Below, in pieces: positions 1-49,981 of a stretch of 49,981 bases of DNA. The notes below the pieces were generated by a model that saw only the letters and a list, made by a program, of their open reading frames with translations, ran no database searches and was not told where the DNA came from. The DNA is taken from positions 1 through 49,981 of the forward strand of contig JAMCZK010000015.1 in NCBI GenBank assembly GCA_023485685.1, written 5' to 3'. Numbering within the stretch: the first letter of the stretch is position 1; each line of letters starts with the position of its first letter. The DNA comes from Chloroflexota bacterium (GTDB lineage Bacteria; Chloroflexota; Anaerolineae; Anaerolineales; UBA11579). Position numbers and translations under genes: made by a program.

Positions 1-5
1 GGGCC

Positions 6-12
6 TCCTTTC
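6..12 (-). promoter_or_regulatory. Shine-Dalgarno of an off-window minus-strand gene
   Basis: Read on the minus strand, the first bases of the window contain AAGGAGG, a full Shine-Dalgarno match. A start codon would therefore lie just beyond base 1. The motif comes 11 bases after the T-tract of the intrinsic terminator at 24-67, so the terminator sits in the 5' leader of the unseen gene rather than behind a gene. Confidence 0.6.
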
Positions 13-23
13 AGCTAGTCAAC

Positions 24-67
24 AAAAAAAAAAGCGGCCTGTCAACCGATTGCCGGAGACAGGCCGC
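24..67 (-). terminator. Intrinsic terminator in a 5' leader (probable attenuator)
   Basis: Two perfect 10-base arms (GCGGCCTGTC at 34-43 and GACAGGCCGC at 58-67) are followed on the minus strand by ten T residues (33 to 24). This is a textbook rho-independent terminator. No minus-strand gene lies upstream of it within the window, and a Shine-Dalgarno follows at once. It therefore probably controls read-through into a gene beyond the left edge. The loop carries a segment complementary to 119-127. Confidence 0.7.
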
Positions 68-118
68 TTGTATAAACACTCTTAGGTATGCTAGAATGCT
101 ATAGGTTGCCGCCACAAT

Positions 119-127
119 CGGCAATCG
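119..127 (-). promoter_or_regulatory. Possible antiterminator strand
   Basis: CGGCAATCG on the plus strand here is the exact reverse complement of CGATTGCCG at 47-55, which lies in the loop of the terminator hairpin. In the minus-strand transcript the upstream copy would be made first and could pair with the loop over nine bases. This is an inference from complementarity; no known riboswitch or T-box consensus was recognised. Confidence 0.35.
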
Positions 128-130
128 TTT

Positions 131-168
131 GAAAACGCATCTGCCACACAGGTGCGTTTTCGTTTTTA
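131..168 (+). terminator. Hairpin with T-tract on the plus strand
   Basis: A 13-base stem (131-143 with 149-161, one wobble pair) has a 5-base loop and is followed by GTTTTTA on the plus strand. It could end plus-strand transcripts entering from the left edge. In the opposite direction it would be a stable leader hairpin, without a T-tract, in the transcript described at 24-67. Confidence 0.45.
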
Positions 169-215
169 GTTACCTTTACCCAATATTCACCTCCAGTCCA
201 ATCTCGTATTGCTGG

Positions 216-268
216 CGTAATATAGCACGCATGTTCTATATAAACAAGGCTATATTACGGTTTGTCAA
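216..268 (-). promoter_or_regulatory. Minus-strand promoter within an 11-bp inverted repeat
   Basis: On the minus strand, TTGACA (268-263) and TTTATA (244-239) are separated by 18 bases, a good sigma-70-type promoter. Perfect 11-base inverted repeats (CGTAATATAGC at 216-226 and GCTATATTACG at 249-259) flank the -10 element, an arrangement expected of a repressor operator. The transcript would start near 232 and give a leader of about 230 bases ending at the left-edge Shine-Dalgarno. Confidence 0.5.
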
Positions 269-353
269 GCTATTTGATTTTTCTTCTGATCAATTTCCCA
301 TGGTTATCTTCGAAAAAGGGACTACTACTTATGGCTAACCTCTAGTTTGATTA

Positions 354-382
354 TTGACTGTTACTATGATTATCCGTACAAT
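354..382 (+). promoter_or_regulatory. Promoter of the sugar kinase/nucleoside transporter operon
   Basis: TTGACT (354-359) and TACAAT (377-382) are separated by 17 bases, close to the sigma-70 consensus. Transcription would start near 389, about 30 bases before the kinase start. A perfect 8-base palindrome, TGATATCA, at 401-408 lies in the predicted 5' untranslated region and is a possible site for the GntR-family regulator encoded in the operon. That link is inferred. Confidence 0.6.
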
Positions 383-418
383 GGCAGAGGTAACACATCC
401 TGATATCATACAAGTAAT

Positions 419-1342
419 ATGAAAATTGATTTCTTCACTATAGGTTGTCTAAGCCTGGACAATATTGTTCTTGAAGACGGTCGATACCTCCAAAGTGTAA
501 TGGGTGGTAATGCTCTATATTCTGCCATCGGCTGCAAGCTTTGGAATGTGAATGTCGGTATGGTTAGTTATATAGGCAGAGAAGACTATCCCAGAGAAAA
601 ACTTGACGAGCTATCTTCTGCTGGCATCGATATTTCAGGTATACACGTAGTTGACAATCCAAGCGAGAAATTTTGGATATTGTATGAAAAAACTGGCCGA
701 CAAACTCTCCCTACTCTGGATTATGTTGGCCAAGAAAAAATGACCCCTGATGGCAAGGATATACCTGAAACTTATCTGAATGCACAAGTCGCGCATATTA
801 GTGCAAGACCTTATCAAAATCAACAGGCTCTAAAGAACTTTCTAAATCGTCGTAAAATCTCGGTATCTCTTGACACTGGGGAGATGCATGGATTAGGAAT
901 CGAAGGTTATAGAGAAAAGGGTGCGTTAAACGGCATTTCCTATTTTTTTCCAAGTTCCAACGAGGTTAAAGCAATATTCGGCGATAGCGATGAAGCCGCA
1001 ATTAGACAGCTGTGCACCGAAGCAGGGGTGACCATCTTAGTGATCAAAAAGGGAGCCGAAGGGTCGTTGGTTTGTGATCTTAAATTGCAAAGAGCTTGGC
1101 AAGTCCCTGCTTATCGTGTGAATGTTGTTGATCCGACTGGCGCAGGAGATGCTTTCTGCGGTGGCTTTATCGTTGGCTATAAGTTAGACAATGACCCCCG
1201 TTTGGCAGCCGCATATGGAACTGTGTCGGCGTCTTTTGTCGTGGAGACTGTGGGCATAAAGGCATTAAAGGCGAAACGTAAAGAAGTGGACAACCGTTTG
1301 ACACAAATCCTTCGAGAAATTAGAGAGGTATCTTGTGCTTGA
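419..1342 (+). CDS. PfkB/ribokinase-family carbohydrate kinase
   Basis: This 307-residue cytoplasmic kinase transfers a phosphate from ATP to a sugar or sugar-like alcohol. Both family signatures are visible: the N-terminal glycine-rich GGN element (residues 29-31, substrate side) and the C-terminal DPTGAGDAF (238-246), whose GAGD holds the anion hole and the catalytic Asp244. The FFPSSNEVKAIFG segment (176-188) is the usual N-x-x-E region of the family. The substrate cannot be named; ribokinase, fructoselysine kinase (FrlD) and nucleoside kinases share this fold. It is the first gene of the operon, and its end overlaps the SIS gene by 8 bases. The ribosome-binding site is weak and the coding sequence is AT-rich. 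Confidence 0.9.
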   Translation: MKIDFFTIGCLSLDNIVLEDGRYLQSVMGGNALYSAIGCKLWNVNVGMVSYIGREDYPREKLDELSSAGIDISGIHVVDNPSEKFWILYEKTGRQTLPTLDYVGQEKMTPDGKDIPETYLNAQVAHISARPYQNQQALKNFLNRRKISVSLDTGEMHGLGIEGYREKGALNGISYFFPSSNEVKAIFGDSDEAAIRQLCTEAGVTILVIKKGAEGSLVCDLKLQRAWQVPAYRVNVVDPTGAGDAFCGGFIVGYKLDNDPRLAAAYGTVSASFVVETVGIKALKAKRKEVDNRLTQILREIREVSCA

Positions 1343-2471
1343 GAAATCAAAGTTAACGAATGCAGTTATGGAAAATATGTGGATGGAAATCATCCATCAA
1401 GGAGAATACACACTCCAGAATTTAGATGCGATAAAGCAGCAAATTTATAAGGTTTTTTCGGATTTTAACGAAGTTGAAAATGTGTATTTAGTGGGAAGTG
1501 GCGATTCTTATTATGCTGGTATTGCTGTTCAATCTGCATTTTCGAAATGGACAGGAATTGAAGTTCACCCGGTGACTGCTTTTGAGTTTCAGGGATACCT
1601 GTCTGATTTCTTGCCGGCGAATTCCCTTGTTATCACCATATCGATAACCGGGGAAAGTGTCGCCACAGTTACTTCAGCGCGAGTCGCCAAAGGTGAAGAT
1701 TCCCAAGTTCTTGCGCTAACTTGTAATCCTAAGAGTGCACTTGCTAGAGAGGCCAGTAATACCATCGATATGTTATTGCGGCCTTCTGAGCCAGGACCAA
1801 CACCCGGAACAAGTACTTACATTGCGAGTTTAACAACCCTTTACCTCATCGCGCTAGAGCTTGGCAAGAGACTCGGTAAGTTACAGGAGAATGAGTATCA
1901 AAAGAATTATGAAACGATTATAGCGATCCTTGGTGAAATTAGACACCAAGCCTTGGTAATTTCACCCGTTATATTGAATTACGTATTAGATAAAGTTAAT
2001 TCCGGAGATGAAATTCACTTTACCGGATCAGGGCCCAACTATGCCACAGCCCTTATCGGCTCTGCAAAACTACTGGAAACTGCAATTCACCCTTCAATAC
2101 CCCAATATACTGATGAATGGGCACATGAACAGCTGTATCTAGTAAACCCGAAAACGCATGTATTTTTTATCCAAGAGCCAGGTCCGAGTCTTAGCCGAGT
2201 TGAGGAACTTATTCGAACAGCAGTTTCATTCGGTGCAAAAGTAGTGGTATTAAGACGGGACGATCAGGACCACTTGGATTTAGGGGGTGTCAATTATTGG
2301 AGAATAGCCATTAATACCGGCGAGCTTTTTTCTCCGATTGCTTATGCTTTTGCACTTTGTTTATTTGCATATCATCTCGGTAAAAAATTGGGAAAACGGC
2401 CTTTTGGGTTTGACGATAGTAACCGTGAAAATATCGCAAAAACTGCAATTTATTGTTATAGGAGGAAATGA
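1335..2471 (+). CDS. Double SIS-domain sugar isomerase/deaminase/deglycase
   Basis: This 378-residue protein carries two sugar-isomerase (SIS) domains at about 45-180 and 215-350. The phosphosugar-binding motifs GSGDSYYAG (54-62) and SITGES (103-108) are clear, and TGSGPNYAT marks the second domain. It matches in size the isomerase half of GlmS and AgaS/FrlB-type enzymes but lacks the glutaminase domain, so it is not a glucosamine-6-phosphate synthase. The likely role is isomerisation, deamination or deglycation of a phosphorylated sugar made by the preceding PfkB kinase. Translation starts at GTG inside the kinase gene behind AGAGGT, suggesting coupling. The end shares ATGA with the BtpA gene. 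The exact reaction is unknown. Confidence 0.85.
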   Translation: MLEKSKLTNAVMENMWMEIIHQGEYTLQNLDAIKQQIYKVFSDFNEVENVYLVGSGDSYYAGIAVQSAFSKWTGIEVHPVTAFEFQGYLSDFLPANSLVITISITGESVATVTSARVAKGEDSQVLALTCNPKSALAREASNTIDMLLRPSEPGPTPGTSTYIASLTTLYLIALELGKRLGKLQENEYQKNYETIIAILGEIRHQALVISPVILNYVLDKVNSGDEIHFTGSGPNYATALIGSAKLLETAIHPSIPQYTDEWAHEQLYLVNPKTHVFFIQEPGPSLSRVEELIRTAVSFGAKVVVLRRDDQDHLDLGGVNYWRIAINTGELFSPIAYAFALCLFAYHLGKKLGKRPFGFDDSNRENIAKTAIYCYRRK

Positions 2472-3301
2472 ACTTGAAGCTTGACACTGTATTTAGATCA
2501 AAGAAACCAGTTATTGCGATGGTACAAACGGCAGCCTTTCCAAGAAGCAGTCGCTCTAAAGGCTTGACGATGGATCAAGTGATCGAATCAGCGGTAAATG
2601 ATGCGTTTCTGCTTAAAAAAGCCGGTGTTGATGGCCTATTGTTACAAGATCTAGGTCAACTTCCAAGACGTGACACAGCCGAGTTAGTGGACGTTGCGCG
2701 GTTTTCTATCGTATGCAGCGCGGTAAAGCATGAAGTCAGCCTGCCGATAGGAATCAACTGTGTCTGGAACGCATGGAAAGAAACACTAGCGATTGCCACT
2801 GCCGTTGAAGCACAGTATGTTCGCTTTAAAACCTATGTTGGTGCGTCCTTAACTCCTTTTGGTCTAGTCAACGGTTGTGCAGCGGATGTCGCACAATATA
2901 TAAGTTCTACATGTTTGGTGAAACCACTGATTTTCGCTGATATCCAAGATCGTAATGCGACACCCATTGCGCAACAAACAGTGGAAAGAGAAGCCTACCA
3001 GGCAATGAAAATGGCAAATGCCGATGCTGTCTTAATTGAAGGAAGGAGCCCGTCAGAAACGATAATAAAAATTAACGATATCAAAAAGGTTCTTCCTGAA
3101 GCAATTGTTTTCGTTGGCGGGGGTGTGAATTTCGATACGGTGGATGATCTTATCCAATCTGCTGACGGAATTATTGTTAAGTCATGTTTGACAGAGGATG
3201 GAAATATTGAGTCTCCACCTAACCTTGATATTGCATCTGCGTTCATGAAGAAGGTTGAGCAAGTGAGGAAAAATGAAATCTCAACAAGATCAGGACTCTA
3301 A
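2468..3301 (+). CDS. BtpA/SgcQ family TIM-barrel protein
   Basis: The 277-residue protein matches the BtpA/SgcQ family: an N-terminal KPVIAMVQ strand, AGVDGLLLQD, the central PIGINCVWN segment, a YVRFKTYVGA stretch and a glycine-rich VFVGGGVN phosphate-binding-like loop near the end, as in (beta/alpha)8 barrels. BtpA was named for a role in photosystem I accumulation, and SgcQ is encoded in a cryptic sugar operon of E. coli; the chemistry of the family is not settled. Here it lies between sugar-phosphate enzymes, so an aldolase-, epimerase- or glycosidic-bond-cleaving role is plausible but inferred. The start overlaps the SIS stop by 4 bases, and AGGAGG just upstream serves as ribosome-binding site. 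Confidence 0.85.
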   Translation: MNLKLDTVFRSKKPVIAMVQTAAFPRSSRSKGLTMDQVIESAVNDAFLLKKAGVDGLLLQDLGQLPRRDTAELVDVARFSIVCSAVKHEVSLPIGINCVWNAWKETLAIATAVEAQYVRFKTYVGASLTPFGLVNGCAADVAQYISSTCLVKPLIFADIQDRNATPIAQQTVEREAYQAMKMANADAVLIEGRSPSETIIKINDIKKVLPEAIVFVGGGVNFDTVDDLIQSADGIIVKSCLTEDGNIESPPNLDIASAFMKKVEQVRKNEISTRSGL

Positions 3302-4028
3302 TGCTTTTGCCGTTGAAGCCAAATCGCTTAGCCATCAAGTTGCAAAACGTTTGGAAGAAATTATTGAAACGTTAAAACCAGATGACAAGCTTCCTTCGGA
3401 GCTTGAATTGCAAAAGATGTTTATGGTAAGCCGTACAACTGTGCGCGATGCGTTGAGTCAACTGCAACGTGCTGGTGTTATACGAAAGGTTCATGGCATT
3501 GGAACCTTTGTCGCGAAAAGGAATTTGGTAATTAGTGGTGGGTTAGATGAGCTCGCCAGCGCAACCGAGATGATCAAACAAGCGGGTTATCTTCCGGGGA
3601 CATCTTATGCGTCTATTGGGATTGTAGAAGTTCCGAATGAAATAATCGAAGCCCTTGGTGTTAGTTCATACGCCGATATTCGATGCATAAGAAGGATAAG
3701 AACTGCAAATGAAGTTCCCGTGATGGCTTGCGAAGATTATTTCAAGGAAGAGGACCTGAGTCTCCTTGATTGGAATGATATTTATCATTTGTCCTTAACA
3801 AGCTACGTAGAAAAAACGTTAGGCAAGCGCCTTGCATATGCAGACGCATTCTTTTCAGGAAACCGATATAAACCTGAACTTCTTTCCTTGCTTGAATGGG
3901 AGAAAAACGTTCCTCATACCTCTTTCATACAGCTACATTATGACCAAAACAACAATTGTGTTTTTTGCTCAGACGTTCTGGTGCGGACCGATATTATCGG
4001 ATTGAGAATCCGCCGTACTCGAAAATAA
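3273..4028 (+). CDS. GntR/HutC-family transcriptional regulator with UTRA domain
   Basis: The protein is 251 residues long. An N-terminal GntR winged helix (about 17-85) shows the typical LPSELELQKMF, SRTTVRDAL and a GIGTFVAK-like end. A UTRA effector-binding domain follows (about 95-245). Regulators of this HutC type usually repress the sugar operon they sit in and respond to a phosphorylated sugar or related ligand. The start, after TGAGGAAAA, overlaps the end of the BtpA gene by 29 bases, so it is co-transcribed and probably autoregulatory. Candidate operators are the palindrome at 401-408 or sequences around the promoter at 354-382. Confidence 0.9.
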   Translation: MKSQQDQDSNAFAVEAKSLSHQVAKRLEEIIETLKPDDKLPSELELQKMFMVSRTTVRDALSQLQRAGVIRKVHGIGTFVAKRNLVISGGLDELASATEMIKQAGYLPGTSYASIGIVEVPNEIIEALGVSSYADIRCIRRIRTANEVPVMACEDYFKEEDLSLLDWNDIYHLSLTSYVEKTLGKRLAYADAFFSGNRYKPELLSLLEWEKNVPHTSFIQLHYDQNNNCVFCSDVLVRTDIIGLRIRRTRK

Positions 4029-4128
4029 ATTCGTAGACTTTTTGCTAAAGGAGGTGAATTAGGAAAGTATTTTGCTAAAAATTATTGACATAACCCCGAA
4101 TCCATTTGAATCGCAAAGGAGAAATCTC

Positions 4129-5196
4129 ATGTGTAAGCGAAATACCGAACGATTAATTTCGTTTTTGGGCACAATAGTAATACTGTCGTTGATTGCTGGC
4201 TGTGCTGCACCAGCCGTGTCAGCTACAACCCCTCCAGATGCGGTCTCGCAGAGTGAGGTTCAGCAAGATGTTTTGGATGTAGCTCTCGTTCTGCCTCTGA
4301 GACTTGGCGATAAATCGTACCTGGATGCATCGAATGAAGGCGCAATGCGAGCCAGAGATGAACTCGGTGCAAATATCACTGTGGTGGAAAATAGAGATCC
4401 AAGTGATTTTGAACCGGCGCTACGCAGTATGGCCGAAGCCCAAAAAGATATTACTATCGCTGTCTTCTTTACCATGATCGACGCGCTAAAAGTTGTTGCG
4501 ACGGAGTACCCAGACCTAAAATTTGCGATCATTGACGGCGAGCTAGATCTACCAAATGTCGCATCTGTAGTGTTCAAAGAGCATGAGGGCTCATTCCTCG
4601 TTGGTGTAGTTGCAGGCATGATGACAGAGACCGACATTGTGGGTTTCGTTGGTGGAATGGATATCCCCCTCATTCGTAGATTCGGAGTCGGCTTTGAAGA
4701 GGGTGTGAAATACGTAAACCCAGACGCGACTGTTCTATGGGGTTTTGTTGGAGCTTGGGACGATCCTGCAAAGGGCAAAGAACTTGCTGTCACACAGTTT
4801 GATCAAGGTGCAGACATCATTTATGCAGCTGCGAGCAAGAGTGGCCTTGGAACGATTGAGGCCGCAAAAGAGAAAGGAAAGTTTGCAATTGGTGTGGACT
4901 CGAATCAGGATTGGATTGAGCCTGGCGTAGTAATCACAAGTATGCTCAAGCGAGTTGACAACGCAGTTTTTGATCAGGTCATGCGCGTGCAAGAAGGCAC
5001 CTTTACACCCGGCTTAAATGTATATGGTGTCTCGAATGACGGTGTAGGCGTCACTGATTTTTCGGAATTTCGGAAGAATGGTCCGCCTGATCAGGTTGCT
5101 AAACTTGATGCAGTGATTGCTAAAGTCGAAGAAGTAAGGAGAATGATCCTCGACGGAACGATAAAGGTGACGGATTATATGGAGCAAGCACAATAG
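4129..5196 (+). CDS. BMP-family nucleoside-binding lipoprotein (ABC importer)
   Basis: This 355-residue extracytoplasmic solute-binding protein belongs to the BMP/PnrA-like family that delivers nucleosides to ABC importers. The start at 4129 follows AAGGAG at good spacing and gives a clean lipoprotein signal (positive N-terminus, hydrophobic run, LIAGC lipobox with Cys25). The longer TTG-start form from 4072 would bury this signal, so it was not chosen. Body motifs typical of the family include DKSYLDASNEGA, VFKEHEGSFLVG (a segment of the ligand pocket), GFVGGMD and FEEGVKY. It is followed by a long hairpin and then the ATPase and permeases, giving a complete importer. Confidence 0.92.
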   Translation: MCKRNTERLISFLGTIVILSLIAGCAAPAVSATTPPDAVSQSEVQQDVLDVALVLPLRLGDKSYLDASNEGAMRARDELGANITVVENRDPSDFEPALRSMAEAQKDITIAVFFTMIDALKVVATEYPDLKFAIIDGELDLPNVASVVFKEHEGSFLVGVVAGMMTETDIVGFVGGMDIPLIRRFGVGFEEGVKYVNPDATVLWGFVGAWDDPAKGKELAVTQFDQGADIIYAAASKSGLGTIEAAKEKGKFAIGVDSNQDWIEPGVVITSMLKRVDNAVFDQVMRVQEGTFTPGLNVYGVSNDGVGVTDFSEFRKNGPPDQVAKLDAVIAKVEEVRRMILDGTIKVTDYMEQAQ

Positions 5197-5228
5197 CCAT
5201 ACCTTTATCCCCCGACTACTAGGGTTTG

Positions 5229-5287
5229 GTTCACTCGCCGGATTCAGCACACCAAGTACAAGTTTTTCTGCTGAGTTCGGCGAGAAC
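5229..5287 (+). other. Long intercistronic hairpin between binding protein and ATPase
   Basis: An imperfect inverted repeat pairs 5229-5249 with 5269-5287, sharing TCGCCG and TCAGCA blocks with only a short bulge and two mismatches. It lies in the 194-base gap between the lipoprotein and ATPase genes. No T-tract follows, so a terminator is unlikely. Such hairpins often protect the abundant binding-protein message or limit downstream expression. The gap contains no other feature I can support. Confidence 0.55.
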
Positions 5288-5390
5288 TAAACATTGATGG
5301 GAACCCAAAGTAATCGCGTTATGGAATAAATGGTAGGTCTAGGTTGTTAGAAGATCGATTATCAAATTTCTAAATTTATGGAATAGAAAA

Positions 5391-6905
5391 ATGCATAATC
5401 TTGCCGTTTCAATGACAGACATTTGTAAGTCTTATGGGAAATTCAAAGCGAACGACCATGTTTCTCTGCACGTCAGGCCAGGAACGATCCATTGCTTAGT
5501 TGGCGAGAATGGTGCCGGGAAAACTACTTTGATGAATATCCTTTATGGGCTTATCCAAAAGGATTATGGCGAAATCAAAATATTTGGTCAACCTGCGAAT
5601 GTTAAAAATCCAATCGACGCAAATGGCTACGGGATTAGTATGGTTCATCAACACTTCAAGCTTGTCCCATCTTTCACGGTACTTGAAAACGTCATCCTCG
5701 GCACGTCCAAAACACGTGGACCGCTTCTGGATAAACAAACGCTTGAACCGGAGATATTGCAATTATGTAACCAGTTTGGCCTTGAAATTGATCTACAAAA
5801 AGTAACAGAAGATATACCAGTAGGATCGCAACAGAGAGTCGAAATATTAAAAGCATTGTATCGAGGAACAGAAATTCTTATTCTTGACGAACCCACAGCG
5901 GTACTAACACCTCAAGAGTCGGAACAGCTTTTCATTACTTTAGAAGCCCTTGCTCAAAGCGGTACAGCTATTATTTTTATCACTCATAAATTGAGGGAGG
6001 TTTTTAGGATATCTTCAGAAATTACTGTTATGAGAGGTGGCAGAACAGTTGGAACTGTATTTACCAAAGATGTTACTGATAACCATATTGTCCGAATGAT
6101 GATAGGAAAAAGTATTTCACTTAGTTTTGATAAAAAAGGGTTCACAGAACGAAAAGTTGTCCTAAGTTTACAAAAAATCAACCTTGCCAGCTCCCGAAGT
6201 AAGCCCATTCTAGAGAATGTTTCCTTTGAGATAGCTGAAGGTGAAATTCTAGGAATTGCGGGTATAGAAGGAAATGGCCAATCCGAACTGGTAGAAGTAA
6301 TTTCTGGAGCACAGAAAGCTACCTCTGGAAAAACAATTTTAGATGGCGACGACGTCTCTCATTTTAATGTTAGAGAACGGCGCAACATTGGCGTCGTACA
6401 CATTCCTGAAGATAGAAATAAAACTGGAGTAAATATATCTGCTAGCCTTTTAGAGAATATGATTGCTAACAATTATTTCATGCCAGATATATCATCTTAC
6501 GGCTTTATATCCGAATCTAAAGCATCTTCATATACGGTTCAAATCTGCAATACATATAACGTGAAATCGGCTAGTGTGTTAGCTCCGATTTCTAGTCTTT
6601 CAGGAGGTAATATCCAGAAGGCTATTGTAGGTCGCGAGTTAAGTATGCCGCGAAGACTCCTCCTTGCGAGTCAACCTACTCGTGGAGTTGATATTGGTTC
6701 CATCGAATACATTTACTCTAAATTAATCGAATACCGAAATAACGGTCTTGCCACATTACTTGTTTCATCTGATTTGGCAGAAATATTAACCATGAGCGAT
6801 AGAATCGCTGTAATTTATGAGGGAAAGATTGTTTCAATCCTTAATGCTCATGAGACCAACGAGATTGAATTGGGTTTCTTAATGACCGGATCAAAGGAAA
6901 ATTGA
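5391..6905 (+). CDS. Nucleoside ABC importer, double ATP-binding protein
   Basis: The 504-residue protein carries two tandem ABC domains, as in the nucleoside/sugar transporters YufO/NupO and RbsA. In domain 1 (about 5-240) the Walker A GENGAGKTT and Walker B LILDEPTAVL are intact, while the signature is altered to VGSQQR. In domain 2 (about 255-500) the Walker A is degenerate (GIEGNGQSE) but the signature LSGGNIQK is intact and the Walker B region reads LLLASQPTRGVD. This asymmetry is normal for this subfamily: only one composite site is expected to be catalytic. The ribosome-binding site is weak. It energises the permeases directly downstream. Confidence 0.92.
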   Translation: MHNLAVSMTDICKSYGKFKANDHVSLHVRPGTIHCLVGENGAGKTTLMNILYGLIQKDYGEIKIFGQPANVKNPIDANGYGISMVHQHFKLVPSFTVLENVILGTSKTRGPLLDKQTLEPEILQLCNQFGLEIDLQKVTEDIPVGSQQRVEILKALYRGTEILILDEPTAVLTPQESEQLFITLEALAQSGTAIIFITHKLREVFRISSEITVMRGGRTVGTVFTKDVTDNHIVRMMIGKSISLSFDKKGFTERKVVLSLQKINLASSRSKPILENVSFEIAEGEILGIAGIEGNGQSELVEVISGAQKATSGKTILDGDDVSHFNVRERRNIGVVHIPEDRNKTGVNISASLLENMIANNYFMPDISSYGFISESKASSYTVQICNTYNVKSASVLAPISSLSGGNIQKAIVGRELSMPRRLLLASQPTRGVDIGSIEYIYSKLIEYRNNGLATLLVSSDLAEILTMSDRIAVIYEGKIVSILNAHETNEIELGFLMTGSKEN

Positions 6906-6912
6906 CATCAGC

Positions 6913-7977
6913 ATGAATAACGGATTGAGGTTGTTGATATCTAGTCTTATACCCTCAGTGATGGCGGCGGCAGGAGCATTTCTTATTGCTCTATTGTTTG
7001 TAGTTTTTGTTCGACAGGATCCCAGTGTTGCATTTACCGCCCTGTTAAATGGCGGATTTGTTGGTACTCAAAATATTGCCAACACTTTGATGAAAGCTAC
7101 ACCATTAATTTTGACTGGATTAGCATTCACTATCGCATCTCGAGCTGGCGTTTTTAATGTAGGAGCGGAGGGTCAGCTATACTTAGGTGCATTCTTTTCA
7201 ACAATTACTGCCTTATCTTTCTCTGAGCTACCGGGCCTTGCCCTGATACCGATTAGTATTTTGGTCGGGGCGTTTGTAGGGGCAATTTGGGCCGTTTTTC
7301 CCACTTATTTAAAGTTGCGATTTAATGTTAACGAAATCATTTCAACCATAATGCTGAACTATGTGGCCATTCTTTTTACATCGTATCTGGTGAACCATCC
7401 TTTCAAAGCGAAAGATGCACAATTTCCAGCAACGGAAATGATCCCGGATCAAGCTTTTCTTCTAAGGCTACTTCCACCTTCTCGATTGAATATGGGTTTT
7501 TTGATCGCAATTGCTCTAGTTATTTTATTGTGGCTCTTACTTTTCAAGACAATATGGGGCTACGATTTTCGGCATGTCGGTCAAGCCCCTTACTTTTCGA
7601 GCTATATAGGAATATCTTTGCCGAAGACCATGCTATCTGCGATGGCACTAAGTGGCGCAATTGCAGGTATTGCTGGAGCAATTGAAGTATTGGGTGTTCA
7701 CCATCGATTCTTAGACAATTTTTCACCTGGCTTCGGTTTCACAGGAATTATTGTTTCCCTTCTGGGAAAAGCGAACCCTATCGGCGATCTTGTGGGAGGA
7801 ATCTTTTTGGGCGGACTGACTCAGGGTGCCTTAATGATGGAACTCAATGCCTCAATTGGCAGGGAACTTGTTGATGTCATAAAAGCCGTTCTCTTTATAT
7901 CACTTGCAGCAGTTGAGGCCTACAAGCCTATTATCCACCTTTTCTCTGACCGGAAAGTAAAAGCCCAAGATGCCTGA
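6913..7977 (+). CDS. Nucleoside ABC importer permease 1 (NupP/YufP type)
   Basis: This 354-residue polytopic inner-membrane protein belongs to the branched-chain-amino-acid-type permease superfamily (BPD_transp_2). Hydrophobic helices run from the N-terminus, with the family motifs ASRAGVFNVGAEGQLYLGA (the conserved NVGAEGQ) and NEIISTIMLNYVA. Together with the next gene it forms the heterodimeric channel. It starts 7 bases after the ATPase stop and overlaps the second permease by 8 bases, consistent with stoichiometric translation. Confidence 0.9.
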   Translation: MNNGLRLLISSLIPSVMAAAGAFLIALLFVVFVRQDPSVAFTALLNGGFVGTQNIANTLMKATPLILTGLAFTIASRAGVFNVGAEGQLYLGAFFSTITALSFSELPGLALIPISILVGAFVGAIWAVFPTYLKLRFNVNEIISTIMLNYVAILFTSYLVNHPFKAKDAQFPATEMIPDQAFLLRLLPPSRLNMGFLIAIALVILLWLLLFKTIWGYDFRHVGQAPYFSSYIGISLPKTMLSAMALSGAIAGIAGAIEVLGVHHRFLDNFSPGFGFTGIIVSLLGKANPIGDLVGGIFLGGLTQGALMMELNASIGRELVDVIKAVLFISLAAVEAYKPIIHLFSDRKVKAQDA

Positions 7978-8875
7978 AATAATAAATTTATCCATCATTG
8001 GTGTTGCTATTCGGATGGCAACACCTCTTTTACTAAGCTCGCTGGGTGGTGTGGTTGCCTACCGCGCAGGAATTTTGAATGTTGGCATGGAAGGCATGAT
8101 GCTTGCAGGTGCATTTTCGGCGGTTGTTTTTAGTATGACCTTTGGCAGCTCCACAATCGGCTTAATCGCGGCTGGTTTAATAGGTTTATTGGCTGCCATG
8201 CTAACAGGTCTTATATACAACCGTTATAAAGGTGATGTGTTCGTAATCGGAATGGCAATTAATATCGGCGCGTTAGGTTTAACAAATTTCTTGATGCGGT
8301 CCATTTTTGGTACAGTAGGGGCAATAAGTGGATCTGACATCATAGGATTTCCAAAGATAGAAATTAACGCTATTAAAGAATTTCCAGTTCTTCGAGATGT
8401 ATTTACAGGGAACCCGATTTTGGTATATGCATCATGGGGACTGGTATTAATCACTTTTGTCTTTTTAAACCATACTAGAGTAGGCCTAAATCTTCGCGCT
8501 GTAGGCGAGAATCCAGAAGCAGCCGCTGCAGCCGGCCTAAATAATAGTTGGTATAGATATCTGGGTATTGCCTTAAGTGGAATTTCCAGTGGGTTTGCAG
8601 GTGCATATTTAGCCCTAGGGCAACTTTCAATGTTTACTGAGAACATGACTGCTGGTCGTGGTTTTATCGCCCTTGCAATTATTATCTTTGGCCGAGGAAC
8701 CGCAGAAGGCGCATTATTAGGTTCATTGCTTTTCGGCTTTGCAGAAGCTGTTGCAATGCAGCTTCAAGGAGCCAGTACTGTACCACCACAATTCGTCTTG
8801 ATGATTCCATATGTACTCACAGTCGTGGCATTGACTATCTTTGGAGTAGGGCGTTCTCGCCGACTAAGTACATAA
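7970..8875 (+). CDS. Nucleoside ABC importer permease 2 (NupQ/YufQ type)
   Basis: This 301-residue polytopic membrane protein has the conserved YRAGILNVGMEGMMLAGA segment of the second nucleoside permease and an LRAVGENPEAAAAAGL cytoplasmic coupling loop that contacts the ATPase. It is shorter than permease 1, as is usual for the pair. It is the last gene of the operon. Its start lies inside the end of the first permease gene. An imperfect hairpin about 130 bases downstream (9003-9072) may mark the 3' end of the transcript. Confidence 0.9.
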   Translation: MPEIINLSIIGVAIRMATPLLLSSLGGVVAYRAGILNVGMEGMMLAGAFSAVVFSMTFGSSTIGLIAAGLIGLLAAMLTGLIYNRYKGDVFVIGMAINIGALGLTNFLMRSIFGTVGAISGSDIIGFPKIEINAIKEFPVLRDVFTGNPILVYASWGLVLITFVFLNHTRVGLNLRAVGENPEAAAAAGLNNSWYRYLGIALSGISSGFAGAYLALGQLSMFTENMTAGRGFIALAIIIFGRGTAEGALLGSLLFGFAEAVAMQLQGASTVPPQFVLMIPYVLTVVALTIFGVGRSRRLST

Positions 8876-9002
8876 ATTTCTCCCTTAACGCTTAAATCTC
8901 TTCCTACAGAAATATCGCCATAATTATTGCCTACACACCTGAACATGCAGCTACCTATTTCGGATCAGAGGCATCAAACCAACCACAATAAGAGAGTTCT
9001 TG

Positions 9003-9072
9003 CCACCTGCTCACCACTGTTCGGAAATGCACCGAACCGCCAGGTAAACCTGGTTCAGTGCCTCGCAGGTGG
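9003..9072 (+). repeat. Imperfect hairpin/inverted repeat after the transporter operon
   Basis: The outer arms CCACCTGC (9003-9010) and GCAGGTGG (9065-9072) enclose an inner hairpin built on CCAGG-TAAA-CCTGG with flanking GCAC/GTGC. No run of T follows, so it is not a clear terminator; a folded 3' end or a mobile palindromic repeat are alternatives. The rest of 8876-9090 shows nothing I can identify. Confidence 0.4.
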
Positions 9073-9090
9073 TTATGGGGAAGCTAGCTT

Positions 9091-9303
9091 CTAGTCATCT
9101 GAACTAACCCTGAGGGCTTGCCCATATCTCGTTGCAACTACATCAACCCCACCGTACCTTCTACCATCCAAAAGGATTACTTCAGTAGGATTCGTGAGTG
9201 CGATACAACAGTATTTCCCTCGATCCTTTTCAATGTTCACAGAAAGCAAGCGTTTCTTGTTTTTTTCTTGCCAGATCCGCAACGCTGAAAAAAGATTCTT
9301 CAT
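9091..9303 (-). CDS. Small hypothetical protein
   Basis: This is a 70-residue open frame starting at the ATG at 9303-9301, preceded by AAGAGAA and a TATATT element that could be a -10 box. It looks protein-like: an amphipathic N-terminal helix, KYCCIALTNPTEVILLDGRRYGGVDVV in the middle and an LRVSSDD end. No family was recognised. It may be a remnant of a longer gene. A longer start at 9387 would run into the palindromic repeats and is not preferred. It is isolated, with no operon partner. Confidence 0.35.
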   Translation of the reverse strand: MKNLFSALRIWQEKNKKRLLSVNIEKDRGKYCCIALTNPTEVILLDGRRYGGVDVVATRYGQALRVSSDD

Positions 9304-9692
9304 TGAGTTCTCTTCAAAATATACGAGATTGTGCTTATTATGCTGTGCCTTACCAATAAAGGGCGGCTTGAAAGCTGCCCCTACCACGGCGCATCTTGCG
9401 CAGGGGCGAGGTCTCCTCGTGCTTATATCCCGATTGGCATGACTACTCGCGGAACGGGAAACATAAGGTTCCCACGGAGACCGTGGGAACCAGCAATCGA
9501 ACTGGTAGCAGCGGGGCGAGCGGGCGGATTGTCAAAAAGGTGGAAGGGTCTGTGCCACGCTCCCTAAATGTTCTTAACCCTTCTTGCCTTGTTGAATCTA
9601 AAGGTCCCTTCAAAAAAATCCAATGGCGAGGTGGGGATGTGTCTCTCAGACCTTATAATCTACAAACCAATAAGCTTTGAAAGGAGTTGAAG
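9304..9692. repeat. Gene-free stretch with a cluster of palindromic repeats
   Basis: Several hairpins crowd together: GGGCGGCTT with a near-complementary AGCTGCCCC (about 9360-9380), GCGAGG-TCT-CCTCGT (about 9404-9420), and a perfect 11-base stem GGTTCCCACGG/CCGTGGGAACC (9467-9477 and 9481-9491). Dense intergenic palindromes like these are typical of dispersed REP- or MITE-like elements. Open frames crossing them are repetitive in residue content and are not credible genes. A TATAAT at 9654-9659 may be the -10 box for the small membrane protein gene at 9693. Confidence 0.5.
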
Positions 9693-9909
9693 ATGAGTAA
9701 TCGAATTCCAGTCTTCGATAGCTTGGGAATCCGTGTTGGGGATTTTATCCCGGCGGACAGCGGATGCGGGTATTTTTTTAATGTTTCTCATTGGATTGCC
9801 ATTTATCATCCCGCTCGCCATAGCGGGCATCCTGGGTATCCTGGCAGGAATTCTAATCATTCCGGTGCTTATACTTTTTGCCATCATTCAAAGTATTTTG
9901 GGTATGTAG
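9693..9909 (+). pseudogene. Small membrane protein split by a +1 frameshift at T7
   Basis: The start ATG at 9693 follows AAGGAG at ideal spacing and encodes MSNRIPVFDSLGIRVGDF and a little beyond. The frame then meets a run of seven T residues (9773-9779). Skipping one base there joins it to a 42-residue, almost wholly hydrophobic stretch (from ATG 9781 to the stop at 9907-9909) with two isoleucine/leucine-rich membrane segments. In the unshifted frame the product becomes histidine-rich and not protein-like. Either this is a homopolymer error or mutation that broke a gene of about 70 codons, or the distal part is translated alone or by frameshifting. Confidence 0.45.
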
Positions 9910-10097
9910 CCGAGTGGCCACTGTCAACGTGTAAATTCGCCGCATATAGTTTTTTACACAGCGACAAGCTGTTTCCCCTTTTCCGCGCATGCCTGGGCCA
10001 CGCCTGAGGCCGGGCAGCAGGCCGCTAGAAGCTAATAGATTATCAATCGCAAATATCTATTGACAGGTTGATTACTATATGACGTGTTGTATCCATT

Positions 10098-10129
10098 GCA
10101 TTGCAATGCGCCCTCAACAAAAAAGGGCG
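10098..10129. repeat. Palindrome and short hairpin downstream of a hypothetical gene
   Basis: A perfect 12-base palindrome GCATTGCAATGC (10098-10109) abuts a hairpin with arms CGCCCT (10109-10114) and AGGGCG (10124-10129). It lies about 27 bases past the stop of the minus-strand gene at 10156 and could act as its terminator, although no T-run follows on that strand. The remainder of 9910-10155 has no supported feature. Confidence 0.35.
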
Positions 10130-10155
10130 AGGCATCATCTTCCATTTCCGTCTCC

Positions 10156-10566
10156 TTAGAACGCACGCTTCAGCTTTTGAACCTTTTTATTTTCCTTACG
10201 AAGCCGCTTGAAATAAAAGTACTTATTTGGTTTGTAAACCGCTTCATCCCGATAAGTCACAGCAAAACAATCCCAACCTATCGACCCTAGCACATTCAAC
10301 ATTTCTTGTTCGCCAACCTCAACTTTATTTTTCACTTTTCGCATCTCGAGCTGCCATTCTTTGTTACCTAATTCCTGTAATCCCTTGCTATGTTCGAGTA
10401 TCAGATTTTTCCAATAATAGCCAGGCGTCAGGTTGTTTTTAAGCCACTTATCCTGAAAATCTTTACGCAACTCGCTAGGGATGTAGCGATGATATCCAAG
10501 CCGATTCAAGCTATCTTCGCCAAACCAAACGAATTCAAGAACCAGGTATTCGTAATACTCATTCAT
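10156..10566 (-). CDS. Hypothetical protein with DUF4177-like C-terminal segment
   Basis: This is a 136-residue charged, aromatic-rich protein with no signal or membrane segment. The C-terminal part, EQEMLNVLGSIGWDCFAV followed by a YFYFKRL strand, resembles the small DUF4177-type fold (a helix ending in GWE/D plus a strand ending in FFKR). The N-terminal half was not recognised. It lies 18 bases downstream of another hypothetical gene on the same strand and is probably co-transcribed with it. Codon use is AT-rich, unlike the genes from 11456 on. The function is unknown. Confidence 0.6.
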   Translation of the reverse strand: MNEYYEYLVLEFVWFGEDSLNRLGYHRYIPSELRKDFQDKWLKNNLTPGYYWKNLILEHSKGLQELGNKEWQLEMRKVKNKVEVGEQEMLNVLGSIGWDCFAVTYRDEAVYKPNKYFYFKRLRKENKKVQKLKRAF

Positions 10567-10584
10567 TTCTTGGAAATGTAAGGA

Positions 10585-11163
10585 TCACAAATACGGTATC
10601 ATTTCTTTGCTTCCCCCAGATACCTTTAGCGCCTCTTTTAGGGCATTTAACACTATAAGTTCGTGTTTCAAGGCCCGATTAAACTGGTCAGTATAAGATT
10701 TAGATTTGTCCAACTGGTACAACCAATGCCTGAATGGTTGTATTAGAAGCAGCAATAGAGCTAACCCATATGTGAAAACTACCATTACACCCATTATGAT
10801 TATTGCAATGCACCCGTAACCTCGTTTTATTTTAAGGTAACGTCTACGTTCTATTATCAAATCTTTTCCATCTCGTGTAATACTTACCAGGATATGTGAA
10901 AATGATTCGGGTTCTATAAGGGGAAATTTTGCCACAAAGTAGTCCTGATAACTAATTTCCATAACGCTCATTTTGACTTTTTTCTTTATCAGAGCATGTA
11001 CATAGCTGTTTGCAAATTTGTTTATGCGACTGCCCATTTCATCTAGTATGGCTGACTTTGAATTTACAAAATCCCCAAGGTCGTAAGATTGTTGCAATCT
11101 TGGTAATCTGCGGGGACTGGAACGTTCCCCATCTATTTTTTCTTTCCTTGATCGTGCTGGCAT
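10585..11163 (-). CDS. Hypothetical protein with membrane hairpin
   Basis: This is a 192-residue protein of unknown function. A charged N-terminal half (RSRKEKIDGERSSPRRL and a stretch with SYQDYFVAKFPLIEPESF) precedes hydrophobic residues of about 30 amino acids (around 125-155, GCIAIIIMGVMVVFTYGLALLLLL) that could form one or two membrane passes. A helical, lysine-rich tail follows. The start at 11163 was chosen because GGAGG lies 7 bases upstream. A longer ATG at 11196 would lie on top of the -10 box at 11195-11200. Confidence 0.55.
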   Translation of the reverse strand: MPARSRKEKIDGERSSPRRLPRLQQSYDLGDFVNSKSAILDEMGSRINKFANSYVHALIKKKVKMSVMEISYQDYFVAKFPLIEPESFSHILVSITRDGKDLIIERRRYLKIKRGYGCIAIIIMGVMVVFTYGLALLLLLIQPFRHWLYQLDKSKSYTDQFNRALKHELIVLNALKEALKVSGGSKEMIPYL

Positions 11164-11194
11164 AAAAATCCCTCCGGGGGAAGAAAACGCATGC

Positions 11195-11200
11195 ATTATA
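11195..11200 (-). promoter_or_regulatory. -10 element for the hypothetical gene pair
   Basis: TATAAT on the minus strand predicts a transcript start near 11188, about 25 bases before the ATG at 11163. The -35 region is only a T-rich run. A perfect tandem repeat of GTGGTGCAAC lies further upstream at 11249-11268 and could be a regulator site. Confidence 0.45.
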
Positions 11201-11248
11201 CACAGGTTCAGAAAAACAAAAAATGCTAACCGCCTTCCCTATCAAAGT

Positions 11249-11268
11249 GTGGTGCAACGTGGTGCAAC
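11249..11268. repeat. Tandem 10-bp direct repeat
   Basis: GTGGTGCAAC occurs twice in immediate succession. It lies 50-70 bases upstream of the -10 box at 11195-11200. It may be an iterated protein-binding site or a chance duplication. The surrounding gap 11270-11400 has no gene; a decayed tRNA-like T-arm at 11376-11398 is discussed under findings. Confidence 0.4.
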
Positions 11269-11401
11269 CGGGATAGAAATTGAAGATTTTTTAGACGTTT
11301 TGGACATTCTTACCCCAATATATGGATGCTAACCCACTTCCTAGACACCATATACAGGATTGTTACTTTCGCGACCTAGTTCGAATCCAGAATCCCCATC
11401 T

Positions 11402-11443
11402 AAAAAACAAGAACGGCTGGTTGGACCAGCCGTTCTTGTTTTT
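11402..11443. terminator. Bidirectional intrinsic terminator
   Basis: A perfect 14-base stem (CAAGAACGGCTGGT at 11408-11421 with its complement at 11425-11438) has a 3-base loop and is flanked by an A-run on the left and TTTTT on the right. It can stop transcription from both sides. It lies 12 bases past the stop of the alpha/beta hydrolase gene, and it also marks the change from the AT-rich accessory stretch to the GC-richer part. Confidence 0.85.
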
Positions 11444-11455
11444 ATGCTCCTGACT

Positions 11456-12391
11456 TCAGCTCGACACGATGTAGTCCAGCAAGGGGTTGAACTGCCGCAC
11501 AATCTCCTGGAAAGTAACAGGCTTTGGTGGCTGGTGATATCGGTGGGCAAAGCGCTCGATATGCACCTGGCTGAATTGGCGCTGCAAAACCCCCACGGTT
11601 TTCCCGAAATTAACGGTAGGATCGTTCTCAGACATAGCAAGATAACAGGGTTGTTGAAAAGGCGGCACGTGAGTCGGCAGGTCGAAATTTAGCAATTCAT
11701 CTAGTTGAAAAGTTAAAACGTCCGCAGTACTATCAGTAATGTTTTGAAATACCTTCTCTATGGAAATCGTCTTTTCCAGGTTGCTAAATTTAGCCAAAAA
11801 GGCCGCCAAGTATGGGCTGAATTTCTTACTGCGAATCAGGCGCAGCAAACCGGCCCTTACTGAAGGTCGTTTCAGGACGCTTACCACGCGGCGCAGCATT
11901 GCAAGGTGAATTTGGGCAAAATTCAGCGCCTGTTTTGAAAGAACCGGCGCCAGCAGAATCATTCTTTCGATCCGCTCTTGCAACAAATATAGCGTTTCCA
12001 TAGCCAATATGCCGCCGAAGGAAAAGCCCATAAGCGAAATGGTTTTATGCTTCAACTTATCGATGAAAGCCTCAATGGTTTCCGCTACTAGGCTCGTGCA
12101 GAACGGCTCAGGAAACGGTGAAGACTGACCATGACCGGGAAGTTCAAAAAAGTAGACAGTGAATTTCTGCCCCATGAACTGTGCCAACGGTCTCCAGTTT
12201 TCGATCCGGGAAATCGTGGCCGGGACCATCACCATCGGCGGCCCGTCACCGCATTTCATATAGTGCAGCCGCGTCTTAGGCAGGTCAATGTAATGATAGG
12301 AAACCCCGGGTTCAGCAAGAACTCTTTGTGAAAATTGGAGATCAGGCGTTTCTGATTGAGTCGACTGAGTTGCAAGAGCTTTGTATTGCAA
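11456..12391 (-). CDS. Alpha/beta hydrolase
   Basis: The 311-residue cytoplasmic alpha/beta-hydrolase has no visible signal peptide. The oxyanion strand region PPMVMVPAT and the LPGHGQSSPF loop precede the nucleophile elbow GFSFGG (catalytic Ser). Near the end, AMSENDPTV should hold the acid and FAHRYHQPP the catalytic His. The substrate is unknown; esterases, lipases and lactonases share this layout. The start is a TTG preceded by GAGGTGAACA. It is followed by the strong terminator at 11402-11443 and stands alone downstream of the DUF58 gene. Confidence 0.85.
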   Translation of the reverse strand: MQYKALATQSTQSETPDLQFSQRVLAEPGVSYHYIDLPKTRLHYMKCGDGPPMVMVPATISRIENWRPLAQFMGQKFTVYFFELPGHGQSSPFPEPFCTSLVAETIEAFIDKLKHKTISLMGFSFGGILAMETLYLLQERIERMILLAPVLSKQALNFAQIHLAMLRRVVSVLKRPSVRAGLLRLIRSKKFSPYLAAFLAKFSNLEKTISIEKVFQNITDSTADVLTFQLDELLNFDLPTHVPPFQQPCYLAMSENDPTVNFGKTVGVLQRQFSQVHIERFAHRYHQPPKPVTFQEIVRQFNPLLDYIVSS

Positions 12392-12478
12392 TGTTCACCT
12401 CGACGCTTCAGTGGATGGCTTCCGGACTCTGCGCCCGCCAAAATAAGGCACAGTTTACCTCTTTTCTTGACCCCAGAC

Positions 12479-13762
12479 TTATGAAGCCAGCGGCGACTTT
12501 GCTGCCACCCTTAACCCAGTCAGCGCACCGGTCAATGGTTTGCCCTCCTGGATGATCACGTTAGGCACTGCCATGGCGCTCAGCTTCGCCCCCAGTTCCC
12601 TGCTGCCTAACTTGCCGCCAAAGCTGGCTGCATCCAGCAGGATCAACAAAGCCCGTTGCCCCAACCGGCGCAACTGCTCGGCCAGCACGACGATCTTCTC
12701 CTCCACTGAAGGGGTAATCAAGTACACCGTACTCCCTCGCGGCAGATGCCGCGCCTGACCTAAAACCAAATCGATGAAAGGCGTTTGGCCGTCTGCCCGA
12801 AATAGCGCGGTACTTTCAATAATTTTGTTTAATTGCCGGCCGCCGCGTTCGGCGGCCAAAATAGTCAGCTCGGCTCCGGCCGCGGCGTAACCCACGGTGC
12901 GCCCCGCCCGCAGATAATGCTGGGCCAGCGAGGAGGCCAGCGTTGCTGCATACTCCTCGGTGGAAGGGATCAATTTCGCCGGCCCGCCCTTCTGAAAGAT
13001 GACGCTACCGGCATCTGTTTCCAGCTTGTAATCTCTCTTTGCGTGAACATCCCGTTCAGCATCAGCGAAAATCCATACCTCGGCCAAAGGGTCCAGTTCA
13101 AATTCCTTCACGATCAACTTGCCGCGCCGCGCCACGCTTGGCCAGTGGATACGGCTGAGAGGATCGCCGGTCGCGTAATCACGCACGGTGGCCGCGTTGG
13201 GGGTAATCTGGTGAGTCCGTCGCCGGACCGCTTCACCGCCCGGAAGCAACCCGGGCAGATTGGGCACGCCGATTAGTTCGACCCATCGTGGGTAAACAAT
13301 AAGGTATTTTTCTGACGCAATGGTTCGCTTGGTGGAAAAGAGGCCGAACAGATCCCCCGAGCGCAATTCCGTTGGCCCCAGGGCAAATACGCCTCGGGAC
13401 ACTAACCGCGTGCGCGACACAAAGCTGCGCGAACGTCTACCGCCAATGAGCGTGAGTACCCGCGACCCGCGGCCGCCTGGCAAATCCGACATGTCCCGCA
13501 CCTCGATCCAAAATCGGGGCAGCCGACTGCGATTATGGACTTCGAAGATCTCTTCGAATACCTGCCCGACTTCCGAGCGCTCGACGCGCGCATAGCGTCG
13601 CAATTCGACTCCGCCCAATCCGGTACTCGCAAGAATGTAACTGCTGCCGATCAGCAAACCCCACAAGTAAACCAATCGCGCATAGATAACCTGACCACTG
13701 ACGGCCAGCCCGAAGAGACTAAGCCCCAGCAGCACCGGAGTCAGACGAAGGGATTTGCTCAT
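12479..13762 (-). CDS. DUF58 domain protein
   Basis: The protein is 427 residues long. Two N-terminal membrane helices (about 5-50) precede a beta-rich region and the family hallmark RDYATGDPLSRIHWPSVARRGKLIVKEFE (in two overlapping motifs, roughly 190-220), followed by a von Willebrand-like domain. DUF58 proteins pair with MoxR ATPases as a membrane-linked chaperone-like system. Here the moxR gene lies directly upstream. I chose the start at 13762. A longer frame to 13810 reads through a dispersed GC-rich repeat and is unlikely. Confidence 0.85.
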   Translation of the reverse strand: MSKSLRLTPVLLGLSLFGLAVSGQVIYARLVYLWGLLIGSSYILASTGLGGVELRRYARVERSEVGQVFEEIFEVHNRSRLPRFWIEVRDMSDLPGGRGSRVLTLIGGRRSRSFVSRTRLVSRGVFALGPTELRSGDLFGLFSTKRTIASEKYLIVYPRWVELIGVPNLPGLLPGGEAVRRRTHQITPNAATVRDYATGDPLSRIHWPSVARRGKLIVKEFELDPLAEVWIFADAERDVHAKRDYKLETDAGSVIFQKGGPAKLIPSTEEYAATLASSLAQHYLRAGRTVGYAAAGAELTILAAERGGRQLNKIIESTALFRADGQTPFIDLVLGQARHLPRGSTVYLITPSVEEKIVVLAEQLRRLGQRALLILLDAASFGGKLGSRELGAKLSAMAVPNVIIQEGKPLTGALTGLRVAAKSPLAS

Positions 13763-13775
13763 CACAATCCAATCC

Positions 13776-13812
13776 TGGGGATTGCCACGCTCGCTTTCGC
13801 TCGCTCGCAATG
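13776..13812 (+). repeat. Half-copy of a dispersed GCAATC repeat
   Basis: GGGGATTGCC, then alternating CGCTCG units and TCGCAATGG, in the short gap between the DUF58 and MoxR genes. The same building blocks occur at 20401-20430 and 26879-27008, suggesting a mobile or dispersed palindromic family. Confidence 0.5.
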
Positions 13813-13816
13813 GATT

Positions 13817-14773
13817 TTATTGAGAATACACCAAATCCGCCCCGGGTACTGGCACTTTGTCCATCACCTCACCCAACACTGTTTCAGCACTCAAGTCCTG
13901 CAGCCGGGCCGCCGGGCCCAGGATCAGGCGATGTCCCAGGCAGGCAGGAACTAGTGCCTTGACATCGTCGGGCAGCACAAAATCGCGCCCCTGAATGGCC
14001 GCCCGCGCCTGACCAGCGTGGAACAACGCCAGGCTGCCGCGCGGGCTGGCGCCCAGGTACACATCGCCCTGCTCGCGCGTCTGTCGCGTGAGGTCAACGA
14101 TGTATTTCTTGATGGCGTCTGCCACATAAACTTGCTTGACGTCTGCCTGCGCCTTGAGCACATCCTTGGCAGTGGCCACTGGTTTCAGCGTCTCAACCGG
14201 ATGCTGGATGGTCTGGCTCTCCAGGACGCGGATCTCATCCGCATGCGACGGATATCCTAGGCGAATGCGCAGCAGGAAACGGTCCAATTGCGCCTCTGGC
14301 AAAGGGAAGGTACCTTCGTATTCGATGGGATTCTGAGTGGCCAATACCATAAATGGTTTCGGCAACTGATGCGTAATGCCGTCCACAGTTACCTGCTGCT
14401 CTTGCATGGCCTCCAGCAAGGCTGCCTGGGTCTTCGGTGTGGCCCGGTTAATTTCATCTGCCAGCACTATCTGCGACAAAATCGGTCCCGGGCGAAATTC
14501 GAACTCGCGGCTGGCCTGATTGTAGATCGATACGCCGGTTACATCGCTGGGCAGCATGTCGGGAGTAAATTGGATGCGGCTCATCGTGCAGCTCAGCGAG
14601 CCGGCCAGGCTGCGGGCCAGTATCGTCTTCCCCACTCCAGGCACATCCTCAATGAGCAAATGGCCCTGACACAACAAATTGATCAACGTCAGTTCTATGG
14701 CGTCGCGTTTCCCAATGATCACTTTCTCGACATTGTCAATTACCTTTTCAGCAAAGATTTGTAGATCTGTCAT
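13817..14773 (-). CDS. MoxR-family AAA+ ATPase
   Basis: The 318-residue ATPase shows Walker A DVPGVGKT, the MoxR-typical [14 protein letters not shown], Walker [14 protein letters not shown], sensor-1 region LATQNP and a C-terminal lid domain with SPRGSLAL. MoxR proteins act as chaperone-like ATPases that help mature or insert metal cofactors or assemble membrane complexes. The partner is almost certainly the downstream DUF58 protein. No transglutaminase or VWA gene follows, so the system is minimal. The client protein is unknown. Confidence 0.92.
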
Positions 14774-14799
14774 TCATACTCCAATATCCCGGTTGGGAG

Positions 14800-17094
14800 T
14801 TAATCTCGATTATCACGTCGCCAAAGCACGGGAAGGCCCAGCCAGGAGAGGATACTCAAACCCGCACCCGAGTAAAACCACATGGGTTGGTAAACAAACT
14901 CGAGCTCATACTTGCCAACCTCAAGTTGTACTGCGCGGAATAACCCATCCGCAGGATAGATGGTCAATTCTTTTCCAAGAGCAAATGCACGCCAGCCCGG
15001 GAAAAAGGTTTCAGCCAACACCAGCCACCCGCCCCCGGGTGCATCCACCAACACCTCGACAGAGTCCGCGCTGCCACTCCTGATTTTCACGGATCCCTCA
15101 GAGCCAGACCCGCAGGCTTGTGAGTCGCGCGATCTTTCTATCATTACAATCCGAGGATCAAAGCCTGAAGAGGAAATCGCAGATAACACCTCAACAGCAC
15201 TACGAATCGTTTTAGCGCAATTAACCCAACGGGCGTGCGGTACTGCCTCTATAGATTCGAACAAAACGAGCCTTTCAGCTCCGGGATCTACCTTTTCAAT
15301 CGCGGCTACACCCATTCGCCTCAGCATTGTTAGTTGCGTTTCCAAATCTGTATTGTTTAGCACATCCATCCATGTTTTGTACCGCGCAGGCACCAGCGGA
15401 TCGTAATTATTCACCGAAGAAATCCCTTCCAGTAAAAAGGTATTGGGCAGCAGAAAGGTTCTGATGAACTCGGGCTCCTCACTGTAAAAATCGTCAAATC
15501 TGAATAGGCGCTCATATCTCAACTGATACTCATCGAGCTCAGGAATAAAAAGACGTCCTTCCCCAAGCTGCTCTCGCAACTCCGACTGTAAGCTGGCATC
15601 CTCCTTATATAACTCCAAACTCGTCCCCGGGTTCAGACCCCACCCGACGACCAGCAAATCGGCTGCCACCAGCCCACCTACCAGCCAGCTCCATGGCGAC
15701 TTCTGTCCATGGTTCTCCTCAGGAGCCCGTAAATGCAGCCAGACTGCCGCCAGCGCAAATGCTCCGGTGATTAATGTTGCCGAAAAAAAAGTTTGCGGCA
15801 CAACGATCGTGCCTAGCCGTACCAATAGGAAACCCACTCCTGACCCTGCCAGCAAGGCTAGTGCTCCCGCTACGGCCAGCCGTGATCGGTACAAAGCCTT
15901 TCCAATTGGTCGCGTCCATTGGTCTGCCGCCAACCCGGCCAGCAACGCCAGGGCAACTACCAACCAAATTGTGAATCGGGTGGGAGATTGGAACAGGGCA
16001 AAGGTGGGAACAACCTGATAGAGCCATCCAAACAGCGGTGTGCGGCTCCCCAACGCCAGCAGAAAAGAAATTACGCTGATGATGAGGAGGAAGACAGCAA
16101 ACGGTTTCTGTTCCTTCGCTTTTCGTCCCCACCACAATGCGGCAACAGCTAGAGCGAATGGCAATACGCCGATATAAATTGCGTCTTCCCAAAAATTCCC
16201 GTAACCCCAATAATCGCCGTGCGCCGGGTTCCCGAAAAAGTTGGGCACCACCAAACCAATCAGGCGCCAGGGCCAGAAGGAATATGTACTCGCCTGGGCA
16301 AAATCAACCTGAGTTGCCCGTTGCGAATTCACCAGGTATTCCGCGGTTGGCAGCAATTGCGCTGCTGACAGGCAGAAGGCCAGCAATCCCGCCACCCCGA
16401 ACCGCCGCGCGCTGTTTCCAAGACCGCGCCAACCCCCGGCTCTCCACGACCAAAATGAAGTCCATGCAATCGCCAGGACCAGCGAATACCATGCGATCTG
16501 CGCATGCCCGGCCAACCACTGCAAGGCTAGCACCAGTGCAAGCTTGAGTGCCGCTTTCTTGTTCTGTGGCTCGTGGACGACCTCGTAGGCCATAAGCAGT
16601 ATCCAGGGCAGCCAGGCTACCGCGGCGTTGATACTGAGGAAATGAGCACGGGCCACCAAGTAGCCAGATAAACCAAAGGCCAATCCGCCCACCGTTTGTG
16701 CCAACTCGCCTTTGCCCAATCGACGGATCACTAGCCCCATTCCCCACCCCGCCCACGCCAGGTGCAAGGCCACCAGCAGCCCCTGCCCCCAAGCCATCAG
16801 CGGAAGCCCGCCAATGGCTGCTAAGCCGAAATAAATCCAGGTTGGCGGATACAGCAGCGCGGATTGATAATTTGCCAGCAGAGGCGCCCCCATGCCCACC
16901 AGCGGATTCCACAGCGGCAGCTCCCCGGAGCGCAAAGTCTGCCATGCCTGCCACCACCACGGGACGAACTGCGTGGAGGGGGTACCCCAATACAAGGCAT
17001 GCCCGGTTAGCCATACAGGCGCCATCAATACAAACGGAGCTACTAAAATCAGCACCCGCGGGCTGCGAACTATGTCTAACACTTGTTGTTTCAT
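14800..17094 (-). CDS. YfhO-family integral membrane protein
   Basis: This 764-residue protein has about twelve hydrophobic helices and a C-terminal extracytoplasmic domain. The N-terminal WNPLVGMGAPLLANYQSALLYPP region and GYLVARAHFLSINAAVAWLPW match the YfhO family, thought to be GT-C-fold enzymes or relatives that glycosylate wall polymers using lipid-linked sugars. A final membrane anchor (WFYSGAGLSILSWLGLPVLW) precedes the stop. It is the third of a row of large membrane proteins on this strand. Donor and acceptor are unknown. Confidence 0.8.
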   Translation of the reverse strand: MKQQVLDIVRSPRVLILVAPFVLMAPVWLTGHALYWGTPSTQFVPWWWQAWQTLRSGELPLWNPLVGMGAPLLANYQSALLYPPTWIYFGLAAIGGLPLMAWGQGLLVALHLAWAGWGMGLVIRRLGKGELAQTVGGLAFGLSGYLVARAHFLSINAAVAWLPWILLMAYEVVHEPQNKKAALKLALVLALQWLAGHAQIAWYSLVLAIAWTSFWSWRAGGWRGLGNSARRFGVAGLLAFCLSAAQLLPTAEYLVNSQRATQVDFAQASTYSFWPWRLIGLVVPNFFGNPAHGDYWGYGNFWEDAIYIGVLPFALAVAALWWGRKAKEQKPFAVFLLIISVISFLLALGSRTPLFGWLYQVVPTFALFQSPTRFTIWLVVALALLAGLAADQWTRPIGKALYRSRLAVAGALALLAGSGVGFLLVRLGTIVVPQTFFSATLITGAFALAAVWLHLRAPEENHGQKSPWSWLVGGLVAADLLVVGWGLNPGTSLELYKEDASLQSELREQLGEGRLFIPELDEYQLRYERLFRFDDFYSEEPEFIRTFLLPNTFLLEGISSVNNYDPLVPARYKTWMDVLNNTDLETQLTMLRRMGVAAIEKVDPGAERLVLFESIEAVPHARWVNCAKTIRSAVEVLSAISSSGFDPRIVMIERSRDSQACGSGSEGSVKIRSGSADSVEVLVDAPGGGWLVLAETFFPGWRAFALGKELTIYPADGLFRAVQLEVGKYELEFVYQPMWFYSGAGLSILSWLGLPVLWRRDNRD

Positions 17095-17143
17095 CGTTGT
17101 TTGCTTAGTAATACCAACTATTCAGATTGCCAAATTACTACCA

Positions 17144-18850
17144 TTAACGAAATGCCTCGTTTAACACCCTATAGATTTCATACTCGCCCACATCAACAAT
17201 GAGTTCAAGGTAATTTTCGCCCGCAGGCATCCAAGATCCGAACCGCTTTTCGCTCGGTCCCCAGAAAACGTAAGCGACTCCATAGTTTTGCAGAAATTCG
17301 AACCGCGTATCGTCCGGTGTCCGCCCCTGGTAAACCGCTTGGATCTTAGGCAGCAAGCTCTCCAGATCCACGCTTTCGGGCCCGTGCCCTGCCAACAGGC
17401 GCAGCGGCACCCAGGCAGGCAGTGCATTCCCGGTCTCATACGAGGCTAACACCACCTCACCTTTGGTAGCGATTTGCCGCAGTTCTTCGAAGGCTTTCAC
17501 CTCAGCGCTCGGCCGGAAAACCGGCGGCTCGACCTGTTGCGCAACTTGCAGACTCCCTAGAAGCAAGATCAAAGTGCTGGGGAAGGCCATAGTAAACAAC
17601 CACAATTCGCGTCGACTCCTTGCCCGCTCCCCAGCAATCCTTCTCCCCTGCACTCCCGCCTTACTTCTCCTTCTTTCATCCTCGAACGCACATAAGGCCA
17701 AAATGACCAGCATCACCCACGCGCCCTCTGCCAGCCGCCGCTGTAGGGTGACAGGACTATACAGCAAGAACGGGAGCAAAATCAGCCAGACGAGCAGGAA
17801 ACTGCCATTTACCCAATACTTTCGCAGTAATCTGCGCAATCCGAAGTATGCAAAAGGCAGGAGTAAACCATAAGCTACAAGATAATGTAGTGGATTTGGG
17901 GAAAGTATCTGATTTTGAAGGGCCCATGTTTGCAAATACGAATCTTGCCAATAAACCCAGGCGTTATAAAGCAAGACGGGCGCAGCACCAACCGCCGCCC
18001 AAGCAATAGCTTCCACTTGTATTCTGCTTACATGGCTGGGCCGCACCCCTGGAAAATATTTTCGAACGAGGACAAATCCAAAATGACCGGCGATGATTAG
18101 AAGTCCCAACACCGCAGTAATAAGATGGGTCAGCGCTATTGTCAACCACAACAAACCAATCCACCAGAAGTGTAATAACCCTCCCCGTTGTTTTTGTTTT
18201 CCTTGTCTACCGGCGTTTACTTGTGTACTCGCCCGTAAATACTCCAACAGCCCCCACAGCAATAACGCCCGCGCCAACACCAGATGGGGCAGGCTGAAGA
18301 TTGCCAGGAACCCAAAGGTCTCTGGAGAATAAAAATCCAGCGGGATCGATCCCAGCCAATTCGGGACTCCGGCAAACAAGAGCACCCAGCCCAATCCGTT
18401 GCCCAATGTAATCAACCCTAATCCCAGGCGGCGCAACTTCACATCGCTGATGAAATGGGCGAGGAAATCGTAGATTGCGAAACAAAGCAGGATTACCGCC
18501 AAGGATCGAAACATGTGGAAAAGCAATACCAATGCACCATGTTGCGCGCCTTGACCCAATAACTTGCCCAACAGTAGATACGGCAAATAAAGCAGCGCTC
18601 CGCCCTGCTCCGTCGCCGTATACGGGCTGCGGAAAAGCCAATCGCCTTGTGTGCCGGCCAACATCTTGGCGATGTATGAATTGCCGTCCTCCACCCCGAT
18701 AAGAAAGCCGGTGAATTCGGCACCTTGCTGGGAGGCTGCCAGCAAATAGGGGATTGCGGTGAGCAGCACCAAACAGATGGCGAAAACAAGCACCCAGGTG
18801 CGTTCCCCGGTTGCAGTTCGTTGCCTTACTTTCAATTGCCCGGCGCCCAA
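17144..18850 (-). CDS. Polytopic GT-C-like membrane protein, paralogue 1
   Basis: This 568-residue multi-pass protein was not assigned to a named family. The N-terminal pattern (a hydrophobic helix ending IPYLLA, then GVEDGNSYIAKMLAGTQGDWLFRSPYT) recurs in the upstream neighbour at 18832 as PIDGNSYLAKMRQGYEGSWLF, so the two are tandem paralogues. The C-terminal soluble part contains YVFWGPSEKRFGSW, again matched in the paralogue. The architecture (aspartate in the first loop, many helices, C-terminal periplasmic domain) resembles GT-C glycosyltransferases. The start overlaps the upstream gene by 19 bases. Confidence 0.7.
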   Translation of the reverse strand: MGAGQLKVRQRTATGERTWVLVFAICLVLLTAIPYLLAASQQGAEFTGFLIGVEDGNSYIAKMLAGTQGDWLFRSPYTATEQGGALLYLPYLLLGKLLGQGAQHGALVLLFHMFRSLAVILLCFAIYDFLAHFISDVKLRRLGLGLITLGNGLGWVLLFAGVPNWLGSIPLDFYSPETFGFLAIFSLPHLVLARALLLWGLLEYLRASTQVNAGRQGKQKQRGGLLHFWWIGLLWLTIALTHLITAVLGLLIIAGHFGFVLVRKYFPGVRPSHVSRIQVEAIAWAAVGAAPVLLYNAWVYWQDSYLQTWALQNQILSPNPLHYLVAYGLLLPFAYFGLRRLLRKYWVNGSFLLVWLILLPFLLYSPVTLQRRLAEGAWVMLVILALCAFEDERRRSKAGVQGRRIAGERARSRRELWLFTMAFPSTLILLLGSLQVAQQVEPPVFRPSAEVKAFEELRQIATKGEVVLASYETGNALPAWVPLRLLAGHGPESVDLESLLPKIQAVYQGRTPDDTRFEFLQNYGVAYVFWGPSEKRFGSWMPAGENYLELIVDVGEYEIYRVLNEAFR

Positions 18851-20373
18851 ATCTGGACCTCGCCCTGCTTAAACACAATCTGCCACCTATCCAACACCGG
18901 CAGCTCTCCCAACGCTTGTTCACGCGGTCCATAGAGCACGTAGTCCACTCCCTTAGCGCTCATCATTTCGGTTGCCTCGGATTCATCCATTCCGCCAGAG
19001 AAAAACGCCGATCCCTCAGCTAACCGCGCTGCCGCGTCGACCGTTTCGAACGGATGCCCATACTGCACCCGCGCGGAACTATAGGCCGGTATCAGCAACC
19101 CAGAGTCTGGCGCCGCCATCACCAGCGAATCCCTGGCGGCGTGCTCATCTAGCCAATGGAATGCAGCTAACTCATCGCCGAAAACATAGACGGCTGTATC
19201 CTGTTCGCGGGCAGCCTGTACTCCGCTCAAAATGATTAGAGCATTCGTTGGCAATGATAAGAGCAACAAGGCCGCAGCTAACCAATGCCGCCGGGAAATG
19301 GATTGGAACTGTTGCCAGGCAAATACAGCCAGACCGGCAACTGGAATAAAGAGCCCGCTAATCAACCTTCTCTGCAAACTGAAAGGCAAATATAGAATAA
19401 CCACCCCAACGATCATCCAAATCCCTAACATGCTCAATGCCCGCGCACCTTTCTTCCGCAGAATGACAAGGGTTCCGAAAATAGCTAAAACCAGTGCGGG
19501 GGACAAAGAAATGACCAAATCCATCACGCCCGGTGCGGGCGTTAGATTCTGCGCATTCCATTGTGCCAGCACTGGGTGCGCGTTCACTATCCACAGCGAA
19601 TAGGCGACGTAAGGCGCCCCGCCGACTACTAAGCACGCCCAGCGCAGGCCCTCTGCTTTCCACGCCATCCGCTTCCAGGCCAGCCACGCCACCCAGGCGG
19701 CAGACACCGCTGCCGCCACCACCCACCCAAAGGGATAGATCATCGACAGGAGGGCGGCCACTGCCAACGTCCCTGTCGCCAGCCTCGGGCCAATCGATTG
19801 CCCTTGGGCTAATGGCGCAACCAGCCAAACCTGCAGCGCCAGCCCAAGGGGAAAATGCGCGTTGGCAAAACTCGCCAGGAACGGATAAGCCTCCGCCACC
19901 CAAAAATCGCTTGTGAACAGACCGAAACCAGCCGCCAGCCATCCTAACCCTGACCCAAATAACGCCAACGCCAAAGCAATTAGCCTCGCAGCTGATTCCT
20001 CAAACATGCGTCTGAAGAATCCATATAAAGCCAAACATAAAAGCAAAGCTCCAGCGACGCGCCCGGCGTGAAAAGTGAAGATCAGCGACCACCCCATCCA
20101 TCGCGAAACATGTCCAAGAAATAAATAATAGAGGTTCAGTGCTGCGCCTTCACCTGGTTGCGCTGTATAAGGCAACTTAAACAACCAGCTTCCCTCATAG
20201 CCTTGTCGCATTTTCGCCAAATAACTATTCCCATCGATCGGATTAAGCAAAAACCCGCCAAAAATGCGGGTTTCATCCGATGCCGACTGAGCAACTAAAT
20301 ATGGAAATGTAATCAGGACCAGGAAAACAAGAAGAATTCCCCCAGCAATCCATTTCTCCCTTTGGTGCGTCAT
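18832..20373 (-). CDS. Polytopic GT-C-like membrane protein, paralogue 2
   Basis: The 513-residue protein has about eleven predicted helices and the same N-terminal DGNSY loop and C-terminal YVLYGPREQALGELPVL segment as the gene after it. It is probably the product of a tandem duplication that has since diverged. It is the first gene of the transcript. TAAAAT at 20385-20380 on the minus strand ends only 6 bases before the ATG, so the message may be leaderless. The function is unknown; transfer of a sugar from a lipid carrier is the best guess from architecture. Confidence 0.7.
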   Translation of the reverse strand: MTHQREKWIAGGILLVFLVLITFPYLVAQSASDETRIFGGFLLNPIDGNSYLAKMRQGYEGSWLFKLPYTAQPGEGAALNLYYLFLGHVSRWMGWSLIFTFHAGRVAGALLLCLALYGFFRRMFEESAARLIALALALFGSGLGWLAAGFGLFTSDFWVAEAYPFLASFANAHFPLGLALQVWLVAPLAQGQSIGPRLATGTLAVAALLSMIYPFGWVVAAAVSAAWVAWLAWKRMAWKAEGLRWACLVVGGAPYVAYSLWIVNAHPVLAQWNAQNLTPAPGVMDLVISLSPALVLAIFGTLVILRKKGARALSMLGIWMIVGVVILYLPFSLQRRLISGLFIPVAGLAVFAWQQFQSISRRHWLAAALLLLSLPTNALIILSGVQAAREQDTAVYVFGDELAAFHWLDEHAARDSLVMAAPDSGLLIPAYSSARVQYGHPFETVDAAARLAEGSAFFSGGMDESEATEMMSAKGVDYVLYGPREQALGELPVLDRWQIVFKQGEVQIWAPGN

Positions 20374-20400
20374 TAGGGCATTTTAGCAGACTCGCCCCTC

Positions 20401-20430
20401 GTCATTGCGGGTGAAGCGAAGCAATCTCCC
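20401..20430. repeat. Half-copy of the dispersed GCAATC repeat
   Basis: GTCATTGCGGGTGAAGCG followed by AAGCAATCTCC lies in the divergent gap between the membrane-protein gene and the zinc-ribbon gene. It matches the blocks at 13776-13812 and 26879-27008. Confidence 0.45.
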
Positions 20431-20474
20431 GATTAAACTATGCCCATCAATCAAAAGCTATGCCTTTGCAAACT

Positions 20475-20504
20475 TTGCGCATCCTAGCTCAATCGCAATA
20501 TAAT
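20475..20504 (+). promoter_or_regulatory. Promoter of the zinc-ribbon gene
   Basis: TTGCGC (20475-20480) and a perfect TATAAT (20499-20504) are separated by 18 bases. The ATG at 20512 lies 7 bases after the -10 box, so transcription would begin at or next to the start codon. The same TTGCGC-N18-TATAAT arrangement occurs before the Flp pilin at 44037. Confidence 0.6.
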
Positions 20505-20511
20505 CGCCTGC

Positions 20512-21213
20512 ATGAGCTCAGCCTTCAAGTTATTCCGTTTGCAGCAGGTGGATAGCCAGCTAGATCAAGTGAGGTCTCGGCTGGCGGAAATCGGGCGCCT
20601 CCTTGCCGATGACGAAGTAGTCAAGCAAGCCCAGGCAGCACTTCAGGAAGCCCAAACGGCGATGGAGGCTGCTCAAAAAGAACTGGTCCGCGCAGAAGAG
20701 GAAGTGAAATCCTTGCAAGCCAAGCTAAAGGAGAATCAGGATACGCTGTACGGTGGCAAAGTGAGGAATCCCAAGGAATTGCAAGACCTGCAACTGGAAG
20801 CCGAATCGCTGACCCGCCACCTGCGATCCCTGGAGGATACCCAACTTGAGAAAATGGTGGCGCTCGAAGAGCGCCAATCCGCGGTGCGGGACACCGCTGA
20901 AGCCCTCGAGGGAACCCGTGCCCAACGGGCTGTGGAACACCGCGCCCTGGGCAGCGAACAAAATAAGCTGGCCTCCGAAGCCGAACGTCTGGAGGAAGAG
21001 AGATCCGCAGATCTCAGCAGCATTGCTAAAGAAGAGTTAAAAATCTATGAGGGGTTGAGAACCACCAAAGGCGGATTGGCGGTTGCGAAAGTTCAAAACA
21101 AAACCTGCGGCGCTTGTGGCGCAGAGCTCTCCGCATCCCTGGCGCAGGCAGCCCGCTCGCCTAGCGAGTTGGCGCGCTGCGATAACTGCAAGCGCATCTT
21201 GTATGCCGGCTAG
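20512..21213 (+). CDS. Coiled-coil C4-type zinc-ribbon protein
   Basis: The 233-residue protein is mostly a long coiled coil (about 10-185, rich in E, A, Q, L and K), interrupted by the conserved GGKVRNPKELQDLQLE turn. It ends in a zinc ribbon: CGACG, then CDNC about 24 residues on, then RILY. This matches the widespread C4-type zinc-ribbon family (PF02591), for which nucleic-acid or protein bridging roles have been suggested but not settled. The predicted message is leaderless. It converges on the DUF167 gene, overlapping it by 4 bases. Confidence 0.88.
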   Translation: MSSAFKLFRLQQVDSQLDQVRSRLAEIGRLLADDEVVKQAQAALQEAQTAMEAAQKELVRAEEEVKSLQAKLKENQDTLYGGKVRNPKELQDLQLEAESLTRHLRSLEDTQLEKMVALEERQSAVRDTAEALEGTRAQRAVEHRALGSEQNKLASEAERLEEERSADLSSIAKEELKIYEGLRTTKGGLAVAKVQNKTCGACGAELSASLAQAARSPSELARCDNCKRILYAG

Positions 21214-21524
21214 CTTTTGAGAAACTTCATTATTCGGGCCTGAGCTTCAGAAGATTTCAGATCTAAAATCGAAACCAATTTATCCCGCCCCCTTGCGCCG
21301 GCCACAATCTCTACCTTAGAACGCGGCACGTCCAGCACCTTGGCCAGGAATTCGATCAGCGCTTCGTTGGCCTTGTCTTCCACCGGCGGCGCCGTCAGCC
21401 GGATCTTGATTGTCTGGTCCGCCAGGATTTCGACGATCTCGTCCTTGCGGGCACGCGGCGTCACACGGATGGCCAGCGCCGCCCCATGTTTGCCTTCAGA
21501 CATTCGTCGCGTACGTCGAGCCAT
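21210..21524 (-). CDS. DUF167 (YggU) family protein
   Basis: This 104-residue small cytoplasmic protein shows the family pattern: IRVTPRARKDEIVE, IRLTAPPVEDKANEALIEFLAKVLDV and SKVEIVAGARGRDKLV. The function is unknown in all organisms. It is commonly found after yggT, as here (gap of 5 bases), at the end of the pgeF-yggS-yggT run. The true start may be the second methionine (MSEGKHG). Confidence 0.9.
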   Translation of the reverse strand: MARRTRRMSEGKHGAALAIRVTPRARKDEIVEILADQTIKIRLTAPPVEDKANEALIEFLAKVLDVPRSKVEIVAGARGRDKLVSILDLKSSEAQARIMKFLKS

Positions 21525-21529
21525 TTTCG

Positions 21530-21775
21530 CTACCCGATCAGTACACTAATCAACAGCCGGCCCAGGAGCTGGATTAGAAGCAAAAGCACAAAGGGGCTGA
21601 GATCCAAACCACCCATTGGGGGCAGCATTCGGCGAATAGGTGAGAGCATTGGTTCAACAATGCGGTCCACCGTTTCCCGCACAGGATGATACTGGGCAAG
21701 CACCCAAGTCAGCAAAACGTGCACAATCACCAGGATTGTCAGGACATTGACTAACAGAATGATCAAATCAACCAT
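21530..21775 (-). CDS. YggT family membrane protein
   Basis: This 81-residue protein has two hydrophobic helices flanking the conserved loop of the YGGT repeat (VRETVDRIVEPMLSPIRRMLPPMGGLDLSPFVLLLLIQLL). It contains a single repeat, as in many bacteria outside Proteobacteria. It is linked with division and osmotic-shock phenotypes in other species, but the mechanism is unknown. It lies between yggS and DUF167. Confidence 0.92.
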   Translation of the reverse strand: MVDLIILLVNVLTILVIVHVLLTWVLAQYHPVRETVDRIVEPMLSPIRRMLPPMGGLDLSPFVLLLLIQLLGRLLISVLIG

Positions 21776-21791
21776 TTAAGTTTCTCCAAGT

Positions 21792-22514
21792 TCAACGCCG
21801 GCGTGGCCCGACAATAGCCGTCCCGATTCGTAAAATCGTTGCGCCTTCCATAATAGCCGCTTCAAAATCACCACTCATACCCATCGAAAGCTGGCTCCAG
21901 CCAGCCTGAGGAAAGAGTTGCGCAAGATAATCTCGCAAGTTCCGCGTGCGGGCAAAATAAGGGCGTGCTTTTTCCATGTCATCCAAGTAGGGAGCCAGGC
22001 TCATTAAGCCATGAACGCGCACATTGGGCAACCTCAACAACTCCTCAATCTCGGGCAGAATGCCCGGCCACTGGCCCTCTTCCCAAGCCGGCCAGCCGTG
22101 CTTGCTGTGCTCTCCGCTTACGTTACATTCGAGCAAAATTGGGGTCACGCGTTCGGCTTTACTAGCAAAACGATCCAATCTCCGTGCCAGCTTGAGGCTG
22201 TCCACCGAATGGATCATATCGAAATGCCGGGCCGCGGCTTCCGCCTTACGACTCTGCACGTGACCGATCATATGCCACTGCAAACCCGCCAGCGGTCCCA
22301 ACGCGTCTTGCTTCTCCCGCCCCTCTTCAACGTAGCTTTCACCGACTTCACGAACCCCTAGCTCTAGCAACGCTTGCACGGTCTCGACCGGATGGCCCTT
22401 TGTTACCACTACCAATCGAATGCCGCTAATATCGCGACCTACGCGGCTGGCAATCTGCTCTACCCGCGCCTGGACTGCCTCAAGGTTTCGCCGCAAAAAA
22501 TGGTGATCGGCCAC
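21792..22514 (-). CDS. YggS-family PLP homeostasis protein
   Basis: This 240-residue alanine-racemase-like single-domain PLP-binding protein controls vitamin B6 homeostasis rather than acting as an enzyme. The PLP lysine lies in LVVVTKGHP (Lys39), followed by the usual GESYVEE, WHMIGHVQSRKA, HSVDSL and LSMGMSGDFEAAI (phosphate-binding) motifs. The length is normal. It is flanked by pgeF and yggT, the usual order in many bacteria. Confidence 0.93.
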   Translation of the reverse strand: MADHHFLRRNLEAVQARVEQIASRVGRDISGIRLVVVTKGHPVETVQALLELGVREVGESYVEEGREKQDALGPLAGLQWHMIGHVQSRKAEAAARHFDMIHSVDSLKLARRLDRFASKAERVTPILLECNVSGEHSKHGWPAWEEGQWPGILPEIEELLRLPNVRVHGLMSLAPYLDDMEKARPYFARTRNLRDYLAQLFPQAGWSQLSMGMSGDFEAAIMEGATILRIGTAIVGPRRR

Positions 22515-22518
22515 AAGA

Positions 22519-23301
22519 CTATTTTAAGGCAATCAGGGCACCAAAGCGCCCCGTTTTCCCACCTGACGCCCTGTGCGAGAACCAATCGTTTGTATCGGTG
22601 GCCGTGCATAGGTTGGAAAGTTCGATCTGCTTCACCCCCGCCTGTTCGAGCATTCTGCGATTAACTCCTACCAAATCGAAATGAAACTGTCCATTGGTTC
22701 TGGGAAGCAAGTTTTCAGTTTCATAACCAAAAATCTTTCTAACCTCGGCCGCTACGTCGGGTCCTACTTCGTATTTCTCTACCGAAATCGCCGGTCCAAT
22801 TCCAACCAGTAAATCTTCCGCGCGGCTGTTGTAATTCGCCTTCATCGCCTCCAAGGCGTTCAAAGCCACTCCCTGCAGGGTTCCCCGCCACCCTGCATGG
22901 GCTAGTGCAACCGCCTTCTTCACCGGATCGAAATAGACCATGGGCACGCAGTCCGCGAACCGCATGAAAAGCGTCACCTCGGGCCTGTTCGTCATCACGA
23001 TGTCCGCTTGTGGCGGCCGCGCCCATTCAGGAGGACGAGGCGCTGTGGCAATTAAGACATGGGTTCCGTGCACGAGCCAGGAATCGAACAATGAATTGCG
23101 GGGTAGCCCCAGCGCGGAAAAAGAGCGGCTCAGATTTTCTTCCACCCGTGAGGGTTCATCCCCCACTGTGGCGCCTACATTGAGTTCGGCGTAAGGTCCT
23201 TCGCTGATCCCACCGAGGCGGGTGAATATCGCATGTGTGACCGTAGCGCCCAGGCTGGCGAACTGAAAATATCGCACCCCATCGGTGTTTTGAAATGACA
23301 T
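22519..23301 (-). CDS. pgeF: Peptidoglycan editing factor PgeF (laccase-domain, YfiH)
   Basis: This 260-residue protein has the Cu/Zn-binding triad of the family: VHGTHV, the cysteine in FADCVPMVYFD and the histidine in LAHAGWRGTLQG. PgeF removes wrongly incorporated residues from peptidoglycan precursors; older names are polyphenol oxidase and DUF152. It sits directly between the glutaredoxin-DUF2085 fusion gene (0-base gap) and yggS. Confidence 0.92.
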   Translation of the reverse strand: MSFQNTDGVRYFQFASLGATVTHAIFTRLGGISEGPYAELNVGATVGDEPSRVEENLSRSFSALGLPRNSLFDSWLVHGTHVLIATAPRPPEWARPPQADIVMTNRPEVTLFMRFADCVPMVYFDPVKKAVALAHAGWRGTLQGVALNALEAMKANYNSRAEDLLVGIGPAISVEKYEVGPDVAAEVRKIFGYETENLLPRTNGQFHFDLVGVNRRMLEQAGVKQIELSNLCTATDTNDWFSHRASGGKTGRFGALIALK

Positions 23302-24300
23302 TCAACTACTTTTAGGATTATTTGTGGTCAACCGTACTTTTTTGGTGGCCACAATCACGCGGGTTTCCGTCATGGATTCTTCCAGTAGCGGGAACCCAAA
23401 CCAGGCTGTTGTAAATCCAAATAGGAATCCTGTCAGCGTCCGCAGCAGTGGGGTACTTTCACGAAAAGCAACAAAATCAAATCCGGGGATTTGACTGAAC
23501 AATTGGCTAAACCCATCAAGGGCAATGGGTAAACAGCCAATCAGGATCCATAAAATCCAGTGAAGGGATCGCATCCTTCGCCTGGTCGCTGCAAAAATCA
23601 ACCCAAAGATCAGCATGCCCCCATAGATAGCCACATCCCGTTGGCAGAACGCGACCTTGTATCCAACTTGTTCATTACCGATAAAGCTACGCGCATCCAG
23701 CAGGCTGCTGACGCCTTCCTCATCAATGCCAGTGGCCTGCTCGAAAGTTTGAAAACCTTCTACTCCGGCGACCGCACGCGGGTACACGGGTTGCTCCCCG
23801 AATAGGAACCAAGACCGAAAGGCCAACTGGTGGCAAACAGCGCCATACAGACTGTATATGGGACGGGCCGCCTGCGGGTACCCGGCATTCATCAGCACTG
23901 GTGCGAGGAAGGGCAAACCCACATAAAGAAAGAGGAGCAGATTCAGTAAAACTAGATATCGCCTGCTCAACCAATGGCCCGCGCGGTCCACGAAGCTGAC
24001 ACTAGCCCCACGGGTTTTGCGTTGCTGAAACTTGGGATCATCTCCTAATTGCGTTTGTCGGTCGCGGGCAGCCGCCAGCGTCATGTGAATTTTCTTGCGG
24101 TCAAACGGGGCTTCCAAGGTATAGGGCCCCACCTGAAGCACGGGAACACGATGCCCAAATGCCTGCTTGAGGTCCCTATCATGTTCGATATCCACCAGGG
24201 CCAGGTTATGTGGGATTGTCTCTTGTAAGGCTTTTAAATCCCGCAATGCTTTTTCACATAACGAACAATCCTGCTTGGTATACAGGGTTACTGCGATCAA
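23302..24300 (-). CDS. Glutaredoxin-like/DUF2085 membrane fusion protein
   Basis: The protein is 332 residues long. Residues 1-85 form a thioredoxin-fold domain with a CSLC redox pair (Cys12 and Cys15) and HRVPVLQVGPYTLE, like the DUF836 glutaredoxins. After a linker comes a DUF2085 membrane domain (about 110-315) with CHQLAFRSWFLFG, CQRDVAIYGG and several helices. The fusion suggests that the cytoplasmic redox domain serves the membrane part. It overlaps the TlpA-like gene by 4 bases and lies next to ccdA, which fits a thiol-relay role. That role is an inference. Confidence 0.8.
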   Translation of the reverse strand: MIAVTLYTKQDCSLCEKALRDLKALQETIPHNLALVDIEHDRDLKQAFGHRVPVLQVGPYTLEAPFDRKKIHMTLAAARDRQTQLGDDPKFQQRKTRGASVSFVDRAGHWLSRRYLVLLNLLLFLYVGLPFLAPVLMNAGYPQAARPIYSLYGAVCHQLAFRSWFLFGEQPVYPRAVAGVEGFQTFEQATGIDEEGVSSLLDARSFIGNEQVGYKVAFCQRDVAIYGGMLIFGLIFAATRRRMRSLHWILWILIGCLPIALDGFSQLFSQIPGFDFVAFRESTPLLRTLTGFLFGFTTAWFGFPLLEESMTETRVIVATKKVRLTTNNPKSS

Positions 24301-24800
24301 CGATCTACTCCCATTTGAACCAAATAATTATCCAAATCAGATTCGTTCATTTCGCCGATATGTAGAAAGCGGACCACTCCGTCCTCATCGACGAAAAAAC
24401 TGGTCGGATATCCGCGCACGCGATAAAGCTCCTGGACGTTTCCACCTGGGTCGAGCAGAACGGGAAAATCCAACCCTAACTCGTCCACAAATTCTTGAAC
24501 CTTTTCTTCACTTTCATCGAAATTGACAGCCAATACGGCGAAACTGCCGTCATTATAGCGTGCCTGGATGGCAGGCATCTCCACGCGACAAGGTGCACAC
24601 CAAGTCGCCCAGAAATTGATCAATACTACTTGGCCGCGCCGGTCGCTCAGGCTGGCACTGTTTCCCGCTAGGTCCTTCAGGATGAAATCAGGAGCCCTGG
24701 CTCCCACTTCGGGCGCGGGAGCAGAGAAGGAATTGGGAATTGGCAGACAGGCTGAGATCAAAACACAAGCGGCGATGGAAACAAAAAAACGCAAACCCAT
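24297..24800 (-). CDS. TlpA/ResA-type thioredoxin lipoprotein
   Basis: The 167-residue protein begins with a lipoprotein signal (LISAC, Cys18) and continues as a peroxiredoxin/TlpA-like thioredoxin domain. The active site lies in FWATWCAPCRVEMPAIQ, with the cis-proline in YPTSFFVDEDG. It is predicted to reduce disulfides outside the membrane, fed by the neighbouring CcdA. Its stop overlaps the start of the glutaredoxin-DUF2085 gene. Confidence 0.92.
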   Translation of the reverse strand: MGLRFFVSIAACVLISACLPIPNSFSAPAPEVGARAPDFILKDLAGNSASLSDRRGQVVLINFWATWCAPCRVEMPAIQARYNDGSFAVLAVNFDESEEKVQEFVDELGLDFPVLLDPGGNVQELYRVRGYPTSFFVDEDGVVRFLHIGEMNESDLDNYLVQMGVDR

Positions 24801-24803
24801 ATG

Positions 24804-25715
24804 TCAAACATTGAGGAGCGAAGCAACTCCGAGCGCGTAAAGAATCAACATCATAAAAAACGATAACCCGGTTCCCAAAAACAACCCATCAACGAAGGGT
24901 TTGCCCCTCTTCCGGCCGATCCAACCGACTATGAGCCCCAGCAGGAGTGAAATCAAGAAGGCCTTGAATAACATTACTCCCACTCGTGCCTCATCGAAGT
25001 AACTGAAGAAAAAACCCAAGTTGCCCAATGTTGCCATTCGGCCAGAAAACAAATACAGACCAATGACGATCATAACCAAGCCCATCGCCTTTTCCACATA
25101 GCTGCTTAATTTGCCATGGCGGCGAACTAGGGCTGTAACCCAACCAATTTGTGTAGCAGCCAGTAAAAAAGGGATGGCCAGGCCGGCGGAATAAGCGGTA
25201 AGCAGCATTCCGCCTTGAACCAATGAGCCGCCATTAACTGCTAAGGTTAAGATGAGACCTAAAACCGGGCCGATGCAGGGAGACCAGCCTGCAGAAAAGA
25301 ACACGCCCATCATTGCGGACGATATGTAACCGCGTTGGATTTGCCGCCGATTCCCGAGCCGCAGGTCAAAGTCCAAAAACGGGATGCGCACCAGACCCGT
25401 GAGGTGAACACCAAAGACAATGACGATAATGCCCCCTACCCGGGTCAACAGCCATTGAAAGTTATATAGAAGTGCGCCCAGGGCGGAGGAAAGGAGGCCC
25501 AGTAATATGAACACAGCACTGAAACCAAGGACGAACGCCAGACCATGGCTGACCGTTCCCCGAGTCGCGCTTCCTTTTTCCAATGAACCAATGGTAGCAG
25601 AACGGCCGCTGAGGTAGCCCACATACGCTGGCACCAATGTAAATACGCAAGGGGAAAGAAACGAAGCCAGCCCTGCGAGGAAGGCTAATCCGAGGCTGGG
25701 AGCAATCAAACTCAT
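24804..25715 (-). CDS. ccdA: CcdA/DsbD-family thiol-reducing membrane protein
   Basis: The 303-residue protein has about seven helices. It carries the first conserved cysteine in SFLSPCVFTLVPAY and the second in SAGWSPCIGPVLG, the pair that moves electrons from cytoplasmic thioredoxin across the membrane. The partner is the TlpA-like lipoprotein encoded 3 bases downstream. The roles of such pairs are cytochrome c maturation or general reduction of exported thiols. No heme-lyase genes lie nearby. Confidence 0.92.
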   Translation of the reverse strand: MSLIAPSLGLAFLAGLASFLSPCVFTLVPAYVGYLSGRSATIGSLEKGSATRGTVSHGLAFVLGFSAVFILLGLLSSALGALLYNFQWLLTRVGGIIVIVFGVHLTGLVRIPFLDFDLRLGNRRQIQRGYISSAMMGVFFSAGWSPCIGPVLGLILTLAVNGGSLVQGGMLLTAYSAGLAIPFLLAATQIGWVTALVRRHGKLSSYVEKAMGLVMIVIGLYLFSGRMATLGNLGFFFSYFDEARVGVMLFKAFLISLLLGLIVGWIGRKRGKPFVDGLFLGTGLSFFMMLILYALGVASLLNV

Positions 25716-25733
25716 AAGTATATGGGCGTTTGG

Positions 25734-26816
25734 CTAAGACTCAACGGTTCGAACTCGGGTCCCAACCTGCTCTAGTTTCCCTGGATAATATGGGACTTCC
25801 GGAGTAGTCCAACGGAAAACGAACTTTGCATCTTCGGGTCTCAGGTTCACGCAACCCGCTGAGGTACGTTCGCCAAAATTATTGTGCCAGTAGGTGGAAT
25901 GGAATGCAATGCCACCCGTAGCAAAAAACGTTGTCCAACCAATCCCGGTCAAATCGTATCCCGCCCCCGTAGCCCCTCCCTCCATATGGACGGAGTCATA
26001 TTTCATGAATACTTGCAGATTATCACTAATGGGCGTTGCTCTTCCCTCCCCATAGTCGCCCGAAGAGACGCGGGTAAAAAAGACCTCTCGTCCGTTTTCA
26101 AAACAGGAAAGAGTCTGGCGAGCGATGTTTACGACGATCTCTTTGTCTTCCACTTCGGGTGAAATAGGGGTGATGTCTTCCGGATAGACCGGCTTGAATG
26201 CCTCGGCCAGCGCCCAAAATTCATCCCCGCGGCTGCCATGCAACTCGCGGACGTGGTATTCAATTCCTTGCTCACCGCTGCGAATATCATCCACCCACAG
26301 CGTCTGCCCATAATAGAGGTGGAAGGGCTGTCCCCTTTCAACTAAGTAGGAAACGCGGAAACCCTTGGCTGGCGGATTGGCTAATTTCGCCTCCACATAA
26401 GGAACCGTAACTTCCATCCACATACCGGGAATTTCCCCGTAAGTGGGGATGGCTTCCAAAGGCGTGTTGGGAAGATTCTTCACCGGTTGAAGGAATGGCG
26501 CCCATACAAAACCCTGTGGGGTCTCCACCCAGCGTTGATTGCGATAGGGCGTGTACCCAACCACCTCGCGCAACCATTCCACGACAGTATCGCCGGCCAG
26601 TTGGCCAGCTTCTGGCGCATCAGAACTGGGCGCGGTGCGGATGTTGACGAATTTATCCATCTCCTCGGTTACCCGGCCCAGGCGATCTGCCTGCGGGAAT
26701 TCCGGCGCCCAAAGTTCGCGTCCTAGAGACAGCCTGGGCTGCAAGGCCAGTGTCCCCAGGCCCAATCCACTAAGCTTTAAGAAGTCCCGTCGCGAGAAAT
26801 TCGAGTGATCAATCAT
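25734..26816 (-). CDS. Tat-exported L,D-transpeptidase (YkuD) with SH3-like region
   Basis: This 360-residue protein begins with a twin-arginine signal (SRRDFLKLSGLGLGTLAL, residues 8-25). An SH3-like region (about 45-110, FVNIRTAPSSDA and GFVWAPF) precedes the YkuD catalytic domain. The conserved HSTYWHNNFG and SAGCVNL hold the catalytic His and Cys. These enzymes cross-link peptidoglycan by 3-3 bonds or attach proteins. TAAAAT on the minus strand at 26839-26834 is a likely -10 box. It heads the run that continues with ccdA. Confidence 0.9.
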   Translation of the reverse strand: MIDHSNFSRRDFLKLSGLGLGTLALQPRLSLGRELWAPEFPQADRLGRVTEEMDKFVNIRTAPSSDAPEAGQLAGDTVVEWLREVVGYTPYRNQRWVETPQGFVWAPFLQPVKNLPNTPLEAIPTYGEIPGMWMEVTVPYVEAKLANPPAKGFRVSYLVERGQPFHLYYGQTLWVDDIRSGEQGIEYHVRELHGSRGDEFWALAEAFKPVYPEDITPISPEVEDKEIVVNIARQTLSCFENGREVFFTRVSSGDYGEGRATPISDNLQVFMKYDSVHMEGGATGAGYDLTGIGWTTFFATGGIAFHSTYWHNNFGERTSAGCVNLRPEDAKFVFRWTTPEVPYYPGKLEQVGTRVRTVES

Positions 26817-26878
26817 TGATCGACCGTTGAATGATTTTACCGTAGCGGGATAAATGCCAGTTGAGAGGGATCAATTTT

Positions 26879-27008
26879 CCCATCGCGAGGGAGCGAAGCG
26901 AACGAAGCAATCCCCAAGATTGTGTAGGGGATTGCCATCCCTCGTCGCCGCACTGCGGCTAGCTCGGAACAGGCTCTGGGCTCGTTTACACTCGCCCTCC
27001 TTGCAATG
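26879..27008. repeat. Fullest copy of the dispersed GCAATC palindromic repeat
   Basis: The central arms GCAATCCCC (26907-26915) and GGGGATTGC (26927-26935) are perfect. Outside them are GCGAGGGAGCGAAGCG on the left and CCCTCGTCGCC up to TTGCAATGG on the right, giving an overall inverted arrangement of about 130 bases. It fills the gap between copA and the transpeptidase gene. No transposase or target duplication was seen, so it may be a non-autonomous element. Confidence 0.5.
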
Positions 27009-27021
27009 GTGCGCATGCATC

Positions 27022-29460
27022 CTAAACTCGCGGCTTGAACCCGCGCAGCCGCAAGCTGTTCCCGATGACAAATACATCGCTCAGCGCCATGGCGCCTGCG
27101 GAGAATATCGGGCTTAAAAAGCCAAACGCCGCGGTAGGGATCAACAGTATATTGTAGATGAAGGCCCAGAACAGGTTCTGTTTTATGGTGCGCAAAGTTT
27201 TCCGCGCCAAGGAGATCGCCCGGGGGACTCCGCGGAGATCCCCGGTGATCAATACCACCGGCGCAGCCGCCATGGCCACGTCGGTGCCGGTGCCGATGGC
27301 GATGCCCAGCTCGGCCTGTGCCAACGCAGGGGCGTCATTAATGCCATCGCCCACCATCGCCACCACCTCGCCTTGCTCCTGCAAACGGCGCACCTCAGCT
27401 ACCTTCTGGTCAGGTAACACCTCAGCCATTACATAGTCCAACCCAAGTTGCTTGGCCATGGCCGTGGCCACCCTTTGATTGTCCCCAGTGATCATACCCA
27501 CTTTGAGACCCATTCTGTGAAGTTCGGCTACTGCTTCAATCGAGTGATCTTTGAGCGTGTCGGCCACTCCAAATAAACCTCGCATTTCCCCGTCCACCGC
27601 CACCAGTATGGCTGTCTTTCCTGCGGTTTCCAGGCGATCCACGTCGTCGCCCAGGCCATTCAGCATCATTCCGCGTTCTTTCATTAGTCGTGTATTGCCC
27701 ACCAAGATTTCGCGTCCCTCTACGTGAGCAGAAATGCCGCGCCCTGTCTCCGCCGTGAATGCTTCCGGCCGTGTGAGCGTGATCTTACGCGCATTGGCTT
27801 CGGCTACTACGGCTTCGCCCAACGGATGCTCGCTGGCATCCTCGACACTTGCAGCAAGGCGTAGCAGCTCGGTCTCATCCATGGATCCATTGCTGAGTAC
27901 GATATCCGTCACCGCCGGCAGGCCACGGGTGACCGTGCCCGTTTTGTCTAGCAGGACCATACTAATTCCAGAGGCGCGTTCCAGCGCCTCCCCGGATTTA
28001 ATCAAAATACCCATCTCGGCGCCGCGGCCGGTACCCACCATCACCGCGGTTGGCGTGGCCAAGCCCATCGCGCAAGGGCAGGCGATCAGCAGCACCGCGG
28101 CTGCGTTGATCAGACCGCGAGTAAAGGCTGCGTTCCCCATGGCCGAGTTGGCTGAAGGGGCGAATAACCACCACGTCAAAAAAGTAACTGTTGCGATCAA
28201 GATGACTGCCGGAACAAAGATGGCGGAGACACGGTCTCCCAATTTCTGGATCGGCGCTCGGCTGGCCTGCGCCTCTTCCACGAGGCGAATGATCTGGGCC
28301 AGGGCCGTGGCCTTGCCCACCTTCGTGGCTTCGAAGATCAAGCGCCCTTGCTTGTTGAGCGTGGCGCCGATAACAATATCTCCGAGGTTCTTTTCCACCG
28401 GCATGGATTCGCCGGTGATCATCGATTCGTCCGCCGAGCTGCGCCCCTCGACTACTACACCGTCCACCGGAAACTTCTCGCCGGGGCGCACGACCACCAT
28501 ATCGCCGACCTGGACATCCGCACTGGAGATTTCCAATTCCAGGCCATCCCGCATTATGCGCGCCTGTTTGGGTCGCAAGCCCATCAGCTTGCGGATGGAT
28601 TCGCCGGTGCGGCCCTTGGCACCCGCTTCCAGATACTTGCCTACTCGGATAAGGGTGATGATCACCGCAGCCGTTTCAAAATACCCATGACCTTGGAAGA
28701 ATCCCAAGAGCGCGGCCAGCGAATAGAAATACGCCGCCGATGACCCCATCGCTACCAGCACGTCCATGTTGGCGCTGCCGTTGCGCAAGGACTTGTACCC
28801 ATTGAAGTAATAGCTAAGGCCAACATAGAACTGCACTGGCGTCGCCATTGCAAAGAATAGCCACTCCATCCACGGGGCCATGGCCAGCGACATGGGCAAC
28901 AGACCCAGGTCGCGCGACATGGAAAGAATCAAGAGGGGAACGCTGAACGCAACCCCCAGCCACATCAATCTGCGCTGCTTGCGGATCTCTGCCTGACGGG
29001 CTTCCCTTTCTGCGTCTTGTGTCTCGCCGGTCTGTTCGAGAAGGTCGAAGCCAGCTTCCCGTGCGGCCTGGCGCAGATCGGCCTGGTTCACCAGCGTGGG
29101 TACATACCGCACCCGGGCGCGCTCGTTGGCGATGGTGGCATTCACTTCCAACACCCCATCCAACGCATAAAATGCCTTCTCCAGCCTCTTAACATCATTT
29201 ACGTCATCCAAATTCGTAAAGGCCAGGTCGGCTTCACCAGTAGCTACGTCGTAGCCCGCCCGGCGGATACGTTCCAACATGGTGCGCAGGTTGGCCTGGC
29301 CGGGATCGAAATCCACGGCGGCGCGCTCGCTGGATAGATTCACTTGCGCCATACGCACGCCAGGCACCTTCTTGAGATTGCGCTCTACCGTAGAAACGCA
29401 GTTGGCGCAGGTCATGCCCGTGATGGGCAAGCTATATTGTTTGGTTGCAGTCTCAGCCAT
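27022..29460 (-). CDS. copA: Cu(I)-exporting P1B-type ATPase CopA
   Basis: This 812-residue ATPase starts at 29460 after TGGAGC. HMA domain 1 has ITGMTCANC (Cys18 and Cys21). A second HMA-like fold (about 75-145) has lost the CxxC. The membrane and catalytic parts carry [11 protein letters not shown] (TGE), [12 protein letters not shown] (the CPC metal site), [10 protein letters not shown] (phosphorylated Asp), the HP of ASEHPLGEA and [13 protein letters not shown]. This is the Cu(I)/Ag(I) export signature. Its first codons overlap the GDCCVxC gene, placing it last in the csoR-led operon. Unlike the other ATPase of the operon it is GC-rich. Confidence 0.95.
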
Positions 29461-29665
29461 AAAGCTCCATTTGTTTTGAAGGGCAGCGCACGGTTCCAAA
29501 GGAGCAGAACACGCAGCAATCACCTTTATTTGGTTTCAACATAATTCCGCAATTCGTGCATCGATAAAAATGCTGGCAAGCATGCATAGGCATCTGCTCT
29601 TCGCGTTGAAATCCGCAATGGGGGCAAGTAATGACGGAAAGCAATTGCACTTCTTGAAGCGTCAC
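29453..29665 (-). CDS. GDCCVxC domain small cysteine-rich protein
   Basis: This is a 70-residue metal-binding-type protein with ten cysteines: CPHC (14-17), C30, CTNC (36-39), CCVFC (50-54) and C61. The [14 protein letters not shown] core is the signature of the GDCCVxC family, whose members may be selenoproteins; here the residues are cysteine. The start is a GTG that shares GTGA with the DoxX stop, and the end overlaps copA by 8 bases, so translation is probably coupled on both sides. The role is unknown; a place in metal or thiol handling is inferred from context. Confidence 0.85.
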
Positions 29666-30159
29666 GCCTGCCCTTTGATCTTTCCGGGATCGGCCACCAC
29701 GCGTCCACCGCGCACTGTGGCCCCGATCACCAACCCGGCGCTGACCAGAACAATATTCTTGATAATGTACTGTCCTTCCATCGTGGGTGCATAAGGAAAT
29801 ACAGAAAATACTTCGCCGGGGAAGAATACCAACGGCGTAATCGTTCCCAACATCTGAAGCCACAGCAGGAACAAAGTGGCTCGCATATATAAATTAAAGA
29901 TCAAGCCGATGCCGATCAGGCACTCCCAAATCGCAAGGATCAATACCGCGGTGCCGGGAGCTAGTAAGCCAAAAGTGAGTTGCGAGATGGTTCGCGCAGC
30001 CAGGTCCTCGGCGGGGCTCAGGCCGGGGAAGAACTTCAATGCGCCGAACCACAGGAACACGATCCCCAGGCTGAGGCGCAGCACCAGGATGCCGTAGCGA
30101 GCCATCAGGCCCGTAAGGAAAGCATCTAATCGGTCGACGAGATTACGAAGAAAACTCAC
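29662..30159 (-). CDS. DoxX-family membrane protein
   Basis: This 165-residue protein has four hydrophobic helices and the DoxX pattern: YGILVLRLSLGIVFLWFGALKFFP near the start and a PTMEGQYIIKNIVLVSAGLVIG end. DoxX proteins are linked with redox, thiosulfate or stress functions; the biochemistry is not fixed. It lies between the CPD-type ATPase and the GDCCVxC gene within the copper operon, which suggests a role in metal-linked redox stress. That role is inferred. Confidence 0.88.
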   Translation of the reverse strand: MSFLRNLVDRLDAFLTGLMARYGILVLRLSLGIVFLWFGALKFFPGLSPAEDLAARTISQLTFGLLAPGTAVLILAIWECLIGIGLIFNLYMRATLFLLWLQMLGTITPLVFFPGEVFSVFPYAPTMEGQYIIKNIVLVSAGLVIGATVRGGRVVADPGKIKGQA

Positions 30160-30174
30160 AAGCCATGCCTAGTC

Positions 30175-32457
30175 TCATACCGATACCAAATCCTTCTCAG
30201 CCCGTTTAAGCAGCACGGCATTGGTTGCCACAATTATGGAGGAAAGGCTCATCAAAAGGGCTGAGGCTTCGGGCCGCAAAGAGAGCCCAAAACTAGGATA
30301 AAAAACTCCTGCAGCAATCGGGATTGCAAGAAGGTTATAGATAGAGGCCCAAAATAGGTTTTGCTTCATTTTTCTTACCGTAGCCTTTGATAGCCTGATA
30401 GCCTTTAAAACATCGGCCGGATCTGATTTCATGAGTACAACCTTTGCAGTTTCAATGGCCACATCTGTTCCAGCGCCGATGGCAATTCCTATATCCGCCT
30501 GAGCCAAGGCCGGGGCATCATTTACTCCGTCCCCCACCATGGCAACAAATTTGCCTTCATCCTGAAGTTTCTTAACATACTTGGATTTGTCCTCAGGCAT
30601 TACATCCGCAAAAACCCTTTTAATGCCAATCTTCCCAGCAACTGTCTGCGCTGTTTTTTCATTGTCACCGGTGATCATAGCCACTTCGATGCCCAACTTC
30701 ATCAATTTCTCGACTGCTTTTTTAGCCGTGGGTTTAATTGGATCGGCGGCACCAATCACACCGGCAACCTTTCCTTCAACAGATAAAAGCATCACGGTAT
30801 TTCCTTCATCTACGAGCGAGTTGACAGCAGTTTCCAAGGGAGAAATATCCACTTGATTTTGCCGCATCAGTTTAACTGTTCCCACCAGAACCTTTTTGCC
30901 GTTCACCACAGCTTCCACACCCAGCCCGGATAAATTCTTGAACTTTTCGATATTTTGGGGAAGATTGAGTTTTCGTTTCTCAATCTCTGCCAACACCGCC
31001 CCTGACAATGGATGAGAGGACTTGACTTCTGCAGCGCCGACAAGTTCAAGCACGTCTGCTTCACTGAAACCATCCATGGCCAGCACTTTTGTTACCTGGG
31101 GTTTCCCCTCTGTTAAAGTGCCGGTTTTATCAAGTACCACGGATTGGATCTTTGAGGTTTGTTCAAGCGTCGGCGCATCTTTAATCAAAATATTATATTT
31201 TGCACCCAGGCCTGTTCCTACAGCTACTGCAGTAGGCGTAGCCAATCCCAAGGCATCCGGACAAGCAATCACAACAGTTGAAATCGCAAAGGTGAGCGCA
31301 AACAGCAAAGATTCACCCATAACAAAAAACCAGATTGCAAAGGTCAACAATCCCCCGCCAACGGCCACAATAACCAGGTATTGTGCAAATCGATCCGCCA
31401 ATTTCTGGCCCGGGGCCTTTGAATTTTGTGCGCGTTCCACCATCTTTACAATTTGGGCGAGTGCGGTATCTTCTCCGACCTTTGTAGCCTTGAATTTTAC
31501 GGACCCGGCGGTATTTATTGAACCTCCAATGACTTCATCGCCTGGATTTTTTGCTACTGGCATAGACTCCCCGGTGACTAATGACTCGTCTATTGCAGTT
31601 TCGCCTTCAATAATCTCCCCATCTACTGGGACTTTATCCCCGGGTTTGAGCAGTAAGATATCTCCAATTTTTACCTGGGATGTTGGCACAACTTCTTCCT
31701 TGCCATTTATTAAAAGTCTTGCTTGGGGAGGCACTAGATTAAAAAGAGCTTGCAAGGCATCCGTGGTGCCTCTCCTGGATTTCATTTCCATCCAATGGCC
31801 GAAAAGCACAAAGGTGATCAAGAGGGCGGCCGCCTCGTAATACGAATCTTGACTTCCTAGCAGGGTAAGCAAAACACTGAATACGTAAGCGGCAGTAATG
31901 CCGACGGCAATTAAAACAGCCATATTTAGGGTTTTTGCTTGAAGGGCCTTCACCGTCGAGTAGAGAAAAATCCAGCCTGAATAAAAATAAACTGGGGTGG
32001 TCAGAAGAAATAATATCCAGGGAGCTGGAATCGGCTCGGGTAATTGCAGGCCGAAATATTCCGTTCCGAGCGGCGAGTAGGCAATAATGGGTATCGAAAG
32101 AACCAATGCAAAGAAGAATTTGTTCTTAATATCTTCCTCCATCAGTTTGGCCATTTCTCGGCCGGCTAACCCGCCATGTTCCATACCCATGGTCATACGC
32201 ATGCTCATCTTGAATTTCTCCCAAAAAGACATCTTAGCCAAGGGAGGCATTTGGTGCCCACCATGCGCGTCTTGCTCATGAGCCGCTTCGGTTTTCACGG
32301 TGTGCTGTTCGCCATGACTACTGTGTCCGGGTCCTTCGTTCTCTTTATTCTTAATTTTCTTGGGGACTAGAGTCATGCCGCATTTTGGGCATCGTCCTGG
32401 TTTGCTTTGTTGTACTTCCGGATGCATGGGGCAAGTATAAATAGTGGTTTGCATCAT
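30175..32457 (-). CDS. HMBD-containing heavy-metal P1B ATPase with CPD motif
   Basis: The protein is 760 residues long. It begins with a heavy-metal-binding domain (YTCPMHPEVQQSKPGRCPKC, residues 8-27) and a His-rich stretch (GHSSHGEQH, HEQDAHGGH), as in CopB-type pumps. Catalytic motifs are intact: LVTGESMPV, LDKTGTLTEGK, SSHPLSGAV and GDGVNDAPALA. The membrane metal site, however, reads ACPDALGLATPT, so CPD replaces the usual CPC or CPH. Specificity may therefore differ from CopA and cannot be fixed from sequence. The gene is AT-richer than its neighbours, suggesting separate acquisition. AAAGGAAA precedes two adjacent ATG codons. Confidence 0.9.
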   Translation of the reverse strand: MMQTTIYTCPMHPEVQQSKPGRCPKCGMTLVPKKIKNKENEGPGHSSHGEQHTVKTEAAHEQDAHGGHQMPPLAKMSFWEKFKMSMRMTMGMEHGGLAGREMAKLMEEDIKNKFFFALVLSIPIIAYSPLGTEYFGLQLPEPIPAPWILFLLTTPVYFYSGWIFLYSTVKALQAKTLNMAVLIAVGITAAYVFSVLLTLLGSQDSYYEAAALLITFVLFGHWMEMKSRRGTTDALQALFNLVPPQARLLINGKEEVVPTSQVKIGDILLLKPGDKVPVDGEIIEGETAIDESLVTGESMPVAKNPGDEVIGGSINTAGSVKFKATKVGEDTALAQIVKMVERAQNSKAPGQKLADRFAQYLVIVAVGGGLLTFAIWFFVMGESLLFALTFAISTVVIACPDALGLATPTAVAVGTGLGAKYNILIKDAPTLEQTSKIQSVVLDKTGTLTEGKPQVTKVLAMDGFSEADVLELVGAAEVKSSHPLSGAVLAEIEKRKLNLPQNIEKFKNLSGLGVEAVVNGKKVLVGTVKLMRQNQVDISPLETAVNSLVDEGNTVMLLSVEGKVAGVIGAADPIKPTAKKAVEKLMKLGIEVAMITGDNEKTAQTVAGKIGIKRVFADVMPEDKSKYVKKLQDEGKFVAMVGDGVNDAPALAQADIGIAIGAGTDVAIETAKVVLMKSDPADVLKAIRLSKATVRKMKQNLFWASIYNLLAIPIAAGVFYPSFGLSLRPEASALLMSLSSIIVATNAVLLKRAEKDLVSV

Positions 32458-32521
32458 TTTCCTTTGCTAAATGTTTTTAAGTGAAAAGTTAGACTATAGT
32501 AATTTTTGTTCGTAAGACACA

Positions 32522-32544
32522 CTGGAGCCACAATCTGGCTCCAG
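32522..32544. other. Intra-operon hairpin before the CPD-type ATPase
   Basis: CTGGAGCC (32522-32529) and GGCTCCAG (32537-32544) form a perfect 8-base stem with a 7-base loop in the 106-base gap between the SHOCT gene and the ATPase. No T-run follows on either strand, so it is more likely an RNA processing or stability element than a terminator. Confidence 0.5.
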
Positions 32545-32563
32545 GTGCCTCCGAAGGGAGAAG

Positions 32564-32797
32564 CTATGCGCCAATATCCTTCTTCATCTGCTCGTATTCT
32601 TTGCGCGTAATCTCTCCGCGCGCGTAGCGCGCATCCAAGATGGCTCGCGCATTGGAAGCGCTTCCGCTGCCTGAGTTGGTGCCGATCGCTGCGCGTACTA
32701 CCCACACAATAATGAGGATCAGCGCCACCCAAAACAGCAACATGACTAGCATGCCTCCCCAACCACCCATCATTCCCCAACCATAGTTTCCAAACAT
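32564..32797 (-). CDS. SHOCT-domain membrane protein
   Basis: This 77-residue protein has a Gly/Trp/Met-rich N-terminus (GNYGWGMMGGWGGM), one strong membrane helix (about 17-38) and a C-terminal SHOCT helix pair with AILDARYARGEITRKEYEQMKKDI. Small SHOCT proteins of this shape are common beside copper resistance genes. The methionine-rich N-terminus could touch Cu(I), but this is a guess. It lies 18 bases after the chaperone gene. Confidence 0.85.
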   Translation of the reverse strand: MFGNYGWGMMGGWGGMLVMLLFWVALILIIVWVVRAAIGTNSGSGSASNARAILDARYARGEITRKEYEQMKKDIGA

Positions 32798-32815
32798 GGT
32801 GCTCCTTTCAGTCGC

Positions 32816-33022
32816 CTAGGCGACGACTGGATAGTCGATCTCCGTCAACAAGGCCTTGATCTGTTCCTCGTTGGCAGGTTGGCCAAAACGAACCATCACC
32901 TTCTTATCGCCAAGGCTGGCTTTCACCGCCTCGACACCTTGCAGGTCTGCCAACTCAGTTTCGATCGTGTGCAGGCAGTGCTCGCAATGGATTTTAGGAA
33001 TGCTGTAAACAACTGTGTTCAT
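32816..33022 (-). CDS. CopZ-like copper chaperone (HMA domain)
   Basis: This 68-residue single HMA domain (ferredoxin-like beta-alpha-beta-beta-alpha-beta) has the metal site IHCEHCLHTIE (Cys13 and Cys16) and ends EIDYPVVA. CxxC proteins of this size carry Cu(I) to CopA-type pumps and regulators. The CEHC site with an inner histidine is a common variant. It lies between csoR and the SHOCT gene in the copper operon. Confidence 0.9.
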   Translation of the reverse strand: MNTVVYSIPKIHCEHCLHTIETELADLQGVEAVKASLGDKKVMVRFGQPANEEQIKALLTEIDYPVVA

Positions 33023-33052
33023 CTTTTCTCTCCTTTATCAACTTTTTCGGCT

Positions 33053-33325
33053 TCAAACTTTAGTGGCCGCTTCATAAACTTCGGCAATTTCGCTGAGCAC
33101 GCGCTCGCGCTCCTCGGCATCCTCACCACGCACCGCGGTGATTACGCAGTCATGCATGTGATTCTCAAGCACAATCTGGCTCACCTTATTGAGGGCAGAC
33201 TGCGTTGCCTGGATCTGGCGAATGATGTCGATGCAATAGGCGTCCTCGTCCAACATCCGCTGGATGCCGCGCACGTGCCCCTCAATTGTCTTTAGCCGCT
33301 TTGCGGCCTGTTCAGCGTGCTGCAT
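33053..33325 (-). CDS. csoR: CsoR-family copper-sensing repressor
   Basis: This 90-residue all-helical regulator (DUF156) has the Cu(I) ligand set at family spacing: Cys31, His56 and Cys60 (AYCIDII and ENHMHDCV). KRLKTIEGHVRGIQRMLDED is the DNA-contacting first helix. CsoR releases its operator when Cu(I) binds. It is the first gene of the operon, preceded by AGGAGG and, further upstream, a GC-rich dyad and a consensus promoter. Relatives with the same fold sense nickel, formaldehyde or persulfide; the C-H-C set plus context favours copper. Confidence 0.93.
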   Translation of the reverse strand: MQHAEQAAKRLKTIEGHVRGIQRMLDEDAYCIDIIRQIQATQSALNKVSQIVLENHMHDCVITAVRGEDAEERERVLSEIAEVYEAATKV

Positions 33326-33345
33326 TGCTCCTCCTATTCATTGCA

Positions 33346-33405
33346 CACCCCTCCCCAGGGGGGTGGGTAGAGCAGGAGCATAGCGGATATCCATGCCGTT
33401 GTCAA
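33346..33405 (-). promoter_or_regulatory. Copper operon promoter with CsoR-type operator
   Basis: On the minus strand TTGACA (33405-33400) and TATGCT (33382-33377) are spaced by 17 bases, close to consensus. About 12 bases after the -10 box lies a GC-rich dyad (CACCCC at 33346-33351, GGGGTG at 33360-33365) around the expected transcript start. Its C-tract/G-tract form resembles known CsoR operators. Repressor bound here would block transcription of the whole metal operon. Confidence 0.75.
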
Positions 33406-33410
33406 GGAAT

Positions 33411-33439
33411 AAAAAAATCCCGGCATTTTGCCCGGGATT
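33411..33439 (-). terminator. Intrinsic terminator after the thioredoxin-like lipoprotein gene
   Basis: AATCCCGG (33416-33423) pairs with CCGGGATT (33432-33439). On the minus strand the stem is followed by a run of T (33417 to 33411). It lies 25 bases past the stop of the gene at 33465 and separates it from the copper operon promoter. Confidence 0.8.
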
Positions 33440-33464
33440 CGTAGGACATTGGGGCAAAATACCC

Positions 33465-33989
33465 TTACTCGATAGCCGCCACCAGGGCCTCTTGAAGCAC
33501 TTCCCCATCTACATATCCACGCCACTGTCCCAATACCGTACCATTAGCCGCTAGCAGGAAGAAATGTGGCTGGTAGATGTATCCAAGCTGTTCTTGCAAA
33601 GACAGCGTCGCCGGATCATCCCGATCTAAATAGATGAAATTCACTTGCTCCGAGTATAGATTTTCCAATCCATGCACGGTTGGCGCCATCGCCTTGCACA
33701 CCGAGCACCAATAAGCAAAGAACTCAACGAATTGCACTTGGCCCGATGCTAGCGCCACGCTGGCGGGATCCGTCGCATGGAAATCCGGGCTGCCCGGCAG
33801 GATGACCGGTAGCTCCCCATCCTCGCTGGGTTCGGCCGATCCATAGCTGATCTGCAAATCTGCCAGCGGAGTGCGCGGGTCGGGAGCAGGCGAACAGGCA
33901 GCCAACAGCACCACCAGCATCAATGGCAATTGTGAAGCTATCTTTATCGAGCGGTTGTAAGCAAAAGGGAGAAGGGATGTGTTAACCAT
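33465..33989 (-). CDS. Thioredoxin-fold lipoprotein
   Basis: This 174-residue protein has a lipoprotein signal (LMLVVLLAAC, Cys32) and a thioredoxin domain whose active site reads FFAYWCSVCKAMAP (Cys95 and Cys98). It should act outside the membrane as a disulfide reductase or isomerase. It is a single gene with its own terminator. A TATTAT element lies about 10 bases before the ATG, so the 5' leader is very short. It is distinct from the TlpA-like protein at 24297, with little similarity beyond the fold. Confidence 0.88.
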   Translation of the reverse strand: MVNTSLLPFAYNRSIKIASQLPLMLVVLLAACSPAPDPRTPLADLQISYGSAEPSEDGELPVILPGSPDFHATDPASVALASGQVQFVEFFAYWCSVCKAMAPTVHGLENLYSEQVNFIYLDRDDPATLSLQEQLGYIYQPHFFLLAANGTVLGQWRGYVDGEVLQEALVAAIE

Positions 33990-34076
33990 GAACTCGAAAA
34001 TAATAACCCTCAGCCTATTCGACCTGTACGTATTGCCTAAGCCTTCTCACTCAACCTTAATGAATTCGAACCAAAG

Positions 34077-34082
34077 TAGAAT
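34077..34082 (+). promoter_or_regulatory. -10 element giving a probable leaderless message
   Basis: TAGAAT ends 6 bases before the ATG at 34089, so the transcript would begin at the start codon. No Shine-Dalgarno is present. The -35 region is weak. Confidence 0.45.
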
Positions 34083-34088
34083 AAGGGA

Positions 34089-34817
34089 ATGCAGCTCGAA
34101 GGCAAGAATGTATTGATCACCGGAGCGGCCGTGCGCGTGGGTCGCGCCATGGCAAAGGCAGTCGCGGAAGCAGGCGCTACTTTGCTCATCCATTACGGGT
34201 CTTCAGATTCCGAAGCTAAATCGTTGCAATCCGAATTAAATTCCGGGGGCCATCAATCCCATCTATTCCAAGCCGATCTCTCCAAACCCCGTGAGGTGAG
34301 CACCCTTATCAAGCGGGCGATTCAACTGGGCCCGCTGTTTGCTTTGGTGAACAGCGCCGCCATCTTTGAAGAGCGCAATTTAGATACCACCAGCCTGGAA
34401 AGCTGGCAGCGCCACCTGGACATCAACCTTACCGCGCCTTTCCTGCTCAGCCAGGCTTTCTGGTTTGCGAACAAAGCCACGAAATCCGAAAGCCGCATCG
34501 TCAACATCCTCGATTGGCGCGCCCTGCGCCCCGGCGCGGACCACCTGCCTTATACAACTAGCAAAGCCGCCCTGGCCGCCCTGACCCAGTCACTGGCTGC
34601 AGCCATGGCGCCGCAGATCACTGTCAACGGAATCGCATTTGGCGCCATCCTACCCCCCAGCGACGGCGGCGACTCCTCGGGGCTGACGAAAAAGATTCCA
34701 GCTGGACGCTGGGCTACCTTAGAAGAAGTCGGCGAAACTCTTGTCTTCCTCCTTACCGGTCCCAGTTACATCACCGGTGAAATCATCTATCTGGATGGCG
34801 GTCGCCATCTCATTTAG
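34089..34817 (+). CDS. SDR reductase of the PTR1/FolM type
   Basis: The 242-residue short-chain dehydrogenase has the nucleotide site TGAAVRVG, i.e. TGxxxRxG. This is the pteridine reductase/FolM version of the usual TGxxxGxG and favours NADPH. The NSAA strand end and YTTSKAALAAL catalytic YxxxK are present, with IYLDGGRHL at the end. With folB and folK directly behind it, the likely role is reduction of dihydropterins or dihydrofolate, possibly standing in for FolA, which is not in the window. The gap to folB is 6 bases. Confidence 0.85.
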   Translation: MQLEGKNVLITGAAVRVGRAMAKAVAEAGATLLIHYGSSDSEAKSLQSELNSGGHQSHLFQADLSKPREVSTLIKRAIQLGPLFALVNSAAIFEERNLDTTSLESWQRHLDINLTAPFLLSQAFWFANKATKSESRIVNILDWRALRPGADHLPYTTSKAALAALTQSLAAAMAPQITVNGIAFGAILPPSDGGDSSGLTKKIPAGRWATLEEVGETLVFLLTGPSYITGEIIYLDGGRHLI

Positions 34818-34823
34818 GAAATT

Positions 34824-35180
34824 ATGGACAAGATCCTCATCAAAGACTTGCTGGTGCGCGGCATCATCGGCATCAACGATTGGGAGCGTGAAAACCCTCA
34901 GGATATTTTGATCAATATCGAAATTGAAGCTGATTTGAGCGAAGCTGGCGCCAGTGACAATATTGAAGACAGCATCAATTACCGCACGCTGACCAAGCGC
35001 GTGATCGCTCACGCGGAATCCGCCAACCGTCTCACTGTGGAGGCGCTGGCTGCCGACCTGGCTGCTATCTGCCTGGAAGAGCCCGGCGCCCAAAAGGTGC
35101 GCGTTCGCGTGGAGAAACCAGGCGCCCTACGGTTTGCTAAATCAGTTGGTGTCGAGATTGAACGCCAGCGCTCAAACTGA
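34824..35180 (+). CDS. folB: Dihydroneopterin aldolase FolB
   Basis: The 118-residue enzyme cleaves 7,8-dihydroneopterin to 6-hydroxymethyl-7,8-dihydropterin and glycolaldehyde. Family motifs are LLVRGIIGINDWERENPQDI (with the catalytic-region glutamate), the NYRTL strand and the VEALAADLAAICLE helix, followed by VRVRVEKPGALRFAKSVGVEIER with the catalytic-region lysine. Length is normal. Its end overlaps the folK frame. Confidence 0.93.
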   Translation: MDKILIKDLLVRGIIGINDWERENPQDILINIEIEADLSEAGASDNIEDSINYRTLTKRVIAHAESANRLTVEALAADLAAICLEEPGAQKVRVRVEKPGALRFAKSVGVEIERQRSN

Positions 35181-35673
35181 ATCCGCCAAGCACATCGCCT
35201 ATATCGGCCTCGGCTCAAACATTGAGCCAGAAAGCAATCTGCCAAAAGCTCTGGCTGCCCTTAGCGAACAAGTGAAGATCCTGAAAATCTCGTCTGCCTG
35301 GCATGTTGCCGCCTTGGGCGCAGCCGGTCCCGATTTCCTGAATGCCGTCATTAGGTTGGAAACCGGGTACTCAGCCGATCAACTGAAGGCTCAGGTGCTC
35401 CGACCTATTGAAGTTAAGCTGGGTCGGATTCGCAGCGGGAACAAGAACGCTCCCAGAACAATGGACCTGGATATTTTGATTTTCGACGATAAAATAATTG
35501 ATCCTCACATTTGGGACTACGCACATTTGGCTGTTCCGCTCGCCGAATGCTCCCCGGGATTTACCCACCCGGTTACCGGCCAAAGTATTGCTCAAGTTGC
35601 CCACGAACTGCAAAAATCTAACAACATTCGCCGAACAACTCTCAAGTTCCCCAATTCCCATTTAAACCAATAG
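35149..35673 (+). CDS. folK: HPPK, 2-amino-4-hydroxy-6-hydroxymethyldihydropteridine pyrophosphokinase FolK
   Basis: This HPPK enzyme of about 174 residues uses ATP to pyrophosphorylate the FolB product. Motifs: AYIGLGSNIEPESNL at the N-terminus, FLNAVIRLET, GRIRSGNKNAPRTMDLDIL (the magnesium-binding DLD) and HLAVPLAECSPGF. No in-frame ATG exists before the core; candidates are TTG 35146, GTG 35149 and TTG 35158, all inside the end of folB, so the start is uncertain and translation is probably coupled. The stop coincides with a terminator-like hairpin. Confidence 0.9.
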   Translation: MSRLNASAQTESAKHIAYIGLGSNIEPESNLPKALAALSEQVKILKISSAWHVAALGAAGPDFLNAVIRLETGYSADQLKAQVLRPIEVKLGRIRSGNKNAPRTMDLDILIFDDKIIDPHIWDYAHLAVPLAECSPGFTHPVTGQSIAQVAHELQKSNNIRRTTLKFPNSHLNQ

Positions 35674-35692
35674 CCGGCTTTCGCCGGCTATT
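35669..35692. terminator. Hairpin between convergent folK and Flp pilin genes
   Basis: A perfect 10-base stem, AATAGCCGGC and GCCGGCTATT, with loop TTTC overlaps the folK stop and lies 18 bases past the pilin stop. There is no long T-run, but the position suits a shared transcript end. Confidence 0.55.
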
Positions 35693-35709
35693 AAAGACCC
35701 TAATAACAC

Positions 35710-35868
35710 TTAGATAGATGCAATGATGATGTTATAAAACCCATTTACCAGGCTTCCGCCCAGCAACGTGAGCGTGACGATAACCGCCAGCGCTATAAAC
35801 AGAAGAACCAGGGCATATTCAACTAGTCCCTGGGCGCGTTCACCGTTAAAAACAATTAACGGTTCCAT
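35710..35868 (-). CDS. Flp-type pilin (orphan copy)
   Basis: This 52-residue protein was found by reading the gap. After a short polar start it has the class IVb Flp signature AQGLVEYALVLLFIALAVIV, with the conserved glutamate, then LTLLGGSLVNGFYNII. The start is preceded by AAGGAGG at ideal spacing. It lies about 8 kb from the second Flp gene and the tad genes, next to folE, but reads in the same direction. It may be an alternative or structural major pilin. Confidence 0.88.
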   Translation of the reverse strand: MEPLIVFNGERAQGLVEYALVLLFIALAVIVTLTLLGGSLVNGFYNIIIASI

Positions 35869-35910
35869 AAGGCCTCCTTCGGCAAATAGCTAATTGCCTG
35901 AAATAAAAGC

Positions 35911-35940
35911 ATATTACTATATTCCCGGCCCATGCAACAA
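35911..35940 (-). promoter_or_regulatory. Possible promoter of the orphan Flp pilin
   Basis: On the minus strand TTGTTG (35940-35935) and TAATAT (35916-35911) are 18 bases apart in the gap between folE and the pilin gene. A start near 35904 would give a leader of about 36 bases ending in the strong Shine-Dalgarno. This allows expression apart from folE. Confidence 0.45.
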
Positions 35941-35957
35941 TGGGAAGATAGGGGGAA

Positions 35958-36587
35958 TTAAAAATGCAGTGGCTCTGCCCCGCGCGAGATACTGTCCAGG
36001 AACTCCTGGCGGGTAGCCGCGTTGCTTCGGAAGGTGCCAACCATCGTCGATGTGGTCATGCGGGCATCATGTTTCTTCACCCCGCGCATCATCGAACACA
36101 TATGCAGGGCTTCCACTACCACACCCGCCCCTAAGGGGTTAATCGCCTCGCATACAAAATCGGAAATTTGCCGAGTCATACGTTCCTGAACCTGCAATCG
36201 GCGTGAAAATAAATCCACAATACGCGGAATCTTAGAAAGGCCGATCACCTTGCCATGGGGAATATACGCAACATGCGCACGCCCGATAAAAGGCAACATG
36301 TGATGCTCGCAAAGACTGAAGAATTCAATGTCGCGCACAAGCACCATATCGTCATAGGCCACGTCAAACAGGGCCTCATTAATCAGCTTCACCGGATCCA
36401 TCCGGTACCCAGCGAGTAATTCATCATAAGAGCGGGCGATCCGGGCAGGTGTATCTCGCAAGCCTTCCCGCGTCGGGTCCTCGCCTACTGCTCTTAGAAT
36501 CTGGCGTACCGCTTGCTCGATTCCGTCATGGTCGATTTCGCTGCCCAACAGCTCGGCAGCTTCGTAAACTTTTACCTTATTGGTCAT
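35958..36587 (-). CDS. folE: GTP cyclohydrolase I FolE
   Basis: The 209-residue enzyme makes dihydroneopterin triphosphate from GTP, the first step towards folate. Zinc ligands are visible in [10 protein letters not shown] (Cys-His) and in the CSMMRGV cysteine near the C-terminus, with the [21 protein letters not shown] active-site segment between. It points towards folB and folK from the other strand, so the pterin genes are clustered but split over two transcripts. It follows hpf after 22 bases. Confidence 0.95.
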
Positions 36588-36609
36588 CCGCTCTACTCCA
36601 CGCCTTCTC

Positions 36610-37173
36610 TTAGGCCATCTCTGTATCGATCAATCCAAAAGTTCCATCGCCGCGCTGGTACATTACGCTGACGCAGCCTGCATCCATGTTGTAAAAAACA
36701 AAGAAATCCTCGTGGCCAAGCAGCTTCATCTGTTCGATGGCCTCCCCTTCATCCATGGGGTGCAGAAAAAAACGCTTGCGCCTGGCAATCAGCGGCACAG
36801 GCTCCGCCTGATAAGCGGCGATTACCTCTTCCATTGCCATATCATTCTTTACGGCGGCGTCGGCTTTACCGCGGTAATGTTTACCCTTGTACCGCTCGAT
36901 TTGGCGTTGCATTTTGTCCAGCGCCGCGTCGAAGGCTGAATGGACCTGGTCGGTGCGTTCCTCGGAACGCAGTGTGAACTTTTTGCCCTTTAGGGTGATT
37001 TGTGCCTTGAAGCGGTCTTCCGCCGCCCGCTTTGCCTTCCTGAATGTAAGATCCACTCTGGCCTCTTCCACTCCATCGATGTACCGGTCCAACTTGGAGG
37101 CCTTTTTGGTCACATAATCTTCAAGGGCTGGGTCCACTTGCATCTCACGGCCGAAGATTTGGACTGGGATCAT
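36610..37173 (-). CDS. hpf: Long-form ribosome hibernation-promoting factor
   Basis: This 187-residue protein has an N-terminal HPF/RaiA domain (1-105, [26 protein letters not shown]) and a C-terminal dimerisation domain (about 125-185, [32 protein letters not shown]). The long form drives pairing of 70S ribosomes into inactive 100S dimers in stationary phase. A good AGGAGG lies before the start. Confidence 0.93.
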
Positions 37174-37211
37174 TGGGTCTACCTCCTGATCAACGAGATG
37201 GAACTCATCTA

Positions 37212-37946
37212 CTAAACGCCCTGCTCCGCTTCCAAAATCGTCTTGGCGAGGGTTACCGCATAAACGCGGCGGGCGCCGGCTTTCTTCAAGACAATGGCGG
37301 CTGCATTCAAGGTGGCGCTAGTCGTCATAATGTCATCTACCAGCAGAACGTTGGCGTTATGCAACTCAGCGCCTTGTGCCTGAAACGCGCCGAGCAGGTT
37401 CTCCCAGCGCTGGGCAGCCCCCAACTCGAATTGTTTGATGGTCTCGTGACGGCGAAACAATATGGATCCTGCATAGCGCAATCCACACTCGGTTGCCAAT
37501 GGTTGGGCGAGTAGATCAGCTTGATTGTACCCTCGTTGCGCTAGCCGGTGGGGAGCCAGGGGGACCGGCGCCAGCACATTGACCTCCCATGATTGCTGAG
37601 CCAATACTTCCGCCATGCTCTTGGCTAACTCACTGCCAAGCTGAGTGTTATGCCGCCGTTTGAAGCTCAGGATTGCCTTACGCAACACGCCCGAATATCG
37701 CCCCCAGGCGCGCGCGGCGTCGAAATTGTATTCCCAGCTTGCACAGTTCAGGCAGTGGTTGCCTTGCACAGTGGGGCTCCCGCACAAATCGCAAAACGGC
37801 TCACGGATCAGTTCCACGTGGCTGCGGCAAGCATGGCACCATACCTCTCCCAGCTTACCGCAGCCCGCGCAACGCGGCGGGAATAACCAATCGAGAGAAG
37901 TGGCATACAGGGACTTTGCAGCTTTCAAAAGTTTGCTAGACCCCAT
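37212..37946 (-). CDS. ComF-family phosphoribosyltransferase-like protein
   Basis: The 244-residue protein has an N-terminal zinc module (CAGCG, CHAC, CDLCG and CLNC within about 20-70) and a C-terminal type I phosphoribosyltransferase fold with the PRPP motif VLLVDDIMTTSAT. ComF proteins serve in DNA uptake; in bacteria outside model species the role is less clear. It sits directly after tadC on the same strand, fitting a pilus-linked uptake function, but that is inference. Confidence 0.9.
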   Translation of the reverse strand: MGSSKLLKAAKSLYATSLDWLFPPRCAGCGKLGEVWCHACRSHVELIREPFCDLCGSPTVQGNHCLNCASWEYNFDAARAWGRYSGVLRKAILSFKRRHNTQLGSELAKSMAEVLAQQSWEVNVLAPVPLAPHRLAQRGYNQADLLAQPLATECGLRYAGSILFRRHETIKQFELGAAQRWENLLGAFQAQGAELHNANVLLVDDIMTTSATLNAAAIVLKKAGARRVYAVTLAKTILEAEQGV

Positions 37947-37967
37947 AGATTGTCTAGTAAATCTCTT

Positions 37968-38909
37968 CTAAAAGAAGGCGCCGGAGCGCATGATTTGTAA
38001 AACGGCTGGCCCCAATAAGATTAACACAATTGTCGGGAAAATCAAGAACACCATAGGAAGCAGCATCTTAATAGGCGCTCGCTGAGCGTTTTCCTCCGCC
38101 CGCTGGCGTCTCTTCACACGCATGGCATCCGCTTGCACGCGCAGCACCCGCGCCATGCTCACCCCCAATTGCTCGCTTTGAATCACGGCGGCCACAAAAC
38201 TGTCCATCTCCGCAACTCCCAACCGGTCGGCCATATCCCGCAACGCTTCGCGGCGCAGCTTACCCAACTGGATTTCCTGAAGCACCCTGGCAAAAGCCGC
38301 AGAGAGGTCGTTGTCCCATTTCTCGATGACCTTTTTCATCGCCGCATCGAACCCGAGACCGGCTTCTACACAAATGGTTAATAAATCCAGTGCATCCGGC
38401 ATAGCGTTGAGCACCACCCGTTGGCGGCGTTTGATATTGCGGTTCACGATCATGTTGGGCAGGAAGAAACCTGCCAGCGTAACCCCGCCGATGATCAGCA
38501 AGGATTTCAGCGAAAATACAGACATCGTAGGTGACAGCGAAAAAACAAAAACCATCAACGCGCCCAGGCCTACACCAAACACGATGCGTGAGGACAGAAA
38601 TAAAGTTGGTTCCAGCCAGCGGGGAGCGCCGGCTTGATCCAACTTGCGCCGCGTCTCGACGATAGCATTTTGAGGCGTAAATCGCTGAGCTAGCTCACTG
38701 AAACGCCTGGCGGCAGGGTAGATTACGCGCTCCATAAAGGGTTGCGAGAGCTCGATCTCCTCTAGGCTGGCGACTTCGCCGCGATTGGCATATTCGGCTA
38801 GTCGTTTCGCCAAGGGATCCTGCCCCTCATGCTCGCGCAAACCGATTAAAACCAGGGCACCCGCCACCCCAACGGTTACCACCAACACGAGAATGCCAAC
38901 CCAAACCAT
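37968..38909 (-). CDS. tadC: Tad pilus inner-membrane platform protein TadC
   Basis: The 313-residue protein has a T2SF-type domain (about 165-295, LPDALDLLTICVEAGLGFDAAMKKV in two parts) and hydrophobic helices at the N-terminus, the middle and the C-terminus. With TadB it forms the membrane platform on which TadA drives pilus assembly. It starts 13 bases after tadB. Confidence 0.9.
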   Translation of the reverse strand: MVWVGILVLVVTVGVAGALVLIGLREHEGQDPLAKRLAEYANRGEVASLEEIELSQPFMERVIYPAARRFSELAQRFTPQNAIVETRRKLDQAGAPRWLEPTLFLSSRIVFGVGLGALMVFVFSLSPTMSVFSLKSLLIIGGVTLAGFFLPNMIVNRNIKRRQRVVLNAMPDALDLLTICVEAGLGFDAAMKKVIEKWDNDLSAAFARVLQEIQLGKLRREALRDMADRLGVAEMDSFVAAVIQSEQLGVSMARVLRVQADAMRVKRRQRAEENAQRAPIKMLLPMVFLIFPTIVLILLGPAVLQIMRSGAFF

Positions 38910-38922
38910 ATCAGCCTTATTC

Positions 38923-39891
38923 CTAAATTTCGACGGAACCGACCTTGTTCAACACAAAATAACCGGCAATTAGCATAATGCCTGCCAACACTAACATGCT
39001 AATTCCACAAGTGATGGGTTCCTCGAAGAATTGCATCATGTAATCGCGGTTCAGCCCCCACAACACCAACGCCAGGATGATCGGCATTAGTGACAAGAAT
39101 TTGCCCGAATAAGAAACCTGCGCGGTCACCGCCCTTACTTCGCCCTGGATGCGAATCCGCTCGCGGATAGTATACGAAATCACGTCTAGGATCTCTGCTA
39201 GATTGCCGCCCACCTCGCGCTGGATGTTAATCGCGGTGACCGCCAGGTCCAGATCATCGCTGGCGATGCGACGCTGCAGGTTATCCAATGCGCCTTCCAT
39301 CGGCACCCCCAGTTGCATTTCCTGCACCACGCGGCGGAATTCATCGCTGATCGGCGAGGGCAGCTCGCGGCTCACGGCTTCCATGGCTTGCAGCGCTGAG
39401 AACCCAGTGCGCAGCCCATTGACCATCAGGTTCAACATATCCGGCAACTGATCATTGAACTTGCGCAGGCGTTGCCCCTGTTGACGTCTAACAAAAAAGC
39501 GCGGGATGAAAAGGCCGAAGATCAATCCCAGGAAGGCAAATAGCAAGGAACTGCCGCCAAAGAAGTACCCAAATGCTGCGGTGAGCGCAGAGGAGATAAT
39601 GATCAGGGCAATGTATTCGCCCGTTTTGAACTTTAGGTCGGCCCGCGCTAACTCGCGGGCGATGTTGTCTCCAAAGTTGGTTTGTTCGACCTTTTTAGTA
39701 ATCCAATTAGTAAGCACGGCCGCCCTGGCTTGCTTGACCTCGGCTTCCGTCGCCTCCGCACCCATCTCCTGCTGCAGGTAGCTCTCCAAGCGCTGGTCGA
39801 CCAAAGATTTCTCGCTGGTGAGGGTAACGACTAACCCGACCACCAACAAGATCACAGCCAACAAGATGCCAATCAAAAGGAGGGGAGGCAT
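38923..39891 (-). CDS. tadB: Tad pilus inner-membrane platform protein TadB
   Basis: The 322-residue protein has an N-terminal helix, a double helix in the centre and a T2SF domain (about 150-275) with LPDMLNLMVNGLRTGFSALQAM and VGGNLAEILDVI. It ends in two helices. It lies between tadA (8 bases upstream) and tadC. Confidence 0.9.
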   Translation of the reverse strand: MPPLLLIGILLAVILLVVGLVVTLTSEKSLVDQRLESYLQQEMGAEATEAEVKQARAAVLTNWITKKVEQTNFGDNIARELARADLKFKTGEYIALIIISSALTAAFGYFFGGSSLLFAFLGLIFGLFIPRFFVRRQQGQRLRKFNDQLPDMLNLMVNGLRTGFSALQAMEAVSRELPSPISDEFRRVVQEMQLGVPMEGALDNLQRRIASDDLDLAVTAINIQREVGGNLAEILDVISYTIRERIRIQGEVRAVTAQVSYSGKFLSLMPIILALVLWGLNRDYMMQFFEEPITCGISMLVLAGIMLIAGYFVLNKVGSVEI

Positions 39892-39899
39892 ATCTTTTC

Positions 39900-41324
39900 T
39901 TAGAAGCGGGGTCGCGCCCCAATCCCGAATATGGCGGGAGGCACGTGAACGCCCGCTGCTTCGATTCGATCCATGAATCCAGGGCGCAGACCGGTAGAGC
40001 GCAGGCTGCCAACCACCTTTCCTTCTTCGAATCCGGTCTGCTCAAATTGGAACAAGTCGGTCAGCGTAATAATTTCCCCTTCCATGCCCACCACTTCGGT
40101 GAGGTTGACCATTTTACGGCTTCCGTCCCGCATGCGGTCTACATGCACAATGAGATCAATAGCCGATGAGATCTGTTCACGGATAGCACGCACAGGCAGG
40201 TCATAGCCCGACATTAACGTCATCGTCTCGATACGAGAGATTACGTCTCGGGGACTGTTGGCGTGAGCGGTTGTCATGGAACCCTCATGCCCGGTGTTCA
40301 TCGCCTGCAGCATATCCAGCGCCTCACCTGCGCGAATTTCGCCCACGATGATACGGTCGGGGCGCATACGCAACGCATTCACCACCAATTGTTGTGCGGT
40401 AATTTCGCCTTTGCCTTCGATGTTCGGAGGCCTAGTCTCCAGAGTCACCACGTGTTCCTGGCGGAGTTGTAATTCAGCCGCATTTTCTATCGTTACGATG
40501 CGCTGGTCGGAGGGAATAAAACTGGAAAGCACGTTGAGCAGAGTGGTTTTCCCGGACCCGGTCCCGCCTGAGATGATGATATTCATATTGGCTTCCACGC
40601 AGGCTTTGAGGAAAACAATGGCATCTTGTGTCAGGGAGCCATATCCGATCAACTGCTCGACCGTAATGGGGTCTTTGGAGAACATACGAATAGTGAGTAC
40701 GGGGCCAATCAATGAGATCGGCGGGATCACTGCGTTCACGCGGGAACCGTCTGCGAGGCGCGCATCCACGTAGGGGCTAGCTTCGTCTACACGGCGCCCC
40801 AATGGAGAAACAATACGGTCGATGATACGCATGACATGATCGTCGTTTTCGAATTTGACCGGGGCTTTAAACAATTTACCGCCGCGCTCAACATACACCT
40901 GATCATGACCATTCACCATGATTTCAGTAACGCTGCGGTCCTCCAGCAAGGGTTGCAGCGGCCCAAGACCCAAGATTTCATCGGTGATCTGCTCCAAAAG
41001 CCGCTGCCGCTCCGGCCGCGTGAGGACGATATTTTCCTCGACCAGCACTTGCTCAAATAGTCCTTGAATCTGTTGGCGTACTTCGTCCAGTCTGCTCAGA
41101 TCCATAGCAGGATCTAGCTCTTGAAGCAAACGGTTCTGGACGCGCGTCTTGAGCTCCATATAGGAGCCGCGCACACTCGGTACCGCGGCTGCCCGCTGGA
41201 AACGAATCGGCGGTTGACCGGCTCGGCCGGCCAGTTCACCAGTGTCTTCTTTTGGCTGGGGGTTGGCGCGCGTCGGCCGCTCTTCACCAGATTGTCCGCG
41301 CTCTAGCCTTCGCATTAGGGACAT
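39900..41324 (-). CDS. tadA: Tad pilus assembly ATPase TadA/CpaF
   Basis: This 474-residue secretion ATPase has an N-terminal domain with LLEDRSVTEIMVNG and ASPYVDARLADGSRVNAVIPP, a Walker A at ISGGTGSGKTTLLN, the Asp and His boxes (VTIENAAELQL and HEGSMTTAHANSP) and a Walker B-like IIVGEIRAGEAL. It powers assembly of Flp pili, and possibly retraction, since no separate retraction ATPase is seen. Confidence 0.95.
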   Translation of the reverse strand: MSLMRRLERGQSGEERPTRANPQPKEDTGELAGRAGQPPIRFQRAAAVPSVRGSYMELKTRVQNRLLQELDPAMDLSRLDEVRQQIQGLFEQVLVEENIVLTRPERQRLLEQITDEILGLGPLQPLLEDRSVTEIMVNGHDQVYVERGGKLFKAPVKFENDDHVMRIIDRIVSPLGRRVDEASPYVDARLADGSRVNAVIPPISLIGPVLTIRMFSKDPITVEQLIGYGSLTQDAIVFLKACVEANMNIIISGGTGSGKTTLLNVLSSFIPSDQRIVTIENAAELQLRQEHVVTLETRPPNIEGKGEITAQQLVVNALRMRPDRIIVGEIRAGEALDMLQAMNTGHEGSMTTAHANSPRDVISRIETMTLMSGYDLPVRAIREQISSAIDLIVHVDRMRDGSRKMVNLTEVVGMEGEIITLTDLFQFEQTGFEEGKVVGSLRSTGLRPGFMDRIEAAGVHVPPAIFGIGARPRF

Positions 41325-41344
41325 TGTATGTTTCCTAAATTATC

Positions 41345-42577
41345 TTATCCGGCTTCCACCTGGGCAGGAACCAGCGCTTTTAGTTTTGTGATCACCAGAT
41401 TCCCAAGCTCAAATATGGCCTTTGCCGTTGGACTTGTGCTATTGCGCAATATGAAAGGCTCACCGCGGTCCATTGCCGGAACCACAAGTTTCTCATCAAG
41501 CGGGATGATTGCTTCAATTTCCTTCTTGAAATTTTCTTTCACCCGCTCCGCCGTAATCGTCCGGCGCTTATCATAACGGTTCATAACCAACATGATCTGG
41601 TTGCGTGAAATGCCTAAACCATCAGCTAAATCCAGGAATAGACGCGCGTTCTTGATAGATGGAATATCCTGTGTGATCAGCAGAAGAACCAGGTCGGACG
41701 CGTCCAATGCGGCCAAAGTTAATTCGTTGAGCAGTGACCCGGTATCCACCAGCACGTAGGGATACATGCGGCTGAGATAGCGCACCACGGAACCGAATTG
41801 CTCCCCACTCACCTGGTCGGCGTGCTCAGGCCGCATGGGCGCTGCTAATATGTGCACGCTCGACGCTTCATGCCGAATCATCACTTCGGAAACCACGTCG
41901 CGATCCAGCTCCTCCACCCGCGACGCTAGATCTCCTACGCTGTTTCGTCCCTGCTCGTTAAAGAAGAAGGACAGATCGCCGAACTGCAGGTTTCCATCCA
42001 CGGCCGCCACAGCGCTGCTTTGCTGCCGAATGGCAACTGCCAGGTTGGTGGTGATTGTGGTCTTGCCCGTCCCGCCTTTGGGGCTGAAAACCGTAACTAC
42101 ATAACCCTGGTCTCCGGGGATTAACGTGCCAGACCCGGGGCGGCCCGCACTAGATCCCGCATACGCAGTGGAGGATAATTTCTCCTTCTCGTTGCTCGCC
42201 ACCCGTCCAGCACGCCGGATGGCAGCGCTCAGCTCGTCTACATCGATGGGTTTTGTAAGGAAGTCGCGCGCTCCGGCTAGCATCGCCCGACGCATGTAGT
42301 TCGAGTCACCTTGAACCGAGAGGATGATGATTTGGGTGAAAGGCACCTTCTTGCGGATGGCTTCTGTGGCGCTGATGCCATCCATATCCGGCATGTTGAT
42401 ATCCATCAAGACCACATCGGGCTGGGTCTCAATGGCCATCTCCACCCCTTCGGTGCCCGTGCGTGAGGCGCCCACGACTTCGACCTGGGCGTCGAACTGC
42501 AGGAGTTTGCGGATATTCTCGCGGGTCTCCGCGACATCATCCACAATGAGGACGCGAATCTTGTCTACTTGGGCCAT
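41345..42577 (-). CDS. CpaE/TadZ-type ParA ATPase with intact receiver domain
   Basis: The protein is 410 residues long. The N-terminal receiver domain (1-125) keeps every catalytic position: Asp13/Asp14, the phospho-acceptor Asp59, Ser87 and Lys109. The C-terminal half is a ParA/MinD-like ATPase with the deviant Walker A FSPKGGTGKTT and VLVDTGSLLNEL in place of the usual Walker B end. TadZ/CpaE places the pilus machinery at the cell pole. The receiver may let a kinase, possibly the one at 44152, control this. Many CpaE homologues have a degenerate receiver. Confidence 0.9.
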   Translation of the reverse strand: MAQVDKIRVLIVDDVAETRENIRKLLQFDAQVEVVGASRTGTEGVEMAIETQPDVVLMDINMPDMDGISATEAIRKKVPFTQIIILSVQGDSNYMRRAMLAGARDFLTKPIDVDELSAAIRRAGRVASNEKEKLSSTAYAGSSAGRPGSGTLIPGDQGYVVTVFSPKGGTGKTTITTNLAVAIRQQSSAVAAVDGNLQFGDLSFFFNEQGRNSVGDLASRVEELDRDVVSEVMIRHEASSVHILAAPMRPEHADQVSGEQFGSVVRYLSRMYPYVLVDTGSLLNELTLAALDASDLVLLLITQDIPSIKNARLFLDLADGLGISRNQIMLVMNRYDKRRTITAERVKENFKKEIEAIIPLDEKLVVPAMDRGEPFILRNSTSPTAKAIFELGNLVITKLKALVPAQVEAG

Positions 42578-42603
42578 CTAGATATTGTACTGCCCTGCCA
42601 GAG

Positions 42604-43662
42604 CTATTGTGCGGGAGCCTCCGGCAGAATTCCTTGTTGAGTTGGAGTCAATAGGATGTCTGTGCGCGGCTGCAATCCATAAGGAAGCTTTGAAGGCACT
42701 GGAATGTCGTAGGTGGTTAACAGATATTCCAAAGTGACGGCTTGCGTCGTTACGGTGCTGTCGTCACCGCTGGGCCGTAAAGCCAGGGTGAGTTTTGAAC
42801 CGGCATAGATGAGATAATTGAGGGTAATCGCATCTTGTGGCGTCACGATGAGCGTGATGATATCCGGAGGATCTGCTACAGTCTGAATGGTCTCACCATC
42901 GGCATTCGTGATGGTGCCGCCATAAGCATTCTCAACTTCATTGCCTTTTGCGTCAGTGTAAAAGAAATTGCCCACATGCAACACAGTGATGTTTTGCAAG
43001 ACCGTCTGGCTGACCAGGCGCGAGCGTTGTATTTCGGGGGGAACAACAAAATACGGCGTATTAAACAGGGGTTCCACTTGCAGTGGTTTTGCATCTCCAC
43101 CCGGAACGATAAGAACGGAGGGCACACCGTTCTCATCGAACGACAAAAGAGCAGCGTCGTTTGGCAGTCGGGTCTGCAATTCTTGATCCAAGTCTGTTAC
43201 CAATAGTGAAGCGATTAGATTTACACGATCTCCGGCTCGCAATCCATACGCCAAGCCGGAGAAGCGATCAATGGGGATTGGGAAAGCGACCATACCTGAG
43301 GGTATTAGGAGCGCTGTATCAGAGCCAACTTCCGCCAGGTCGGCGTCAAAGGCAACTACCATACTATTGGTCAAAGGAGTCCCGGGATCGATGTCGAACC
43401 GGGAGCGCTGGCCGACCACTTGGTCTATATTCGTGAACAAATTGGAAATCGTTTGTTCAGTAGGATAAGCGAGATAACCCAGCATTTCGGCGGTAATCAC
43501 CTGGCCGCGGGTAACAGGTTGAACCACCATTACCACATCCGTGGTTGCCGGCACCTGGCTCTGGCCTTGTGGGGCTGCGTTTAGGTTTAGCAAGGCATAC
43601 GCGGCCACCACGCCCAAGATAACCACAATGGCGAGCACGATTAAAAGTCTTCCCAGTCGCAT
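42604..43662 (-). CDS. cpaB: Tad pilus protein CpaB/RcpC
   Basis: The 352-residue protein has an N-terminal membrane helix (about 5-28), a SAF domain (about 42-110, VVMVVQPVTRGQVITAEMLG) and an RcpC-like extracytoplasmic region with FPIPIDRFSGLAYGLRAGDRVNL and VTPQDAITLNYLIYAGSKLTLALRP. CpaB is part of the outer Tad complex and stabilises the secretin in diderms; no secretin gene is visible here, consistent with a monoderm Chloroflexota. It lies after the Flp pilin, separated by a 231-base gap with a hairpin. Confidence 0.9.
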   Translation of the reverse strand: MRLGRLLIVLAIVVILGVVAAYALLNLNAAPQGQSQVPATTDVVMVVQPVTRGQVITAEMLGYLAYPTEQTISNLFTNIDQVVGQRSRFDIDPGTPLTNSMVVAFDADLAEVGSDTALLIPSGMVAFPIPIDRFSGLAYGLRAGDRVNLIASLLVTDLDQELQTRLPNDAALLSFDENGVPSVLIVPGGDAKPLQVEPLFNTPYFVVPPEIQRSRLVSQTVLQNITVLHVGNFFYTDAKGNEVENAYGGTITNADGETIQTVADPPDIITLIVTPQDAITLNYLIYAGSKLTLALRPSGDDSTVTTQAVTLEYLLTTYDIPVPSKLPYGLQPRTDILLTPTQQGILPEAPAQ

Positions 43663-43840
43663 ATTTTCCCTTTCTTTAACAGCTTACATGTTGACTTTGC
43701 TGTTAGGCCAACGTATCTTACGTAGCCAGGCTCTAATGTCAAGCGCCCCAGAGTACTGGCTCCAGGACACTGTTCGCAATCATAGTCTACATGAGAACAT
43801 AGTTCACCGCCACAACGACAATGGCTAACCTTGTTAAGTA

Positions 43841-43868
43841 CGTAGCCCCGACAATCGCCGGGGCTACG
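43841..43868. terminator. Hairpin between Flp pilin and cpaB
   Basis: CGTAGCCCCG (43841-43850) and CGGGGCTACG (43859-43868) form a perfect 10-base stem 26 bases past the pilin stop. No T-run follows on the minus strand, so it may be a partial terminator or 3' stabiliser that keeps pilin message levels above those of the assembly genes. The rest of 43663-43893 is without a supported feature. Confidence 0.5.
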
Positions 43869-43893
43869 AACAAAACGAATTGAATAGATTAGC

Positions 43894-44037
43894 CTATATA
43901 GCGTTGACGATATTTTGGAAAACGTTTGTAACGGAACCACCGAGCAAGGCTAGCACCACGATAACCACAATGGCAACTAAAACGAGGATTAACGCGTACT
44001 CTACAAGCCCTTGGCCCTTTTCCTTGGCAAAGAACAT
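43894..44037 (-). CDS. Flp-type pilin (tad cluster copy)
   Basis: This 47-residue pilin was found by reading the gap. A short basic leader (MFFAKEK) precedes GQGLVEYALILVLVAIVVIV, with the Flp glutamate and the hydrophobic core, then LALLGGSVTNVFQNIVNAI. AGGAGG lies upstream. The cleavage enzyme (prepilin peptidase) is not in the window. It is the probable major pilin of the cluster. Confidence 0.92.
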   Translation of the reverse strand: MFFAKEKGQGLVEYALILVLVAIVVIVVLALLGGSVTNVFQNIVNAI

Positions 44038-44090
44038 GGCTGGATTCCTCCTTTCACCGGGACTATCCGCCGTTGGTCGGACGCAGGGTA

Positions 44091-44120
44091 ATTATAGGAA
44101 CACTCCCCTTCTCAGCGCAA
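44091..44120 (-). promoter_or_regulatory. Flp pilin promoter
   Basis: On the minus strand TTGCGC (44120-44115) and TATAAT (44096-44091) are separated by 18 bases, identical in layout to the promoter at 20475-20504. The transcript would begin near 44084 with a leader of about 45 bases ending in AGGAGG. Confidence 0.6.
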
Positions 44121-44151
44121 TAGAATTTAGGTACTAACCCAAACAAAAACG

Positions 44152-45210
44152 TTAGTTGATTAGCGGCTTCGCCTCAGCAGAAACGCTGAAGGTAATGCGC
44201 GCCCCTTGACCGATTACGCTATCCAATTCGAAGCTTCCACCCAGTAATTCCATGCGCTCGCGAATAGCTTTCACGGTCAACTCTGCCTCATCGGGGATGG
44301 CAAGCGGATCGAAGCCGCGACCGTTATCTTCAATACTGGCGCGCACTTGCCGTTCGCCGATGTCCAGTTGCACCTTGATGCTGCTGGCCTGATTATGCAG
44401 CGAGTTGCTACTAAGCAACTCCTGCACCGCGCGGAAAATGATGACCTCTAGGTAGGGTTCCAGCCGGCGCTCAGAGCCGCTGACGGTAAGATTGATTTCG
44501 GTGCCGGTCTTCTCCGCCAGGTTCTTCGCGTAACGTTTAATGGTCGGCACCAACCCCAGGTCATCGAGCATCATGGGGCGCAAATCGAAAATGAAATCAC
44601 GTATCTTCTGGAAGGTGGTCGAGGCCGCTGCCTTAAGACTGTTCAACTCTTGGCGAGCCTGATCCTGATCCACTTCAAACAGGCGCAGCGCGATCTCAGT
44701 TTGCAAAATGAAATTCGACAATGCCTGCGCCGGTCCATCGTGCATCTGTCGCGAGAGCCGCTGGCGTTCCGCCTCTTGCGCTTGGGTCATCACCTCGATG
44801 GAAGCATGCGGGCTGCGTCCTTCTTTTACCTCTGGCGCCCCAATCTGTATCCCTTCGCGGACTTTCTTCAACAACTCCAGCATCCGTTCCAGGTGGCTGC
44901 GATCGCTTTGCAGTTTCTCAAGCTGGCCGCGCATCACCACCAGCCGCTGCTGCGCTTCCAGGGCTGCATCGTAAGCCACGCGGACATCGGCGGGCGGCAC
45001 CTGGTCGAGCTGCGACTGGATTTGCTGTAAATGGGCGTTGATCGTCGCGTTGCGTTGCGTGAGCTTATCCACTTCCCCCTTGCTTTGTTCCAACAAAAGG
45101 TCTATCTCTTTCGATTCCTTTTGCGTGTTACTGATTTCCCGGTCGATTTCCTCCACTAATGCTTTCGATTTAGCATCTTTACCTTGAGTCTTCGATTTAT
45201 CCGCTGCCAA
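44152..45210 (-). CDS. Soluble DegS/NarL-type sensor histidine kinase
   Basis: The 352-residue kinase has no membrane segment. A coiled coil (about 20-120) precedes the HisKA_3 dimerisation domain with RQRLSRQMHDGPAQALSNF (phospho-acceptor His in QMHDGPAQ) and an HATPase domain with SIEDNGRGFDP and VIGQGARITFSV. It resembles DegS, which also senses through a cytoplasmic coiled coil. The partner regulator is encoded directly upstream on the same strand (3-base gap), and the pilus genes lie just downstream. Confidence 0.92.
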   Translation of the reverse strand: MAADKSKTQGKDAKSKALVEEIDREISNTQKESKEIDLLLEQSKGEVDKLTQRNATINAHLQQIQSQLDQVPPADVRVAYDAALEAQQRLVVMRGQLEKLQSDRSHLERMLELLKKVREGIQIGAPEVKEGRSPHASIEVMTQAQEAERQRLSRQMHDGPAQALSNFILQTEIALRLFEVDQDQARQELNSLKAAASTTFQKIRDFIFDLRPMMLDDLGLVPTIKRYAKNLAEKTGTEINLTVSGSERRLEPYLEVIIFRAVQELLSSNSLHNQASSIKVQLDIGERQVRASIEDNGRGFDPLAIPDEAELTVKAIRERMELLGGSFELDSVIGQGARITFSVSAEAKPLIN

Positions 45211-45213
45211 CTT

Positions 45214-45918
45214 TTACTCCCGCGCCTGATCTTGGTTTTCGTATAGCCGTACCCAGCCGCGGCGCAATGCGTAAACTGCCGCCTGAGTGCGATCTTCTAC
45301 ATTTAATTTGCGAAGGATGGCCGTAACATGGTTCTTTACGGTTTGGTGACTGATATCCAATGATTTGGCGATTTCCTTGTTGCTCATCCCGCGGGTTACA
45401 CATTCGAGCACTTCCATTTCACGGCCCGAGAGCGGCTCGAAGGGTTCGCCAGGATCGCTGTAGGCTCGAGAGGATAAAACAGTGTGCTCGGTGAGCCAGC
45501 GCTGCAAACCCGGCAAATCAAATTCCGTTTCGGAAACCACGTACTTGCCCTGGAACACTGCGCGCACGGTCTGCACTAGTTTCTGGGGGTCGATATCTTT
45601 CACGCAGTAAGCTGCCGCGCCTGCCGCCATGGAATGCACCACCTGCGAATAATCGTCATAACCGGTCAGCAGCACCACACGCGTCTTGACTTTGGCCTCC
45701 CTTAAATGGCGGGTCAATTGTTGTCCGTTGAGGTTGGGCAGGTTCACGTCGACAACCGCGATGTTGGGTTGCAATTCCTTGATCAAAGACAGGCCTTCGT
45801 CGCCGCTGGAAGCCTGGCCCAATACCTTAAAGTCCTTCTCCAGCAAAAACGCGTCCACAACTCCCTGCCGGAAAAGCGGATGGTCGTCCACCACGACTAC
45901 GGTGATTTTTGCCATCAT
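45214..45918 (-). CDS. NarL/DegU-type response regulator
   Basis: The 234-residue protein has an N-terminal receiver (VVVVDDHPLFRQG, phospho-acceptor Asp in IAVVDVNLPNLNG) and a C-terminal LuxR-type helix-turn-helix (LSGREMEVLECVTRGMSNKEIAKSL, then VKNHVTAILRKL). An unusual linker of about 25 residues separates the domains. With the kinase behind it, it forms a two-component system that probably regulates the neighbouring Tad pilus genes; that target is inferred from position. Confidence 0.93.
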   Translation of the reverse strand: MMAKITVVVVDDHPLFRQGVVDAFLLEKDFKVLGQASSGDEGLSLIKELQPNIAVVDVNLPNLNGQQLTRHLREAKVKTRVVLLTGYDDYSQVVHSMAAGAAAYCVKDIDPQKLVQTVRAVFQGKYVVSETEFDLPGLQRWLTEHTVLSSRAYSDPGEPFEPLSGREMEVLECVTRGMSNKEIAKSLDISHQTVKNHVTAILRKLNVEDRTQAAVYALRRGWVRLYENQDQARE

Positions 45919-45966
45919 GGTCTCACGTCACGCGAAGTATAGCATAGGCAAAAGTTGCATACATCG

Positions 45967-45995
45967 TTAAAGGTTTGAAGGTTTAAGGTTAAAGG
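45967..45995. repeat. Short degenerate tandem repeat
   Basis: Four successive 7-8-base units of the type TTAAAGG / TTTGAAGG lie in the gap upstream of the response-regulator gene and after the methyltransferase stop. They may vary in number between strains. No gene is present. Confidence 0.45.
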
Positions 45996-46018
45996 TGGGG
46001 CTAAATAGCTGAGTGAAT

Positions 46019-46624
46019 TCAGCGTTCAGCCGTAGCCCACATATTGAGTCCGAATTCGAAATAACCGAAGCGCACGCGATGCATCTCGAAGCCTCCCCGC
46101 CCGAAATACCAGCCAAGCAGCGGCAAGGTGTAGGCAAAGACGTGCTCATTGATCTCCTCCGCGCTCACCAATTTCAGGCGCGCCATCAGACGCAGCAACC
46201 CATCGGACCAGGAGGACGGCGTGGTGATGATCACCCGGCCGCCCGGCTTGAGGACGCGATGGGATTCTTTAAGGAGATTCTCCAAGCTGGCCGGGTCGAG
46301 GTGCTCTGCCACAGCCAGCATGGTTATGACGTCCATATGGCCTGTGTTGAACGGGAGTTCAGGATGGTCATTCAGGTTCAAGGTATGCCAGTGGATTTCG
46401 GATCCCCCGATAGATGGCGGCAACTGATCTATGGCGAATTTTTCCTCGAAGGAGGTATGGGAGAGGAAGTAGGGATAGGAACCGCAGCCAATATCCAAGA
46501 TGCGGCCCGAGCGCAATTCGGCGGGGATGAGGCGGTTTGCTCGGGAGGCCCGTTGTTGCGCCAGGAAGGGTTCCAACAGCCCGGAGCCACGGGTCACCTG
46601 AGTGCTATCCGGTGGCGTCGCCAT
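46019..46624 (-). CDS. SAM-dependent class I methyltransferase
   Basis: This 201-residue Rossmann-fold methyltransferase (Methyltransf_11/23-like) has motif I RILDIGCGSYPYF, FAIDQLPP with the acidic end of strand 2, DVITMLAVAEHLDP and VLKPGGRVIITTP. The substrate is unknown. Its start lies 2 bases after the GT-C-like membrane protein gene, so the two may act on the same envelope glycan or lipid, but this is only a neighbourhood inference. Confidence 0.88.
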   Translation of the reverse strand: MATPPDSTQVTRGSGLLEPFLAQQRASRANRLIPAELRSGRILDIGCGSYPYFLSHTSFEEKFAIDQLPPSIGGSEIHWHTLNLNDHPELPFNTGHMDVITMLAVAEHLDPASLENLLKESHRVLKPGGRVIITTPSSWSDGLLRLMARLKLVSAEEINEHVFAYTLPLLGWYFGRGGFEMHRVRFGYFEFGLNMWATAER

Positions 46625-46626
46625 GC

Positions 46627-48090
46627 TTATCGTCCATATAACACCGAAATTTTGTCTTCATATAATAGCTGCCAGCCCTCATCTGGCAGGATTTTCGCCA
46701 GCGGCCACTCAGGTTCAATCAGCACCAATCGTATGCCCCATCGGTCGAGTGCACCCAACCCTACCGAATTAATATTCACAGTGTTCAGCCACTCGCGGAG
46801 CACGCCATCACTGTACAGGTCTGTGCGCCCATCTACATACACAGGATAATCGCGCAGGTTCCAAATCAAGTAGCCACCCCAGTTATACGAATTGAACAAG
46901 TTACCGTAAGGTTGCTCTTCTTTAATGTACTCAACAGCGCCGATAGGGAAATCCCCCGCGTAATCTTCGCGGTTGGCCTTATCCGGATAGAAAACCCTTG
47001 CGCGGGCGGCCACGGCCAGAACCAGCACCAATAGGATAGCCACGTTAAGCGCTTTCTGCCATCGGGCCGCCTTGGTTCGACTTGGTTTCCAACGTAGCTT
47101 CTTTCGCAGTTCTTCGATTGACGGCGCAGCGTAACGAGTAAGCACGATCGGCGCCACTAGCGCAAACAAGGGCATGTTGCGCCCGGCCAACAGCGTGAGG
47201 TATACCGCAGCGGTCATCAAAAGAAAATCGCTGAGCGCAACGCGTTTGCGAGAAGCGCTCAAAGCGCCCAGGGTCAGCAACAGCAACCAGATGAAAGGCT
47301 GCGTTCCCGGCTCATGGAAATTGGGCGATTGCCACTCTTCGATAAAATCGCGCAAAACACCGATCGATACTGTTTCGAAGGGGTAACCGAAGATAGTCAG
47401 CCCGGAGGGATTGAGGCTGGCGGCCACCAGTAAAGCGAAGCTAACCAAAACAAAGGCTCCTAGCCGGCCGCGTATGGCCGCATTGAACTTCTTCCGACGC
47501 AGGGGCCAGTTTGCAGCCAGCCACCGGACTAACTCGTCGACGAAATAAATGCCGACGAGAATGAAACCCATCGCAAAACCGGGGTGGCTATTAACCCAGA
47601 TCGCCATCAAAACGGGCAGCCAGATGAGTCGGCGTTTTCGTCCCCAGCGGAAATCTTCCAGGATCCAAATGAATATGGCACTCAGCACAAAAGTCGCCAT
47701 GTAAGGCCGCGCCGCCCAGTACACACCTGAAACAGCGGTGGCCAGCACCAGCACAAAGGCCCGCAAAAAAGCTCCGCCCGACATGGACAGATAAATAAAA
47801 GCGAAAGCCAGGGTGATCGTAGCAGCCACCCAAATGTTGAGCCCGCCAGGGCCAAACCAGCTATAGATGAAATAAAGCTTAAGTTCCATGAGCCAGGCAG
47901 TACTCGGGTAGCGCCAGGGCTCCCCATCCCGAGTGAATGAAAATGAGTCCGTGGTAGGGATGGTGCGCTGCTGGAGGATGACTTCGCCGGTGCGCAAATG
48001 CCACCAGGTGTCCGTATCCATGGAGAAGCGCAAGCCCATGGCAAAAATGGCCAGAAAGGTGAGGGCAAAGATTAGATTGCGGAAGGACAT
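46627..48090 (-). CDS. Polytopic GT-C-like membrane protein
   Basis: This 487-residue protein has about eleven helices. The first loop has MDTDTWWHLRTGEVIL and a PTTDSFSFT follow-up, a pattern common to a family of uncharacterised bacterial membrane proteins with GT-C-like shape. A C-terminal soluble region (FNSYNWGGYLIWNLRDYPVYVDGR) follows the helices. Function was not recognised beyond probable envelope glycan or glycolipid synthesis. It is encoded directly before the methyltransferase. Confidence 0.72.
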   Translation of the reverse strand: MSFRNLIFALTFLAIFAMGLRFSMDTDTWWHLRTGEVILQQRTIPTTDSFSFTRDGEPWRYPSTAWLMELKLYFIYSWFGPGGLNIWVAATITLAFAFIYLSMSGGAFLRAFVLVLATAVSGVYWAARPYMATFVLSAIFIWILEDFRWGRKRRLIWLPVLMAIWVNSHPGFAMGFILVGIYFVDELVRWLAANWPLRRKKFNAAIRGRLGAFVLVSFALLVAASLNPSGLTIFGYPFETVSIGVLRDFIEEWQSPNFHEPGTQPFIWLLLLTLGALSASRKRVALSDFLLMTAAVYLTLLAGRNMPLFALVAPIVLTRYAAPSIEELRKKLRWKPSRTKAARWQKALNVAILLVLVLAVAARARVFYPDKANREDYAGDFPIGAVEYIKEEQPYGNLFNSYNWGGYLIWNLRDYPVYVDGRTDLYSDGVLREWLNTVNINSVGLGALDRWGIRLVLIEPEWPLAKILPDEGWQLLYEDKISVLYGR

Positions 48091-48134
48091 GGCGATGGTA
48101 GTTGTAATAATGCTACTACAAACCCCTCATCCAG

Positions 48135-48156
48135 CACTCTCCCCCAAGCGGGAGAG
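48135..48156. repeat. Small intergenic palindrome
   Basis: CTCTCCC and GGGAGAG flank a short loop in the gap between the lipoprotein stop and the membrane-protein start. The CCCTCAT and CTCTCCC wording is typical of dispersed bacterial palindromic repeats. No T-run follows. Confidence 0.4.
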
Positions 48157-48170
48157 TATTGGTATCCTGG

Positions 48171-48722
48171 TCAGGGGATAGTTACCGTATTGTAATAAGC
48201 AAACATTTCCCCTCGATTGGTTATTCCCACCTGAATAAACGGTGGCATAAAGTATATTTCATCAGTCGCAGCTCTCCAAACAAAAAAGAAATAATCTCCT
48301 CCTTTTTCACCCGCTTCATAGTCAAGGCCGGCCTGCAATGACGAAAACTCGGGTATCGCAGCACGTACAAATTCTTCGGCTCTGCTTGCCAAATCAGCTT
48401 GAGTGAGGACCGGACCGCTCGTCCCGATCCCCGAACGCGCTATACCCGGCGAATCGCGAGCATCAATCTCGACCACGGTATTGGTCGCGGGCTCGACGTA
48501 GAATCTTCTCCCCTCCTGATCTTGATACAACTCGACCTGCAAATCGCCATGAGGGGAATTAGCCATGTTTGTGGTCTCAATGTAATTCAGCTCGGAGGGT
48601 GGGAAGCCAGCAAGTTCTTGTATCCGTTGGATAGCTGCAATGGGACTGCTCGCTGTCGGAGCTGAGCAGGAACTGGCAAAAAGGAGCGAGTTAACAAAAA
48701 GAAAGACGATAGATTTTTTCAA
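48171..48722 (-). CDS. Lipoprotein with PepSY-like region, function unknown
   Basis: The 183-residue protein begins with MKKSIVFLFVNSLLFASSC, a lipoprotein signal with Cys19. The body suggests a PepSY/YcdB-like pattern: VELYQDQEGRRFYVEPATNTVVEID, then LASRAEEFVRAAIPEF, a long helix. No catalytic motif is evident. AAGGAGGG lies just before the start, and the sigma-factor terminator lies upstream, so it should have its own promoter or depend on read-through. Confidence 0.7.
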   Translation of the reverse strand: MKKSIVFLFVNSLLFASSCSAPTASSPIAAIQRIQELAGFPPSELNYIETTNMANSPHGDLQVELYQDQEGRRFYVEPATNTVVEIDARDSPGIARSGIGTSGPVLTQADLASRAEEFVRAAIPEFSSLQAGLDYEAGEKGGDYFFFVWRAATDEIYFMPPFIQVGITNRGEMFAYYNTVTIP

Positions 48723-48739
48723 TATGGACCCTCCTTTGA

Positions 48740-48763
48740 AAGGACGCCTTGCGGCGTCCTTTT
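48740..48763 (-). terminator. Terminator after the sigma factor gene
   Basis: AGGACGCC and GGCGTCCT form a stem with loop TTGC, extended by A/T pairs on both sides. On the minus strand it follows the sigma-factor stop by 7 bases and ends with CCTTTC, a modest T-run. Confidence 0.65.
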
Positions 48764-48769
48764 GATTCG

Positions 48770-49981
48770 CTAAGCCTCCCCTAAATACTCCTTCAGCTTC
48801 TTCGCCACGACAGGATGGCGGAGGCGGCTGAGCGCCTGGGCTTCGATCTGGCGGACACGTTCACGGGTCACGCCCATTTTTGAACCCACCTCTTCGAGAG
48901 TGTAGGCCTGGCCATCCAGCAGGCCATAGCGGAGTTGCAGAATACGCACTTCGCGCGGCGGCAAGCCATCGAGCACTTCGCCGAGGTGTTCGCGAAGCAA
49001 ATTGTAGGTAGCCGAGTCGTCGGGTGCAGGCGCTTCGTAATCTTGGATAAAATCGCCCAGCACTGAGTCTTCCTCGTCGTCGGTAGGCGTCTCCAGCGAC
49101 AGTGGGCGGCGCGCCACCTGGATCATGTTCTCTACTTTCTTGGGGTGCACATCCAGCGCAACGGCCAACTCCTCGACTGAGGGATCGCGTCCTAGGCGCT
49201 GGGTTAGCTGGTGCTGTATGCGCAGCAGCTTGTTAATCTGATCGCCCATATGTACCGGCACGCGGATAGTGCGGCCCTGGTCGGCAATGGCGCGGGTAAC
49301 CGCTTGGCGGATCCACCAGGTAGCGTAGGTGCTGAATTTATGGCCGCGGCGGTAATCGAACTTCTTGGCGGCACGAATGAGGCCAATGTTGCCCTCCTGG
49401 ATCAGATCCTGGAAAGGCACCCCGCGGCCCATGTATTTCTTTGCGACACTGATAACCAGGCGCGAGTTGGCGGTGATCAGGTGCTCGCGGGCCGCCCAGC
49501 CGTCTTCGATGTTGCGGCGGTGCTTGGGCCGCTGTTGCTCTTCAAAGCGGCCGGAAGCCAGCACTTGGCGGGCTACGCGGCCGCGCTCGATGCGCTTGGC
49601 CAACTGCACTTCTTCGAGAGCGGTCAGCAAGGGGACACGGCCGACCTCTTTAAGGTAGAGGCCGATCATGTCGTCGGTATCGATATTGGCTAAATAGTTG
49701 TCGTCGGCTTCCCTTTGCCGCTTGGTCTCTTTTTCCTCTTCTTCAATATCCTCATCGGCGCTCAGGTCGGCATCATCGGGCTGGACGACTTCGGCGTCAT
49801 CCACATAAGGGATGCCTGCGCTAAGCAGAGCGGCAAAGGTCTCCTCTAACTTATCTACATCACGTTCGGCTTCGGGGAAGAAATTCAGGATGTCGTCAAT
49901 GGTGACGTACCCCTGTTTGCGCCCCAATTCAATGAGCCGGACCACCGCTGGATGGTCGCGGTCATGCTCCTGGTCCAATAT
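48770..49981 (-). CDS. rpoD: Principal RNA polymerase sigma factor RpoD/SigA (5' end off window)
   Basis: At least 402 residues are visible. The region 1.1-like N-terminus with an acidic patch ([14 protein letters not shown]) is followed by regions 1.2-2 ([18 protein letters not shown], the -10-melting [26 protein letters not shown]), region 3 ([16 protein letters not shown]) and region 4 ([46 protein letters not shown]). These are the hallmarks of a primary sigma factor. The first codon in the window is a TTG at 49978, and the frame stays open to the edge, so the true start is probably outside. Confidence 0.95.

Follow-up and report, generated by a model that had tools for sequence, protein, structure and literature searches.

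A PfkB kinase, SIS and BtpA gene group joined to a BMP-type importer in a Chloroflexota bacterium: a possible operon for the use of a nucleoside-like glycoside

Genes and features of the operon

The window, i.e. the whole stretch of 49,981 nucleotides that was analysed, carries at positions 419-8875 a tight run of eight + strand genes that code for a PfkB kinase, a SIS protein, a BtpA protein, a GntR/UTRA regulator, a BMP lipoprotein, an ATPase and two permeases (Table 1), at the coordinates and on the strand that the earlier note gave them. All eight gene products score above the curated cut-offs of their Pfam families (PfkB 104 bits, SIS 82, BtpA 157, UTRA 67 and GntR 59 for the first four; Bmp 203, ABC_tran 145, BPD_transp_2 157 and 124 for the importer). 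The close packing described in that note holds for genes 1-4, which overlap at 1335-1342, 2468-2471 and 3273-3301, and for genes 7 and 8 (7970-7977), but the binding-protein gene and the ATPase gene lie 194 bases apart (5197-5390). The single promoter that had been proposed for all eight genes is plausible, although the promoter pattern is commoner in shuffled sequence (11 such sites found vs 18.8 expected from shuffles); terminator-like stems occur at 12 sites vs 8.3 expected. For the binding protein, the most probable start codon is ATG 4129, which, on a reading of the sequence, is preceded by a ribosome-binding site and followed by a lipobox, rather than TTG 4072, where the listed ORF begins. 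Scans of the window for Rfam families, tRNAs and tandem repeats gave nothing relevant.

The third-position GC content of the operon genes lies within 0.33-0.43, compared with 0.46-0.71 in six other genes, and all 10 of the other genomes of the genus examined are devoid of a SIS match at E<=1e-20. Together, these two observations suggest lateral acquisition of the operon.

Table 1. Coordinates of the genes and candidate signals of the operon.
Feature	Position	Strand	Remarks
Terminator-like stem-loop	130..162	+	Strong stem of 14 pairs, then T-rich tail; upstream of operon
Sigma-70-like promoter candidate TTGACT-17-TACAAT	354..382	+	Pattern match only
PfkB-family kinase	419..1342	+	Matches ribokinases, MJ0406 and ribose-1-phosphate kinases; every listed equivalog cut-off missed
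Double-SIS protein, GlmS-isomerase-domain type	1335..2471	+	Lys245/Glu248/His264
BtpA-family TIM barrel, SIS-linked type	2468..3301	+	Gln60, Gly217-Gly218
GntR/UTRA transcription regulator, presumed operon repressor	3273..4028	+	Pfam match; putative regulatory role
BMP/PnrA-type substrate-binding lipoprotein	4129..5196	+	Base-side pocket altered: SYLD where SFNQ is usual
ABC ATPase of BMP importer, two nucleotide-binding domains	5391..6905	+	Profile matches
Permease (BPD_transp_2), NupP-like	6913..7977	+	Profile matches
Permease (BPD_transp_2), NupQ-like	7970..8875	+	Profile matches

The kinase, the SIS protein and the BtpA barrel

The residues Lys245, Glu248 and His264 of the SIS protein are kept in all 23 aligned sequences, and the Glu and the His coincide with the corresponding residues of GFAT in the alignment; we take this triad to be that of the catalytic residues of the GlmS isomerase domain. 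The folds nearest to the model of the SIS protein are also the isomerase domains of GlmS/GFAT. The match to the GlmS model TIGR01135 (114.5 bits vs a cut-off of 418) covers profile positions 280-592 only, with no sign of the glutaminase domain. The FrlB model NF008481 (cut-off 430 bits) does not match the window protein at E<=1e-5 and gives 32.5 bits with its relative in locus L065, and the kinase scores 57.9 bits against the FrlD model NF007321, far from the cut-off of 247. Orthology with FrlB and FrlD was rejected on these scores together with the fold ranking, and the close parallel with the fructoselysine pathway drawn in the earlier note is not supported. The relatives of the SIS protein also include the deaminases NagB-II and GlmD and the AgaS family, with scores far below the cut-offs (AgaS for the window protein; NagB-II, GlmD and AgaS for that of L065). 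Among the long matches of the kinase are the sugar/nucleoside kinase MJ0406 and ribose-1-phosphate (R1P) kinases, but the R1P-kinase models NF053626 and NF041134 yield 67.5 vs 330 bits and 65.1 vs 500 bits, respectively.

The BtpA protein exceeds the cut-offs of PF03437 (156.7 vs 30 bits) and TIGR00259 (157.7 vs 153.4) and falls short of that of the photosystem I biogenesis BtpA model NF045918 (131.9 vs 400). Judging from its sequences, the SIS-linked BtpA is a divergent type with altered active-site residues. These sequences lie outside the canonical BtpA/SgcQ cluster, with the sole exception of L094, and Gln occupies position 60 in 21 of the 22 SIS-linked rows, among which two loci appear twice; in 20 of the 23 other rows this residue is Ser or Glu. 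Half of the SIS-linked rows lack the His that is canonical at position 20, and positions 217-218 are Gly-Gly; in the window protein, Gln20 and Gln60 stand where the sampled canonical residues are His and Ser/Glu. Both the profile and the structural model resemble phosphate-binding barrels (TrpA, PRAI, GGGPS, KDPGal aldolase, ThiE and RPE), many of which Foldseek returned with similar scores, the TM-score normalized by query length being at most 0.60 among the 50 matches listed. Because the sequence search found no solved homologue and the folds are not close, any reaction assigned to BtpA is a guess. Canonical BtpA genes likewise lie beside sugar kinase genes, so that the link with a kinase is not special to the SIS-linked type. 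The plasmid BtpA loci examined (6 of 160 records) all encode canonical BtpA. A phage origin was rejected, since a search of 50,697 phage records gave no match to the BtpA protein at E<=1e-5.

Recurrence of the gene group

A scan for SIS alone, with BtpA disregarded, gave 79 loci, in which PfkB is present 64 times, YjbQ 21, BMP 16 and BtpA 15, as counted with small custom profiles that are biased toward the loci that seeded them. The counts come from six-frame profile searches, since gene calling by longest ORF did not work in the GC-rich loci. The sensitivity of these profiles is low: of the four Pfam-confirmed places in the genome of the window, the PNP profile recovered one, the IUNH profile gave 47 bits with the hydrolase of that genome (threshold there 60) and the PfkB profile 12.8-42.1 bits with three kinases annotated as PfkB-type (threshold 50). 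The absence counts in the first locus comparison are accordingly too low.

BtpA and YjbQ always share the strand of the closest SIS gene (15 of 15 and 21 of 21 loci, respectively), and PfkB does so in 55 of 64. The SIS-PfkB neighborhood, part of which includes BtpA, is repeated on one strand in distant genomes, which makes the grouping more than chance. The core of the group is PfkB-SIS, the partner is BtpA or YjbQ, and the importers vary. A PRAI/TrpF-like barrel adjoins this kinase-SIS pair in 7 of the 79 loci, DeoC lies near the SIS genes of L075 and L114, and L055 has downstream genes for the oxamate carbamoyltransferase AllG, an amidohydrolase and a CoA-ligase.

The combination of BMP, PfkB, SIS and SIS-type BtpA occurs at seven separate loci beyond the window: L055 (the same locus as L033), L065, L068, L091, L118, L120 and L125. 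Both L075 and L120 belong to the assembly of Hungatella hathewayi WAL-18680, a cultured carrier. The earlier note had predicted a coherent catabolic unit, which would have been in doubt if the BtpA, kinase and SIS genes did not accompany the importer elsewhere; this co-occurrence with the BMP receptor supports it. Neither BtpA nor YjbQ is encoded in 46 of the 79 loci, which counts against the explanation favored below, as does the fact that the operons of certain relatives contain two or even three SIS genes, an odd arrangement for a simple isomerase. Among the titles listed by literature searches, none describes the operon; text searches are swamped by an unrelated Brucella TIR protein also named ‘BtpA'.

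The receptor and the second nucleoside operon

The receptor matches PF02608 with 203.1 bits (cut-off 24.1) and keeps the aromatic pair (Tyr and Trp at the two columns of the base sandwich), the Asp and the Lys of PnrA-type proteins. Purine-base contacts are made by Asp19 and Asn28 in BmpD and by Asp27 in PnrA, according to PMC7093131. The window receptor has no counterpart of either PnrA Asp27 or BmpD Asn28, both of which are found in the receptor encoded on contig C7 of the same genome, with the Asn column mapped by manual count. Sister receptors all keep the Asp and, except for L068, the Lys, and vary on the base side. The C7 receptor belongs to an ordinary nucleoside operon (Udp-BMP-permeases-ATPase-Ada), which argues for a different ligand of the window operon. 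The term nucleoside-like, which the earlier note applied to the imported compound, is supported in part: it agrees with the retained aromatic pair, Asp and Lys and with the nucleoside hydrolase and phosphorylase genes near the loci of relatives, and sits poorly with the missing base-contacting Asp/Asn. Import of vitamin B6 was rejected, with NF047927-NF047930 at 87, 440.9, 165.6 and 141.5 bits, all below the cut-offs (400-670).

Nucleoside-cleaving enzymes near the loci

IU_nuc_hydro was detected in 20 of the 79 SIS loci, PNP_UDP_1 in 7 and either of the two in 25 (19 of 73 once the six profile-seeding loci are dropped), but many of the gut genomes are rich in such genes (genome-wide, IU_nuc_hydro has 58 matches in G073 and 34 in G124), so that part of the 25 is background. 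For the BtpA loci, a first control by small profiles, which was too insensitive to reveal this background, was replaced by genome-wide Pfam counts. Across the 13 of 15 BtpA loci that these counts cover, five have a nucleoside hydrolase or phosphorylase nearby vs 0.94 expected (P 0.0007); without L064, which is closely related to L073, the figures are 4 of 12 vs 0.86 expected (P 0.004). Phosphorylase genes lie inside L048 (on the opposite strand), L064, L073, L074 and L075. Neither enzyme is encoded in the window operon or in the sister BMP-type operons L055, L068, L118, L120 and L125; the genome of the window has genes for four PNP_UDP_1 proteins and a single nucleoside hydrolase, none of them on the contig of the window, and one of these phosphorylases belongs to an importer operon of its own. 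The proposal that BtpA replaces any nucleosidase or phosphorylase is therefore not general, given that some relatives have both and that this genome has such enzymes elsewhere.

Of 18 genomes selected among the carriers of such loci, 9 have a DeoB that exceeds the cut-off; no DeoB was found in G000 (76% complete). The presence of DeoB in half of the sample indicates that ordinary ribose-1-phosphate would not need the operon and weakens a simple phosphopentomutase bypass.

Possible functions

Our preferred explanation, which we regard as a real possibility if somewhat short of probable, is that the operon was gained laterally and serves the catabolism of a nucleoside-like glycoside of a non-standard kind, the sugar of which is processed by the kinase, the isomerase and the BtpA barrel. 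The BMP importer, clear as to family, would take the compound in, and cleavage of the glycosidic bond would be the task of a nucleoside hydrolase or phosphorylase, the gene for which lies close to the other enzyme genes in some relatives and elsewhere in the genome here; with neither enzyme in the window operon or several sister operons, this cleavage-first order is borrowed from the relatives. PfkB would phosphorylate a ribosyl-type sugar, either free, as the 1-phosphate or with the base still attached, the GlmS-type SIS protein would carry out aldose-ketose isomerisation via its conserved triad, and the SIS-linked BtpA would cleave or epimerise the ketose phosphate and so deliver it to central metabolism. 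The GntR/UTRA protein may switch the operon in response to the substrate or a phosphorylated intermediate.

An Amadori-type deglycation, which appears unlikely but deserves consideration, would have the kinase act on an intact N-glycoside, BtpA, as a TrpF/HisA-like enzyme, open the N-(5-phosphoribosyl)amine and rearrange it to a ketosamine phosphate, and the SIS protein hydrolyse the latter to sugar phosphate and free amine in the manner of FrlB/FraB, with ring-opened or ureide-like ribosides as natural substrates and no need for a nucleosidase. Such a route fits the PfkB-SIS pairing familiar from the Frl/Fra systems, the lack of a nucleosidase in the window operon, the PRAI/TrpF-like barrels beside the same kinase and SIS genes together with the reach of the BtpA profile and model to PRAI, the receptors that keep Asp and (except L068) Lys yet differ on the base side, and the genes downstream in L055. 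It is at odds with the excess of hydrolases and phosphorylases near the BtpA-SIS genes, with a SIS protein that is nearer to the GlmS isomerase than to FrlB and with the low FrlD score. Ordinary nucleosides, moreover, are incapable of Amadori rearrangement, so that an unusual substrate must be assumed. The specific version without any nucleosidase, in which ring-opened or damaged nucleosides (ureide- or formamide-type ribosides) would be imported and phosphorylated, a BtpA/TrpF-like barrel would form the ketosamine phosphate and the SIS protein would deglycate it, we consider improbable.

Less likely again is a pentose-bisphosphate-like route for ordinary nucleosides, whereby a phosphorylase would yield ribose-1-phosphate, PfkB ribose-1,5-bisphosphate (R15P) and the SIS protein ribulose-1,5-bisphosphate, to be dephosphorylated or cleaved by BtpA/YjbQ. 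The long matches of the kinase to R1P kinases and the phosphorylase genes within five loci would be accounted for, as would the patchy occurrence of DeoB, which is missing from G000 and over the cut-off in only half of the genomes; these same DeoB-positive genomes and the two missed R1P-kinase cut-offs argue the other way. We know of no R15P isomerase that is a SIS protein. Hydrolases, which yield free ribose, are also found in more loci than phosphorylases (20 vs 7 of 79, the phosphorylase profile being the less sensitive), and this genome has a separate operon with an importer and a phosphorylase. A precedent exists in the halophile pathway (PMC9700705).

Phosphorylation of an imported amino-sugar nucleoside or glycoside, followed by deamination or isomerisation by an AgaS/NagB-II-like SIS protein and a BtpA aldolase step, recalls the Aga/Lac tagatose layout of PfkB, SIS and barrel aldolase and the deaminases among the SIS relatives, but is very unlikely given that the latter matches are far below cut-off and that none of the neighbors tested against families is an aminosugar marker gene.

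Implications

Although BtpA/SgcQ is a widespread family, we know of no reaction established for it, and the similar operons in distant bacteria make it testable: where a BtpA subfamily recurs in operons together with a kinase and an isomerase, its substrate is presumably a phosphorylated compound, and one that could be made with the operon's own kinase. The operons point to an undescribed nutrient of environmental Chloroflexota, gut and rumen Clostridia and Erysipelotrichaceae, and not all BMP importers can be annotated as transporters of ordinary nucleosides. The route without a nucleosidase, if true, would give BtpA-family proteins a novel chemistry and Chloroflexota and Clostridia a novel class of nutrient.

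Comparison with known systems

The Frl/Fra operons (FrlB, FrlD; FraB, FraD) combine a PfkB kinase beside a two-domain SIS protein with a GntR-type regulator and a dedicated importer, a layout that the window operon shares; it differs in the SIS protein nearer to the GlmS isomerase, the BMP importer, the BtpA barrel and the nucleoside enzymes near some relatives. The Aga/Lac tagatose pathways and HxlA/HxlB also join a SIS isomerase to a phosphate-binding barrel (with a PfkB kinase in Aga/Lac), but the barrels are of other families, the importers are different and there is no link to nucleosides. The window BtpA passes the family cut-offs of PF03437 and TIGR00259 and resembles the canonical BtpA/SgcQ proteins in its phosphate-binding type of barrel and in the sugar kinases nearby, and its type is set apart by Gln60, Gly-Gly 217-218 and its position outside the canonical cluster. 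The importer has all four components of the PnrA/BmpD/NupOPQ systems and a receptor with their aromatic pair (Tyr, Trp), Asp and Lys, but not the base-contacting Asp/Asn. The haloarchaeal non-carboxylating pentose bisphosphate pathway (PMC9700705) similarly sends nucleoside-derived ribose through a kinase, an isomerase and an aldolase. Its isomerase comes from another family, and the window operon misses the R1P-kinase cut-offs and has no separate RuBP phosphatase or FucA-type gene.

Operon structure and origin

The eight genes reported in the earlier note, in the order PfkB kinase, SIS protein, BtpA, GntR/UTRA regulator, BMP receptor lipoprotein, ATPase and two permeases, are real and lie in that order, each scoring above the curated cut-off of its Pfam family; the receptor ORF is listed from a TTG at 4072, and an ATG at 4129 is the probable start. 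Of the claim that the operon is served by a single promoter, the part that stands is the gene packing, from which one promoter is likely; promoter-like sites in the window show no excess over shuffled sequence (11 versus 18.8 expected). The first base of the window is also the first of its contig (C12), so that the view begins there, with no upstream sequence.

The operon has a GC content of 42.5%, compared with 53.5% at 10,500-49,981, and third-position GC is 0.33-0.43 in its eight genes versus 0.46-0.71 in six genes sampled elsewhere in the window. Within the genus, none of the 10 further genomes (two are <75% complete) gave a match to the SIS protein at E<=1e-20; among all 101 genomes searched, its own included, 15 have such a match. 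Lateral gain of the operon fits best, and a chimeric contig start is conceivable. The foreign segment may extend past the operon, as far as ~11-12 kb.

Features of the window and layouts of loci in its genome and relatives (L numbers)
Feature	Location	Remarks
Terminator-like stem	130-162	Strong
Promoter-like TTGACT-17-TACAAT	354-382	Pattern match
Operon	419-8875 (+)	
Low-GC stretch past the operon	9000-12500	Mostly short ORFs without obvious identity
Metal-type P-type ATPase	30175-32457	Transmembrane motif CPD (ACPDALG), CPC in neighbour at 27022-29523; third-position GC 0.464 versus 0.59-0.71 in five other non-operon genes sampled
Ordinary nucleoside operon	L177:1799-8773 (window's genome G000, contig C7)	Uridine phosphorylase-BMP-permease-permease-ATPase-adenosine deaminase
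BMP receptor with SIS-type BtpA	Window, L055, L065, L068, L091, L118, L120, L125	L091 with the receptor only; L065 has a nucleoside hydrolase between BtpA and the second SIS gene
ECF-type importer with BtpA	L047, L048, L075, L080, L093	Extra: three phosphorylases on the opposite strand (L048), DeoC and two phosphorylases (L075); of these, Pfam confirms DeoC and one phosphorylase, the remainder are by profile
SIS-BtpA-PNP order	L064, L073, L074	Adenosine deaminase and nucleoside hydrolases close by in L073, L074
MalEFG-like importer type	L037, L038	Importer identified by reading sequences
Tandem SIS-YjbQ-SIS-YjbQ (Erysipelotrichaceae and Clostridia)	L089, L090, L094, L095, L096, L098, L099, L101, L102, L103, L112, L118, L120	TrpF-like barrel in addition in 7/13
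Genes just 3' of BMP-PfkB-SIS-BtpA	L055:11743-20954	AllG (oxamate carbamoyltransferase), CoA-ligase, amidohydrolase, FAA hydrolase, M42 peptidase, alcohol dehydrogenase
BtpA and SIS pair	L034:11565-16673	Adjoins XdhC (Pfam-tested) and apparent xanthine-dehydrogenase-type subunits (read from sequence)
MtaA/CmuA-like (URO-D family) methyltransferase	L048:7674-8849	Between GntR and PfkB of the ECF-type operon; below NCBIfam cut-offs
Canonical-type BtpA pair, Sagittula stellata	NZ_CP155730.1 (L028:4069-11418)	Accompanied by a carbohydrate kinase and TenA, with ureidoglycine aminohydrolase close by; a further BtpA-kinase cluster in the vicinity of ureide genes

Recurrence of the neighbourhood

BtpA loci gathered blind to SIS number 24 and come from 20 of the 61 genomes searched, 16 of the loci being judged with wider context and seven others from a flank of ~1.5 kb or less; at seven of the 24 (the window itself, in G000, and loci in G011, G048, G039, G016:C1, G018:C50 and G060), a SIS gene lies in the gene run of BtpA. 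The search from the SIS side, blind to BtpA, gave 166 stretches fitting a pattern, 80 of them confirmed, and 79 loci in named genomes (L033 and L055 are the same locus, as are L032 and L048). Neighbours were counted by running profiles built from few sequences over six frames; among enzymes, this gave PfkB in 64 loci, YjbQ in 21, IU_nuc_hydro (nucleoside hydrolase family) in 20, BtpA in 15, and PNP_UDP_1 (phosphorylase family) and a TrpF-like barrel in seven each, and among importer parts, a BMP receptor in 16 and an ECF T component in 15. BtpA or YjbQ is present in 33 of the 79 loci and neither in 46. These neighbours mostly lie on the same strand as the SIS gene closest to them (BtpA 15/15, YjbQ 21/21, PfkB 55/64, BMP 15/16). 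For 12 of the 15 BtpA loci, no more than ~1 kb separates BtpA from a SIS gene; in L118 and L120 it is the first gene of the SIS gene run, ~6 kb off, and in L094 the distance is 9 kb.

The PfkB-SIS core is constant among the loci and the importer type varies. In Erysipelotrichaceae and relatives, YjbQ occupies the position beside SIS; a TrpF-like barrel follows in seven YjbQ-type loci, six of which have a nucleoside hydrolase in view. NCBIfam describes YjbQ (UPF0047) as a secondary thiamine-phosphate synthase.

Association with nucleoside enzymes

IU_nuc_hydro, PNP_UDP_1 or both are found in 25 of the 79 SIS loci, and in 19 of 73 when the six loci that seeded those profiles are set aside. Run over 290 kb of the same genomes, taken as 18 stretches, the same small profiles found 0 and 1, respectively (with three BMP genes in one stretch and an ECF T component in another), and they found neither family in 16 canonical BtpA loci, one of which has SIS at its edge. 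Because the small profiles are insensitive beyond the loci that seeded them, the Fisher values of this first control (0.018 and 0.0003) are to be discounted. Genome-wide Pfam counts in 25 genomes are the better control: several gut genomes are rich in nucleoside-enzyme genes, with up to 58 IU_nuc_hydro matches, and part of the 25/79 is therefore background. The 58 matches are in G073 (the genome of L091, 3.2 Mb), and G124 (that of L123, 2.5 Mb) has 34, so that the nucleoside hydrolases appear to have expanded in both of these gut genomes.

Counts are available for the genomes of 13 BtpA loci (all 15 except L074 and L094). Against this background, five of the 13 have a nucleoside enzyme (L048, L064, L065, L073 and L075; 0.94 expected, P 0.0007), and four of 12 without L064 (0.86 expected, P 0.004). 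The neighbours were seen by the small profiles, so that the observed count is, if anything, too low. The nucleoside-enzyme link of the BtpA-SIS loci is thus weaker than the first count, yet real.

The SIS protein, the kinase and the BtpA barrel

The window SIS protein has two SIS domains, and its Lys245, Glu248 and His264 are the same in all 23 aligned sequences; the Glu and His columns of its profile align with those of GFAT (GlmS-type enzyme), and we take the triad to correspond to the catalytic residues of GlmS. The closest folds to its model (pLDDT 92.4), among the 50 matches listed, are GlmS/GFAT isomerase domains and Lmo0035, with none described as FrlB; in the family-model search, the protein was absent from the FrlB matches and fails the GlmS model, the glutaminase half being missing. 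The same search gave the kinase no equivalog assignment; over most of its length it matches MJ0406 and, below cut-off, ribose-1-phosphate kinases.

The BtpA model is a TIM barrel (pLDDT 89.5), and both profile and model weakly match many phosphate-binding barrels, none closely. In a midpoint-rooted tree of 45 rows (two loci entered twice), read without branch support, the canonical (ordinary BtpA/SgcQ) rows form one cluster and the SIS-linked rows fall outside it, L094 excepted; L024, labelled there as lacking SIS, is in fact in a BMP-SIS-SIS-PfkB-BtpA run. Position 60 is Gln in 21 of 22 SIS-linked rows versus Ser/Glu in 20 of 23 others, position 218 Gly in 21 of 22 versus Thr/Ser in 22 of 23, and His20 is found in 11 of 22 versus all 23. 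Since sugar kinases also lie near canonical BtpA on plasmids (L028, L029, L030, L031), it is the SIS link, not the kinase, that marks the divergent type.

The receptor and the candidate pathway

Compared with PnrA, a known BMP nucleoside receptor, the window receptor has Tyr and Trp as stacking aromatics and keeps the downstream Asp and Lys, which presumably face the sugar. The residues reaching the base are Asp19/Asn28 in BmpD and Asp27 in PnrA, according to PMC7093131; in the window receptor, both the Asp and the Asn are absent. The Asp is absent from all 18 operon-linked receptors aligned and also from three SIS-unlinked receptors of L135, and the Asn is variable, being kept in six of the 18, including L033 and L065. 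The receptor of the second operon, on C7, has the SFNQ motif with both base-side residues kept (30.5% identity to the window receptor over 331 positions), and its second aromatic column is Ser in our alignment. That the C7 operon already serves ordinary nucleosides is the best single reason for thinking that the window operon takes something else.

The protein families, their residues, the co-occurrence of the genes, the base composition and the second importer are observations; the ligand, the order of steps and every reaction of the operon are our inference. In our main reading, which we regard as possible rather than probable, the substrate would enter via the BMP-type importer and be phosphorylated by the PfkB kinase, a GlmS-type isomerisation by the SIS protein would follow, and BtpA would act on the resulting phosphate; cutting the glycosidic bond would fall to a hydrolase or phosphorylase, whose gene lies close to the others in some relatives and away from the operon in the window's genome, which has four PNP_UDP_1 and one IU_nuc_hydro outside it. 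The main rival has phosphorylation come first and BtpA and SIS break the bond, through an Amadori rearrangement and a deglycation. In its favour are the TrpF-like barrel of sister operons, the ureide genes of L055 and the lack of a nucleosidase in the window operon; against it are the nucleosidases that neighbour BtpA-SIS genes in other loci and the resemblance of the SIS protein to GlmS. DeoB is present in nine of 18 genomes (the window's and 17 chosen from locus carriers), which weakens the case for a pentose-bisphosphate route serving ordinary nucleosides. The downstream genes of L055 may be a clue to the fate of the base.

Among the papers listed by searches of the open literature, we recognised none describing such an operon. 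All its families are already known; what is new is a kinase-isomerase-barrel operon, catabolic by our reading, with a divergent BtpA and tied to nucleoside-type importers.
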